Assembly: GCA_023078555.1 (NCBI GenBank)
Contig: CM041202.1
Location: 5,380,522 to 5,444,521 of the forward strand
Direction: 5' to 3'
From: Ulva prolifera
Taxonomy: Eukaryota > Chlorophyta > Ulvophyceae > Ulvales > Ulvaceae
DNA: 64,000 bases
Shown here: positions 1 to 64,000 of the stretch, piece after piece
How the letters are laid out: each line of letters begins with the position of its first letter
How positions within the stretch are numbered: the stretch's first letter is position 1
Notes under the pieces: generated by a model
Told to the model about the DNA's origin: nothing
What the model saw: only the letters and a program-made list of their open reading frames with translations
Databases searched by the model: none
Position numbers and translations under genes: made by a program

Positions 1-207
1 CTGAGGCGTCGCTGGGCAAAGCGGGCTCTTTGGTCCAAAAATCCCGGTTTCGCTGGGCGTTTTCACCTGTTTCGCCCACACTACTTACAATCGATTCAGA
101 AGGTTATTGCGAGTCTATAGGACTTTTCCGTGTGTTCTGGAGCGCTCTGAGGTGCTCGCGGTTCAATTGGACGTGCATGAGGCCTGAGTGCCGACCCCCC
201 TGCTCTC
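1..207 (+). repeat. GCTGGGC-rich dispersed repeat, copy 1 (truncated by window edge)
   Basis: Noncoding repeat seen five times in this window. This copy has GCTGGGC and GCCCA heptamers, then TTTCGCTGGGC, TTTCGCCCA, a GAGTCTATAG block, and a 3' end with GGACGTGCATG and GTGCCGACCCCCCTG. The same order occurs at 39840 and 52305 on plus and at 38216 and 51000 on minus. No ORF is conserved between copies, so it is probably a nonautonomous element. Confidence 0.7.
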
Positions 208-294
208 AGGCAACTTCGTCTCCTGCATATCTTAGGCTTGCCCGGTGCACCGACCGAGCGGGTGTTTCTATCAGCGTAGTTATGTCTCCACTTA

Positions 295-720
295 CATGGC
301 CAGAGCACCTGCTGAGGCTCGCAAGCAGAATGGCCGCGATGACAAAAAGCCACCTGCAGGTACCTCCACCTCCACCTGCGGTCCGGATGTGGTCACTGCT
401 GCTGAAGACAGAGACTCGCCTGCCTCAGCCGACCTTTATCCAAGATGAGCTTGAATTTGCCTCGTTGTGGCACAGCCCGGCCGCTCGCTGCACACAGCTC
501 GCCACATCGGGGCTGCGCCCCGAACCCCGCCCACCCCGGGGCTGCGCCCCCGACCCCGGGCCCCCAAAAAGCGTCGTGGGTGCGGCGGCGCCGCCGGGCA
601 AAACGCCGGCGGTCGCGCACCACCACGGATGTCGTCAGATTTCGAAGACTCGGGATCGTATCGACGACGCTGTCTGCCGGACTTGCAATTGAGGACACGC
701 AACTCCCCCGCATGGCAGCC
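295..720 (+). pseudogene. duplicated gene fragment, copy 1 (exon-like, unknown product)
   Basis: This stretch matches 40998-41320 in two blocks. The first encodes a PAEARKQ...CGPDVV...RDSPASAD-like segment. The second encodes FEDSGS...RCL.DL...RTRNS.AWQPVH. Several differences between the copies are synonymous in this frame (AGA/AGG, GAC/GAT, CAG/CAA), so the frame was once under protein-level constraint. This copy carries a GC-rich stretch at about 470-630 with GGGGCTGCGCCCC motifs that is absent from the other copy, and the frame is broken between the blocks. I do not recognise the family. Confidence 0.45.
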
Positions 721-1431
721 TGTTCACGTGTGATGAAACAAAGTTTCCCAAATTTGAACTTCCTAAGGATTCTGATGGATTGTGTAGCATGGATTGTGTA
801 GCAGGCAGCTGCTGGCCCCGTGCTTGCATGAGCCTCCTGTGCGAAGTGTGTGAGTGAAACAGCACAAACATTTTGGCGGAGTGGCAGATGCAGAGCACTG
901 CACAGGAAAGTTTAAACTACGTTGGAGACTGTCACCTGCGTCGTGGTGAGGTCGCCACTGCAGTGCATGCTGTGACAGGGCCACGATGTATGGAAAGCTG
1001 TAGCAGTCCCGACATATTGGGAGGCTAGAGGGCACGCCTGGCTGTGATGTCGTCTCATGAACATGTATTCAACAATTTGACTGTTGACAAGGTCTGTTAT
1101 GATCTACGGACAGAGCTGCCTTTGTAAAAGAGGTATACCATTGCGATCCGTTTCACACTAACTCATGAGCCACAGCCACACTGCAGCTCTGCGAAGTGAC
1201 CCAAGTTGTACCAGCATCCCTGCCAGAAGGCACATTCTGCTTGCACTGCTACCAAGATCAACTGGCAAAATTCATGATACCGTGATGTTACACAGTACGC
1301 AGGGCGAGGCTGCCTCACACACAGATATGCCACCGCAGGCTGCTGCACCACCAGGCAAGCTAGTCAAGAAATTCAGACTCAGCCCGATCATCAGAAATTT
1401 CTTGCGTCTGCGGGTGACGTATTTATATCTG
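721..1431. other. no recognisable feature
   Basis: No coherent coding, repeat or RNA signal seen. The ORFs here are short and unconvincing. Confidence 0.4.
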
Positions 1432-1893
1432 CTACATGCGCAACCTCGCAGAGAGGCAAACGAATTGATGTTTGTCAAGTTGCTCGAGGACATCCGCGGC
1501 GGGGGCCGCGACGTCCTCCGGCCGCAGATTCTGCGCGTTGCGCAAGCTCAGCACGTCGCACAAATGGTAGTTTCCAGCGTGGATCACTCTGAGCAGGCAG
1601 AGCAGTCGGCCTTGTATGCAGGCGGTCTGCGGCTGCATCAGGAGCACATGCATTGGCGTGTCGTTCATCGGGGGAATCTGCTCATCCACATGGGCGCCAT
1701 AACATATGAGCACCCTCATGACTTCGGCTAGGGCGAGGTCCTCTGCGGCGTCCAGGGTCCTCACCGCGGCAACTTCGTGGAGGAGATTGGAGCCGGTCTC
1801 CGGGTGCGCCCTCCGGGCTAGGCGAAAATCGCGATGAAGGACGGTGCGGACAGTGATGTCGTCGCCGGCACGGGCCGCCTTCCATATCTTCGC
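1432..1893 (-). CDS. ankyrin-repeat-like protein, one exon
   Basis: The minus-strand frame has the hydrophobic and G/LLH pattern of degenerate ankyrin repeats: AKIWKAARAGD, then NLLHEVAA, VMRVLICYGAHVDEQ, DTPMHVLLM and LRVIHAGN, spaced at about 30-40 residues. A pyrimidine-rich CTCTGCCACAG acceptor precedes the GCGAAG start at 1893. The frame closes with a stop at 1432. An upstream exon may lie at about 2142-2420 on minus, an open frame rich in Leu, but no phase-compatible junction could be fixed. No partner or function can be named. Confidence 0.4.
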   Translation of the reverse strand, partial: AKIWKAARAGDDITVRTVLHRDFRLARRAHPETGSNLLHEVAAVRTLDAAEDLALAEVMRVLICYGAHVDEQIPPMNDTPMHVLLMQPQTACIQGRLLCLLRVIHAGNYHLCDVLSLRNAQNLRPEDVAAPAADVLEQLDKHQFVCLSARLRM

Positions 1894-2439
1894 CTGTGGC
1901 AGAGAAGGAATGTACGTGATCATGGGCCGTTGCATGAGAGGGTGACAGATCACACGCATTGCAGCCATGGCCTGTGGAGTGTGCAGATGCAGCATGCTGA
2001 CAATCGTACTGAGGCGCTTGCCGAGAATGAAACCTGGTCAGTGAGGCCGTCGCAGTGGACATGACAGTCTGGCCCCGGCAGCGTGGTCGATCGCATCGGT
2101 GTGGTGTGGCAGCATATGCCTGTCATGCAATTTAACCCACGTCACGTGGCAGCAACATCAGAGAGCGCCGTGAGGGTGTCGCGCATCCACACCACGACAA
2201 GCAGGAGAGAAGCTTCTAGAGGGCACCGCTTGTTCAAGCCGGTCGCGCAGATGCCAGGCGCCACGGGTCCAAACAGTTTATCACGAAGACGAACGTCGAG
2301 AGGCATGTAGCACAGCAGGCTTTGCATACACCCCCAGAGGAGGGCCTGCAGGGTGATACGCAGGCGCCAAGCCGCACTCCCGGATTGCGCTTCCTCACAT
2401 GCTGCAGACACGACACGCATGCATGCACATATATATATC

Positions 2440-2540
2440 TTTGGCTGGCATCAGCGGCAGGGCTGTGGTATGTGCTCGTACCCGGCTTAGTGCCATGCAT
2501 GAGTGAGTGGATTTGCGGATGGATCCCTAGGAACCGCTCG
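2440..2540 (+). repeat. tail fragment of second LINE family
   Basis: TTTGGCTGGCATC, GTGCTCGTACCCGGC and GAGTGAGTGGATTTGCG recur in the same order at 37780-37860, where they end a restriction-like-endonuclease ORF and start its 3' UTR. This is therefore a 3' fragment of that family. Confidence 0.6.
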
Positions 2541-2584
2541 AGCCGGTCCTAGGATGTATATATATTTACATGTGTGCATGGACA

Positions 2585-2690
2585 CTAGTGAGCACATGAC
2601 GAAGGGCCGAATCATGCCCGTCCGTGATGTTCATGCAACACAGCATCAACCAGTGACCTTTCTACCTCAATGCACGTGATGAAGGAAGCA
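2585..2690 (+). repeat. decayed relic of the hammerhead-containing repeat
   Basis: CCGTCCGTGATGTTCATG followed by ACAGCATCAACCAGTGA and TTTCTACCTCA matches 40765-40815, directly downstream of the hammerhead at 40714. The upstream core is degenerate here: CATGACGA in place of CTGATGA, and GAATC in place of GAAAC, so this copy should be inactive. Confidence 0.6.
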
Positions 2691-3146
2691 CGTTCGGTCA
2701 CGACTACGCGGCGGAGCCTTAAGTGAAGCTTCACTCCGTGCAAGGCATGTTCGTGCCGGGCCACGCCTATGCTTCAGGTCTAATTACACAAGAGTGAATG
2801 GAGGAAGACAACCACAGCCCATGCTTCAGGTGGTCGCACCACCGGGTCATGTTCAGCTTTAAGGCGAGCTTCAAGGCGAGCATGATGAGCTTCAAGGCGA
2901 GCCAGGAAGTGAGCACCCACTGCTAAAGATGCGCCACCTAGGATCACACCCTTGGCCAACAGGATCACGCGCTTGGCCAACATTCTGGCCAACATTCTGG
3001 CCGGCTGTTGTGCTCGTCAACAATCACCTGCATGTGCACGAGCAATCTTTAATGCCGCAGCAATCATGTGAATGCAGATTCTTGGGAACATGCAATCCAA
3101 ACGTGCTGCGAAAATCGTTGGTGGAAGTTGAGTCTCATAGCTATGC
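2691..3146. other. intergenic with short tandem repeats
   Basis: It holds three imperfect TTCAAGGCGAGC units at about 2868-2910 and a run of TTGGCCAACA/TTCTGGCC units at about 2950-3003. No gene recognised. Confidence 0.4.
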
Positions 3147-3149
3147 ATG

Positions 3150-3212
3150 CATTCCTCGAGACCCAGCACATCTCAGCCTGAACACATCGACTATCGGTCC
3201 CAACTGAGCTAC
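3150..3212 (-). repeat. tRNA-like (SINE head) candidate
   Basis: On minus, TGGTAGCTCAGTTGGGA fits a pol III A box, and about 45 nt later GGGTCTCGAGGAATGC resembles a B box with one extra base. The D stem does not close as in a true tRNA, so this is at most a tRNA-derived relic. An overlapping 199-codon plus-strand ORF (3147-3746) has no recognisable domain. Confidence 0.25.
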
Positions 3213-3746
3213 CAACACGTGTTCCTCGCCTTCAACCAGGATCATGATTGCAGATGCAAAGTCGTCGCGCATCAGCAACCTCGATACGATGTTACGGGCA
3301 GATCAGAACCGTGGACGGGCTCAACACTGCAGGCCCTGCCGTCTCGTGTACTAGTACGTCACTTGACAACCCGCTTCGCAGCGTCAACATGGGCTCGCGT
3401 GACCCAAATGAACATAATGTACAGTAGCCTGCTGACACTAGCAGCAGGTGCTGCAAGCTCGACGTGCCAGACAGCTCTGCTGCGATGCGACATATATCTC
3501 GATACAGTTGGCGATGGCACATGCTCGGGTGCTGTGACATTCACGCAGCATCTGAAAGGTGATTCAAGAATTAGCATACTGGAGGTACTTCAACTTGGCG
3601 TGTCGTTTGCTTTGAATCGGCTGGCGAAGACAGTGGCTGCCCTTTGTGTATATGGAATATACGCGGTCCTGAGGTCTGTGGTTCCAGGCGATGCTGCTGG
3701 TGCGAAGACTGCGTTTCAACTGGTGATTGATGGTGTTTCTGTTTAA

Positions 3747-4769
3747 ATGCAGTTCAACGAGTTGAAAACCGCACCTGCGTGAGCGATAGCCACGCCATCA
3801 GTGTCTTGTTGACGTCGTCGAGTCGCGAAGCCGGCAAGCAGCTGGCAATGCAGTGTAATGCAAGCTGCATTACGAATGCAGCATTGATTGATCATCATCA
3901 TTTAAAGCCGGCCTGAGTCCTGTACGTTTGGACGTGCAAGTGACGGCACAGAGAGCTGCAAGCAGAAGTTATTGTATCAAACAGGAGTACTACCTTGACA
4001 AAATCTGACGGCTAGGTCCAGCATGATGCCATCGTAATGCGGGCCGCGTCGAAAGAAAATCCGACGCTTGATCGCCGATGCACGATCGTTGTGTTCGTCT
4101 CCACGTGCACTCTCTCCTGATGCCCGCTTGCCGAGGTCAGTCGATCCACATCTTCTTCGGCATCACGACACTGGCAGATGTTGTGCACGCCGGTGGTAGT
4201 GAGGGCCGCGAGAGGGAAAATTGCGGTTCACACACGGGCAAGCCGCTGACTCTGATTCCAGGTCCGACCGGTTTAGGTGGCAACACTCCGAAATTAATAA
4301 AGAATGGCACGTGTTAGCTTGGTGGATCTACTTGAACGAAGCCAGGTTCAGTCGGGCAAAGCCATTCGCACGTTGTGCATCATCTAGGTGTATGCGGTGC
4401 CCTTCCCGAGATACAAAAGCTCGCCAGTGGTAAAGACGAAATTTACTATGCGCAGATCCATACAGCTGCGAACTCGTTCGGCTGTCACTGTGGCTGCTAG
4501 TACGCGATCGTATGGGGCGAAGCCTGGGGCGATTGCATGACACTTGCCTGGTTTCAGCCGTTGCCGGATAATCTAAGAACCTTCGTCCATCTATCTAAGA
4601 GCCTCCGTCCAAACACACGAAGTGACCTACTCCGCGTTCGAATGAGTTTCGTATCGTCGCCTGTCGACACAGTCTGGCAACGATGCACTCTTTGAGAAGA
4701 TCATGGTTGCACATGTTGGCCATGTGTGGCTCTGCTTGGAGCTTTGATTGTGTCAGGGGCGTTGTGTTT
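3747..4769. other. no recognisable feature
   Basis: Read on both strands: no motif-bearing ORF and no repeat shared with the rest of the window. Confidence 0.4.
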
Positions 4770-5300
4770 GTGTGGGTTACACGGATACAGGTGACGAGGC
4801 GGGCAGCACCGCGAAAGAAGTAAGCGGATCAAGCACACCCCAAGATACCCACGCACGCAACACACACCAAAATCATCACGCTCTCACGCGTTGCGTGCTC
4901 ACGCGTTGCGTAGGTGTGCTGATGTGTGCCGCGTGTGGCTGGTTGTTGCTGGTTGTTGCTCGTTGTGCTACCTGCCTTGCTGGCTTTGGCCATGTAACAC
5001 ACCAACACAACGCCCAAAACACAACCACACAGCATCCAACACCTCAACGCCTGTAGCTGTACGACAGGGCTGCGCCCAACACACTGTTGCCCAAGCCTTC
5101 GCCGCCCAGCCTGGCCGCTCGACTGCCGGGGGCCGCTCGACTGCCGGGGGCCGCTCGACTGCCGGGGGCCGCTCGGCTGCCGGGGGCCCAAACCCCACCC
5201 CACCCGCAGATCCACAGCACACCCAGCCACCCTGGCACACCGCCTCACAGCCCCGCCGGCCTGCGCTGCATCGCACCCTGGACACAGGGACTACAGCCTA
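4770..5300. repeat. cluster of LINE 3'-UTR fragments in both orientations
   Basis: Positions 4770-4885 are a minus-oriented LINE tail (CGGGCAGCACCGCGAAAGAAG is the complement of the CTTTCGCGGTGCTGCCCG block). Positions 4890-5005 are a plus-oriented tail ending GGCCATGTAACACACC. Positions 5006-5290 are the complement of the first half of the same UTR. The fragment contains four 18-bp units of GCCGCTCGACTGCCGGGG at 5114-5185, where the intact LINE has a single related block. Confidence 0.65.
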
Positions 5301-6378
5301 CTCTACTCACCTGGGTGCGCTACCTTCTCAGGTGCGCGAAGTGTGGGTGAGCGACACAGCAGCTTGGTCTGAAAGGATCAAAATGATGCTACGCTGGCAG
5401 GAGGGTGACTGTAGTGTGCTGTGGTGCTATTTTGGAGCTATGTGATGTCCACATCCCTCTAATCTGCGATGTTCTGGTGGCTCGTGAGTTGACATTGCGC
5501 ACCATCGCAGGTGCGCACAGTGTACGGGTGAGCGGCCAACAGGTGGGGAGCGTGGCAAGGGTCGTGTAACCTTGCGTGTGTGTTTACATGCGGATCAGGA
5601 AATGTCTTTAGATATATATGCGAGCGCCTGGTCGGGTTGAAGTTAAAAATTCTTGCATCTGGTGAGTTTTGAGCTGGAGGGCGAGCTCACCGGGTGGGCG
5701 CGCGGCCCTGCGTGGTGTGCAGAGCTGGGTGCGCGCACGTTGGGAAGTTTTCGTTGCCTGATGGACGTGATCCAGGAACTCCCCGTTTTAACAAGTCATG
5801 TATGCCGTCCCAACTCATATCCTTCGTGGGCCGGTTGTGGTTTGAATTCGCGTTGGTGCAAACGCCTCGGCACCAGTGTTCGAACACGCATCAGAGCGGT
5901 GCATGAAAGGTAGATGGACGGTGCGGTATGTTCGACTGCTTCGTATCCGAGGCTCTCAGCTCTATGAACAAAGTATGAACGCTGGCAGTGCGTGCGCAAG
6001 CATGGGTTGTGCAATGTCATGCTCTGGGTGCTGTATGACCGGGGTACACTGCGTCTGGTGGCTCCGTTAGCTAGCTAGATTCTCCTTGCACGTAGCTGAA
6101 ATGCCAGACATATGGCCTGTACATGTCGAGCCATTCAGCGGATCCGATCGTCTTCACCTGCTGTCATGCCACTGCTGCATGGGATGCACGCGTGTAATGG
6201 GCTCCCTCGTTGCTCGGCACGCTGCTGTACATTGCCAATCGGCCACCGGCCTTAGTGCTGTGCGACGCGTGTCAGTCGGCATATGTTTCATGCGAAAAAA
6301 TCGTGTGGAGGACAACACAGACTCATCGTGCTGCTCGTGCTGATCCTCTTCGGTAGCGGGCGTCCCGTCGAGCGTAGG
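5301..6378. other. region upstream of the CACTA transposase, no clear gene
   Basis: It contains an imperfect direct repeat around CAGGTGCGC...AGTGT...GGGTGAGCG at about 5329 and 5508. The transposase frame is open from 6283, but the likelier start is the ATG at 6379. The 5' terminus of the transposon should lie here; no CACTA-type inverted terminus could be identified by eye. Confidence 0.35.
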
Positions 6379-6893
6379 ATGCAAGAGAAACGGGCCCGAG
6401 ATGACTTCGTAGAACTGCCCTTTAATTGGTTCCATTGCACGTTCTGTGGGCTTCAGCTCAAGTATACTAAGCATTTGTCAAGGCACCTCAATTCGCCTGG
6501 TCACCGGGACAAAGTTGCCGCTGCATTAAGCTCTAGTAACCCAGTGTACCATCCACCGCCGGACCTTGTCACACGCCGAAGTTGTCGCTACTCCGTATCT
6601 GCTCCTCATGACGTCGATCGTGATGCTCGACCATTGCTAGATGGAGGGCCCGCTAGTCCTGGGCTTGCTTCAGGAAGCGCTGTTGCAACGATCCCAATAG
6701 ATCAGTCGGATGTTGCAGTATACAACGATGACTTTGATGTTGACAGAGACGACCCCACGCTGGCGCCACCTAGGATTCCCCTGGTGGATGAGCCAACAGA
6801 GGGTGAAGAACGTGGTCCATTTGTCTGGGAGACAAATGACATCGAAGACTCCATGTCTCAGCTGAATCTCTCCCAAATTGCCGAGTCCCATGA
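6379..6893 (+). CDS. EnSpm/CACTA-like transposase, N-terminal exon (gene split by retrotransposon)
   Basis: The ATG at 6379 (MQEKRARDD) starts just before a zinc finger: CTFCGLQLKYTKHLSRH with a following H, a C-x2-C-x12-H-x5-H pattern typical of DNA-binding fingers. An acidic, proline-rich linker follows. The coding sequence stops being interpretable exactly at 6893, where the outer copia LTR begins after the duplicated CATGA. It resumes at 20163. Across the empty site the frame shifts. This could be a one-base indel, or a short intron ending at the CTACAG near 20180 into which the retrotransposon landed. The start at 6283 is possible but adds a hydrophobic run unlike a nuclear protein. Confidence 0.6.
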
Positions 6894-7249
6894 TGTCAGA
6901 AAGGCTATCTGTCGCAGGTCAGACACGCAGTCTTAACATCAAGTCAGGAAACCAGCATCTCATACCTGCTGCGCACAGAGGTAGAACCAGAGAGATGCAA
7001 GGGGAGACAGAGTACAGCTAGTACCGTGAAACAGTGAGAAAGAAGGTTACAGATCTCAGTGTGCACATGCTTATATGCACACTGAACACTCAACACTCAA
7101 GGTTACGACGGGAAACCCTCGCGGGATCTCTCTCGCTACATCGAGACAATCCCGACTGGCGGCTTACCCCTACACTGTGATCCGCGGATCATTCGTGCAT
7201 GGGTGCACCTGTCACCACGCTGCTGCCCGCAGGCGCATGCATTGTGACA
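6894..7249 (-). repeat. outer copia 3' LTR (356 bp)
   Basis: TG...CA ends. It matches 19784-20157 except for an 18-bp tandem duplication present only there. It is preceded on minus by a polypurine tract. Confidence 0.92.
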
Positions 7250-7261
7250 CTCCCCCATAAA
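7250..7261 (-). other. polypurine tract of outer copia
   Basis: TTATGGGGGAG on minus, abutting the 3' LTR; it is the plus-strand DNA primer site. The same tract abuts the inner element's 3' LTR. Confidence 0.85.
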
Positions 7262-7266
7262 CCCTG

Positions 7267-10111
7267 CTAAGTCTCCACTAGCTGGAGTTTATTACGAACT
7301 TCCTGTAGGGCAGGTCCGGGCAGCACTTTGGTAAACACATCTGCCAACTGATCAACAGTGCCTACCCATGCTACCTTAAGTTCATCCATCTGGACATACT
7401 CCCGCACTCGCAAGTGCCGCACACGAATGTGCTTGGATCTGTCAGTGGACACAGCATTCACTGCCAAAATATTGGCACTCTTATTATCACCCCACAGAGT
7501 CGGCTTATGTGGGACAAGCTTCACATCGAGAAGCAATTGCTTCATCCACATGAGCTCGTTGGCTGTTGCGCTCATCGCAATGAGCTCAGCCTCTGTTGTA
7601 TCCCCAGCCACTATACTCTGCTTCTTCGAACGCCAGAGAACACAGTTCCCATACGCCCGAATAATCATACCAGACACACTCTTTAGATCCGCAGAATTCG
7701 CAAAATCTGCGTCTGAAAAAGCCTCTAGTAAACACCCGTGTCCCTCAGAGCCTACAAATTTTATTCCTAGATTTTTCGTGGACTGCAGGTATCTCAGAAC
7801 ATGTTGCACGGCAGACCAATGTTCCTTCAGACTACTAGACATGTGCCGGGCCAGGGCATGTGCCACATAGCTTAGGTCAGGTCGTGTCACTCCTGCAATA
7901 TACTGGATGCTTCCTACAGCACTCATGAACCTGGAATGCTCAGCAGCACTGGCTTTCTCTAGGTCAGGATGCTCTTTCACACTCCTTAGTTGTTGCCGCG
8001 GCACTAATGGAGTGGGAGATTTACGACAGTCAGACATACTGTACTTGTCCAGCAAGTTCTGGATTTTGTTGCGTTGTGTCATTGTGATTGTTTTGGCCTT
8101 TCGATCACGCGTGATCTCAGTGCCAAGTGCCCAAGACAGGTCACCTAAATCTCTGCCTTCAAATTTCGTGAGAATGACACTGATGATTTCCTGCAGCCCC
8201 GCGGAGCAACTGAAAATGAATAAGTCATCTACCCACAGAAAAATGAGACATCGACCGGTTTTTCTGACATACAGTCCAGGATCACTCTGTGCGCACACAA
8301 ATCCCAGCTCAGCCAAGACCTTTACTAAAGCTTTATGCCACTCGCGAGCGGCTTGCTTCAGGCCATACAATGTTTTATGTAATTTCCATACATGTGCTGT
8401 CCCGTCTGTGAAGTACGGGGGCTGTTCAACGAAAACCTCTTCCTCCAGGTCACCGTTAAGAAAAGCACACTGTATGTCTATGTGTCTAATCTCCAAATCC
8501 TCCTGAGCAGCAATAGACAGCAACACACGCAGTGTCGCGTAACTACCGACAGGGGACCAAGTCTCAAAGAAATCTATCCCTTCTACCTGAGAAAAACCAC
8601 GAGCTACATAACGTGCCTTGTAACGCTGAATCTCACCAGCGGGTCCGCGCTTGATCTTGAACACCCACTTGCCCGAGATAGCTTTCTTACCCGCAGGCAG
8701 ATAGCACAAACTAAAAGTCCCGTGCTCACCCAGTGCTTCCACCTCCTCCTGCATGGCACGCAGCCAAGCATCCCTGTCTGGACCCGCGAGTCCTTCCTTC
8801 ATAGAAGGCAGATCAGGGTCGGAAGGCTTCTGCTTCCTGGCGGCAGCTGCTCTGCGCGACCCATGACGCTGAGCACTGTGCTGCTCACCAGACTCCCCAT
8901 GCTGATCCTTCAGGCCTGCACCGGACACTCCACAGTCAGCCGCGGCTGATGTGTCCTGATTGCAGCCTGGAGACTTGATGTCAGCTACTACTGTTTCACT
9001 ACTAGCATGATCAGAGCCCGCGGGCTCATGCACAGCAGCTACATCCACAGCCAAAGGAACAAGGCGTCTACGTACAAGAGGATTGATTTTAATGCGGGGA
9101 AGAGTAGCTGGAATGGCTCTTACCTCATCAGGCAAATCAACCCCGGCAGCGGCAGAGGGGGCAGCCCGGATCTCTCCCCCTAATTCGGATCCGGACTCCA
9201 TCTCAATTTCATCTGGCTCATCCTCCCAGGAAGGTCTCAACCCCTCAGCCCCTCGCAGGGGCGTAGCTAATGCTCCCGCGCCAGATGCTGAGGCCGCAGC
9301 CGAATTACCCCCTGTTCGGACCCGCTGAGCCTCGCGATTCTGATGAGCCGCAGCCCGTTCATCATCGCTGATGGTGTACTCCTCCATCTCATCTGCATCG
9401 TCCTCACTGTAGATGCCAGGGCCGTCATCTTCATCATCATCCATCGGATCATCTGCTGACGGCGGAGACATGGGCAGGACAAATGCAGCTTCGATGCCAG
9501 GGTCATGGAGCTGAGCATTACGAGTCGCAACGTACTCAACAGTGCGCGCTGGAGGGGCCCCAGATAGGCGCGCCTGGCCTGGGACCCGAGGGGGGACTGC
9601 AACGTCAGGGTGGGCAGCTGCACGAGCAATCGCACGCGTGCGATGCATGGCGTGCCTGGCCACCTCCGGTGTGTCCCGCGCAGGGTCACGCCGGAGCACC
9701 TCAGCAGAGGAGCCTGCGCCGAAACGCGGAGAGTACACTGCCACATCAGGCAGTGCATCCTGCCTGAACGTCATGTCCATGACAGGGACCCTACCATGAC
9801 CTGGGGGGGCGTGCGAGAATTCACGCAGACGTCTCAGCACTCCCCCATCATGCGTGGAGTCAGTCACAAACGAGGGGACATCACTGTCAGTCACGCGGAC
9901 ACCCTCGTCATCACCTGTGGCAATCCAGTGATATGGCCGCTATACCACTGGACCCTTGCACGTCGCGACGTGCAAGGGTCCAGTGGTATAGCGGCCATAT
10001 CACTGGATTGCCACATCACCCTCAAAGACAACCTGTAGGGAGTTCGCAAACTCTGCAGGCTCTCTCTTGTCCACAACAGCGGACGCATCGTACTTGCGTA
10101 CGTGCCGGATC
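7267..10111 (-). pseudogene. outer copia polyprotein, C-terminal part (reverse transcriptase and RNase H)
   Basis: This is the downstream half of the outer polyprotein; the upstream half is at 16673-19476. In order it has an acidic Ser/Pro-rich linker, then reverse transcriptase with KWVFKIKRG, YKARYVARGFSQ, DIQCAFLNGDLEEEV, TLYGLKQAAREWHK and the catalytic LWVDDLFIF. RNase H follows with SDADFANSADLKSVSG and EAELIAM, then the ADVFTKVLPG terminus. The open frame runs 9894-7267. Upstream of it the palindrome at 9916-10015 interrupts FEGD/DEG. At 10111 the inner copia element begins after GGATC. Both interruptions are in frame with the empty site, so the ORF was intact before they landed. Confidence 0.9.
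9916..10015. mobile_element. 100-bp perfect palindromic element
   Basis: Two 50-bp arms are exact reverse complements with no spacer; the centre is between 9965 and 9966 in CGTCGCGACG. The ends are TGTGGCAATCC and its complement, so it starts TG and ends CA. It is flanked by TCACC on both sides (9911-9915 and 10016-10020). Removing the element and one TCACC restores the sequence expected from the inner copia. It is therefore a recent insertion with a 5-bp target duplication. It codes for nothing. Confidence 0.9.
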
Positions 10112-10458
10112 TGTCAGAAAGTCACTCTATCTGTCAGGTCAGACACGCAGTCTTAGGTCAGGTCAGGTAGCCAGCATTCCATACCTGCTGCGCACAGAGG
10201 TAGAACCGAGGAATGCGGGAGGAGACAGGGTACAGCTAGTACCGTGAAACTGTAAAGAGAAAGGTTACAGCTCTTAGTGTGCACTGCAATATATGCACAC
10301 TGTAAACACTCGAGGGTCACGCCGGGAAACCCTCGCAGGATCTCTCTCGCTACCTCGATACGATCCTGGCTGGCGGCTTACCCCTGCACGTGATCCGCAG
10401 ATCGTGCATGGGTGCACCTGTCACCACGCTGCTGCCCACAGGCTCATGCATTGTGACA
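10112..10458 (-). repeat. inner copia 3' LTR (347 bp)
   Basis: Starts TGTCAGAAAG, ends TTGTGACA. It differs from 16321-16667 at GAAACTG versus GAAACAG and at CCCACAGG versus CCCGCAGG. Confidence 0.95.
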
Positions 10459-10470
10459 CTCCCCCATAAA
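10459..10470 (-). other. polypurine tract of inner copia
   Basis: TTTATGGGGGAG on minus, directly upstream of the 3' LTR. Confidence 0.88.
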
Positions 10471-10475
10471 CCCTG

Positions 10476-13400
10476 CTAAGTCTCCACTAGCTGGAGTTTA
10501 TTACGAACTTCTATTAAAGCAGGTCCGGGCAGCACTTTAGTAAACACATCCGCTAACTGATCCACAGTGCCCACCCATGCTACCTTAAGTTCATCCATCT
10601 GGACATATTCCCGCACTCGCAAGTGCCGCACACGAATGTGCTTAGATCTGTCAGAGGACACAGCATTCACTGCCAAGATATTGGCACTTTTATTATCACC
10701 CCACAGAGTTGGCTGATACGGGACGAGCTTTAGGTCGAGAAGCAACTGCTTCACCCACATCAGCTCGTTGGCTGTTACACTCATCGCAATGAGCTCAGCC
10801 TCTGTTGTATCCCCTGCCACTATACTCTGTTTCTTCGAGCGCCAGAGAACACAGTTCCCATACACTCGAAGAACCATACCAGATACACTCTTCAAATCAG
10901 CAGAGTTCGCAAAATCTGCATCAGAAAAAGCTTCTAACAGGCACCCATGCCCCACAGAGCCTACAAATTGTATTCCTAAATTCTTTGTGGACTGCAGGTA
11001 TCTCAGAACGTGTTGCACAGCAAACCAATGTTCCTTCAGACTACTGGACATGTGCCGGGCCAGGGCATGTGCCACGTAGCTGAGGTCAGGTCGTGTCACT
11101 CCTGCAATGTACTGGATGCTTCCTACAGCACTCATGAACCTGGAATGCTCAGCAGCACTGGCTTTCTCCAGGTCCGGGTGCTCTTTCACACTCCTCAGTT
11201 GTTGCCGCGGCACTAACGGAGTGGGAGACTTTCGACAATCAGACATACTATACTTTTCAAGCAGGCTATGGATTTTGTTTCGCTGTGTCATGGTAATTGT
11301 CTTGGCCTTACGATCACGCATGATTTCAGTGCCAAGTGCCCATGCTAGTTCACCCAGGTCTCTGCCTTCAAATTTTGTGAGGATTATGTCGACAAGTTCT
11401 TGCAGCCCCGCAGTGCCGCTGAATATGAACAAGTCGTCGACCCACAAGGAAATAAAACAAAGACCAGATGTTCTAACATACAGTCCGGGATCACTTTGTG
11501 CGCACACAAATCCCATCTCTGCTAAGACCTTTATTAAAGCTTTATGCCACTCGCGAGCAGCTTGCTTCAGGCCATACAGGGTTTTATGCAATCTCCATAC
11601 ACGTGCTGTCCCGTCAGTGAAGTACGGGGGCTGTTCAACGAACACTTCCTCCTCCAGCTCACCATTCAGAAAAGCACACTGTATATCTATGTGTCTAATT
11701 TCTAAATCTGCCTGAGCAGCAACTGACAGCAACACACGAAGTGTCGCATAGCTCCCAACAGGTGACCAAGTCTCAAAAAAGTCTACACCCTCTACCTGAG
11801 AAAAACCCCGCGCTACATAGCGTGCCTTGTAGCGCTGAATCTCCCCCGCAGGCCCACGCTTGATCTTGAGCACCCATTTGCCCGAGATAGCCCGTTTGCC
11901 CGCAGGCAGATAGCACAACCCGAAGGTTCCGTGCTCACCCAGTGCATCTACCTCCTCCTGCATGGCACGCAGCCATGCATCCCTGTCCGGACCCGCAAGT
12001 CCTTCCTTCATAGAAGGCATATCAGGGTCGGAGGAGGCCTTCTGCTTCCTGGCGGCAGCTGCTCGGCGCGACCCACGACGCTGAACACTCTGCTGCTCAC
12101 CAGACTCCACATGCTGAGGCTTCAGGCCTGCACAGGACACTCCACAGTCAGCCGCGGCTGATGTGTCCTGGCTACAAGCTGAAACTTCAATAGCAGCAAC
12201 AACTGTTTCACTACTAGCATTAGAGCCCGCAGGCTCATTCATATGCACAGCTGCTACATCCGCAGCCAATGGAACAAGGCGTCTGCGTACAAGAGGATTG
12301 ATTTTTATGCGGGGCAAGGCGGCTGGAATGGCCCTCACCTCGTCAGGCAAATCAACCCCGACAGCGGCTGAGGGGTCCGGGCCCTCTCCCCCTAATTCGG
12401 ACCCGGTCTCCACCTCATCTGGCTCATCCTCCCAGAAGGGCCTCGGCGCCTCTGCTCCTCGCAGGGGCGGAGCAACTGCCCCCGCGCCAGATGCTGAGGC
12501 CGCAGCCGAATTACTCCCTGAGCGGACCCGCTGAGCCTCCAGATTCTGATGAGCCGCAGCTCTTTCATCATCTGAGACGGTGTAGTCCATGCGTTGTTCG
12601 TCATCGTCGTCATAGACGCCAGGACCATCACTGTCCATGTCGTCGTCCGATTCACTCGCAGACACAGGAACGGGGAACGCAACGTCTACACCTGGGTCGT
12701 GCAATGCAGCAGCACGTGTGGGCACATAACGAGTTGTGCGCGAGGGACCAGCCTCCAAATGACGCAGTTCACCACGTGCACGGGGAGGGGGGATGACGTC
12801 AGGATGGGCTGCAGCCCTGGACATCGCACGCGTGCGATGCAGAGCTGCTTTGGCCATTTCCGGTGTGTCCCGAGCAGGGTCACGCCGAATTATCTCCGCA
12901 GAGTCGCCATACCCAAGCCGAGGTGAATACGCCGTGGGGTTTGGCTCCGGGTTGTCTTGCCGGAACGTCATGTCCATGACAGGAACCCTACCGTGCCCAG
13001 GGGGGGTGTGGAGCTGGTCACGCAGACGGCGCAGCACTCCCCCATCATATGTGTGGTCAGACAGGAAATCAGGAACATCGCTGTCTGTCACACGTTCACC
13101 CTCGTTATCCCCCTCAAAGACAACCGTGTAGGAGTTCGCAAACTCCGCAGGCTCTCTCTTGTCCACAACGGCGGACGCATCGTACTTTCGTACGTGGCGG
13201 ATCATCTGATCCGCAGTGCACATGATCTGGCGCACAACAAACACCCTACCCCCAGGAACATCCTGGGCGTACACACGCTGCATGCTGGGGCCCAGCCCGG
13301 CCCCGACCCAATGTGCTAACACACCCCTAGGGGACAACTTCCGCAGCTTGTCATCCCTGGGATATGCATACACCTCAACCCCCCATGGACGCTGCTGCTG

Positions 13401-16013
13401 CAGCAAATCCTGGAACACCTCAACGGAGGTGTCCCTGAAAAAAGACATATAAGGAATTATATCCTTATCACACGACCGCACTAGAAACTCATCTAACTCA
13501 GTACTTGCAAGCAATTTATACTTGCGTTGCTCCTCCTCTTTCAACTTGTCGCGCTCGGCCTTTTTCATGCGCTTTCCTTGACCCTTTTCAGCCTCAGCCA
13601 CGTCCGCCGCAGCGTTTATGGCCATCTGAGCTTTCTGGGATTTCAGGATACGTGCCAGCTTGTCATGGTACAACGCCGAACACGGCGTCAGATTGTGACC
13701 ATGGACAACACTGGCAAGGCATTCAATCCACAGGAACAGAGGGAGGCCACTCGCAAGCAGCACAGCACGGAGTGCCTCAAAGGCGACTCCTATCCTCCGC
13801 TCAATCATGCCATTACAGCGATGATCAGCTGTGGGGGTAGTGCGGTGAGTGATGCCGCGACGTTGGAGGTAGAGCTTTAAGGCCTCGACCATAAACTCGC
13901 CCCCTTTGTCAGTGTGAAGGATGCGCACACACGGTTCACCTGGCTTCACCACATTTACCCTAATGCGCTCTATGATATAAGAGATCATGGCCGCAGCCTC
14001 ACTCTTTTTGCGCAGACCGACCACGAAAGTATAACGAGTAAAAGCACACATCACAAACAAGACATATTTCACACCTCCAATTCCTACTGGAGTGACAGGA
14101 CCAGCTAGATCGGCATGCAGTTGCTCGCCAGGGTATTTCGCCTGGCCCATGAGCTCACGGTCATTGGCAGAGAATTTACCCGCAGGTACTTTGCCAATTC
14201 TGCAGCCATGACATCTATTTCCGAAAGGTTCGGAATCGACACTCAAATTCAAACCACCATAAAACTCAGCGTTCGACTGCATACGCTTGAGCACCCAGTT
14301 CGACTGGTGAAAAGACAAATGCGCGATAAAAGCAGGGTTCAGCAAATACGCATCATGTGGGACCTCGGCCCCCCCAGCATTGGGGCGCGCAAGATCAACA
14401 GCCGCAACTGCCACATGATGCCATTGTTGCTGGTCCGCGACCATGCAGGTCGGACTGCTCTGGTTAGACCAGACCACCCCCCTATTGACAGGCCCACCGA
14501 CGAGAATAGGCTTAGTTTCCACAGCCATTTTGAACGCAAACACAGGGTGACCATCAACATCTAGTTCCTGAAATTTGACGTCATCCTCTACGCCGGTGGC
14601 CATGTCACCAAGACCCGGGACATACAACACATTTCTACGCGTGTCTAGGAACATTTGTTCGTGTCTAAGACACATTGTACTAAGCAGGTTGTACGGACAT
14701 TCAGGAGCATAGTATACACCAGGGATCTCGATGTCTAACGGATGGTTTTGACCATGCTTATCCACGTAAGTACCCAGGTTCACCAAAATGGTTCCCCTGC
14801 CCATGATGGAAAGCTGCCCAGGTCCCGCGAGATTGGCAACTTTCTGACACGGACCGTACTCAGTGAACATTTCACGATTCCCTACTATGTGCATGTCCGA
14901 CCCACTATCTACAATAATGTTCCATGGCAGAGACGCGTCAGGCATTGGATATTGCTCAGGCATCTCAACCGCACACACATCTTTGGCCGCAGCCTGTTTG
15001 CGTTGGGGGCAGTTCGCACGCAAATGTCCCTTCTTCTTGCAGAAGAAACAGGTCCTGGTCTCCTCGCGAGGAGCCTGGCCAGCCCCAAGAGCGGCGACCA
15101 CAGGACCATCACCACGGGGTTGCTTTCGCCAGCCTTGGCCAGGTTTGCCCGCGGGCGCCCCAGACCTAGCCTGCAGCTGCCGCTGTTGCTTCAGCAAATC
15201 GGCGTGTTCGGTCAAACGTGAAATTATGACATGAGGGGAGGAGTGAAGAACTTCGCCGCGCACGGCATTGAACTCCTCCCCCACCTCTAACAGTTTGAGT
15301 CTGAGCCATCGCTGGCCCACATCGGCACCTAGTGCCTCCAGTTGAGTGTACACACTCATAACATCACCACAATAAGATGCGACATCTCTATTGTTCTGTG
15401 ACAAGGAATTGAACCGGCTCCACAGCCTGTGGATCTCGGCTTCGGTGCTGGGCCTATACTTGGCAGTAAGGTAGGCCCAGGCCTCGCACAAATGCGACAT
15501 TCGATAGACAGTCGTTCTATCAGCGTCGGGCAAAGACATAAGGACCTGTGTCCTCGCCCTAGCATGAACACGCTGTTCGTCCGCAGACGGTGCGTGCTGC
15601 AACAGATGGTCTAGCTCGTATTGCCCTAACCACAAAAAGACTTTCTGTTCGTACGCAACGAAACTTTCGGTCTTATGATTCCACTCAGGCAGTTTTCCCT
15701 TTGTCAAATCAGGCTCGTTACGTCCCCGAGACGCTCGCAGCGCTTCGGTCAACGTTTCAAGCGTGATAAACGACTCAGCGTGACTTGAATCATTCACGAC
15801 ATGAGAAGGATTGGGCACCTGCTGACTGCTGTGCCCAGTCTGAGCGGAAGAGCGTGGCCGGACCACTCGTCCATCACGGAGCAGCATGCCCTCGGGCTGC
15901 TCTCCACCAGGGAGCTGCTGGTGAGCGCCCCTGTCGACGATAGGCTGCTGATCAGCCTCGCCGCGAATCTCCTCGCGAGAAGAGTTTGAAGCTGAGCGGT
16001 TGGATTGAGACAT
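10476..16013 (-). CDS. copia Gag-Pol polyprotein
   Basis: A single ORF for the complete Ty1/copia polyprotein, about 1845 residues from the MSQSNRS start. That start is chosen because the outer element begins with the equivalent MSNSDRS at 19476; the frame is open to 16106. Order and rough positions: Gag; zinc knuckle CFFCKKKGHLRANC near residue 325; aspartic protease IIVDSGSDMHIVG near 375; integrase DDE triad in HADLAG (about 633), HTDKGGEF (about 701) and CNGMIERR (about 736). Then comes a long acidic linker, reverse transcriptase with VDD near 1526, and RNase H with SDADFAN near 1700. Gag and Pol are in one frame, and I saw no internal stop. The protein is longer than most copia polyproteins because of the linker. 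Confidence 0.95.
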   Translation of the reverse strand: MSQSNRSASNSSREEIRGEADQQPIVDRGAHQQLPGGEQPEGMLLRDGRVVRPRSSAQTGHSSQQVPNPSHVVNDSSHAESFITLETLTEALRASRGRNEPDLTKGKLPEWNHKTESFVAYEQKVFLWLGQYELDHLLQHAPSADEQRVHARARTQVLMSLPDADRTTVYRMSHLCEAWAYLTAKYRPSTEAEIHRLWSRFNSLSQNNRDVASYCGDVMSVYTQLEALGADVGQRWLRLKLLEVGEEFNAVRGEVLHSSPHVIISRLTEHADLLKQQRQLQARSGAPAGKPGQGWRKQPRGDGPVVAALGAGQAPREETRTCFFCKKKGHLRANCPQRKQAAAKDVCAVEMPEQYPMPDASLPWNIIVDSGSDMHIVGNREMFTEYGPCQKVANLAGPGQLSIMGRGTILVNLGTYVDKHGQNHPLDIEIPGVYYAPECPYNLLSTMCLRHEQMFLDTRRNVLYVPGLGDMATGVEDDVKFQELDVDGHPVFAFKMAVETKPILVGGPVNRGVVWSNQSSPTCMVADQQQWHHVAVAAVDLARPNAGGAEVPHDAYLLNPAFIAHLSFHQSNWVLKRMQSNAEFYGGLNLSVDSEPFGNRCHGCRIGKVPAGKFSANDRELMGQAKYPGEQLHADLAGPVTPVGIGGVKYVLFVMCAFTRYTFVVGLRKKSEAAAMISYIIERIRVNVVKPGEPCVRILHTDKGGEFMVEALKLYLQRRGITHRTTPTADHRCNGMIERRIGVAFEALRAVLLASGLPLFLWIECLASVVHGHNLTPCSALYHDKLARILKSQKAQMAINAAADVAEAEKGQGKRMKKAERDKLKEEEQRKYKLLASTELDEFLVRSCDKDIIPYMSFFRDTSVEVFQDLLQQQRPWGVEVYAYPRDDKLRKLSPRGVLAHWVGAGLGPSMQRVYAQDVPGGRVFVVRQIMCTADQMIRHVRKYDASAVVDKREPAEFANSYTVVFEGDNEGERVTDSDVPDFLSDHTYDGGVLRRLRDQLHTPPGHGRVPVMDMTFRQDNPEPNPTAYSPRLGYGDSAEIIRRDPARDTPEMAKAALHRTRAMSRAAAHPDVIPPPRARGELRHLEAGPSRTTRYVPTRAAALHDPGVDVAFPVPVSASESDDDMDSDGPGVYDDDDEQRMDYTVSDDERAAAHQNLEAQRVRSGSNSAAASASGAGAVAPPLRGAEAPRPFWEDEPDEVETGSELGGEGPDPSAAVGVDLPDEVRAIPAALPRIKINPLVRRRLVPLAADVAAVHMNEPAGSNASSETVVAAIEVSACSQDTSAAADCGVSCAGLKPQHVESGEQQSVQRRGSRRAAAARKQKASSDPDMPSMKEGLAGPDRDAWLRAMQEEVDALGEHGTFGLCYLPAGKRAISGKWVLKIKRGPAGEIQRYKARYVARGFSQVEGVDFFETWSPVGSYATLRVLLSVAAQADLEIRHIDIQCAFLNGELEEEVFVEQPPYFTDGTARVWRLHKTLYGLKQAAREWHKALIKVLAEMGFVCAQSDPGLYVRTSGLCFISLWVDDLFIFSGTAGLQELVDIILTKFEGRDLGELAWALGTEIMRDRKAKTITMTQRNKIHSLLEKYSMSDCRKSPTPLVPRQQLRSVKEHPDLEKASAAEHSRFMSAVGSIQYIAGVTRPDLSYVAHALARHMSSSLKEHWFAVQHVLRYLQSTKNLGIQFVGSVGHGCLLEAFSDADFANSADLKSVSGMVLRVYGNCVLWRSKKQSIVAGDTTEAELIAMSVTANELMWVKQLLLDLKLVPYQPTLWGDNKSANILAVNAVSSDRSKHIRVRHLRVREYVQMDELKVAWVGTVDQLADVFTKVLPGPALIEVRNKLQLVET

Positions 16014-16308
16014 CCTACAGTAGAACAGGCGGTTGTGCGTCGCGCGCAGCAACGAAGCAAAGGTTTGGCTCGCAAGCCGTCGGATTGGAAAAATAAACGA
16101 ACGCATTCGCTTTTCTCAGCGCTAATCATTTGAAACAGCTGCTCGAATTGTATCTGATAACAATATGCCACGAGACAGCTAATGATATCTGCGCTTATTG
16201 ACCGCAGTCTAAGCGCCGACAGAACAGTGGAATGCCCCGCCGAGTCTGCGCACAGACATTGGCCGATGACTTCCTGAACAAGACCATACAAAGACATAAC
16301 GTAAACGA

Positions 16309-16320
16309 TCACCGATACCA
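16309..16320 (-). other. primer-binding site of inner copia
   Basis: TGGTATCGGTGA on minus directly follows the 5' LTR. Copia elements commonly use initiator tRNA-Met with a TGGTATC site, so this tRNA is the likely primer. Confidence 0.8.
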
Positions 16321-16667
16321 TGTCAGAAAGTCACTCTATCTGTCAGGTCAGACACGCAGTCTTAGGTCAGGTCAGGTAGCCAGCATTCCATACCTGCTGC
16401 GCACAGAGGTAGAACCGAGGAATGCGGGAGGAGACAGGGTACAGCTAGTACCGTGAAACAGTAAAGAGAAAGGTTACAGCTCTTAGTGTGCACTGCAATA
16501 TATGCACACTGTAAACACTCGAGGGTCACGCCGGGAAACCCTCGCAGGATCTCTCTCGCTACCTCGATACGATCCTGGCTGGCGGCTTACCCCTGCACGT
16601 GATCCGCAGATCGTGCATGGGTGCACCTGTCACCACGCTGCTGCCCGCAGGCTCATGCATTGTGACA
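16321..16667 (-). repeat. inner copia 5' LTR (347 bp)
   Basis: Pair of 10112-10458. It carries a TATATT-containing AT patch flanked by GTGCAC/TGCACAC that may serve as the promoter region. Confidence 0.95.
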
Positions 16668-16672
16668 GGATC

Positions 16673-19476
16673 ATCTGATCCGTGGTGCACATAATTTGCC
16701 GCACCACCACAACCCTACCCCCAGGGACATCCTGGGCGTACACACGTTGCATGCTGGGCCCCAGCCCAGCACCAACCCAGTATGCGACCATACCCCGTGC
16801 AGACAACTTCCGCAAGTGATCATCCCTAGGATACGCATACACCTCAACCCCCCATGGACGCTGCTGCTTCACCAAATCCCGGAACAACTCAACGGAGGTG
16901 TCTCTGAAAAAAGACATGTAGGGAATAATATCCCTGTCACAAGACCTGGTCAAAAACTCGTCCAGCTCTGTCATAGTGAGCAACTCCCACTTGCGCTTTT
17001 CCTCCTCACGCAACTTATCACGTTCGGCCTTCTTCATGCGCTTATTAGCCCGCTCAGCATGCTGTACATCCGCAGCTGTATTGGCAGCATTGGCAGCTTT
17101 CTGGGCTTTCATCATTGCTGCTAGCTTGTCATGGTACAGCGCCGAGCACGGCGTGAGATTGTGGCCATGGACAACACTAGCAAGGCATTCAATCCACAGG
17201 AACAGACGAAGACCGCTCGCAAGCAGTGCAGCTCGGACTGCCTCAAAGTCAATCCCGATCCTCCGCTCAATCATGCCATTACAGCGATGATTAGCTGTGG
17301 GGGTGGTGCGATGTGTGATGCCACGACGCTGGAGGTAGAGTTTTAAGGCCTCAACCATGAACTCCCCCCCTTTGTCGGTGTGAAGGATGCGCACACCCGG
17401 TTCACCTGGCTTCACCACATTCACCCGAATACGCTGAATGATGTAAGAGATCATGGCCGCAGCCTCACTCTTTTTACGCAGACCGACAATGAAAGTATAA
17501 CGCGTGAAGGCGCACATCACAAACAAGACATATTTCACACCGCCGATCCCAACTGGAGTGATGGGACCAGCCAAATCAGCATGCAATTGCTCGCCAGGGA
17601 ACTTCGCCTGGCCTAAGAGCTCACGATTATTGGCTGAGATTTTGCCCGCGGGCACTTTGCCAATTCTGCAGCCGTGACAACGATTCCCCATTGGCTCGGG
17701 GTCAACTTTTAAATTCAAATCACCATAAAAATCACTATTCGACTGCATGCGCTTCAAGACCCAATTTGACTGGTGAAAGGACAAATGGGCGAGGAATGCA
17801 GGTTCCAACAAGTAAGCATCATGTGGGACCTCAGCTCCCCCAGCATTGGGGCGCTGCAGGTCAATTGCCGCAGCAGCCACATGACACCACTGCTGTTGAT
17901 CCTCCACAACAGAGGTTGGACTGCTCTGGTCAGACCAGACCACTCCCCTGTTGACAGGATGACCCTGAAGAACAGGCTTCTTGACAGAACACATTTTGAA
18001 AGCAAAGACACGACACTTATCCTCGTCCAGCTCCTGGTATTTGGACGCATCCTCAATACCAGTCGCCATATCTCCGAGACCGGGGACATACAACACACTC
18101 CTACGCGTGTCTAAGTATATCTGCTCATGGCGAAGACCCATAGTACTCAGTATGTTGTATGGACACTCAGGAGCATAGTACACACCCGGGATTTCCACAT
18201 CCAGAGGATGCTTATTCCCATGCTCATCCAAATAAGTGCCCAGGTTCACCTGAATGGTTCCCCTGCCCATAATGGGGATCTTGCCTGGTCCCGCGGGATT
18301 GGCAGTCCTCTGGCACGGACCATACTCAGTGAACATGTCGCGATTGCCCACAATGTGAATGTCAGAACCACTATCAATGATAAAATTCCACGGTGCCAAT
18401 GCATCATGATCCGGGAATTCTTCAGGCAGTTCTACAGCACAAACATCTTTGGCCGCGGCCTGTTTGCGCTGGGGGCAGTTCGCACGCAAGTGTCCCTTCT
18501 TCTTGCAGAAGAAGCAGGTCCTGGTCTCCTCGCGAGGAGCCTTGCCAGCGTCGAGCGCGGCAACTGCAGGACCGTCGCCTCGCTGCTGATTGCGCCAGCC
18601 TTGGCCTGGTTTGCCCGCGGGCGGACCAGACCTAGCCTGCAGCCGCTGCTGCTTGAGCAAATCAGCATGCTCAGTCAAACGTGCAATGATGACATGGGGG
18701 GAGGAGTGTTGGACTTCGCCGCGCACGGCATTGAACTCCTCCCCTACTTCTAAAAGTTTTAATCGGAGCCATCGCTGGCCCACATCGGCACCTAGTGCCT
18801 CCAATTGAGTGTACACACTCATCACTTCACCACAGTAAGACCCAACGTCTCTATTTCGCTGTGACAAAGAGTTGAAGCGACTCCACAGTCTGTGGATCTC
18901 GGCTTCAGTGCTGGGCCTATACTTAGCAGTGAGATAGGCCCATGCCTCACACAGATGTGACATGCGATAGACAGTGGTCCTATCCGCGTCAGGCAAAGAC
19001 ATAAGAACTTGAGTCCTCGCTCTAGCGTGGACACGCTGTTCGTCCGCGGACGGTGCGTGCTGCAACAGATGATCTAACTCGAACTGTCCTAACCACAAAA
19101 AGACTTTCTGCTCGTACGCAACGAAGCTTTCGGTCTTAAAATTCCACTCAGGCAATTTCCCTTTGGATAAATCAGGCTCGTTACGTCCCCGAGATGCACG
19201 CAGCGCTTCGGTTAACGTCTCGAGTGTGATGAACGACTCAGTGTGACCATGATCGTTCACAACATGAGAGGAAAAAGGCACCTGCTGGCTGCTCTGCCCA
19301 GTCTGGGAAGAGGGACGTGGTCGGATAACTCGTCCGCCACGAAGTAACATGCCCGCGGGCTGTTCTCCTTCAGGGAGCTGCTGGTCAGCGTCCCTGTAGA
19401 CGAGTGGCTGCTGATCAGCCTCGTCCTGCCTCTCCTCGCGAGGAGAGTTAGCGTTGGAGCGATCGGAGTTAGACAT
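16673..19476 (-). pseudogene. outer copia polyprotein, N-terminal part (Gag, protease, integrase)
   Basis: Starts at MSNSDRS (19476). It contains a Gag region, zinc knuckle CFFCKKKGHLRANC, protease FIIDSGSDIHIVG, and the integrase core with HADLAG, HTDKGGEF and CNGMIERR, all three catalytic acidic residues visible. It breaks at TTDQMI where the inner copia was inserted; the remaining frame (to about 16630) is read-through into LTR sequence. The continuation is at 7267-10111. It is close to the inner element's protein but clearly diverged, so the two are related subfamilies rather than recent copies of one another. Confidence 0.92.
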
Positions 19477-19771
19477 CCTGCAGTAGGACGGACGGTAGTT
19501 TGTAGCACGCAGCGACTAACCGATGGGATGGCTCGCAAGCCGACAGGTTGAGAAAAAGAGCGAACGCATTCGCTTTTCCCAGCGCTGATCATTATAAATA
19601 AGCTTCTCGAATTGTATCTAATAACAATATGCTACGAGATCGCTTAATGACACCTGCGCTTATGACCGCGGTCTGAGCGCCGGCGGAACAGTGGAATGCC
19701 CGCCGTGTCTGCGCACAGACTTTGGCCGACGGCTTCCTGAACAAGACCGTAAAAACACATAGCGCGAACAT

Positions 19772-19783
19772 TCACCGATACCA
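19772..19783 (-). other. primer-binding site of outer copia
   Basis: TGGTATCGGTGA on minus next to the 5' LTR, identical to that of the inner element. Confidence 0.8.
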
Positions 19784-20157
19784 TGTCAGAAAGGCTATCT
19801 GTCGCAGGTCAGACACGCAGTCTTAACATCAAGTCAGGAAACCAGCATCTCATACCTGCTGCGCACAGAGGTAGAACCAGAGAGATGCAAGGGGAGACAG
19901 AGTACAGCTAGTACCGTGAAACAGTGAGAAAGAAGGTTACAGATCTCAGTGTGCACATGCTTATATGCACACTGAACAGCATGTGCACACTGAACACTCA
20001 ACACTCAAGGTTACGACGGGAAACCCTCGCGGGATCTCTCTCGCTACATCGAGACAATCCCGACTGGCGGCTTACCCCTACACTGTGATCCGCGGATCAT
20101 TCGTGCATGGGTGCACCTGTCACCACGCTGCTGCCCGCAGGCGCATGCATTGTGACA
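19784..20157 (-). repeat. outer copia 5' LTR (374 bp)
   Basis: Pair of 6894-7249 with an extra 18 bp: the unit around GCATGTGCACACTGAACA is duplicated near 19973-19995. Confidence 0.92.
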
Positions 20158-20162
20158 CATGA

Positions 20163-23100
20163 TTACGCTTTTGCGGTGTGATCTACAGCTGCTCATGCTT
20201 GCGGACATGTTCTCTCATCCCCCGCGGACATCAGACTGCGGCATCCATGTTGATCCACTCTTACCCATGCAGGACATAGGACAGCTGATCGCTTTTGGGG
20301 AATCTGATTGGCGTACACGTGGAGGTGTGGACGCAGATGCTGTATTGCTGGCTGCTATGGATGCAGGATTGTATGTGTCTCCTGACCTTAGTATGGAGGT
20401 GCTGAGGGCCGAACTTGAGGCCCGGATGGAGGAACAGAGAGCATATCAATTGAATGAGGACAGGCCTCCTCCTATCCCCTATACCGTGAGATGGTACCAG
20501 GAAAACGCCCATGAGCTCATCTCTGCTGAAAGCAATGTCACTGTCTTGCAAGCATGTTTTGTTCTGGCTGCCCTGAAGCTCCGCGGTGGGATAACGGGAC
20601 AATGTTTGGACAGCTTCTGTAAGCTCCTTTCTTTCGGTGGGTTATTAGGAGGGGATTGTAATAAGATGCCTAAGTACGCGCTCATGCACCTGTCTTCCAA
20701 TGCAGTGATCGGTAGAACCTGGAGCAGTATCCTTATCTATCACATCTCCGGGGTGTGCTGCAGATCTCAACATATCGTCAATGGTGTGCTCTGCCTACAG
20801 AGCCCGGACATGTATGCCTGGGACATGTGTGATAATGGGCAGTGTCCCACTGTCTATGGGCCTCAATTGCCAACGACCGACAGATTGAGGAGGCAGGGCC
20901 AGAGGTGCGAAAGATGTGGCAATTTCCGGTATGTAAAACGGAATAATCAAGTAAAGGCAGCCCGTAGGTATGAAGCTCCACTACGACAGTCACAAAAAAG
21001 CATGCTCATCTACTTGACCGGTTCGGTGCGGTGCAGTGCATACATCCTAAAGCTAGCGGACGTTATTCGTCACTTGTTTGGAGTGGAAGCATTTGCCAAG
21101 TTCGCTGGCACCCGTACCCATGCTTTTCTTGACTCTGACTTTTACCAGCACTTGGACTACGCCCACAATGGAGCCATATCTGTCCTTTCAGCAGGCTCAG
21201 CAGGTCAAGCGCGGGGAAACAACTCAACAGCTGCTTTAGGCGCTGCAGCTCCTGCTTCTCCTTCCAGTATTGGTGCTTGTCCAACAACCGAGGTGCCTGA
21301 CTCTGTAAATGCAGATCCCATCGATGAGGTGATGACTGCAAACGGGGATACCATGACCTTATTTTTTGCCCTGTTTGTGGATGGCGTGCAATTACATGCT
21401 CACGGAAGGGCCACCACCACTGTCGTGGGAGTCAAGTGTCTTGATCTCCCGGGCTTCCTGTGTAACACAGATATGGCCAGCTATCCGCTCGCGTTCATCG
21501 GCGGGAGTAAGGAGCCAACCAACATGTCAGAGATCATGGCCATCATCCTCAAACAATTCAAGAACCATGAGCCCGACGGATGGGTAGATGATAAAGGCAT
21601 GCTTCCTTACTACTTCCCATACTGCCCGTCAGTCACACAATCTGTGTCTGGGGCATGAATGGGCAGTGGATGCCCTTCTCAAGCTGAGTCTTCCAGCGTT
21701 GGTTTCGGTCATTTGAGAGGCTGATGCTCCTCCGTTGTAGGTACCATCCATGTCAGAGGCGACCCAATAGAAGTCTATGACAGTTACAGGAAGAAGCTGC
21801 GCAAAGTTTTCCCTGTGTTTGTGTTCGCTTTCGCTGACACACCGGCCCGGAGGAGCTGGAACCTCACTATTGGTGCAACTGGATTCAGTGGGTGCGACAA
21901 GTGTGGGATCAGAGGCACACGTTCTTTGCCAGATGATGTTGAGATTGGCTGGACAGCCTTTACTGGATACAAGCGGCCATGTGAAGCTGTCGTCTTGAAT
22001 GCAGACAAGAAGGTATCGCCTGTCATACTGCTTGTGTAGTGTTGACACTTGTGTCACCGGTTCCTTGTCCAAAACTGCCTGTGTATCCCTGGCTATTCGT
22101 GCAAGTTAGATTGTTTGAGGATTGCTCGTGTCCATACTGTGTTGTGGACGTCGTTCCCCCAACTCAAGTAACCGGACTCATGCCATGCGCAGCTGACATT
22201 GACCCTGACATGCTTGTATGCAGAAGTGGGATACTATCACAATCCAATTGGGCAAGGATGGGGTGCCGGATCAAGCTGCACTGGCCAAGATCTTGGTAAC
22301 CGATGACAAGCATCGCATAAGGAGCACACAGGCTGAGGCCTTCACGTTGGCCGCTGAAACCAAATACCCCCTACCTGCGCAAGCCCGATGTGGGGGTGCG
22401 TTAGGCAGTGATCCCAACACAAAGGAACAATTCAGGCTCACACGAGGTAGACTCTCTCTTGTGTGATCTCATAATGGTATTTACTCAGTCATGGGGTGCA
22501 CTATGTACAGCATTTGAGATCTGCTGCCTCCATATGTATGCCATATGGAGTGGCAGTAACTTCAAATGTGAACGACCACCCCGCATCAATTTGTGCCTGA
22601 TTCAGTATGCTCTCATAGACTGTGAGATCAAATGGGAGTCTCGGTACAACTGGGCAAACGAGAAGCACAAGGAGATCGGCTGCAGGGGCGTGAACCCCTT
22701 TCAAGCCAGTGGCCTGAAGTCATACAAGTGTGATTCTGTATCCTGGCATCACTACCTTTTGGAGCGGTCCCTCCATCCTCCTGCAACCTGATCGTGGTGT
22801 CTTGCAGCTTTCAATTGACTTTTGTAGAGCCGATGTCCCATTCCATCCTATATAGTTTGGTCCGCGGATTCTTGGAACTCATATGTCATACCGCTAATGG
22901 ATACGAGATTGGAGGTCGCAGCTTCTGTTTGTCGTCTGATCTACAGGATAGGATGGACCGTTTTTCAGAGAAGATACAATACCCCAGTGCATTCAACCGC
23001 CGTCCCCCGAAGTTGCGCAGGTCCATGCTCTTAGATGATTCACAGTGTTGCAATGGTACATGCACATATGTCGAATGATGCAGTTTCGCATCCAACCACG

Positions 23101-24520
23101 TCAGCCATATGTAGGGGTGTGCCCATCTCAAAATGGCTATTTGAGGAACTCAATACATTCGTGGAAGTCACCGGAGCTGCATGTTTTTACGTTGCCAGAA
23201 AAGAAGTGCATCCTGGAGTCATGAAAATGTGGAGTCATTTGCGTAAGTTCACTCTTTACTTTTTGCATTACCGGCCCGGCCAACACACAGAAGCGCAAGT
23301 TCTGGCAGCTCAAAAGGAAATCTTCCAGTTTGGAGAGTATGCTGAGCAGCATCTGCATTGCAAGACTTTGACATGCTTGGTACATCGATGCTATGCTCAC
23401 ATTCCACTTCATGTCCTTGCAACAATGCCAGGTGCTTTCCTTCGTGAAGACTGGGGTGAAAGGCTAGTGCGCCGAACCAAGAGTCGCATCACAGGGCACT
23501 CGACACAGCAGGCAGCAAGAGCCTCGGCAGATGTCTGTCTCACAGAGATGGGGCTCCGCCTATCGCAACACAAACATCCTGGTATTGACGGCCCACTTTT
23601 GAGGATACGTCCGGTTGCAAGGTCCAGGCCAAGTGACAACGGCGACAATTACGGTGTACAACTTCATCAGCTGATTTATGCCTACACCGGAGAGGAAGGT
23701 GATGTGGTGTGCTTTTGATCCTATCAACTACACCGAAGGTGTATGCGCTTCGCGATCAGTGAATGCAACGCTGCTCCATTGGTACTGAAGAGGGGCACTG
23801 ATCGTGTAGGTTAGCACGTTAGTGAGCCATTTGCAGTGCATGGCCGATAAGGCTGTGCGAAGTCATCGAGTCCAGGGTGAACTAGAACTTGCAGGCATTC
23901 TCACACCTAAAAAGATTCAAGGCGAAAGGTCCGCAGTTACAGGCAAAATCGTGCATACGGATGTGACCAACGCGCCTATGGTGTACCATGCCCATTCAGC
24001 TACAATCTCGCATGGGGCTTTCGTTGTGCGCACTGACAGCGGGTCCTCCATGCACGGGCAGACCCACACAGATCAGTATGTATACATACCATTCAGATCG
24101 GGTACAACTCACAACGCGTGCGTGATGAAGATAGAGAAGATTGTGCTTGTGTGCCGGGAGAATATGGGGTGGCCAAACAACGAGGCACGATTGGCCGTAG
24201 GAGAGATTTGGGACCATTTGAGGATTGGTAACGGGGCAGCTCTGGAGACCATGTTCAATGATGATCCTGTCTATGGTTCGTGCTGTGTGCCCAGAGTACT
24301 GTTGCGTACTCCGTCCAAACGGAAGGCTGGGTACAAGTACGTCGTGCATCTAAGACAAATCCATTGTCCTTGTGTGTATATACCTGATAAGGCTGGCGAC
24401 ATGTTTATTACATTGAGCAAAATGGGGTTTCATGGTAGGACGGACATGTTGTTTGAGGCCGGTGTGGCAGAGCCGGATGCCATAGGTGGAGATGATGCAC
24501 GAACTGACACTGTTTTGTAA
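20163..24520 (+). CDS. EnSpm/CACTA-like transposase, remainder of gene (seven exons)
   Basis: Continuation of 6379-6893. Exons read as 20163-~21600, 21741-22012, 22224-22446, 22511-22766, 22808-23020, 23115-~23703 and 23837-24520. From the second exon onward the phases match across GT-AG introns of roughly 40-210 bp; only the donor of the first exon is unresolved. Landmarks: LQLLMLADMF; a cysteine group MCDNGQC...CERCGNF; GGSKEPTNM; FAFADTPARRSW followed by GCDKCGIRG; EIGCRGVNPF; FVEPMSHSILYSLVRGF; and PGAFLREDWGERLVRR. These parallel tnp2/Plavaka-type transposases, in which the D of aDtPA, the D of vDPMH and the E of W..ER are the presumed triad. Here the second position is Glu (VEPM). The whole gene would encode about 1390 residues but is disrupted by the copia insertion. 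Confidence 0.7.
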
Positions 24521-25692
24521 GGTCGGTGTTTATCTCAAGTGATATTGTCTTCGTGTTGTATGTACATGCACGCACATGAGCCACACATAACTGTTGCAAT
24601 GACACAATACCTGGTACTTTTTTTTTTTCAGTGCATTGTCTATGTGGGGGCATACATTGCAGCAAGTTCTAATTAATTTAATGTACTGGCTTTGCAGCTG
24701 CAATTGGGCAATGGAACACATTATGAACAGTGGGAAGGCTGCTGAGTGTCAAAGGTGGGCCTCATCAGAGCTGTGGTGCAGCTCAGCCATATGCCAATAG
24801 ATTGGCTTGTGCATTCATTCTGCAACATGAACATGAGTGACACTATCTACCAGGATGCATCAGAAGACACTCAAGTCAAGATACGACGCAGCGGATTGTG
24901 GTGAATTTACCCTGTTTGTCACGAACAAGTGTATTACATTTAGCAACTGCACCATTTACCGCCAACAACCACCACACACATCCCATCCTTCTGCACTTCT
25001 TCTGCATATTCACCTGTGCGGCGAGTTAATGGTTGTAAGGTATCAGAGACGTCTCCTGTACATGAAAACACTGTCTGGGGAAGGGGTGATGTTAGCAGAC
25101 TTGCGAGGCCGGACACGGCTACTCAGAGATGGTGAACATTACAGATTGCTCAATACTATTAGTAAGAATCCCACCGTTCGAAGGTAGTGGGACGGAGGAC
25201 ACCCTCGACGAACTTCGCTACCCAACTCCTCTGCTCTGGACCCAGCACGGGCAATAGGGCCGGCCTGTCCTCAAGGGACATCCCACAGACATGCAACTTA
25301 TATATACCAACGAGTAGATCATGGCTGGAATGATTTAGGTAATACGGGGCAACATGGGTTCCAGCTCCCACGAGAGTCCTATTTGCAGCCCCTTGTTCGT
25401 CCAGCGACATGCACATATTTACGAGCGACTAAGAGATAAGGAAGTGAATACACTTTATGTCGAATAGACACTACTGTGCGAAGAACTGAAGTTGACGAAG
25501 GGCATGTGATGCCGCAGCCACACTGTGTCTACCGGGCACATGCTCGGTTCAGATATCGGGAAGCGCCTTTTTTGAAATGCGTGTGGTCAAAGCAGGAATA
25601 TAAAATCAGGACATTTACGCGATGCGCACTATCAAAAACTTTGTTGCGGAATCTAGCGTGACCATTCGATAGCTGTAATTAGGCACAGAACG
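24521..25692. other. spacer between the two transposon genes
   Basis: It holds the presumed 3' UTR of the transposase, a T9 run near 24620, and no convincing ORF. Promoter elements for the downstream gene must lie here but none is recognisable. Confidence 0.4.
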
Positions 25693-28354
25693 ATGTCTGA
25701 ACCAGCGCAGGTAGCCGTGCGAGACTTACAGGCCTTGGCGGTCTACATCGACGACAAGTCGTTCCAACTGCCTCTCCGAAAGAGGGAGTCGGTATCGTTG
25801 GCACACTTTTTCGACGATCGACAGGAAGAATTCACGCGGAGGGTCCACAAAATCACAACCCGCCGGTTTCATAGCGTCGCTGGCGCGGCGGCCTTAGGCG
25901 ATGATAAAGCAGAGGACGTATTCGAGGCTATCTACATCATTCCGTATGAGAATCGCGAGAAATGGACAGGCGCTGTTCGGGACAAGACTGGCATTATTCG
26001 GATGGAGCCCTCCCGCTCCGGAGAGCAAACGGCCACCACATCGAAGGGTTCCAAAGGACGAGGTGAAAAAAATGTCAGGACTATTACAAAGGTAAGCTGA
26101 GCCCTTGCTTTGACCGGCGTTGTTCTCTGCGACAGCTCGCGACATTGTTATTCCGCCAAACCAGAGCAGGTCATGCCAGGCGTACCTAATCGCCTCTCAT
26201 TGTGCAGGCAGAGACGCAACTGCAGAGAAACATTGGAATACTGATGCCACGAATGACGCCTGAGGCTCGCCTGCACGTGCTAGCGACCATGGGAATTGAC
26301 GCACTCAAGAAAGGCCCGTCATTGTCATTGGGCGCCGTGATTTCCAATCGCATCCGGGCTCTGCTCCGACATGTGGATGTAGACGGCTGGCGCCTCTACG
26401 AAGCAGAATTGGTGTGTATCAATCCGGTTATTAGTTGTGAAAACACACAGGTAGAACTAGACTCACACCACTCCGATGTATGATACCTTTTGGCGACTGC
26501 AGGATGACGAAGGAAAGATACAACTGCGACATGCGTTTATGTTGAAGAAAGCAAAGACAGAAGTATTCCGGCTGGTGTACAGTTACATCCGCCGCGTATC
26601 AGAACAGACACACACCCCCGCTGCTGCAGCTCAAGCTAAAGTTGTATTCAACAATATCTCCAAATCCGACGACAGCAACAACGCACGAAAGATGAGAGCT
26701 TCAGAGGACTTGCTACTACTGTCATGGGCATATGAAATGAAGAAGTCTGGCGATCTTGAAGGAGTCCTTGCAGGCGAGCCATCACACCTCCATGCAGAGG
26801 CTCTGGAGCTCTTCATGACAGCTCTCCAAGGTGCTGTGGACACCAGTGCCGAGGTCGGGAAGGGCGAAGACGCCAAGCAGTACAGAATTGCCCTGCGAAC
26901 AGCTCTGGCCGGAATGGCTGCTTCAGAATCTACAGAAGTGGTGTGTTCCGATGCAAACGCAGTTTGTACTTGCAGCCAAGACGCAAAAGGGCACATTGAA
27001 TTGCATGCAAAGATCCGAATGCACAATTCGATTCGACTCAACTGCAGTAGCATGCACAATCAGCTGCACTTACCAGAGGGAATCACCATGCAGGGTCTCA
27101 GAGCGTTGTATCTCGCTTTCATCGAGACGTTTCTGGAGGACACTACCATGGACACGCAACGGGTGCACACCATGCCAGAAGTGAAGGGGTGTGACAGCGC
27201 TCTGAAGTATGCAGACTTACTGCTGTGGCCTGTGGAGTGGGGAGCCCTCGGTGACAACTCGCCGGAGTCTCCCTTTGCTTTCTGGCATTCTGATCGCGCC
27301 ATCCCCAAACCCGAGAACCAGACAGACAGAGCCCTTCTGGTGAGCAAGGAGGATTGCACCCTTGCCAAATTGTTCATGGCCCATGGTGAAAATGCACCCG
27401 CAGGTTTCCATCTCTTCCGTGACTTACACAATTTACTTGTATGGAGGGTGCCTCTTCCTGACCCCATTGAGAAGACATGTGTGCCGGTCGACAAATCGCA
27501 AGAAGAAGCAGGCAATGAGTTCGACGAGGCCACAGAAGATACAAGCAACGATGCCACGGACGTGACACCTGAGAGTCTGCATCACACACCAAAGAAGTCA
27601 GTTGTGGATATTGAAGTCAAGGGGCCCAAGAGTGGCTACATGATCGTTGCGGGCGTCCTGATGCTCGTGGAGGTGATGCCCTTTGTGGTCAGCCCCCTCT
27701 CATGCGATGCTACGGACCGGCACTCGACATGCTGCCTTTGGTCAACCCTTCCATGATGCAGGAGGAGCTATTCGAAGCCCATGGAATGCCTGCCCCCACA
27801 CAGCTGCAGACTTACGTTGAGCTGCTGGGCCACACTACCCCAGTCCAGGCGGGCGTGGTTATCCAGGAAGAGGTTGATGATCTCGAAGACATTATGCCAT
27901 CCGACCAAGAGTTGGACTCGGGCGATGAAGCTGATACACGAGGTGGCGCTTCAACCAGTGCCAGAGCACAGCGCGTCCAACGCAGATCAGCAGCTGTCAC
28001 ACGAAGCAAACGGACACGTCATCAAGGGTCGTCTTCTACACATTTCACTGAAGTCGCCGCGCCCGAGAAGCAGGAGTCGACACATGAACCGGAGACAGCT
28101 GGCTTATCAGCTACAGGCATATCAACCGAGGTACAACTCCAACTTGCTGATGCATGCGGTCGTTTATAACTGTAAGGTGTGACAGGACACTGGCTCCAAT
28201 CAACAAGGAGTTGTGCTGGCAGGTGGCAGCAACGGCTGCAGATCAGCCAGACCAGGCTGTCGAGGACAATGCTGCACCTCCCGTTGCCCCCAAGCGCAAA
28301 CCACGCAACCAAGGAAAGACAGAAGCCAAAAAATCCAGACGTTCGCGCAAATAA
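25693..28354 (+). CDS. five-exon partner gene of the CACTA-like transposon, function unknown
   Basis: Five exons join in phase 0: 25693-26091 (donor GTAAGC), 26208-26411 (donor GTGTGT), 26503-~27684, 27762-28130 (donor GTACAA) and 28223-28354. Together they encode about 760 residues starting MSEPAQVAVRD. The N-terminal part is mixed alpha/beta-like, the long third exon is largely helical, and exon 4 is acidic and Ser/Thr-rich (EEVDDLEDIMPSDQELDSGDE). The C terminus is strongly basic (PKRKP...KKSRRSRK), like a nuclear localisation or DNA-binding tail. It follows the transposase on the same strand, as second proteins do in many CACTA elements (for example TnpA-type binding proteins), but I recognise no domain. 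A host gene is the alternative. Confidence 0.6.
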
Positions 28355-29989
28355 AGACTGTAGAGGTACGCACGTACACCTCATTTGTAATGTCGGGGAA
28401 TGAAGTTCTCGTATACGGCACAGTTGCTATTTTTTCGACATCTGACCGTACTGAGACTCTTGTGCTTATGCAGGTTGCCAAGGATGCTCAGATTATATCT
28501 TTTTTTTTAATTATTTTATCAATCATACATTATTCAAGAACACACTCTTCAGGATTGATCCTACCTCACCCAACTTGATATTGGTCGTCCCTGCGATGTT
28601 AGTGGGATTGTGTGTTGATTGATACCCCCCCCTGGCAGCTGTAGATGTGTGCTATTGGTTAGATGCTGCCCAGAGATTGGACTGGTACCATGGCGGGGCC
28701 GATGGCTGGTGATTGGGCGATATGGCTGACAGTGGTCAATGTAAATCTGACTACCGACTGTACAAGCGGTAATGCTACTGTATGAACCACTGATTTATGT
28801 GATGAATTGTAATGTTGCTGTTGGCTCACCTGAATCGTGCACCCTGCTGTCGTGTTGCTCACCGCGCAAGTGCACCCGGCCAAATGTGGGGAAGGCAGAT
28901 ACTCAGGGTGAGCAGACGGCAGGTGCGCGAGCCATGCAAGTGTACGAACACGACCAGCGAGTCAATTCCTTTCATCAAGTAGAGTCTGTATGCAACACAC
29001 GGACACCGATTCAGCCGGGCGGGCGTGGTGTTCAGCCCCGTGGCACCAACACAGAGGAAACGCGAACGATGCAAGTGACACACACGGCCGCGAAGTCAGC
29101 ATTCCCGTACAGTGTACCATCTGATAGTGCCATTTGTCAATATAATTTGATGGACGGCGTGCGGGGGTAGCACAGGGCACCTAGCTGCGCTGTAATAAAT
29201 GCAGAAGATTGCGCTGAGCGGACAACACGGCACGCCTCAACGTGGCACTGACACCATCCCATGAAGGACGTACCGCTGAAAAACAAAAATCAATGGAAAC
29301 ACATCCGAGTGACGATCGGTGGGAGAGGATGACGCCGGAACATTGCTTCGTAGGCGCCCTGCCTTGTATGCCGGGCACTATCTGAACGTCACTCCCTGCT
29401 ATCAAACAAACTCCAACTGACTGCGAGAGAGACCTTATTCCATCTACAGAGTAATATGTTAAGAATACCACCCGCTGATGCCGCCTTCAGGAGTTATGCT
29501 GCAACGTGTGGCAGCATCACTCAACCACACCAGCCAAGACACAAGCCACAATCCAACGTAAATACCGAGCATACACTAGCCCTCGATCCCAATAGCTCCC
29601 AGCAAGTCACACTGTTGCTTAAGGATCGGTGCGCGACAGTTCTTGTGCGAGAGGTCTTGCAGACACCGCGAACAGGGGCTACCCGATTCAGATCGCCTCA
29701 CGCATGTAAGTGCCCAGGTGCCCACCAACCGGCACCCCGAACGCACACAAACGACATCTAAGCCTATTTCAAAGTCATCAGGGTCGTATCTGCATCTCCG
29801 GGCTCGCCTTTTGGGGCTGACGTGCCGGACAAACGAACCGAGGTGATTCAAAGTAACGTTCGTAACTTGACCAAATGGGACCCGATCGACCTCGGAATTG
29901 TCCCATGTTACACAAAAAATACATATAGACAATGTAGGCGTGTAATTGTGACATTTGGAGCTCTTTTCGAAAACTTATGTTTCGCATTT
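28355..29989. other. no recognisable gene; 3' side of the DNA transposon
   Basis: AT-rich just after the partner gene (T9 near 28500) and then featureless. The 3' terminus of the CACTA-like element should lie in this stretch, but no terminal inverted repeat could be matched by eye to the 5' side. Confidence 0.35.
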
Positions 29990-30757
29990 CTACCGCGCAC
30001 CCACAGTCGCGCACCCCGGGTGTGCGACCTGGCGGTACGCCCTGTGGATGATGCGGTGCCCAAGCCGTCCCCGCAGTCCATACACATGCCAACGACGTCA
30101 TCAGACGGGACTCCCAGTGGACCAAGGACTGGGAGTCCCGTCTGACGACCTGTCGCCGCTTACAGGCCATCCAGCCTGAGCGGTGGGGTTCCCCTCGGGA
30201 GCCTCGCCCGCTTGACGCCACCAACCGATGGCCTATGACTCCAGCTAGGCCGGGGCCGATGGGCGTGCGGGGTGCCTTCGTTAGCATGTGCAGGGACTGC
30301 GAAGATGGCTTGGGCGATGCATTGTCCTGGGTATGGTGCGGCGTGGGCCGGCGGGGCTGCGCGGCGGTGTTCCGGGCTGGCGTGGTGTGCTGTGGCTCGG
30401 GGGGTGGGGGTGGGGTTTGGGGCTAGGGCGGCCCCCAGCAATCGGCGGCCAAGATGGGCGGCCTCAGGCAGCAGTGTGGTGGGCGTGGCCCTGTCGTACG
30501 GCGGCGGGCATTGTGGTGTTGGCGGTCGTGTTGTTGTGTGTTACAAAGGAAAAAGCCGGAGGGGCCGGTAGCACCGCCAGGACCAAAAGGGAGAGCACAA
30601 GAAACGCAATGCGCACGCAGCAGGAGAGCAACAGTCAATGCCAAGGCACAACAAGCACGCACACACCTCCACACTCCCACACACTACCACACGAACCAAC
30701 CCCCACACGCACCTCCACACGCACCCACCCCCAAACGCACCGACACACTGACACCCG
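29990..30757. repeat. LINE 3'-UTR fragments, opposed orientations
   Basis: About 29990-30115 is a minus-oriented piece of the LINE UTR (GGCATGTG...GGACTGCGGGGACGGC on minus). Positions 30128-30536 are a plus-oriented first half beginning at the GGGAGTCCCGTCTGACGACC block. Positions 30537-30757 are a minus-oriented tail whose terminus is TTTGTAACACA. The arms at 30097-30118 and 30128-30149 form a 22-bp inverted repeat with one mismatch and a 9-nt spacer. The older tail is interrupted at 30757 by the LINE at 30758-35607 and resumes at 35621. Confidence 0.65.
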
Positions 30758-33700
30758 TCGACAGCATCCAGGCCATGTGTACGACGGATCAGCTGGCCCT
30801 GCACAGCTGGCAGCCGTGCCCATTCTGCAGACTTCCGTTTTCAACCATCAGCGGGGGCCTAATGAAGCACGCAGCGAACTGCCCACACGATCGGCAGCCG
30901 CAACTGCAGCAGCGCGGCAGGAGCAGGGATCAGCTGCTTCCCCAGCAAGGACCGTCTGCACCAAGCTCCTCACCAGCTGCGATCGCTGCGCAGCACGCGC
31001 GGGAGGACCGCTGCCGTCACGAGCCGCTGCAAGCGGACGACGCCTTGGTGGCACCAAGTTGGTGCACCGAGCGTCGCGCTGCGACCAGGACTCACGGGAC
31101 CCCGACCCGCTGCGCCCTGGGGCTACGAGCGGCAGCGGAGGCACCACTGGGCCGCTGGAACAGCCGGCTGCCCGCTCCGACATGGTCCTGGCATCGAAAG
31201 ATGTGCACCAGTGGACCGCAGGCAGCCCGGCTGGCGGCCATATCCCCTCAGGTGACGTCCCGTCACCCACACTCCCCTCGGATGACGAAATGCATGAGGA
31301 CGACATGCCGGCGACGAGCTCCATGCCTGCTCCCCACCCCCACCAGACAACAAGACTGCATGGGGTGGGAGGCACGCGAGGGGCGCCTGAGCCTACCCCT
31401 GAGGCGGCCGTCCCCCATGCGTTGTGACATGCGATGAGCGGAGAGCAGCCGCTGCAGGCCGGTCCCTCAGACCCTGCGCTATCTGGGTCCATGCACGCAG
31501 GGACAGCCCCTATAGCGGCCCCTGCAACAGGCAGCCCCCGTGACGGGAGTCACTCGGCGCAGAGAGCGGCGCAGGCACGCCCGCCAGACCCCGGAGACAT
31601 CGCCCCAGATCGCGCCAAGATCCACGGCAAGGCGGCGCGAGATTCGCACATGCGGGACATCGGAGAGCACAGTCGTGTCGGCCACGACCCCCAGCCGTCC
31701 ACGGCCCCCACACACCCATCAGCGCCGTCTCCGCAGTCCTCGGGCCCGGTTCCCCGCATCCACCAGACGGTCGCCTTCCATGGCAGGGAGGCCTGGGCAG
31801 GGGCCGTGGCTGACGCGGGTGCAGCGATCATCGCAGCGACGGAACGAGAGCACCCTCCCAGCATCGTCAAGGCCGTGGGCCGCCTCATCGATTTGCCGGT
31901 CGATGTCTTGGCAGATGACTGGGCCAGCGAAGGCCGCAGCTGCAGGATCATCGCGCGTGTGCGCGAGCTGAAAACACGCACGCGCCGGGCAATGACGCTG
32001 GGGGAGGCGACGGGCCTGGACCCAGGCCGCACCCCGACGCAGGTCGTTGAGGACGCTGCCCTGGCGGACCGGATACACCGCAGCTGCCGCCTCGGCAACG
32101 TGGGCAAGGGCGCACGCAGCCTTGACGCCCTCAAGATGATGCAGATCGACGACGCTACCGTCCTTGAGCTCGAGGGGCTCCACCCACGCGCCCCCCCCCG
32201 CTGGCAGGCCGCCCCCAGCAGCCCTCCGTCGAGGGGACTGCACCAGCCCAGATCGGCGCCGAACAGTTTGAGGCCATCCTGCACTCCCTGAAGAGAGGCA
32301 CCGCAGCAGGCCCCAGCGGATGGACGTACGAGCACATCCGCATTAATGCCGGCCTGTACGATGAACGCACTGGTGAGATCTTGCGGAAGTGCATCAATCT
32401 CATGCTGGCGGGCAGGCTGCCACACCTGGAGCACCTCCTGGCATCCCGCCTTGTCGCCCTCGAGAAGCCAGCAGGAGGGGCGAGGCCCATCGCGATCGGT
32501 GAAGCGTTTGTGCGCCTGGCAAGTATCTGTGCACTGGCGTGCGTGCCAGACGTCGGTGCCCTCCTCGCCCCGCTGCAGATCGGTGTGGCCATCCAAGGGG
32601 GAGCCGAGATCCCGGGCCATGCCCTGAGGCCGGATTTTGCGAAGCCAGACACCGTCACGGTGTCCACGGATCTGCAGAATGCCTTCAATGTGATGTCCCG
32701 GGAGGCAATGGAGGAGCAGCTCGCCGCATCGCTCCCGGAGCTTCTCCCATACTTCCGAACGGTGTATGGGCAGAGCAGCGCCCTCCTCGCACGCCGTCCG
32801 GATGGCACCTGCGTGGAACTGCGCAGCGAGACAGGCGTGCGACAGGGCGACCCCCTGGGGCCGCTCTTGTTCGCGCTCGCCTACCTCCCCACCTTGAAAG
32901 AGGCGCAGCGGCTCGCCCCCAATGCCCTTGTCGCATCCTGCCATGATGATACGTATGTGCAGGGCGATGCAGACAGTGTGGTGGCTGCTGCGAACGCGAT
33001 CCTCACGCGCCATCCATGCAACCGCGCGAAAACCGTTGTGTACTGCACCGATCCGGAGAACGCGCGCCATGTGGCAGCGCAGTTGCAGGCTACGGTCGCC
33101 GAGGACGGGATTGTGGTCTGCGGCACGCCGCTCGGCACCGACGCCTTCATTGAAGCCCACGTAAAGCAGCGCTGCCAGCACACAACGGCGCTCATCGACA
33201 AGCTGATCGGGCTGCCCCTGCCGGCGCAGTCGAAGTGGGCGGTCCTGTACTACTGCCTCCAGCACAGGGAGGCACACCTCCTCCGCAACACAAGCTGGGG
33301 TGCGCTCCGGGACTATCTGCCGACCGTCGAGGACGCCACGCTGCGTGCCCTGTGCAACATCATGGATGTAGCTGACCTGACCAAGGCTCAGGCCGAGCAG
33401 GCCCTCCTGCCTCACCGCCACGGAGGCATGGGGATCCGGCACTACACCGCGGATGTGGCGGATGCGGCACGCCTTTCATCAGCTGCGCTGGCGCAGTGTG
33501 CGGTGGTCGACGGTGTTGAGTGTGGCTGGCCGTTCCGCAGCAGCGCAGCCGTGGAGCTGCAGGGTGTCCTTGACCGGCTGCGTTCGACGTGGGGTCACGC
33601 GATCGCCGACCTCGGCGCCGGCCCTGCTGACGCCGCAGCACGGCGCTGGACACCACAGCGAAGCTGCGCCTGACGCAGCTGCAGCGGGCGATATCGCGCG

Positions 33701-35040
33701 CTGAGGCTGACGGGCGCAAGGCCGCCATGTTTGCTGCGCTCTTCATGGCCGGCAGTGGCCGGATGTCCCAGTTCATTGAAGACGGCCAGGCGGCGGCAGC
33801 CAGATTACGCAGCTGCATGGGGGCCATGGCATCGGCTTGGCTCACGGTGCTCCCGGGTCAAGTGACGGGCCTGTCCGACCTGGAGTTCGGCGTGTACGCG
33901 CGGCTCCGGCTCGGGGAAGTCCTCCTGCCCCGTCTCAGCGGCGACGATGACACATCCTCTGAATGCCCCTGTGGCCGCAGTGATGCGTCTGGTACGCACT
34001 CGCTGATCTGCAAGTCGATGTGGGGTACCGTCGTGGCCCGCCACAATCTTGTCATGGAGACATGACGCCGCATCATGGCACGCGGCGGAATCGCGTCAGC
34101 GGTCGAGCCTCACATGAGCAGGCTCCCCCGCGGCCTCGGCCCCGGCATTGGGCTCGCCCGCAACGTGCCGGACAGCACGGACGCAGCTTCCCTGTCACTC
34201 ACCACCAAATCCTCACCCAACCAGGCCTCGGTCGCGCCCGCTCCTCCTCATGGCGCCCAGGCCCCGTCCCCCACCATCCCGCAGCCTGCTCCAGCATGCC
34301 CCGACAGCGCGACGCCGTCCCCCGCGGCCGATCACCTCGCAACCTCCCCCGCCCCCGCTGCAGTCGCGCCCGCTCTCTCCCATGGCGCCCAGGCACCCTC
34401 TTCCCTCACGTACGCGGCTGTCCTTGCGTCCTCCTGTGCTGCCACAACGGCGACCGGTGCCGACGCCCCCACTGGTGCGGCCGCCCCCCACACCGCGCAG
34501 GCGGTGCCGCAAGCACCGCAGCAGTCGGTCCAAGCACCAGCTGCCCCGTCGCAGGCTGTGCCCCGGTCCCGTAGACCCGCACAGCGGGGCGACATCCTCG
34601 CGTTCTTCCCGGGCGCGCCGGTCATCGGCGACGTGTGCGTCACCCACCCGCTGGCTTTCTCGAACGTCAGCGCCGCGGCGCTCCGCGTCGGTGCCTCGGC
34701 AGAGGCCGCCGACCGGCGCAAACGCGAAAAGTACGGCCGGGCCGGCGCGGGCGCGTTCACGCTGGTCCCGCTGACGCATAAGACGTACGGCCGTGTTGGC
34801 CCGGCCGCCTTTGCATTCCTCAACAGGCTTGCTGATGTGGCTGCAGGGTCTGGCGCGGCCTCTCGGCGGCGTTTCCTGGAGAACGCAATGCGCGATCTCT
34901 CGACGACGCTCTGTCGTGCAGTGGCGCGCCAGGTGCGCGCCGCAGCTCCGCTGATGGCACGTCACGCGGGCAAGGCAGTTTTGGCGGGACTCACAGTCCC
35001 GTCTGATGACCTGTCGCCGCTTACAGGCCATCCGGCCTGA
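30758..35040 (+). pseudogene. LINE copy A ORF: zinc finger, reverse transcriptase, restriction-like endonuclease (decayed)
   Basis: Colinear with the intact ORF at 54349-58734 and very similar, but broken. Near 31427 CATTGAGAC has become GTTGTGAC, giving a stop. A C7 run has become C9 at about 32191-32199. There are indels near 32346 and 33641. At 34063-34065 a TGG codon has become TGA. Reverse-transcriptase motifs VSTDLQNAFN, TGVRQGDPLG and CHDDTYVQGD, the CPCG...H...C knuckle and the endonuclease motif GDILAFF...DVCVTHP are still visible in their separate frames. Confidence 0.9.
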
Positions 35041-35607
35041 GCGGTGGGGTGCCCCTTGGGCGCCCCGTCCGCTTGACGCCACCGACCTGTGGCCTGTGAC
35101 TCCAGCCAGGCCGGGTCCGGTGGGTGTGCGGGATGCCTTCGTTGGCATGTGCAGGGACTGCGGAGATGGCTTGGGCGATGCATTGTCCTGGGTGCGGTGC
35201 GGCGTGGGCCGGCGAGGCTGCGCGGCGGTGTGCTGGGCTGGCGTGGTGTGCTGTGGCTCGGTGGGGTGTCTTGGGGCCAGGGCGGCCCCCGGCAATCGGG
35301 CGGCCATGATGGGCGGCCTCAGGCAGCAGTGTGTTGGGTTTGGCCCTGTCGTGCGGCGGCGGGCGTTGTGGTGCTGGTGGTTGTGATGTTGTGTGTCGGC
35401 CGTGGGGTTTGGGCGTGCGTGTGTGGGTTTGGGTTTGTGGGTGTGTGGGTGTGTGCTTGGCGGTCTACGGATCTGTGTCTTCTGCGCCGGTGCCGGGGGT
35501 TTTTTTTTGGGCGTGGTGGGTGTCGCGTGCGTGGGTGTCTGTGTGTTTGCTTCGTCTGTTTGCTTCTTTCGCGGTGCTGCCCGCCTTGCTGCCTTTGTCC
35601 TTGTAAC
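35041..35607 (+). repeat. LINE copy A 3' UTR
   Basis: GT-rich UTR with GTGTGCTTGGCGGTCTACGG and the terminal block GCGGTGCTGCCCGCCTTGCTG. Nearly the same as 58735-59318. Confidence 0.85.
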
Positions 35608-35620
35608 ACACTGACACCCG

Positions 35621-35944
35621 ACCCACGCACCCACACGCGGCCCAGACCCCACCCCAACACACGCACCCACACGCCAATACGCTACACGACTCCGCCGCCC
35701 GCGTGGCAGCGGCAGCCCCATGCAGCGGCCTGGCGGGCGCCTGCCCCACACGGAAGCCGCGGGGGGCCCCCAGGACCCCCGCTCCAACGCCCCGACCAGG
35801 CCAGCCCCGGGCGCCGGAACAACACACACGGGGGCGCCCCCATCCGCAGACCCACCCGGAACGGAGCACTCCCGAGGCGCGCTGTGTTCGGGTGTTGGGG
35901 CACGCGGCAGAGGCAGCACACGCCGCCTACCAGTGCGTCCAAGC
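35621..35944. other. CA-rich and GC-rich stretch between LINE tails
   Basis: It resumes the older inverted tail (ACCCACGCACCC repeats) after the copy A target site, then runs into GC-rich sequence with no recognisable gene. Long ORFs on both strands reflect base composition. Confidence 0.45.
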
Positions 35945-36550
35945 CTCTTCCGTTGTGTTGTTGTGTGTGGGCCGTGGGGTCTGTGCGTGCGTGTATGGGT
36001 GTGTGGGTGTGTGCTTGGCGGTCTGCGGGTCTGTGTACTTTGCTGCGCTGGTGCTGGGTTTTCTGGGCGTGGTGGGTGTCGCATGCGTGAGTGTCTGGGA
36101 GTTTGCTTTGCCTGTTTGCTTCTTTCGCGATGCTGCCCGCCTTGCTGCCTTTGTCCTTGTAACACATGCCAACGAAGTCATCTCGCACGCAAAGCGGCTG
36201 CCCTGGAGTCAGAGGCCATCGGTCGATGGCGTCAAGCGGGCGCGCCGCGCAGGGTCCCCGAGGGGCAGCTCAACGCTGTGTCCAAATGGCTTGTCAGCGG
36301 CGAGAGGTCATCAGACGGGACTGTGAGTCCCGCCAGAACTGCTTTGCACGTGTTTGTGTGTGCGTGTGTGGGTGTGCACATGTTCTTGGCTCTGCGGATC
36401 TGTGTCATTTGCCAAAAGCGTGATGCGTTTTGTATGTGTTGCGTGCGTCGGTATCTGGGTGTGTGTTTGATGTGCTTGCTTCCTTTGCGGTGCTGCCCGC
36501 CTCGCCACCGTTACAAACCTGTACACCAATAGCATCCTTGTAACACACGT
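35945..36550. repeat. three LINE 3'-UTR fragments, alternating orientation
   Basis: 35945-36167 is a plus-oriented tail ending CCTTGTAACACATGCC. 36168-36350 is a minus-oriented piece covering the ORF end and first part of the UTR, including the GGGACT...AGTCCC hairpin. 36351-36550 is a plus-oriented tail (CTCTGCGGATCTGTGTC, CGGTGCTGCCCGCC, CCTTGTAACACACG). Confidence 0.65.
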
Positions 36551-36924
36551 GCACCCATCGGGGCGGTTCTGCCACCTGTCCCAGTGGCACATCGTGATCG
36601 GCATGTCTCCGCCGTTGCGGTTTTGGTGCGGCCGTTGCTCGCACGGCGAGGTCCTTATGACAGTGCCTCTGGTGATTCGTGGTCTGATGTAGCAGTTGTT
36701 CTTATTCAATAAGTTGTCGGTGTTGATGGTGTTGGTGGTGATGCTAGGGTGTCCGGTGTTGCAATTCGCCCGTCACCTCTCGGTGAATTGGCTCGTGTTG
36801 TTGCATTCTGTGGCGCAAGTCAGAGTTTGCGGCAGCATGTTGCTTGGATGCCTCTTTCGGTCCCGGATTTCGGAGTTGTCCATGTCCAAATGGATACGGC
36901 TATGTATGTGATCATGCATACATA
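36551..36924. other. no recognisable feature
   Basis: Unique-looking sequence between LINE fragments. Confidence 0.35.
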
Positions 36925-37065
36925 CATACATTTTGAAGTTTCTCATGTGCAGTGCACTTGCCCGTAGTGGGTGTGCACTGGCCTGGTGAATGAGTGGATT
37001 TGCGTGTGAGTTCCTGGCAATGGCTCGGTGCCCGGCCTCTGTCCTTTGTAACTACATACATACAC
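36925..37065 (+). repeat. 3' tail of second LINE family
   Basis: GAGTGGATTTGCGTGTGAG, TTCCTGGCAATGGCTCG and GCCTCTGTCCTTTGTAA repeat at 37850-37910, after the ORF of the next copy, so this is the tail of an adjacent fragment. Confidence 0.6.
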
Positions 37066-37917
37066 ATGCCCGCCCCCCGCCGGGCTCGGCCCCCCCTGCT
37101 CCGCCCCGGCCCGCCTCCCAGGTCGCGGGCCCTTCGCGCCGGGCGACCTTGCCTGCAGAGCCGATGCGTGCGGCTCCGCCGCCGCCGCCGGCCACGCGCG
37201 GCGCCGGCACCTGCGCCTGCTCCGGCCGCCGATGCCGATGCTGAAGACAGCGCCCAGATGGGGCGCCACGCGCCAGACGCAGCGCAGGCTGCGGCCCTGG
37301 CGGCGGCGGCGGCGCCGGGTGGCCAGGATCCGGCGGGGCCTGGGGAGCAGGCCGCTGCCGCGCAGGCGGCGGCGCTGGAGCGGGTGCTCAGCGCGGTGGC
37401 CCAGGACAAACTGGGGGACATCATGTTTGTGCCGCCGGGTGACGCTTTGTGCATAGCAGATGTGTCGGTTGTGAACCCCTGTGCTGATTCCTATTGCGGC
37501 TGTGCGGCCCGAGAGGAGGGGGGTGCCGCGGAGACGCGGGACGTGCAGAAACGCACTGCTTATTGTTTGTACGACCCTGATGCGTATAGTTTTGTGCCGT
37601 TGTCGCATGAGACGCATGGTCGCTTGGGACGGCCTGCCATGAATCACTTGAATCGGCTGGCGGAGGTTGCGTCTCGGTGTGGTAAGGTGAACCGTGCTTT
37701 GTTTGTGACGAATGCTCTGCGCCGGTTGAGTGTGGCGTTGTGCAAGGTAAATGCTCTCGTGATCCGTGCGGGGCTTCAATCTTTGGCTGGCATCACTGGC
37801 CGAGCTGTGGTACGTGCTCGTACCCGGCCTACTGCCATGACTGCGTGAGTGGATTTGCGTGTGTGTTCCTGGCAATGGCTCGCTCCCCGGCCTCTGCCCT
37901 TTGTAAATACATACACA
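37066..37917 (+). mobile_element. 5'-truncated LINE, second family (restriction-like endonuclease end)
   Basis: The open frame to 37848 has a GC-rich Ala/Pro N-terminal part and then a domain parallel to the C terminus of family 1: KLGDIMFVPPGD, IADVSVVNP, RDVQKRTAY, SFVPLSHETHGRLGRPAMNH and LNRLAEVA. Family 1 has GDILAFFPGA, DVCVTHP, RRKREKYG and LVPLTHETYGRVGPAAF. The two are homologous but well diverged, so they are separate families. The reverse transcriptase is absent. The tail ends CCCTTTGTAAATACATACACATG. Confidence 0.7.
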
Positions 37918-37982
37918 TGTTGGCCACTTCTTTTGCGGTGCTGCCCGCCTTGCTGCCTTAAGCTTTGTCCTTGTAACACATG
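37918..37982 (+). repeat. short LINE family 1 tail
   Basis: TTCTTTTGCGGTGCTGCCCGCC followed by TTTGTCCTTGTAACACATG. Confidence 0.6.
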
Positions 37983-38215
37983 TTGGCCATGTCTGGGCCC
38001 GAGTAAGGCCGTCTGACACTTAGCTAGCTGTCGCAAAGATAGCAAACTGACGTCCGCAATGGCGCATCTGCCACATATTTCAACTGCAAGCTGGTTCTGG
38101 ATACGTCATGCTGTACCATGAACACAAATGGTTATTACAAAAGAGTGAACGGGAGAAGACAAACACCAAAACCGAATCACGACCGAACCAACAGCAACAC
38201 ATGTTTCAACTGCAA

Positions 38216-38500
38216 GCTGGTTCTAGACACGGCAAGGGGGGTCTGCACTCGGGCCATGCACACGTCCACCGGGAACGCGATCCACTCAGACATCGCCCAG
38301 GGCCCTGGGCGGTGTCTATGGACTCACAATAACATACTGAATGACACAGGCGGTCGTCTCACGTCGCTGGGCGAAAGCAGGCTTTTCGTCGAAAAGCGTA
38401 TGCATGCCTGGGCAGAATGACCCATTTCGCCCAGGGAGCGCCTACAGCGCCCAGCGCGTGCCCAGAGCGCGCCCAGTGAGCCAAGGACACCCTTATTATG
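38216..38500 (-). repeat. GCTGGGC-rich dispersed repeat, copy 2
   Basis: Inverted relative to copy 3 at 39840. It contains GCCCAGGGCCCTGGGC, several GCCCAGC/GCTGGGC heptamers and, at its 3' end on minus, the GTGGACGTGTGCATGGCC block. A direct repeat of TTTCAACTGCAAGCTGGTTCT lies beside it at about 38080 and 38206. Confidence 0.75.
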
Positions 38501-39839
38501 TTTATAATCACTAGTGGGACGTTATCTTTGATGTTATCGATTGCTGTGGAAAGCGTCCTAGCCGTTGTGACTTGTGGGGTCATGTACTGTCACATGTAGG
38601 CAGCTGCTCTGCGCGATTGGAGCGCTATGAAGAATCAATACAAGTGTTGTTCACTCTTGGGGATGGGTTGTTTTGTCGCTCTGCGGTTGATTGCTTCAGC
38701 GGCTCTGACCCCATTTCGTTCTGGCGTGTCCAGTACATGGCATGAGTATAAACGACAGGCTTCAATAGACGTGCATGCTTAAATTATGGTACAGTCGGGA
38801 TACCTTCAACGATACCGACAGCTGTGATCGAGGCTGATCAAGCGGCTGTCCACATGATGAAGGTCATTGTATTGACACCACATGGATGCAGCTGGCCTGG
38901 TTGATACATCTGGCATGTTTGACAGTATCATTTAGTTGCATCTAGATTGTATTGCAAGCAATGTCACATCTGAAGGATGCCAGTCAGGTTAAATGCTGGT
39001 TGCATGGTAGCATTGTGCAAGAGGTAGAAAACCGATGCAGTTGACTGTTTACTGCTGTGGAAAAGAATGCAAAAGAGTATTTACGAGAGAAGAAATCAGT
39101 ATGCGCTCTGCATCACTGTCATGGGATTCTGAACTGCATCAGAGGTGTAGGAAAGCAAGAATGCCTGACATACAGCCTCTTTGTGTGCTTGCATCTGTGA
39201 CCTGCCACATTACGCCCACTGATGGCATCACGATTGACCACGACTCACTCACGTGGATCGGTGCTGGTTGAACAGCGATAAGTTATTGCGTAGTGCTGAA
39301 TACATTTGTGTGAATGAACATGCTGTCGCGACCGTCACAGCCAGATTCGCAGCGCCTCCGTGCCCTCGATAACGAGGAAGGAGCTGATATACACAGGTGA
39401 AAATTATGACTGCAATTTGTAGATCGCGCAGGGATCATTCTTGCCGTGGCTTTGATAAGCCGGTGTACGGCAGCGTACTTTCAATCACTGTGACGGAAGA
39501 ACAATGCTGCCTTCCCCACCGAGATTAGAGATCCTGAGCCATCTGGGGCTGGTGGTTTTTGGTATGTGTACGTATATGCCGTGGTCGATTGAAATGCTAT
39601 GTTGCGTCTTTCCTGACACAGCTGTTTTGCGTCTTTGCAAACTCACGAGGTGCAGAAACTGCACACAAGTTCCGGTACAAACCAACAGCAAAGCCGTCAG
39701 TCACTTAACTTCACTCAATCGCTGAGTCTGTGGTAGCTAAGCCGGTCTAGGCCGGCGTGGTGTCCGCTCTCCATGACTGCATCACAGACACGTCGGACAT
39801 ACCCGCACGACACCGGTTGATAGGTCACTGAACATCCAT
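38501..39839. other. no recognisable feature
   Basis: AT-richer than its surroundings. No motif-bearing ORF and no shared repeat found. Confidence 0.35.
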
Positions 39840-40113
39840 GAGACATATTATAGTGTTTTCGGGGTGTTCTCAACCCACTGTGCTCACTGGGCGTGCGCTG
39901 GGCGCCAAATCCGCGTCCATGGGCGAAATCAGCATTTGGGGCGAAAACAGGCCTTTCCCTGGGCACTTTTCTACGTTTCGCCCAAGGACCGCCTGTGTGC
40001 ATTCAGTATGTTATTGTGAGTCTATAGACACCGCCCAGGGCCCTGGGCGATGTCTGAGTGGCTCGCGTTCCCGGTGGACGTGTGCATGGCCCGAGTGCAG
40101 ACCCCCCTACACG
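39840..40113 (+). repeat. GCTGGGC-rich dispersed repeat, copy 3
   Basis: Complete copy: ACATATTATAGTGTTTTC start, GCGCTGGGCGCC, GGGCGAAA motifs, GAGTCTATAGACACCGCC, the 16-bp palindrome GCCCAGGGCCCTGGGC and the GACCCCCCTA end. Confidence 0.75.
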
Positions 40114-40713
40114 GCATGACCACTGCCAGGAGCCATGAGTGAGCCATGACCACTGTCACGGAGGCCTGCGTGGTGAACCGAACTCGAAGCATTGGCGCCA
40201 TGTCCTGCATGCGTTGCATTTGCGCCTTGTCCCGGGCCAAGCGAAATCAGCTTGCTATCTAGATCTGAGGTTTGCCTTTCTGGTCCGTAAGCACAGTAAG
40301 GATATACGTGCGTGGTTACACAACTGCACTTACAAAGCATCACTTTTGATGCATTCTACATCGTGCAACTGCTCAGTAGTGTATGCGCAGCGCCGTTACC
40401 GATATGCGCGGTACTGTTCGACATGGCCAGAGGTGACCTCCACGACGAGGTGCCAACGTTCCGCGTTTTTCGGGCAGTTGGCCTATTCTGTCGTGCGGCT
40501 GCTTCCACACGGGTTGGAGGTGCTGCGGAGGTACATTTGTGTGCCTCTGCATGCATTGCCCGCATTTGCGGGCGGCGTGATGTGCCTTATCTCGTTATCT
40601 TATCTCGTGTCGGGTTTCTGGGCTCTGGACGTTTCTTCCAGTCTCGGTCGGTCTCGCTCTAGAGGATTGAATATTAGGGAACTTGCGAGCTGGTTCGGTG
40701 TTGGTTGCTTGAC

Positions 40714-40773
40714 TCACGTAGGCGTCTGATGAGGCCCTTTGGCAAGGCCGAAACATGTTATGCCGGTCCGTGA
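40714..40773 (+). ncRNA. hammerhead ribozyme, type I with minimal palindromic stem III
   Basis: All catalytic-core bases are present: CTGATGA at 40726-40732, GAA at 40750-40752, the A-T pair bounding stem III, and T at 40759 before the predicted cleavage (40759/40760). Stem II is GGCC/GGCC with loop CTTTGGCAA. Stem I closes as GGCGT/ATGCC (one G-U), then an internal loop TA/GGTC, then TCACG/CGTGA. Stem III is the palindrome ACATGT. It is too short to close within one molecule, so a dimer is expected, as described for hammerheads of Penelope-like elements and retrozymes. An ORF (40139-40729) ends inside the motif, and its product is not recognisable. Confidence 0.88.
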
Positions 40774-40825
40774 TGTTCATGTAATACAGCATCAACCAGT
40801 GAACTTTCTACCTCAGTTAGTACAA
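40774..40825 (+). repeat. conserved flank of the hammerhead repeat
   Basis: TGTTCATGTAATACAGCATC and CAACCAGTGAACTTTCTACC match 2630-2680, showing that the ribozyme belongs to a dispersed repeat. Confidence 0.6.
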
Positions 40826-40997
40826 CGTTCCGCGACAGCTTGACTGGATGTGGCATGTACCATGTGCTACATTTTGCGCTGTGCGAGCTGTGGTTGCACC
40901 AGTTTGCGTTTGTCACCGCCACACTGGCGAGCCTGCCGCCTTGACATATAGTCGCGGACCTGTCACAGTGCCTTCGTGCCACTTCAGCCCCTCACAA

Positions 40998-41320
40998 TGG
41001 CCAAGGTGTTTCAACCTGCAAAGCGCAACAAGTCAAAAACACCTGCTGAGGCTCGCAAGCAGCAGGGAGCAGCATGGCCGCGATGACCGACAGCCAGCTG
41101 CAGGTACAACGCAACCTGGCCCTGCGGTCCGGATGTGGTCGCTGCTGTTGAAGGCAGGGACTCGCCTGCCTCAGCAGACCATTATCTTAGAAGCGCTTGG
41201 AGTTGCCTGATTGTAAATGATGGTGTCGGGATTCGAAGATTCGGGCTCGCGTCGACCACGCTGTCTGCTGGACTTGAGGACACGCAACTCCAACGCATGG
41301 CAACCTGTCCACGAGCTGAA
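40998..41320 (+). pseudogene. duplicated gene fragment, copy 2
   Basis: Begins ATGGCCAAGGTGTTTCAACC (MAKVFQPAKRNKSK...), then the PAEARKQQ, CGPDVV...RDSPASAD and FEDSGS...RTRNSNAWQPVHEL blocks shared with 295-720. A consensus donor GTAAGT follows VHEL, suggesting these are true exons of an intron-containing gene. The frame breaks between the blocks. The family is unknown. Confidence 0.45.
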
Positions 41321-41849
41321 GTAAGTAACCTTCTTGTGGATACTGCTGCATTTTGCGTTATTGACGAGTCAGGGCACGCGTGCACTCTGGATGAAGTGAA
41401 ACAGTCGTGACAGGGACATGGACGCGAGCACCTTCTGTCCTGACAGTGCTGGTCCACAGCAAGCTATGTTTTATTTTTGGCGATACATAGAGGCGTCTGA
41501 TGGCAAAATATCGCATAGGCCAGATGTGCATTGCAGGCTGGCCCCAGCTGCACCACTCAGCCAGCCGGCGTCCTCACTCAACACTAAGCATGTCATCTTG
41601 CCAAATTCAACTGTCAGCCTCCGTGAGACCGATGCCCGTTGCCTTCGGTCCATGACGATACCTGCAGCGCAACTCAGTGGACAAGCCCCGCTGTTCCGCA
41701 TCACCAGTCAGTAGGAAAACTCCATGTGCCTCCTGCAGATAAGCTTCGAGACGGTATGCAGGTCTGTCAGCTGTGAGCGTGCAGGCTGTCGACTTCGAAC
41801 AGGTACCGGCCACTGCGAGGGTGACCCATCACCATCACCTGCACTTCTC

Positions 41850-43735
41850 CTCGCTGCTCAGCCTCCCCGCCTTGCTGCCCTTCAGGCTTGCACATGGCAT
41901 CTTCAGCCTCGCTTGCAAGGTCGCGCTGAGCTCACTGCGGGCTGTGGCCGGGCAGAAGGTTCCGATATCAAACCGGCGCCACCTGGCACTGGTGCCAGAG
42001 AGGCTGGACATGTACCTTGGCAACCTGGGCGAGGCTCAGGCATGACCCCGCCTCCATTTCCTTCAGGTGGAGCTCACCTGAACCTGGTGTTTAGATGTTG
42101 GTCGAGGTATCCTGCCATGCCGTTGCCCGAGCTCGTGTACCTGTTCCCCCAGGTCCATGATTCCATGGTCCATTCCCATCATGTTGGGACGGGCGGCTGC
42201 CTTTGCTCTGAGTTGCAGGAGCTGTGTGCTGTGCTGTGCCATTGTAAACCAAGTGCCACAATCACAGCAGATACTCCACCGCGGCGCGCTCCACTGAATG
42301 ATGTCGGCACCCGCAGTAGCCCGCAGAGTGCCACTGGGCATTGGCTTTCAGCCCCGCAGTACCTCCCGTTTGTTGGTCACATGTAAATGTGTCAACATGT
42401 GTCAACATGTGTCAAAGTTCCTGCGCGTTCGAGAATCTGTAGTTGGAAGATGCATCCTGGGCCTCCCAGCTACCATGCCCCACATACACACACTCTCCCC
42501 CCCCCCCCCCCCCCCGTCTGCCCAGCTTACAGTGCGCAACCCAACACGATCACACGCACTCCCGTGCAGATGCCTGCGCCCAGTCACAGCATACCGCAGC
42601 ACAGCTGGCTCGCCGAGCAGATCCCTGCGTACACCCAGCGCTCCTTAGGCTGGCCTAGACCTCGCCACGGTACGTGCTCTGCAGCTGCTGCAGCAACTCT
42701 GAACACGCGGGGCCGATCTGACGTGCGGCTGTGGCCTCCAGGTGCGGCGGCAGCACACGGCTCTGCCAACCGCCGATCAGGACACGCAGCCCGTGAACCG
42801 GGTCGCGCGCCCTTCATCGACGCGTTGCTGCAACCGTGGGACCCCGGCCACCTCGGTGCGCACCTCAGCCACCTTGCGCGCTGCACCTGGCGGGTGATGG
42901 TGCTCCGCTCAAACAAGGTCACGACGCACTTGATTGCGGGAGGCCAGATCTTTGTCCACACAGGCGTGCGCCGCCTGCAGCCCCGGCGTTGTTGCAGGGA
43001 CATGGATGTGATTACCGTGGGCTGCTGCTGCTGCTGTATCCACATGGTCCTGGTTCCGCAGGGCTCTGTGTGGGTCAGTCGCGCGTGGACAACAGACACG
43101 GTTGCCTGGTCGTTGCAGAGTCGGCATCTGGTTTGACCGCAGTGGCACGTGTAAGCTCCTTGAGCTTGGTCTTTGGTCGTGTTGGGAGGTCCGATATGTT
43201 GCAGCTGTATTGAGGAAATCTCTGCAGTGGCAGCCCAGTTGTGGCGACATCCTGTGCTGCTGGGTGCTGGCCTCCAGTGTTGGGTCGCTCTGCAGCCTTC
43301 CCAGGGCTGCCAACCAGAAATCCGACCTGAATCATTGGAATTGTTACATATGATCGGGCCTGATGACCCAACACTGCTGGCGTCTTCCGGCATGACACAG
43401 CTTCTGGGTGGCGGCATGTCCACCCATTGCAAAATCACGCTGCCGCCACGTGCTGCTTGCACAATAGACGGCTTGCAGTGTCAGCGCACGCGTGGCGTGC
43501 AGGGCTACTTAATGCGATCGGCCGAGATGAGGACAAGCTGGCGGCGGTGCTGGGCCACGAGGCGGCGCGCGTCGTCGCACGGCACAGCGCAGAGGGCCTT
43601 GGCTTCCATGTGCTGCTTGCCGGTGCTGGCTGGTTTCTGCTCACGGCGTTCACCTGGCTCATCACTAACAAACCCGCAGTTTTTTTTTTTGCCTTCTGGT
43701 CCTCCCACTGCCTGTGGATGCACTGCTGGGGATGA
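41850..43735 (+). pseudogene. OMA1-like M48 metallopeptidase pseudogene
   Basis: Three exon-like blocks parallel the minus-strand gene at 46272-50050. Block one (about 41866-42045) ends in VPISNRRHLALVPERLDMYL. Block two (about 42760-42985) carries DTQPVNRVAR, then PFIDALLQ in another frame, a one-base frameshift, then LIAGGQIFVHTG. Block three (about 43503-43735) has LLNAIGRDEDKLAAVLGHEAARVVARH. The zinc-binding HExxH motif reads HEAAR, losing the second histidine. No EAD-containing or C-terminal exon was found downstream. A C19 run lies at 42497-42515. Confidence 0.7.
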
Positions 43736-43740
43736 GGTGT

Positions 43741-46069
43741 GAGCCACGTTGTCGTTAGATCTGGTTGCTATTACGGCGGCCACCCGGTCGAGAAGCATTC
43801 ATTTATAACAAATCCATATATTAACGAACAAACAGACCAGAAAATAATTCCGGCTGAAAGCCCTGGGCCTAAGACGGCGCTGACGAGTGCCAGCCAGTTG
43901 TCCAATTGGGCCCTGAGCTGCGATTGGACGGCTCGCCGCGGTGGCCCAAAAGTGCAAAGGCTTTGGTGGGTGGCATATTGATCAGAACTCGGTCCAGTGA
44001 CACTCTAGGTGTGGCGAAGCCGAGCTCATCCGCTGCTGCTGCTGTGAGCACTGGGCAATGGGCACGGGCAGGCATGCCCGTGCTTGGCCTGCACAAGCCG
44101 GTGCATGGCACAAAGCCACCACCACGGTGGCAATAAGATGCTACTGCTGCTATGATCATGAGACATGGGGTGTCATGAGGTCACAGAGGCTGAACGACTG
44201 TGGGATGGTCACATGGAAAAAGTGGTATTGGGGAACAACTGGATGGGCCACTCACTTGACTACATGGCACAGGGAGCCTGTGCTGGTGCACACCCAATGA
44301 ACCAGGTGTACTGAAGTGACAGGAGATGCAGGGCAGGCTGGGGCGGAGATGTTGGCATGTGATGTGGGCCAGAACCAACTGTGCAGTGCCTTTGTAAGAT
44401 ATAGGCACCAACGTTTGAGCCAGAGGGAGTAGTTGGCCCATCGCTTGATGTCATTGAGTGTGGCCATGGCGTCCACGACGTGGGCGTCGCGGTGAGCAAG
44501 GTAGCTACAAATGATTGCCAAACGTCTACACAGTCAGATGCAGCTGCAATGGGCAGACTCCTCAAGCCGATGTCAGCAGACTCGTGGGGTGTAACCAGTG
44601 CACTTTACCTGAACGCGGACCAAATGAGGCCGGGTATGTCAAACACATGTAAGCTTGCACACGCTTACCCACTGCCACACCCACATATTTAATTCTGGAA
44701 GAACTGAGCTGGTGTGCCATCAAAGTCCTGCTGCACATACAGTGCTCATGCCAATCCACATGCAAAACATAGAGCCGCAGAATTTCGCTGAGGTATGAGT
44801 GTGGGTGCGGTTGGTCGAGGCCGGCCTCAAAGCTACGCCCTGATGTGGGAGGCCATGGGTGCGACTATGCGTGCGAGAGTGCGAGTCAGCGGGTCGGAAC
44901 AGCCGTGCGTGACCACATTGATGTGCAGAGGAGGAGGCCCTGTACAACGTCTCAGGTAGAGGAGCCTTTGTAGAGAGACTACACTGGGTTTGGATTGTGT
45001 CCAGCAGCGGCAAATGCTGCATCTGCTAGCACTGGTGCTGCCTGGCTGCATGGTGTCACATGTGTACACGTGAACAACCTGCCACAGCGACCGCCATGCA
45101 TATGGCAGCACACCAGCGGGTATGGTAACCTAGCCTAGGCGATATTGGAGTGGCTACGACGGCAAGGATTGCTGTTGAAGTCCAACTGGTTCGTGATGCG
45201 TCAGGGGGCAGTGTTACACCAGAAGCTTTTTGTGTGTGGGATGCTGCCTGTGGTTTGGGCATGTGTGCCGTTGTTCTTCAGCTCTTTGAGCTGTATACTA
45301 CTCCTGCAGTGCTACCCACTTCCTCGCCTTTATTTAAATAAAATGGTACAAGCAGACGTCCTCGACCCGTCCGCAGCACCGTATGCATGAGGCACGGCAG
45401 CAGCCATAGCACCTAACTCGCATGCAGGCCGCTCCCCGGAGAGCCTTTCGGGGCCTGAAAGGCCCTCACCTGAGTTCAAAGAGGCGCTCAATTGAGCGAT
45501 TGCAATGGGTGCGGGAGTGGCGTACACGGGGGATGTTGACTGGCTGTTGTCTTCTGCTTTGCCACGCACGCAAATGTGGACTGGTGGCAGTGGCGTGGGT
45601 GTGTTGTGTTCCTGGCCTTGGGACATACACAAATGGCGTGCACTTGATCCCTGCGGCGATATGTGCCTCCCGCACTATATCCTCTTGACTCAGAGGCGCT
45701 CAACGCTAAATTCATAGCGACATCGCTGTCTCCACTTTTGGCCACAGCTCGCATCGCAGTTGCCGCAGCATGAATCATGAGGCATGCAGTCTTTGCTGTG
45801 GTCACAATCGCAATGGTGCAGCATCTGAGCCTCTGCCAAGCTACACCACCATACGCCCACCACTTACCAATCTCTTCCATCCGTCCCGCCCAGGTAGGAA
45901 CCTATAGCCACGTCTGTGCACCTAACGCATCCAATCATCTATGTCCACATGAACGTACGTCCACACACCACTGTACTCGTCCTGATGGTACAGTATGTTG
46001 ACGTATGCGCATCATCGCCAGTATCTACAGCCTGTGCGTCACAAAGGAGATACCCTGCGGTGTGTGCGT
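43741..46069. other. no recognisable gene
   Basis: Sequence between the two M48 loci. Several short ORFs, none with motifs, and no repeats shared elsewhere in the window. Confidence 0.35.
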
Positions 46070-46112
46070 TCGCTACAGCGCTGCCCGCCTCGCCGACTCT
46101 GTCCTTGCAACA
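46070..46112 (+). repeat. short LINE tail
   Basis: GCGCTGCCCGCCTCGCCGAC then TGTCCTTGCAACACA resembles the family 1 terminus. Confidence 0.45.
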
Positions 46113-46271
46113 CAGCGCAGCCTGTCTCCGCAGTCCCTGTCCAGTTTTGGCTGTACACCTCGGCGAGACCAGGAGACGCGAAAGCAGTCTATGATCACAC
46201 CCAGCACCACATCACCAGTTGTCCACGCACCCCCTCATCGCCCACCATGTCTCACAGCATTCGCAGGAGCA

Positions 46272-49200
46272 TCAGATACAGAAGTGTCCAGGGGAAGGCG
46301 ACAGGACGTGCAGCGTGGCCGTGGGAACGTGGCCTGGGCGCCACCCGAGCGCCTCCATACGTGAGACCTCCCCCTGCAGCGCCCGCCTGCGGCTGACGCA
46401 GCCCGGGTGCGTAAACATCAGCCTTATGGGTCCATCACCCAAGCTGCTGACGCGATCAAAGTCCGTCCACACCTCGGGGGCACGCTTGATGTTGTAGCCA
46501 GCCCGCGCCATGATCTTGAGCCCGATCTACAACCAGCACACATGTGTGATACACGGACAGTGGCGTGGAAGCGAGTAGCACCGCGAAGGCAGCGCGCAGC
46601 GCATGCGGCCATGCGCGTTGACCACACGCGCAGGCATCCGTGCAGCACGATGCATGAACGCGGGGCGAGCAAGAGCACCTATCCGAAGCAATGGCGCCAA
46701 TGCAGAATCCTGCTGTGCATGAGTACTGGATGGAGGTTCCTGCGGCCTGATTCATCGGAAGGGCTGCAACCCTTGCAGAGCAGGGACTGCGTGTGTGCAT
46801 GGCCATATGCATGGAGGGGAAGCGTGGCCTGTACACGTAGACAAACGCCTCGCCTCAGCGGTGTTGGCCGCTTGATGTGCGGCGCTGGAGCGTGCGGGGC
46901 TTGGCTTGCAGTTGTTCACCTGGCCACTAGCCAGTTGGCTAGCGGCCAACAACTGGCAAAGACATCATATGGCCTCGCGCGTCAGGACGGCTGCCCGCCC
47001 GGAGACGCAGGCAGCCGCACCGAGCACTCACGCAATGTCAGACTGGACAGCCGAGCAAGCACTAGGCCGCTGGCACCCGATCCTAAGACCATGAAACAGA
47101 TACTGGCTTCACAATACAGCCGAAGCACACAGCATGCAGCCCTGCACGACCAGTAATCTGCACGTCAGGGGCACGCCGGACGTGCTGCCCCCTCAAATCT
47201 CAGCCCGCACAGCCCCGCCATTCACAGTCCCCAGCTCGAGAAAAAGGGCTCTTTCCAGCTGGGCCCCATCGCATTCTCCAGCACAGGTTCCCCGAGCGCA
47301 TTCCGCACGACAGCACCTCTGATCGCTGGGTTCAGGTCAGACCCGAGGACTGCAGCCCCGACAAGAGAGCAAAGCGCGCACCAGATCAGCCTCGCGCTCA
47401 GCACGGCGGGACCTGGGCAGTTCGACCAGCAGGCTCAGGAGAACAGAGGCCTGGATCCCCAGTTGCTTCGAGGCGCGGACGCCGCTAGGCTCCGCCCGCG
47501 CGCTCAGCCGGCGCACGCGCGCTGCCGCGTAGCCATGCGCCCAAGTCCCCCTGAGGAACCGGCGGTCCACCTGGGCCAGCTTCGCCGCCAGCTCTGGGTC
47601 CCTGCACGAGGGCACCGCAGCATGGCCCGGTCGGTGGTCAGCAGCAACATGCCAGGGCAGGGCGAGTCTGCAGAGCCAGAGCCGCTGGCGGTGCACTGGC
47701 AGCGGGTGCTGGCACAGAAGTGTGCACTGGGCGCACACCAACAGGGCGGCAGCGTGTCGGGCACGGCTCTGTCGTGCGGAGACATGCATTGAGGTGTTGG
47801 ATGCTGTGTGGTTGTGTTTGGGGCGCTGTGTTTGTGTGTGCGTGTGTGTGGGTGTGTACTTGGCGGTCTGCGGATCTGTGTCGGTTCCTGGGAACGTGGT
47901 GAGTTTTGTGTGTGTTGCGTGCGTGGGTGTCTGGCGTGTGTGTTGCGTGCGTGGTGTCTGGCGTGTGTGTTGCGTGCGTGGGTGTCTGGGTTGTAAAAAA
48001 AAAAAAAGGGTGTGTACTTGATCTGCTAGCTTCTTTCGCGGTGCTACCCGCCGCGCCACCTTTATCCTTGTGACACACCAACAAGGACCACGGCCTCAGC
48101 AGGTCAACTCTGCCCGCTTTCTGATGCATGCTGGTCAAGCTCTGACAGCGTCCGGATCTGTCAACAGAGGCACATGCTCGCGCGGCAGCTTGCAGCGCCG
48201 GAATGCATGTTCGCTCCTCTAGCCGTGTGTCTGCTCAAGAAGGTCACTTACAAGGGCCCCCCCGCCCCGGCAGGGCAGCAGCGGCCTCTGCAAGCGAGGT
48301 TCTCCAGGCTCAGGGCGTGATGCCCAAGAACCTCCACAGCAAGGCTTCAGTGGATGCGACAGCCTGAAGAAGGAAGCACACGTTGCTGTTGCAGCTGTAT
48401 TAGCCACAAATATGCCGAATGCCTTGCACAGCGCCCAGACGGCGCCGGCGAGCACCAGCCGCATCCCAATGCCCTCCGCGCTGTGCCGCGCTACGACATG
48501 TGCGGCCTCGTGGCCCAGCACGGCCGCCAGCTTGTCCTCGTCCCGGCCGATCGCATTCAGCAGCCCTGCAAATGTATGCATCAGCACAGCTTTTGGTCTG
48601 CTGGTCGCCTGGGCAGTGGGCGAGCGGCACATGCAGGACTGCACAAGGTCGCAGCCTGAGCACACTGCACTGCGACCGAGGATTTCGGCCCGCATGCTGC
48701 CAGCGTTGTGACCAAGCACCCGCCACCGCTGCAGGAGATGCAGCCACAATCCGAATCCAGGTACCAATGTGTCAGGTCAAGCTCAAGGTCACAGACCTCC
48801 GGCATCTGGACACACCAGAGCGCCACAGGTCAGCTCAGTGCCGACGATGCACCCATGCCAGAGCTGCATCTGCATTGTTGAGACCACACTCATTCGATCC
48901 AAACAGAACGAACTTCCATCCGCCGCAGCGACCCCGCTTCAACCACAAGCAGCTGCAGGCGTAACAGCAGAGCACGTCGGACAGTGCTAGTATCCAAAAG
49001 CAGACGCATGGCCGCCCTGGCAGCAGGCTGCCGGTGCATGGCCGATCACACAGCCCGCGCCGTGCCATTGGGCTGCCGGCGACCACAGTGCGGGACGGAG
49101 GCGTGCCTACGTGAACACAGATGCCGCCTCGAGCAGTGACACACGCGTTCACACCCGGCGACCGCAGAACCGTGACCGTCCAGTTGCAGCGCTGTAGGTG

Positions 49201-50050
49201 GCCGAGGTACGCGCCGTTGCAGCCGGGGTGCCCGCTGCGCGGTAGGGCTGCGACGATGCGCCGGGCGACCCGGGCCACAAGCTGCGTGTCTGGGTCGTCT
49301 GCGGGCATGGAATTGTACAGCGCACTGTCCTGCATGCAGCAGCTGCATGTGATCTTGGGCGGATCCTAGCGGGTGTGAGTTGCTGTGCGTTCTTGTGGTG
49401 TGATCTGTGGCAGGATGAAACACACGCGGCTCCAAGGCCCGGCAGTGGACTGGTCCAATGTTTTGTGGACAGTGTGAGACCTGGCCCCTCAGCTGGGAGA
49501 TCATGGGTTCGATTCTACGTGTGCTCTGGGAACTGGAAGAGTTGTGCACAATCACCTGGCTCTACACAGGAGGAGGCACTGTGACTGAAGCACGGTCGCA
49601 TGAAAAGGGGTTTCCAGGCACTTTACCCCTTCTGCATACGTTTTCCAGGTGGTCCGGAGCTTTCAATGTTTTCAGAGGATACGGCACGGATTCAGATTTG
49701 CTTTACTTGAATGGCTGCTGCTGCCGTGCCATGCAAGCTGGCGCAGGAATGGGCAGGAGGCGGCGAAGCTGTGTGTAGGCGTTCGTGGGCAGCCCTGCTC
49801 TTCAGGAGCTGCCGAAACGTTCACTGACACGCTCGTACTTTCGAGAGGGACTGGACGTGCCTGGAGCTGTGCAAGGTAGCCGAGGTACGTTTCGAACCGC
49901 TCGGGCAGAAGCACCAGGTGACGCCGTGTGGTCATCGGGATCTTCTGGCTTAGCGTAGCACGTACAGGCGCCAGCATGGCTTTGCACACAAGGCCAAACA
50001 CGCCGTTTGCGAGCCTGACTGGAAGCAGGGCAGCCCAGACCGGCAGTGGA
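46272..50050 (-). CDS. OMA1-like M48 zinc metallopeptidase, five recognised exons
   Basis: Exons on minus: about 50050-49839 (VWAALLPVRLANG...MTTRRHLVLLPERFETYL), about 49335-49111 (DDPDTQLVARVARRIV...ARGGICVH, donor GTAGGC), 48565 to about 48240 (GLLNAIGRDEDKLAAVLGHEAAHVVARH, with a hydrophobic segment), 47451-47382 (VELPRSRRAEREADL) and 46526 to at most 46272 (IGLKIMARAGYN...MFTHPGC). HEAAH plus the Glu of EAD are the three zinc ligands expected of M48 peptidases, and EADL/IGLKIMARAGY joins cleanly across the last intron. OMA1 proteases cleave membrane proteins of the mitochondrial inner membrane; targeting was not assessed here because the first exon was not found. A LINE tail (47730-48077) sits in the third intron. 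Confidence 0.7.
47730..48077 (+). repeat. LINE family 1 tail inside the M48 gene intron
   Basis: Contains GTGTACTTGGCGGTCTGCGG, three units of about 27 bp (GTTGCGTGCGTGGGTGTCTG) at about 47905-47990, an A13-14 run and the terminus CCTTTATCCTTGTGACACACC. Confidence 0.7.
49476..49520 (+). repeat. tRNA-like (pol III box) candidate
   Basis: TGGCCCCTCAGCTGGGAGA resembles an A box and GGGTTCGATTCTACG a B box, but they are only a few bases apart, so the anticodon arm is missing. Confidence 0.25.
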
Positions 50051-50232
50051 AGGACAGTGCTCGGTTTGTGGCATCGATGTGTAGCTCTGCGATTGCCCGG
50101 CTGTGCTGCGCCGTGGTCAGTCCGGAAGCCTGTGGGTATTGTATGGCCTGCATAATGTTCTCTTTTCAGCGTTGTTGTTGTTGGAAGCTGTTTGTGCCTC
50201 CTGAGACACCTGTTCCTGTTGTTTTCTGACAT

Positions 50233-50999
50233 GGGTGCAAGAGTTTCGAGATGTGCTCAGGAAGCCATGCACCCGGTACATTAATTGATCTGAAGACCTC
50301 AATGAAAACCTGAACCTAGCATACTATGGTCGTCCGTTACCGTCGTGGCCGTGATGGCATGCTGGCATGCCACATTCCTGCGTGAAAACACCAACTGGCA
50401 CAGTACCTGAACTTGGCAATGGAAGCAAGGTTGGCCACACAGCATTGTTGATACCTTGAGTTCTCCTTACAGAATGACAACAACGCACGCCGTGGGCCGG
50501 GACTGGCAAGTGCTAGGCAGTGGGGCTCATGATGATGCCCGATGGACGACCGTGGCACTGCAGCCAAACGGTCGATCCTAGTGCGCTCACGCAGCAGGGA
50601 TCGGAATTATGACAATGAGTCTAAGCAATATGGAGTACAAAGTGCCGTAGCACAGTGCAGGCAATCCGCAACCAACGGGACTTGCGCTTGAAAAGGTATC
50701 GTACTGACACCGCTGTCGACGCAAACTCGAGGCATCTAATTCCGACGTCAACTTCATAACAATACAGAATTATCTGCTAGGAGTCATTGCGTGTTACTTC
50801 TTTGCTCAAATACGGGCAGACAAGTCCCTCCCACCCACAGGAGCGACGAGAAAGCTACATGTCACTCACCTCGGTTGCGCCCATTGTGGCCGTTCCACGT
50901 GCGTGCAGAAGGAGCTGGCACATGATGAGATTGACTTCTATATTCTTCCCTGGGCATTGCGAGGGGCTACAGAACACGCAAGAATCGGGGCATTCGAAG
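50233..50999. other. no recognisable feature
   Basis: It may hold the missing first exon or promoter of the minus-strand M48 gene, but nothing specific is visible. Confidence 0.3.
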
Positions 51000-51275
51000 C
51001 AATGCGACTCGAGGGGGGTGGGCACTCAGCCCTCATGCACGTCCACCGGGAGCGCGGGCACCTCAGAACGCTCTGGAAAGCGCTGGGAACGTCTACAGAC
51101 TAATTAAAGCCTCCCGGGTGCCACTATACCTTTGTTCCAAGTCGCTGGGCAAAGTCGCACTTTTCCGGCATAATCGTATGCATGGCTGGGCATAAAGACA
51201 AGTTTTGCCCAACGCTGCCCAGCGCTCGCCCATTGGGCTCAGAACATCCATTATAGTTATACATGGCCCATAACT
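51000..51275 (-). repeat. GCTGGGC-rich dispersed repeat, copy 4
   Basis: On minus: GGGCGAGCGCTGGGCAGCG, several GGGCAAAA motifs, then the GGACGTGCATGAGGG and GAGTGCCCACCCCCC blocks. Confidence 0.75.
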
Positions 51276-52304
51276 AGGTTGTCTTGGTATTTGGTGGTGC
51301 TGTGGACGGTTCAGCAGCAGTTTTGACATGTATGGGTCGCTGCACACCACCTGCAGCCTTCTTGGAAGCTACACTGCACGAAACAAGCACCATAGAAGTG
51401 TGATGTCAAGCATTGAGCTCTCCTGCTGATGTACATGCTATTGCGCTGCCTCGATGGCTCAGGAAGCATTGTGCAGTGAGCAACACACTAATCTCAGACT
51501 GAGCAGTATGTGGCAGGCTGCTCACATCAGTATTAAAGGCTGGGTGGTTTACGAGCTAACCCTTGCTCGGGTCGTGTAACACTGAAAACATCCAGTTGTG
51601 TGACAATTAAACCGCTTCTGTGTGACACAAGATACATGTGTAGATGCCATGAGTCCATATGATGCTGCTGCGTCTTTCAATCGGAGACTTATCTATTGTC
51701 GCGTCCGGTGTGGAGTCAGCTATGTTTTGTTGCAAGCCACTCCATGTGTGAGCACATGTAGGCGTGCTGACATGTTTGTGAACGTGCACAAGACATAGGT
51801 CTGATGCATCAGGTGATGTACCGCAGTGAGACAAAGCTGTTACTTCATGGTATGAGAAAACCAAAGCAGCATGCGTTGTGCGTCACTCTCATGGCATTGT
51901 GCACTGCACGCCAGATCAATGCTGAAGGCATGGCCTCAGCACAGCCTTTCCGTCTTGTGAATTCATAATCGGTGGACCACGGCCAGTAATGGACTGCTTC
52001 TTGCCTAGTGGCCAGGTACTGATCGGAAAGTGACACGTAAACATCGCCCTGGTTGAGTCGGGATATCGAGCTTTCAGCTCGAAGCCAGGATGGTGTCCTC
52101 ATCAACCTGTTCCGGCAGATTGACACAAACGCTTTGTAGAGTAGATAGCAGACATAATATTCAGCAATGCATGCCTAATCGTGGTGATCAGCCCCGGCGA
52201 GCTGGTCGCTCGCCGTGGCAACGCTGACGAGTCGTCGCGACCCGTGCCGTCGAGTCAGACGGACTCTCAACAACCAGCTGACTTATCAATCATCACCAGT
52301 GACA
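51276..52304. other. no recognisable feature
   Basis: No motif-bearing ORF or repeat seen. Confidence 0.35.
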
Positions 52305-52582
52305 CATATTATGGTGTTTTCCAGGTGTTCTCGGCCCACCGAGCACAATGGGCATGCGCTGGGCGCCATTTGACGCCATTTGAGCCGTGCTGGGCAAAAC
52401 AGCACTTTTGGTCAAGAACCCCTCGTTTCGCTGGGCATTCACACCTGTTTCGCCCAGTATGCTTAAGACTGATTCAGGTTGCTCTACTCAGTCTATAGCT
52501 CTTTAAAGCGTGTTCCAGAGCGTTCTGAGGTGCCCGCGCTCCCGGTGGACGTGCATGCAGACCGAGTGCCCACCCCCCTGCG
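52305..52582 (+). repeat. GCTGGGC-rich dispersed repeat, copy 5
   Basis: CATATTATGGTGTTTTCCAG start, GCGCTGGGCGCC, TGCTGGGCAAAA, TTTCGCTGGGC, TTTCGCCCAG, CAGTCTATAG and the GGTGGACGTGCATGC...CACCCCCCTG end. Close to copy 1. Confidence 0.75.
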
Positions 52583-53099
52583 ACTCGCCTTCACGAAGCC
52601 ATGCTTGCTCGTGTGGCGGCTGCGAACGCTGACTGGTGCAGGTATTCCGCGCAGAGGCAGACATGTTGCATTCGCCCGAGCATGCCGCCGGACACTGGGG
52701 TGCAATCGCCCGGAACTCATACTTGCCCATACCCCAGCGTTGCCCGGGGTGGCCCTGACGCCACCCGAGCTGGGTGCCGCAAAAACATAGCAGTTGCCGC
52801 GATCGACATTCTGCAATGATCACCCGGACGTTACGCATCCAGACCTGGGCAAGATATCGGCAAGGCCTATCCCGAGCTATTTGTGCTCCCGCTTGAATAA
52901 TGCTCGAGTGTACTGCTTGATTTTGCTCAGCTGCGGTAACGCATTCCGTGGCGTGCGGGGAAACTCACGGTTTGAACGTGACGCCTGAAAAGCTACTTTA
53001 TGCAGTAAGATCCACCTGCAGCCGCAAGGCAGCCTTGACTGCGGCTTCACAACCGATGAATTTTGACAACGTGATCGTGTCAGCCGCACTTGAGCTGCT
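52583..53099. other. no recognisable feature
   Basis: No supported gene or repeat. Confidence 0.3.
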
Positions 53100-53703
53100 G
53101 TGGTGACAACGTGTTGCTTAGTACATGTGGCATGCATGGGCCACCTGCCATATGCTCAGGGAAATCAGTATGGTCACCATTACAGTGTGGCAGTCAACAT
53201 TCCACTTCCCGAGGCACCAGGAATATGTGTTGGCACTTGGCTGACAGAGTTGGAGGCAGCGCAGGGCTGGCATGCCTCACCCATGGCCTTGAACAAGCTT
53301 GCAGCTTTGCCCTTAAGGGCTACCTTTGAGTGGCTGTATCTCTCTGCTGGAGCCTGCAGTGACGAAACAGCAGTTTTTTGGGCCTATACAAGAGTGCCAT
53401 GTTATTAAGAGGACTGTTGCGGATCCAGGGAACCAAAAATTACCGCAATCCGAGAAGTATGCACTGAGATATGGATTGTTGAGTGCACTTGGTCTTGGGC
53501 CCCACTTGGAGCTGCACCGAGAGCCCGACTACACGAGCACGCAGATCTGCGGCTGCGTCGCGACGAGGCGCGCTACTGCGCAGATGATTAGACCTTTATC
53601 TATAGATGCTCTGCGATCAGTTTTGTCTCCTGAATTCTTGGATGTGTTACGTGCTGCATGTCCTTCCGTGACCCATGCATGTGGGGACCTTCAGTCCGGT
53701 TGA
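53100..53703 (+). CDS. hypothetical coding region, unknown product
   Basis: Two overlapping open frames read as one protein with a frame change near 53385: first YAQGNQYGHHYSVAVNIPLP to LYLSAGACSDETAVFW, then KRTVADPGNQKLPQSEKYAL to LDVLRAACPSVTHACGD. Composition looks protein-like (mixed hydrophobic and charged, few rare runs). I do not recognise a domain. The frame change could be an indel or an unrecognised intron. The region lies just upstream of the full-length LINE. Confidence 0.3.
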
Positions 53704-54348
53704 GATGCACCACGTCAGCTCGACACTGAGACTCGGACGTCCACCGCTACGCCGACAAATGTCCCAGCATGGATTCCTGGCACGGCTGTCGGTATCCTCG
53801 GGGCGCTGGTAGTATAGTCTACACCGCCGCCGGCTGTAAGGGCGTATCTCTGACGAGGCCGCTGATTCACGTGCTATGTTTTTGCGGGAGCCTGAGCGCG
53901 TACATGCTATGCCACTGCGTGCAGTCTGCATGCAGTCTGTCGAGTGACCTTCTTTGTTTGTTCTGAATGCGTGGCTCGCTCTGCTCGCCGCGCGCGCGTT
54001 GCGGTTCCGCCTCCGGCAGGTCCCAGAACGATAACTTAGAAATTAATTTTTGTAAAACACAGCCGCAGTAGGTCGAAGCGGCTTTAGCGCCGGGTCCTGC
54101 GCCTAGTGCAGCCACCGTGCTTCCGCTCTGCGCAGCCAAGTGCTGATCCGCCCTCCGGCCCAGCCTCCTACTCTGGAGCCTGCGACAGTGTATAATAAAT
54201 AATTTGACGTCTTATTTTGTCCTCGACAGCGGGGTCACGAACTCGTTCTTGGCCCATGCTTTCTGTGGGTGCGGATGCACCAGGCGAACTGATTGTTTGC
54301 CGCCCTGCCCAAACGACGTCGACGTGCCTCAACGGAGCTTAGGCAGGA

Positions 54349-57300
54349 ATGCCGAGTGTTCGACAGGTTCAGCGGAGGCGAAGGAAGGAACCGGAAGAGG
54401 AGCTACCATGTCCTGTGTGCGAGGAGCAGGTCAAGAAAGGGCGCCTGCCCGATCACTGCCGTAGACAGCATCCAGGCCATGTGTACTCGACGGATCAGCT
54501 GGCCCTGCACAGCTGGCAGCTGTGCCCATTCTGCAGACTCCCGTTCTCGACCATCAGTGGGGGCCTAATGAAGCACGCAGCGAACTGCCCGCACGATCGG
54601 CAGCCGCAACTGCAGCAGCGCGGCAGGAGCAGGGATCAGCTGCTTCCCCAGCAAGGACCGTCTGCACCAAGCTCCTCACCAGCTGCGATCGCTGCGCAGC
54701 ACGCGCGGGAGGACCGCTGCCGCCACGAGCCGCCGCAAGCGGACGACGCCTTGGTGCACCGAGCGTCGCGCTGCGACCAGGACGCGCGGGACCCCGACCC
54801 GCTGCTCCCTGGGGCTACGAGCGGCAGCGGAGGCACCACTGGGCCGCTGGAACAGCCGGCTGCCCGCTCCGACATGGTCCTGGCATCGAAAGATGTGCAC
54901 CAGTGGACCGCGGGCAGCCCGGCTGGCGGCCATATCCCCTCAGGTGACGTCCCGTCACCCACACTCCCCTCGGATGACGAAATGCATGAGGACGATATGC
55001 CGGCGACGAGCTCCATGCCTGCTCCCCACCCCCACCAGACAACAACACTGCATGGGGTGGGAGGCACGCGAGGGGCGCCTGAGCCTACCCCTGAGGCGGC
55101 CGTCCCCCATGCATTGAGACATGCGATGAGCCGAGAGCAGCCGCTGCAGGCCGGTCCCTCAGACCCTGCGCTATCTGGGTCCATGCACGCAGGGACAGCC
55201 CCTATAGCGGCCCCCGCAACAGGCAGCCCCCGTGACGGGAGTCACTCGGCGCAGAGAGCGGCGCAGGCACGCCCGCCAGACCCCGGAGACATCGCCCCAG
55301 ACGTCTCGCGCGCCGAGATCCACGGCGAGGCGGCGCGAGATTCGCACATGCGGGACATCGGAGAGCACAGTCGTGTCGGCCGCGACCCCCAGCCGTCCAC
55401 GGCCCCCACACACCCATCAGCACCATCTCCGCAGTCCTCGGGCCCGGTCCCCCGCATCCACCAGACGGTCGCCTTCCATGGCAGGGAGGCCTGGGCAGGG
55501 GCTGTGGCTGACGCGGGTGCAGCGATCATCGATGCGACGGAACGAGAGCACCCTCCCAGCATCGTCAAGGCCGTGGGCCGCCTCATCGATCTGCCGGTCG
55601 AGGTCCTGGCAGATGACAGGGCCAGCGAAGGCCGCAGTCGCAGGATCATCGCGCGTGTGCGCGAGCTGAAAACACGCACGCGCCGGGCAATGACGCTAGG
55701 GGAGGCAGCGGGCCTGGACCCAGGCCGCACCCCCACACAAGTGGTTGAGGACGCTGCCATGGCGGACCGGATAGACAGCAGCTGCCGCCTCGGCAACGTT
55801 GGCAAGGGCGCACGCAGCCTCGACGCCCTCAAGATGATGGAGATCAACGACGCTACCGTCCGTGAGCTCGAGGGGCTCCACCCACGCGCCCCCCCGCTGG
55901 CAGGCCGCCCCCAGCAGCCCTCCGTCGAGGGGACTGCACCAGCCCAGATCGGCGCCGAACAGTTCGAGGCCATCCTGCACTCCCTGAAGAGGGGCACCGC
56001 AGCAGGCCCCAGCGGATGGACGTACGAGCTCATCCGCATTGCAGGCCTGTACGATGAACGCACTGGCGAGATCTTGCGGAAGTGCATCAATCTCATGCTG
56101 GCGGGCAGGCTGCCACACCTGGAGCACCTCCTGGCATCCCGCCTTGTCGCCCTCGAGAAGCCAGCAGGAGGGGCGAGGCCCATCGCGATCGGTGAAGCGT
56201 TTGTGCGCCTGGCGAGTATCTGTGCACTGGCGTGCGTGCCGGACGTCGGTGCCCTCCTCGCCCCGCTGCAGATCGGTGTGGGCATCCAAGGGGGAGCCGA
56301 GATCCCGGGCCATGCCCTGAGGCCGGATTTTGTGAAGCCAGACATCGTCACGGTGTCCACGGATCTGCAGAATGCCTTCAATGTGATGTCCCGGGAGGCA
56401 ATGGAGGAGCAGCTCGTCGCATCGCTCCCGGAGCTTCTCCCATACTTCCGAACGGTGTATGGGCAGAGCAGCGCCCTCCTCGCCCGCCGCCCGGATGGCT
56501 CCTGCGTGGAGCTGCGCAGCGAGACAGGCGTGCGACAGGGCGACCCTCTGGGGTCGCTCTTGTTCGCGCTCGCCTACCTCCCCACCTTGAAAGAGGCGCA
56601 GCGGCTCGCCCCCAACGCCCTTGTCGCATCCTGCCATGATGATACGTATGTGCAGGGCGATGCAGACAGTGTGGTGGCTGCTGCGAACGCGATCCTCACG
56701 CGCCATCCATGCAACCGCGCGAAAACCGTCGTGTACTGCACCGATCCGGAGAAAGCGCGCCATGTGGCAGCGCAGTTGCAGGCTACGGTCGCCGAGGACG
56801 GGATTGTGGTCTGCGGCACGCCGCTCGGCACCGACGCCTTCATTGAAGCCCACGTGAAGCAGCGCTGCCAGCACACAACGGCGCTCATCGACAAGCTGAT
56901 CGGGCTGCCCCTGCCGGCGCAGTCGAAGTGGGCGGTCCTGTACTACTGCCTCCAGCACAGGGAGGCACACCTCCTCCGCAACACGAGCTGGGGTGCGCTC
57001 CGGGACTATCTGCCGACCGTCGAGGACGCCACGCTTCGTGCCCTGTGCAACATCATGGATGTGGCTGACCTGACCAAGGCTCAGGCCGAGCAGGCCCTCC
57101 TGCCTCACCGCCATGGCGGCATGGGGCTCCGGCACTACACCGCGGATGTGGCAGATGCGGCACGCCTTTCATCAGCTGCGCTGGCGCAGTGTGCGCTGGT
57201 CGACGGTGTTGAGCGTGGCCGGCCGTTCCGCGGCAGCGCAGCCGTGGAGCTGCAGGGTGTCCTTGACCGGCTACGCGCGACGTGGGGTCACGCGATCGCC

Positions 57301-58734
57301 GACCTCGGCGCCGGCCCTGCTGACGCCGCAGCATGGGCGCTGGACACCACAGCGAAGCTGCGCCTGACGCAGCTGCAGCGGGCGATATCGCGCGCTGAGG
57401 CTGACGGGCGCAAGGCCGCCATGTTTGCTGCGCTCTTCATGGCCGGCAGTGGCCGGACGTCCCAGTTCACTGAAGACGGCCAGGCGGCGGCAGCCAGATT
57501 ACGCAGCTGCATGGGGGCCATGGCATCGGCTTGGCTCACGGCGCTCCCGGGTCCAGTGACGGGCCTGTCCGACCTGGAGTTTGGCGTGTACGCGCGGCTC
57601 CGGCTCGGGGAAGTCCTCCTGCCCCGTCTCAGCGGCGACGATGACACATCCTCTGAATGCCCCTGTGGCCGCAGTGATGCGTCTGGTACGCACTCGCTGA
57701 TCTGCAAGTCGCTGTGGGGTACCGTCGTGGCCCGCCACAATCTCGTCATGGAGACATGGCGCCGCATCATGGCACGCGGCGGAATCGCATCAGCGGTCGA
57801 GCCTCACATGAGCAGGCTCCCCCGCGGCCTCGGCCCCGGCATTGGGCTCGCCCGCAACGTCCCGGACAGCACGGACGCAGCTTCCCCGTCACTCACCACC
57901 AAATCCTCACCCAACCAGGCCTCGGTCGCGCCCGCTCCTCCTCATGGCGCCCAGGCCCCGTCCCCCACCATCCCGCAGCCTGCTCCAGCATGCCCCGACA
58001 GCGCGACGCCGTCCCCCACGGCCGACCACCTCGCAACCTCCCCCGCCCCCGCCGCGGTCGCGCCCGCTCTCTCCCATGGCGCCCAGGCACCCTCTTCCCT
58101 CACGTACGCGGCTGTCCTTGCGTCCTCCTGTGCTGCCACGACGGCGACCGGTGCCGAAGCCCCCGCTGGTGCGGCCGCCCCCCACACCGCGCAGGCAGTG
58201 CCGCAAGCACCGCAGCAGTCGGTCCAAGCACCAGCTGCCCCGTCGCAGGCAGTGCCCCGGTCCCGCAGACCCGCACAGCGGGGCGACATCCTCGCGTTCT
58301 TCCCGGGCGCGCCGGTCATCGGCGACGTGTGCGTCACCCACCCGCTGGCTTCCTCGAACGTCAGCGCCGCGGCGCTCCGCGACGGTGCCTCGGCAGAGGC
58401 CGCCGACCGGCGCAAACGCGAAAAGTACGGCCGGGCCGGCGCGGGCGCGTTCACGCTGGTCCCGCTGACGCATGAGACGTACGGCCGTGTTGGCCCGGCC
58501 GCCTTTGCATTCCTCAACAGGCTTGCTGATGTGGCTGCAGGGTCTGGCGCGGCCTCTCGGCGGCGTTTCCTGGAGAACGCAATGCGCGATCTCTCGACGA
58601 CGCTCTGTCGGGCAGTGGCGCGCCAGGTGCGCACCGCAGCTCCGCTGATGGCACGTCACGCGGGCAAGGCAGTTTTGGCGGGACTCACAGTCCCGTCTGA
58701 TGACCTCTCGCCGCTTACAGGCCATCCGGCCTGA
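54349..58734 (+). CDS. LINE ORF: C2H2 zinc fingers, reverse transcriptase, restriction-like endonuclease
   Basis: Intact 1461-residue protein. N terminus: two zinc-binding modules, CPVCEEQVKKGRLPDHCRRQH and CPFCRLPF...HAANC (residues about 23-85). Reverse transcriptase: GTAAGPSGWT, LVALEKPAGGARPIAIG, VSTDLQNAFN (near 669), TGVRQGDPLGSLLFA and CHDDTYVQGD (near 762); the usual YADD box reads CHDD. A CPCGRSDASGTHSLIC knuckle lies near 1103, then a Pro/Ala-rich linker. The C-terminal endonuclease has GDILAFFPGA (near 1311), DVCVTHP and RRKREKYG. No apurinic-type endonuclease is seen. This architecture matches the R2/NeSL/Hero group of LINEs in general plan; the exact clade is not assigned. Confidence 0.9.
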   Translation: MPSVRQVQRRRRKEPEEELPCPVCEEQVKKGRLPDHCRRQHPGHVYSTDQLALHSWQLCPFCRLPFSTISGGLMKHAANCPHDRQPQLQQRGRSRDQLLPQQGPSAPSSSPAAIAAQHAREDRCRHEPPQADDALVHRASRCDQDARDPDPLLPGATSGSGGTTGPLEQPAARSDMVLASKDVHQWTAGSPAGGHIPSGDVPSPTLPSDDEMHEDDMPATSSMPAPHPHQTTTLHGVGGTRGAPEPTPEAAVPHALRHAMSREQPLQAGPSDPALSGSMHAGTAPIAAPATGSPRDGSHSAQRAAQARPPDPGDIAPDVSRAEIHGEAARDSHMRDIGEHSRVGRDPQPSTAPTHPSAPSPQSSGPVPRIHQTVAFHGREAWAGAVADAGAAIIDATEREHPPSIVKAVGRLIDLPVEVLADDRASEGRSRRIIARVRELKTRTRRAMTLGEAAGLDPGRTPTQVVEDAAMADRIDSSCRLGNVGKGARSLDALKMMEINDATVRELEGLHPRAPPLAGRPQQPSVEGTAPAQIGAEQFEAILHSLKRGTAAGPSGWTYELIRIAGLYDERTGEILRKCINLMLAGRLPHLEHLLASRLVALEKPAGGARPIAIGEAFVRLASICALACVPDVGALLAPLQIGVGIQGGAEIPGHALRPDFVKPDIVTVSTDLQNAFNVMSREAMEEQLVASLPELLPYFRTVYGQSSALLARRPDGSCVELRSETGVRQGDPLGSLLFALAYLPTLKEAQRLAPNALVASCHDDTYVQGDADSVVAAANAILTRHPCNRAKTVVYCTDPEKARHVAAQLQATVAEDGIVVCGTPLGTDAFIEAHVKQRCQHTTALIDKLIGLPLPAQSKWAVLYYCLQHREAHLLRNTSWGALRDYLPTVEDATLRALCNIMDVADLTKAQAEQALLPHRHGGMGLRHYTADVADAARLSSAALAQCALVDGVERGRPFRGSAAVELQGVLDRLRATWGHAIADLGAGPADAAAWALDTTAKLRLTQLQRAISRAEADGRKAAMFAALFMAGSGRTSQFTEDGQAAAARLRSCMGAMASAWLTALPGPVTGLSDLEFGVYARLRLGEVLLPRLSGDDDTSSECPCGRSDASGTHSLICKSLWGTVVARHNLVMETWRRIMARGGIASAVEPHMSRLPRGLGPGIGLARNVPDSTDAASPSLTTKSSPNQASVAPAPPHGAQAPSPTIPQPAPACPDSATPSPTADHLATSPAPAAVAPALSHGAQAPSSLTYAAVLASSCAATTATGAEAPAGAAAPHTAQAVPQAPQQSVQAPAAPSQAVPRSRRPAQRGDILAFFPGAPVIGDVCVTHPLASSNVSAAALRDGASAEAADRRKREKYGRAGAGAFTLVPLTHETYGRVGPAAFAFLNRLADVAAGSGAASRRRFLENAMRDLSTTLCRAVARQVRTAAPLMARHAGKAVLAGLTVPSDDLSPLTGHPA

Positions 58735-59318
58735 GCGGTGGGGTGCCCCTTGGGCGCCCCGTCCGCTTGACGCCACCGACCTGTGGCCTCTGACTCCAGC
58801 TGGGCCGGGTCCGATGGGTGTGCGGGATGCCTTCGTTGGCATGTGCGGGGACTGCGGAACGGCTTGGGCGATGCAGTGTCCTAGGTGCGGTGCGGCGCGG
58901 GCCGGCGGGGCTGCGCGGCGGTGTGCCGGGCTGGCGTGGTATGCTGTGGCTTGGTGGGGTGGGGGTGGGTCTTGGGGCCAGGGCGGCCCCCGGCAATCGG
59001 GCGGCCATGATGGGCGGCCTCAGGCAGCAGTGTGTTGGGTTTGGCCCTGTCGTACGGCGGCGGGCGTTGTGGTGCTGGTGGTTGTGATGTTGTGTGTCGG
59101 CCGTGGGGTTTGTGCGTGCGCGTGTGGGGGTTTGGGTTTGTGGGTGTGTGGGTCTGTGCGTGTGTGTGCTGGTGTGTGGGTGTGTGCTTGGCGGTCTGCG
59201 GATCTGTGTCGCTTGCTGCGCCGGTGATGGGTGCGATGTTCGTGGGTGTCTTGGTGTTTGCTTCGTCTGCTTGCTCCTTTCGCGGTGCTGCCCGACTTGC
59301 TGCCTTTGTCCTTGTAAC
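58735..59318 (+). repeat. LINE copy B 3' UTR
   Basis: GT-rich, with GTGTGCTTGGCGGTCTGCGG and GCGGTGCTGCCCGACTTGCTG near the end. A short hairpin GGGACT-CAC-AGTCCC spans the last codons just upstream (about 58680-58694) and is retained in isolated UTR fragments elsewhere in the window. Confidence 0.85.
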
Positions 59319-59332
59319 ATGCTATGCCACTG

Positions 59333-60199
59333 ATCAGCCACAGTACACTGGGAATGGCTGTGCCTCTTGGCAGCCTTAGATCTGAATGTATATTCCAGAA
59401 AACAATGCACGATCGCTCAGCAAGCAGCAGTGTTGCAATGGCGTGCAGCTGGCATTGTGGCCAGAACCTTGGGGTGCTGTATGCAGTGTATGGCTGAGAT
59501 GTAGCTGTTTTACACCGAATCGATGTGGTGCCAAGATGCAATAGCACTAAAGCCGCTGGGGCTGTCTGACTGCAATCTTTTCCACACACACCCAAACCAA
59601 TTGCCAGGTACAGGCCAGCGCACCAGCCAATCCACCACCCGAGGCGCTGCAACGCCAATATCCTGGCAGCTGTGGCCATGCGGCCCCGGGGCAGATGCAG
59701 CCATGCGTGAGCCGCTACCAAGTCTCCAACCGCAGACAGAGTTGCATTGAAACGTGTATCTTTGGATTTCGATACGTTCAAAATGCGTAATCTAATTTAA
59801 TGTCTGTTGTCAGTGTTTAGTACGTGCATGTACGTTTCGGACTCGAGCGTTTTTGGAGAGCCAGCTGCTCAGGAGCTCTGGAGCACCCATAGCGACAAGG
59901 CCTAAGATGGCTTTGAACATCCCTTGCATTGCACTGCTTGTTAAAAATGTACTGATTTCTGGAAGTAACAGTCGGTCTGAGCATGAGTCTGATCCTGGAG
60001 CTGTTATTGATGAGTCTGAACAAGATTCTGAGAGTAAAAGATGCTGCATGTGGCCTGTGCACTGAGGGGGGTTATGATAGATGTTGCATGATGGCCTTGC
60101 AAGCAGTGCTCAGCACATGCCATATCATCATGGACCTGAGCAACCTGACCATCTGATGGAATGCTATTTACTGGCATCATCCCAATGTCATCTTTACTT
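59333..60199. other. no recognisable feature
   Basis: Continuation of the sequence interrupted by LINE copy B; no gene seen. Confidence 0.35.
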
Positions 60200-60474
60200 C
60201 AGTGTACCTAAGAAGAGATGACATTGGCCATCATGGCCAATGATTGCACAAGACATTCTGGCCATCACTGGCTTGGCGCCGGCCGGAAGCACCAAGCTAG
60301 TGGTGTAGCCTACACATATTTATTTTCATGGGCAGGGGAACCTGTCAAGACGCTGGTTAGTCTCATCGAGTGTGCACGGGGGTTAATGCGCGTGCCTGAG
60401 CTGGTAAGCATGCTGACTGCACCACATGTGCATGACGACGTGGAGGGGAGCGCATCTTGCCACCGCATAAAGTC

Positions 60475-60556
60475 GCGTGACAGAATTGAAAGTAAGAATT
60501 GAACCGGTGACCTCATGAGTAAACACGGCATGCTCTAACCATAGGGGCTCACCTGA
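60475..60556 (-). repeat. tRNA-derived SINE head candidate
   Basis: On minus: GAGCCCCTATGGTTAGAGCA (A-box region), then GAGGTCACCGGTTCAATTC (variable loop and B box) at near-tRNA spacing. The anticodon stem is imperfect with a 6-nt loop and the acceptor stem does not close, so a functional tRNA is unlikely. The strand downstream would be the SINE body, about 60220-60475. Confidence 0.4.
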
Positions 60557-60559
60557 AGC

Positions 60560-62341
60560 AACGAGTACTTTGTTAGATGACTCCTCCCTTGATTATGTCA
60601 TCTATATTCTTCGATCCCTAGATATGGATATCCCACAACACTGTGTGTATCAAGATTTCGGACGAATTCCACACGAAGTTCGGCTAGGAAATCATCGATA
60701 CGTTGATCTTCACTCCTCAACAGATCTTCACTCCTCAACAGGGACATTCGGTACTGCTTGCCATCGATGACAAGAGCGATCGAGGTCTCGCGAGGGCGGT
60801 CAATTCGAAGACCTTCATGGGGATCAAGCTGTCAGACATTTTGAACGCATACGGCAGATCTTGGCAGCAATCGTCGACACCGCTTGCAATGTTCCCGTGC
60901 TGCTTGACACGTGAGCAATAATTGACTGTCGCAGGAGGGAAACCGTCTCGAATGACGCTGGTCGCGATCTGTTGTGCACTCGTAGCCACGTCTAGCGAAG
61001 AGCCTGACATACAGTTCTAGCTATATTCCGAATGTATAGGACACTGTACACATGTTGCGCACACTTCTGTGCTTAAAACTAATCAAGTAAATGTTCAATG
61101 TATACGTTACGTTGTACAAACGCGTGTACAAATGACGAGGGTATTTGCAATGGTCTGCTCGGTTGGAGTATATATGAACTGACATACAACGCAATTGAGA
61201 TCAGATTCGGCAAACTCAAGCTCACATTGATCACACATTGAACAACAAAATGACTTGACCTGATCTGAGCCACCTACCCCATTTCGTGTCTGCGGTTGGG
61301 ACGGTTGGAGCATACATCGAATGAGCCTCACCACAGGCTGTCAGAGTTTGTTTCTACATGTCCACCGAGGTCTGCACCGGATCTCACACGAACGTAAATA
61401 TGAAGTTGAAGAGGTAAGCGAAAAAGTTACTATGCTTGACTGACCTGCCGGTGGTGCTGTTGTGAAAGTGCCTCGTAGCGCACAAGGCAGGTGCACATGC
61501 GAATGCACGCACGGGGTGACACGTGGCAGTCACCAGCCCGCGAATGAGAAGACACATTCCAGCTCTCTGTATAGGTCGAACAAGGTCATGGCTCAAGTAT
61601 CTGACTCAGATACTGACCATGCAGGTGTGATCCCAGATCTCAGGCGTCATGTGCTAAGTACTCCGCACACATACTTAACATTTCGCCCAACTAAACTTAC
61701 GGTATGACGCTTCCACTCGCGCTTGCATTCGAACAGGTGCTCTGTGCTAGTGGCAGAGATGTGCTGCAGTGGCAACCATGGCAACAGTGGTCAATGCCAA
61801 TTGTCAGCTTAAGCTGGCACGAAGCACAACTCCGGGTCTGTCTTTGGAGCAGCTCGGTTGCTGCACAGCCACAAACCCAAGTACACACCGATCACACGTT
61901 GAATAGCAGTTCTGCTGGACGTGGGTCTCAGCAGGGCTTTGAAAGTCATGCATTTCTTTGTAGACACAGTGTCATAAAGGTTGCGGGGGACCTCACAGAA
62001 CAGTGGGGACTTTCTGTAGTTGTTTCTAAGCGCTGCACCTTCAGCCAAATGCAGTGCATCTGTAAGAAAACTGGACAACAGCTCAAGTGTCGTCGCAGAC
62101 AGTTACCTTTACCTCCATACTGTAGTATCAGTCACCCTGCAGTGGACCACGCACGAGTGTTTAGCATCGCAGAAGTGTCAAGTAGCATCGGAAGTAGTCT
62201 ATATACCGGTGCGCGACAAACGTGTAGTCTATAGCGTATCTAGCACTCTCATCACGTGTTTCAATGCAGTACTGCAGTGTAACCTCTTGTGCACTCGACA
62301 ATTAAATGACGACACAAGGATGCACTGTTTACAGCATTCAC
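60560..62341. other. no recognisable gene
   Basis: Two open frames (61462-61707 and 61704-62234 on plus) show no domain. The part nearest 62341 is downstream of the transposase fragment on minus and may include its 3' UTR. Confidence 0.3.
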
Positions 62342-62547
62342 TCATCGAACAATCTCAACATCTTCTGTGGGCTGGCCACATTCACTTCCCCACAAAAAAT
62401 CCTTCCTGCCACGGTACCCCATCTTGCTGATCGTCATGAAAACATCTCCACCTTTAGTGTCAGGAATATACACGCAAGGGCATTGGATTTGCCTAATGAA
62501 AACGGCATGTTTATATCCTTTCTCTTTGCGTTGCGCTGATCCGCTGA
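62342..62547 (-). pseudogene. CACTA-like transposase C-terminal fragment
   Basis: GYKHAVFIRQIQCPCVYIPD and FMTISKMGYRGRKDFLW on minus parallel GYKYVVHLRQIHCPCVYIPD and FITLSKMGFHGRTDMLF at the end of the transposase at 24330-24460. The frame is open and runs in from the adjacent LINE fragment, making a chimeric ORF of 96 codons. Confidence 0.8.
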
Positions 62548-63107
62548 GCTGATCCGTTGAGTACACATGGCCTGGATGCTGTCTACGGCAGTGATCGGGC
62601 AGGCGCCCATTCTTGACCTGCTCCTCGCACACTGGACATGGCAGCTCCTCTTCCGGTTCCTTCCTTCGCCTCCGCTGAACCTGTCGAACACTTGGAATTC
62701 CTGCCTAAGCTCCGTCGAGGCACGTCGACGTCGTTTGGGCAGGGCGGCAAACAATCAGTTCGCCTGATGCATCCGCACCCACAGAAAGTATGGGCCAAGA
62801 ACGAGTTCGTAACCCCGCCGTCGAGAACCAAATAAGACGTCAGATTATTTATTATACACTGTCGCAGGCTCCAGAATAGGAGGCTGGGTCGGAGGGCGGA
62901 TCAGCACTTGGCTGCGCAGAGCGGAAGCACGGTGGCTGCTCTAGGCGCAGGACCCGGCACTAAAGCCGCTGCGACCCACTGCGACTGTGTTTTACAGAAT
63001 TTAACTTCTAAGTTATCGGTTTGGGACCTGCCGGAGCCAGAACCGCAACGCGCGGCGAGCAGAGCGAGCCACATATTCAGAACAAACAAAGAAGGTCACT
63101 CGACAGT
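62548..63107 (-). mobile_element. LINE family 1 5' end, isolated fragment
   Basis: Matches 53937-54510 of LINE copy B: CTGTCGAGTGACC start, the 5' UTR, the ORF start and the first zinc finger (CEEQVKNGRLPDHCRRQH). Homology stops after CGGATCAGCT, where the transposase fragment begins. LINE insertions usually keep the 3' end, so a 5'-only piece implies rearrangement. Confidence 0.85.
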
Positions 63108-63574
63108 GCTGAGCAAGTGGTGGGGAGTGTGATGTGTTGCTCTATGTTGTGGTGCCATAACATACTTGTGCTGTGTTGCTCTATGTTGTGGTGCCCATTG
63201 AGTTCCTAGCAAAGGACAAAGGATCTGGGCCAGAGTGGGCAAGCATCTGTTGCGATAACTTGTGCTCTTGTGCGATCAGATGACATGTGTCCATGTGCAG
63301 AGAATGCAGGCTTGAACGTGCATGCATCAAGCACTGCAGTGCTGTTACTGGTGTGCCATTGTGTTGTTTGTTGCTATTCCATCATTCCCTGATTTGATTG
63401 GTCTGCATGCTTTGCCATCAGAAGGCTAGCGCCAATTGTGCTACCGAGGCGACTGGCCAGATCTCTGCTGTGATGGGCTGCAACAGGATGTCGTGGTAAA
63501 CAGACTGTATGTGCTGTCACGGAGCGGCTCAGTGAAATAGCGGATTGTAGCCATCGGCAGACCGCGCATGCTTG
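63108..63574. other. no gene; one short direct repeat
   Basis: GTGTTGCTCTATGTTGTGGTGCC occurs twice, at about 63134 and 63172. Confidence 0.4.
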
Positions 63575-63589
63575 TGCGATGCAGCAATA

Positions 63590-63765
63590 CTAGTAGGGCT
63601 GTAAATTTAACTTTACCCCCATTTTCACTCAGTTTAAAATGCGAGTTTACTTTACAATTGTAACGTTAAACCGATTCAGAGGTGTTAAAGGGGGTATTTT
63701 ACTTTTATTTTACTTTAGCGTGTTTTAACGTTAAGGGTGCTTTAAAATGAAAATTTAGGCCAACA
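63590..63765. repeat. AT-rich imperfect foldback stretch
   Basis: Strongly AT-rich against its surroundings. TAAATTTAACTTTACCCCC on the left faces GGGGGTATTTTACTTTTATT on the right, and GTAACGTTAAAC faces TTTTAACGTTAAG. Possible terminal similarity between AGGGCTGTAAATTT and AAATTTAGGCC. It may be a small hAT-type MITE, but no target duplication was found. Confidence 0.35.
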
Positions 63766-64000
63766 AGGGCTGCATTAATGCAATGAATTCACATTGGCTT
63801 TGACTGACCTCACATGACAAAGAACTCTAGCAATGCATGGTGGCCATGGTTGAACTAGCACAAATATGTTGCTGAGTTCAATGTGTGACACTATGCGCTT
63901 TCTAATGCTTTCTAAGTCAAATTCCGTAGTCTCTGTGTGCACATGTCTTTGATTTGGCAGTGAGCAACTGCCAGGCATGCCGCGAAGCAAGCGGCCTGCA

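Follow-up and report, generated by a model that had tools for sequence, protein, structure and literature searches.

A hammerhead motif in a truncated element copy

The window analysed here is a 64,000-nt stretch of the Ulva prolifera genome (contig CM041202.1, positions 5,380,522–5,444,521, forward strand), in which a sequence-only reading had proposed a canonical hammerhead ribozyme at 40714–40773. The hammerhead resides in an about 358 bp, 5′-truncated retrotransposon copy located at 40466–40824 between exact 12-bp target-site duplications (TSDs). The features of this copy and a second fragment of the same family are as follows (window numbering):

2604–2669, + strand: a second 3′-end fragment of this family, decayed and lacking a usable core (10.2 bits, E 1.7 with model R1; limits set by eye)
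40454–40465, no strand assigned: TSD, left copy (CAACGTTCCGCG), an exact 12-nt match to 40823–40834
40466–40824, + strand: 5′-truncated copy of a Penelope-like element, 3′ UTR only; aligns with other copies over 40459–40824, left edge set by the TSD
40711–40774, + strand: hammerhead ribozyme of type I topology (open at stem I) with minimal stem III, from the letters and aligned variants; the 96-bit score with model R1 is by construction
40714–40718, + strand: stem I, outer 5′ strand, pairing with 40769–40773; innermost pair absent in subfamily B
40721–40725, + strand: stem I, inner 5′ strand GGCGU, pairing with AUGCC at 40760–40764; GACAU/GUGUC in subfamily B
40726–40732, + strand: catalytic core CUGAUGA, unchanged in all 12 aligned variants (many had been selected by this very motif)
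40733–40749, + strand: stem II, GGCC (40733–40736) with GGCC (40746–40749) and a 9-nt loop, from aligned variants
40750–40752, + strand: core GAA, from aligned variants and copies picked by their tail
40753–40758, + strand: stem III ACAUGU, a palindrome giving 2 bp within one molecule and 6 bp between two; ACATGT in 45 of 46 tail-picked copies
40759–40760, + strand: predicted cleavage site, after U40759 (H17 = T40759), placed by the hammerhead H17 rule
40760–40824, + strand: 65-nt 3′ tail of the element, retained in copies; presumed initiation region of the reverse transcriptase (RT)
40823–40834, no strand assigned: TSD, right copy, an exact 12-nt repeat whose CA is common with the element end

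A hammerhead is defined by invariant CUGANGA and GAA, an A15.1-U16.1 pair and a residue other than G at H17. Rechecking of the letters confirmed a complete invariant core in the window (CTGATGA at 40726–40732 and GAA at 40750–40752), and the motif agrees with the rest of this rule, with three helices around the core (stems I and II and a 2-bp stem III). The claim that all helices pair was borne out as well: the inner and outer strands of a two-part stem I and both strands of stem II were found in the letters, and the minimal stem III is, as had been read, the palindrome ACATGT at 40753–40758. Pairing of this palindrome between two strands was computed at −4.6 kcal/mol. The minimum-energy fold of the window sequence differs from the hammerhead (−19.0 vs. 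−16.7 kcal/mol, a gap of 2.3), and for a sequence from a second group of copies, subfamily B, the respective values are −17.9 and −8.9 kcal/mol (a gap of 9); foldability of the motif is not above that of shuffles (z −0.56). The non-optimal energies of the hammerhead count against it but can be expected for a stem III of 2 bp, and nearest-neighbour energies ignore tertiary contacts.

The covariance search with Rfam hammerhead models, which had been put forward as a check, gave no match at the gathering threshold in the window, and a relaxed window-wide Rfam scan gave no hammerhead match at E ≤ 10. On a 301-base slice RF00008 scored 17.2 bits (E 0.47) vs. a gathering cut-off of 48.5, in an alignment that departs from the proposed fold at stem III/I. 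One of the seven related loci scanned, L046, had a sub-threshold Rfam match (18.2 bits, E 8), and a whole-genome search with RF00163 gave no match among the 73 of 8343 candidates scored. In our reading, the Rfam hammerhead models expect a longer stem III. For this reason, and because the copy number, the covariation between subfamilies and the conservation presented below indicate a maintained feature, we do not take the missing covariance match as a refutation. To judge from its sequence, the motif looks like a hammerhead of the genuine self-cutting type in the tail of a green algal retroelement.

A 196-codon ORF (40139–40729) running into the ribozyme had also been pointed out. It crosses the insertion junction at 40465/40466 and was rejected as a gene; it looks like a chance frame and not an ORF of the element. 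Other features of the window include an inverted-repeat element (38235–40108), which lies immediately upstream of the ribozyme copy and has two arms of 109 nt with 98% complementarity and a spacing of 1656 nt, and three long frames of a Copia-type retrotransposon with RVT_2, rve and gag matches (7267–19476, − strand). A long hairpin at 30087–30164 has a weak miRNA-precursor score below the cut-off and is probably a plain inverted repeat. The segments 30000–38000 and 54000–60000 form blocks of 61–70% GC; along them a positive AT skew turns negative, and both strands bear many overlapping ORFs.

Genomic copies and their parent elements

The sequence-only reading had recognised no element body and had suggested searching the genome for further copies. 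Many copies were recovered from the 88.9-Mb genome, including long parents: the window copy is merely 5′-truncated, and at other places there are bodies that have a GIY-YIG nuclease and an RT-like region. A two-part rbcS on a 12.7-Mb contig of this genome matches Rubisco small subunits of plants and green algae, best those of Chlamydomonas, which makes a chlorophyte host most likely. The 131 bases around the motif matched at least 41 genomic places, the 41st being a 30-base piece (40 of 236 candidates scored). Pattern searches allowing up to two mismatches found the cleavage-site region at 78 places genome-wide, the tail just downstream of the site at 100 and the core at 86; the distal tail was found at 85 places with up to one mismatch. 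The reversed-pattern control gave 0 for each of these four counts, and a looser core pattern gave 199 places vs. 63 in its control. Among the 85 distal-tail rows, 40 end in TTAGTACA, 30 in the shorter TCAGTACA, three in TTAGTA, one in TATACA and 11 otherwise. The 5′ ends of copies are graded, from inside the tail up to the full element.

Insertion junctions were compared in 23 copies, namely the window copy and one from each of L009–L030, with the two identical copies of L011 (part of a 3.37-kb segmental duplication) counted once. An anchored repeat of at least 8 nt was present at the 3′ junction in 16 of the 23. In 500 shuffles with mismatched flanks the mean number was 0.26 and the highest 2. 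The remaining seven copies (L010, L011, L018, L021, L022, L023 and L030) have a shorter anchored repeat or none. All 16 repeats start with CA, of which only the left-copy CA is informative, as the right-side anchor includes the element's own final CA. Judged by eye, the 16 repeats are mostly not microsatellite-like, with that of L012 (CATGCATG) being of simple make-up. In L029, the left flank consists of a stretch of the copy's own end in inverted orientation.

At or near junctions, short stretches of an element's own 3′ end were seen in inverted or tandem arrangement in L029 (both ends), L010 (3′ end), L045, L060, L073, L084 and L099, pointing to template jumping during insertion. At L009, a direct repeat of ~230 nt (85% identical, at 1911–2141 and 8378–8603) flanks the full-length copy and lies outside it. 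No head-to-tail full-length pair was seen, and self-comparison of L009, L010, L011 and L029 revealed no pseudo-LTR, with no LTR-like direct repeats at the element ends of L009, L010 and L029; pseudo-LTRs from head-to-tail copies are common, yet not universal, in copies of Penelope-like elements (PLEs). A search for relatives in viral contigs and contigs of prokaryote genomes, sets that possibly do not hold the host's own records, found none.

The parents are about 4.46 kb long, measured from the 5′ base at which both L029 and L030 begin to align. Intact ORF2 frames of 980–982 AA were found in L009, L010 and L029. Upstream lies a proline-rich ORF1 (L010 3866–4684; also L029) whose stop overlaps the ORF2 start (ATGA); ORF1 has no Pfam match. 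ORF2 carries a GIY-YIG domain at AA 77–158 in all three intact frames (PF01541, E about 8e-8, over the cut-off), and a group I intron nuclease model matches it at 6e-12, below its own cut-off. No paired Cys residues were seen by eye near the nuclease core. A CxC motif (C424-S-C426) is present in three of three intact ORF2 sequences and reads CLC in L030.

Evidence for an RT in the C-terminal part of ORF2 is weaker. In L009, a group II RT profile matched below its cut-off (E 3e-4 with the region as query and 0.0017 with all of ORF2, at about AA 765–825), and RVT_1 on pieces of the same sequence gave E 0.017–0.025, also below the cut-off. The RT region of L010 had no Pfam match and the whole ORF2 sequences had no RT match in Pfam; comparison of ORF2 with PDB sequences gave nothing meaningful. 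RT motifs such as YVDD could be recognised by eye. So far as the weak match is an RT, the nuclease precedes the RT-like stretch. Compared with L010, omega for ORF2 was 0.215 (L009) and 0.24 (L029), and for the last 215 codons of ORF1, L029 vs. L010, it was 0.274, a sign of purifying selection by which ORF1 appears to be real. Between L009 and L029 omega was 1.0 over 31 changes, as expected of recent copies. When searched with their flanks, L009, L010, L029 and L030 each gave one match to model R1, on the 3′ side and 65 nt before the 3′ end. The predicted layout is that of an N-terminal EN+ Penelope-like element of the Chlamys type.

A hammerhead with a short stem III and many short copies would also suit a retrozyme, that is, a small non-coding retroelement spreading via circular RNA. 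However, the short copies have graded 5′ ends, share their 3′ end with the ~4.46-kb coding element and often have TSDs, and each of four long copies holds a single ribozyme at its 3′ side. A retrozyme in the sense of a non-coding unit between two ribozymes or LTRs was rejected, as the long copies encode proteins under selection and L009, L010 and L029 have no LTR-like repeats at their ends; we consider an origin of this kind very improbable. Of the double likeness that had been drawn from the minimal stem III, that to Penelope-like elements is supported, and that to retrozymes is not, the element being coding and having one ribozyme.

Conservation and covariation of the proposed ribozyme

To follow the ribozyme in copies chosen by the tail alone, we compared with the window 46 distinct copies that reach at least 55 nt upstream. 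Copies conserving the flank and losing the core and helices had been named as evidence against a ribozyme. Of the 46, 40 keep both CTGATGA and GAA. Differences amounted to 8 of 460 cells in the core (1.7%), 89 of 2438 in the remaining ribozyme positions (3.7%) and 110 of 2186 in the 51 bases upstream (5.0%), these cells not being independent because the copies share ancestry. In the distal tail, counted in two pieces, 1 of 138 and 4 of 460 cells differed (0.7–0.9%), which is partly due to picking by the tail. L009 and L010 are about 92% identical overall, but all of their final 125 nt agree (125/125). No other of the 31 windows compared does better than 120/125, and p is about 2e-5 if sites are independent. 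With a distal tail no less conserved than the core, the identical 3′ ends may be due to an RT initiation site or conversion and not to the ribozyme.

Subfamily B (L031, L033–L036 and L046) has GACAU/GUGUC in stem I where the window has GGCGU/AUGCC, and its H17 is C. Stem III is broken in L036 and one mismatch is present in stem I of L046. As these loci were found with a pattern containing the core, their core is no independent evidence. L049, which was found by RT-like fragments (50–72% identical to L009), has the stem I of subfamily B and a changed core base. In L048, which is more distant and was likewise found by RT, GAA is lost.

Pairing was assessed in two alignments. In the first (41 matches from 42 of >100 loci, fitted to the structure), stems I and II are paired in 91.4% of cells. 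Cells changed on both sides of a pair numbered 11 vs. 4.0 in shuffles, a value reached by 0 of 500 shuffles and equalled by one slid control; counted by pairs, two-sided changes were no more frequent than in shuffles (270 of 500). The second, unfitted set comprised 12 of 23 distinct variants, those that had indels or broken parts being excluded. Here, the 2-bp stem III is paired in 95.8% of cells, and one pair is changed on both sides, as reached by 427 of 500 shuffles. The covariation thus appears to be essentially one compensatory event between two subfamilies.

These results bear on whether the motif is a passenger, either a structure for RT recognition or initiation that resembles a hammerhead or a dead relic. 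Conservation that spans the whole 125-nt end, and not the ribozyme alone, fits such a passenger, as do the uncleaved insertion templates that are the rule (see below). On the other hand, core, helices and the compensation in stem I are kept across two diverged subfamilies (where the core was itself part of the search pattern), changes are rarer in core bases than at other ribozyme positions (1.7% vs. 3.7%), and by a rough estimate a full hammerhead would arise by chance well below once per genome. We therefore regard a passenger as quite unlikely.

Insertion, proposed cleavage and relation to known elements

We think it likely that the copy in the window is the 3′ end of a retrotransposed, 5′-truncated chlorophyte Penelope-like element whose parents encode ORF1 and a GIY-YIG/RT-like protein, with one hammerhead per 3′ UTR that would cleave mainly tandem, read-through or protein-held RNA. 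For insertion, the element protein would cut one DNA strand at a CA dinucleotide, and reverse transcription would start at the RNA end ...AGUACA through CA microhomology. This would give the duplications of 8–20 bp and the frequent 5′ truncation that the copies show.

If insertion templates were trimmed by the ribozyme, copies ending at the cleavage site might be seen. Comparison of coordinates by hand showed that the element tail follows the core in 86 of 86 core matches. Six of these are rearranged near the site: L045, L084, L118 and L119 by duplications or inserts, L043 with a short tail, and L123, whose core is broken at the site itself and followed by a second piece of the tail. No copy ending at the cleavage site was found among the 86 core matches, with L123 as the sole one that can arguably be read so. 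Of eight places inspected, seven carry the core and all seven keep the tail sequence. The tail in 86 of 86 matches argues that insertion templates are as a rule uncut at the site, and, with templates not trimmed there, the ribozyme probably acts, on occasion, on tandem or read-through RNA, in a dimeric or protein-assisted manner. Cleavage would be most likely when two copies meet in such RNA, or when the RNA is held folded by the element protein, because stem III has 2 bp within one molecule and 6 bp between two. The multimeric RNA would be cut into units and single transcripts would be left intact as templates; the tandem substrate itself is hypothetical.

An alternative is that the ribozyme acts before insertion by freeing the 5′ end of the element RNA from transcripts that start upstream; the next unit would then be headed by the 65-nt 3′ product of the copy before it. 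Copy 5′ ends could be located at 84 of the 85 tail places, C7:6494742 being left out, and make up 85 rows because one place occurs twice. In three rows, L058, L065 and L073, the copy begins exactly at the predicted site. L065 has an 18-nt direct repeat (by eye) with three extra bases before it. Yet three of 85 rows are borderline vs. the background (P about 0.04 given the local density of 20 rows in 26 positions, +8 to −17), positions −6 and +8 hold as many 5′ ends as the cleavage site, and the longest copies, L029 and L030, start together and have no such leader at their 5′ end. The 5′ ends are weakly suggestive, and not more, of a cleavage footprint in vivo, and we hold this pre-insertion role to be unlikely.

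The proposed Penelope-like element can be compared with several known systems. Chlamys-type PLEs are characterised by a CxC linker, a nuclease without CCHH, a bias toward insertion in microsatellites and an insertion in the RT fingers domain; their N-terminal-nuclease layout is reportedly that given by Craig and co-workers in 2021. The Ulva element resembles them in its N-terminal GIY-YIG, CxC linker, C-terminal RT(-like) part and host of the green lineage, and also in 5′ truncation and inverted or tandem pieces at the ends; indeed, 5′ truncation, TSDs and tandem or inverted end rearrangements of the PLE kind are all present in its copies. It differs from Chlamys-type PLEs in having a hammerhead and in its insertion at a CA dinucleotide, with no evident tie to microsatellites; an ORF1 that is under selection and overlaps ORF2 by ATGA is a possible further difference. 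The 2021 abstract of Craig and co-workers is said to describe N-terminal EN+ elements as being without canonical hammerheads, and on account of this denial we count the element as a new variation on PLE hammerheads.

For minimal hammerheads of PLEs, the role is given in reviews as unknown and it is considered that they may cleave as dimers (PMC7761336, PMC6155905), and hammerheads in algae figure as isolated examples in PMC4918200. PAc of Anolis is described in PMC11167929 as a canonical C-terminal EN+ PLE with a minimal type I hammerhead that cleaved only with protein and whose mutants still inserted in vitro. Both PAc and the Ulva element have a hammerhead in a PLE and an insertion RNA that is unprocessed. 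In contrast, the nuclease is C-terminal in PAc and N-terminal here, and the ribozyme lies at the pseudo-LTR/ORF start in PAc and 65 nt before the 3′ end here (PMC11167929). Metazoan and plant retrozymes, as portrayed in PMC7229834 and PMC4918200, likewise have a hammerhead within a retroelement, but they are non-coding, tandem or LTR-bounded and form circular RNA, whereas the element here is coding and 5′-truncated by insertion.

Our literature search found no report of a hammerhead in an N-terminal EN+ PLE, which is weak evidence, as the central papers on this clade lie outside its coverage. Hammerheads in Penelope-like elements are known, and one in the N-terminal-nuclease clade seems to be new. 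We put forward tentatively, as possible rather than probable, that this is the first hammerhead of that clade, located in a bicistronic algal element as a single ribozyme inside the retained 3′ tail, so that cleavage would destroy the insertion template rather than make it. In that case the ribozyme may serve as a switch by which element RNA is limited or sorted, and the ancestor of all PLEs may already have had hammerheads. With a copy-rich element, intact ORFs, a small chromosome-scale green algal genome and a ribozyme in the retained tail, template trimming and unit processing can be separated by simple tests. If the proposal is true, the range of the ribozyme would be extended to the N-terminal-nuclease branch of Penelope-like elements.
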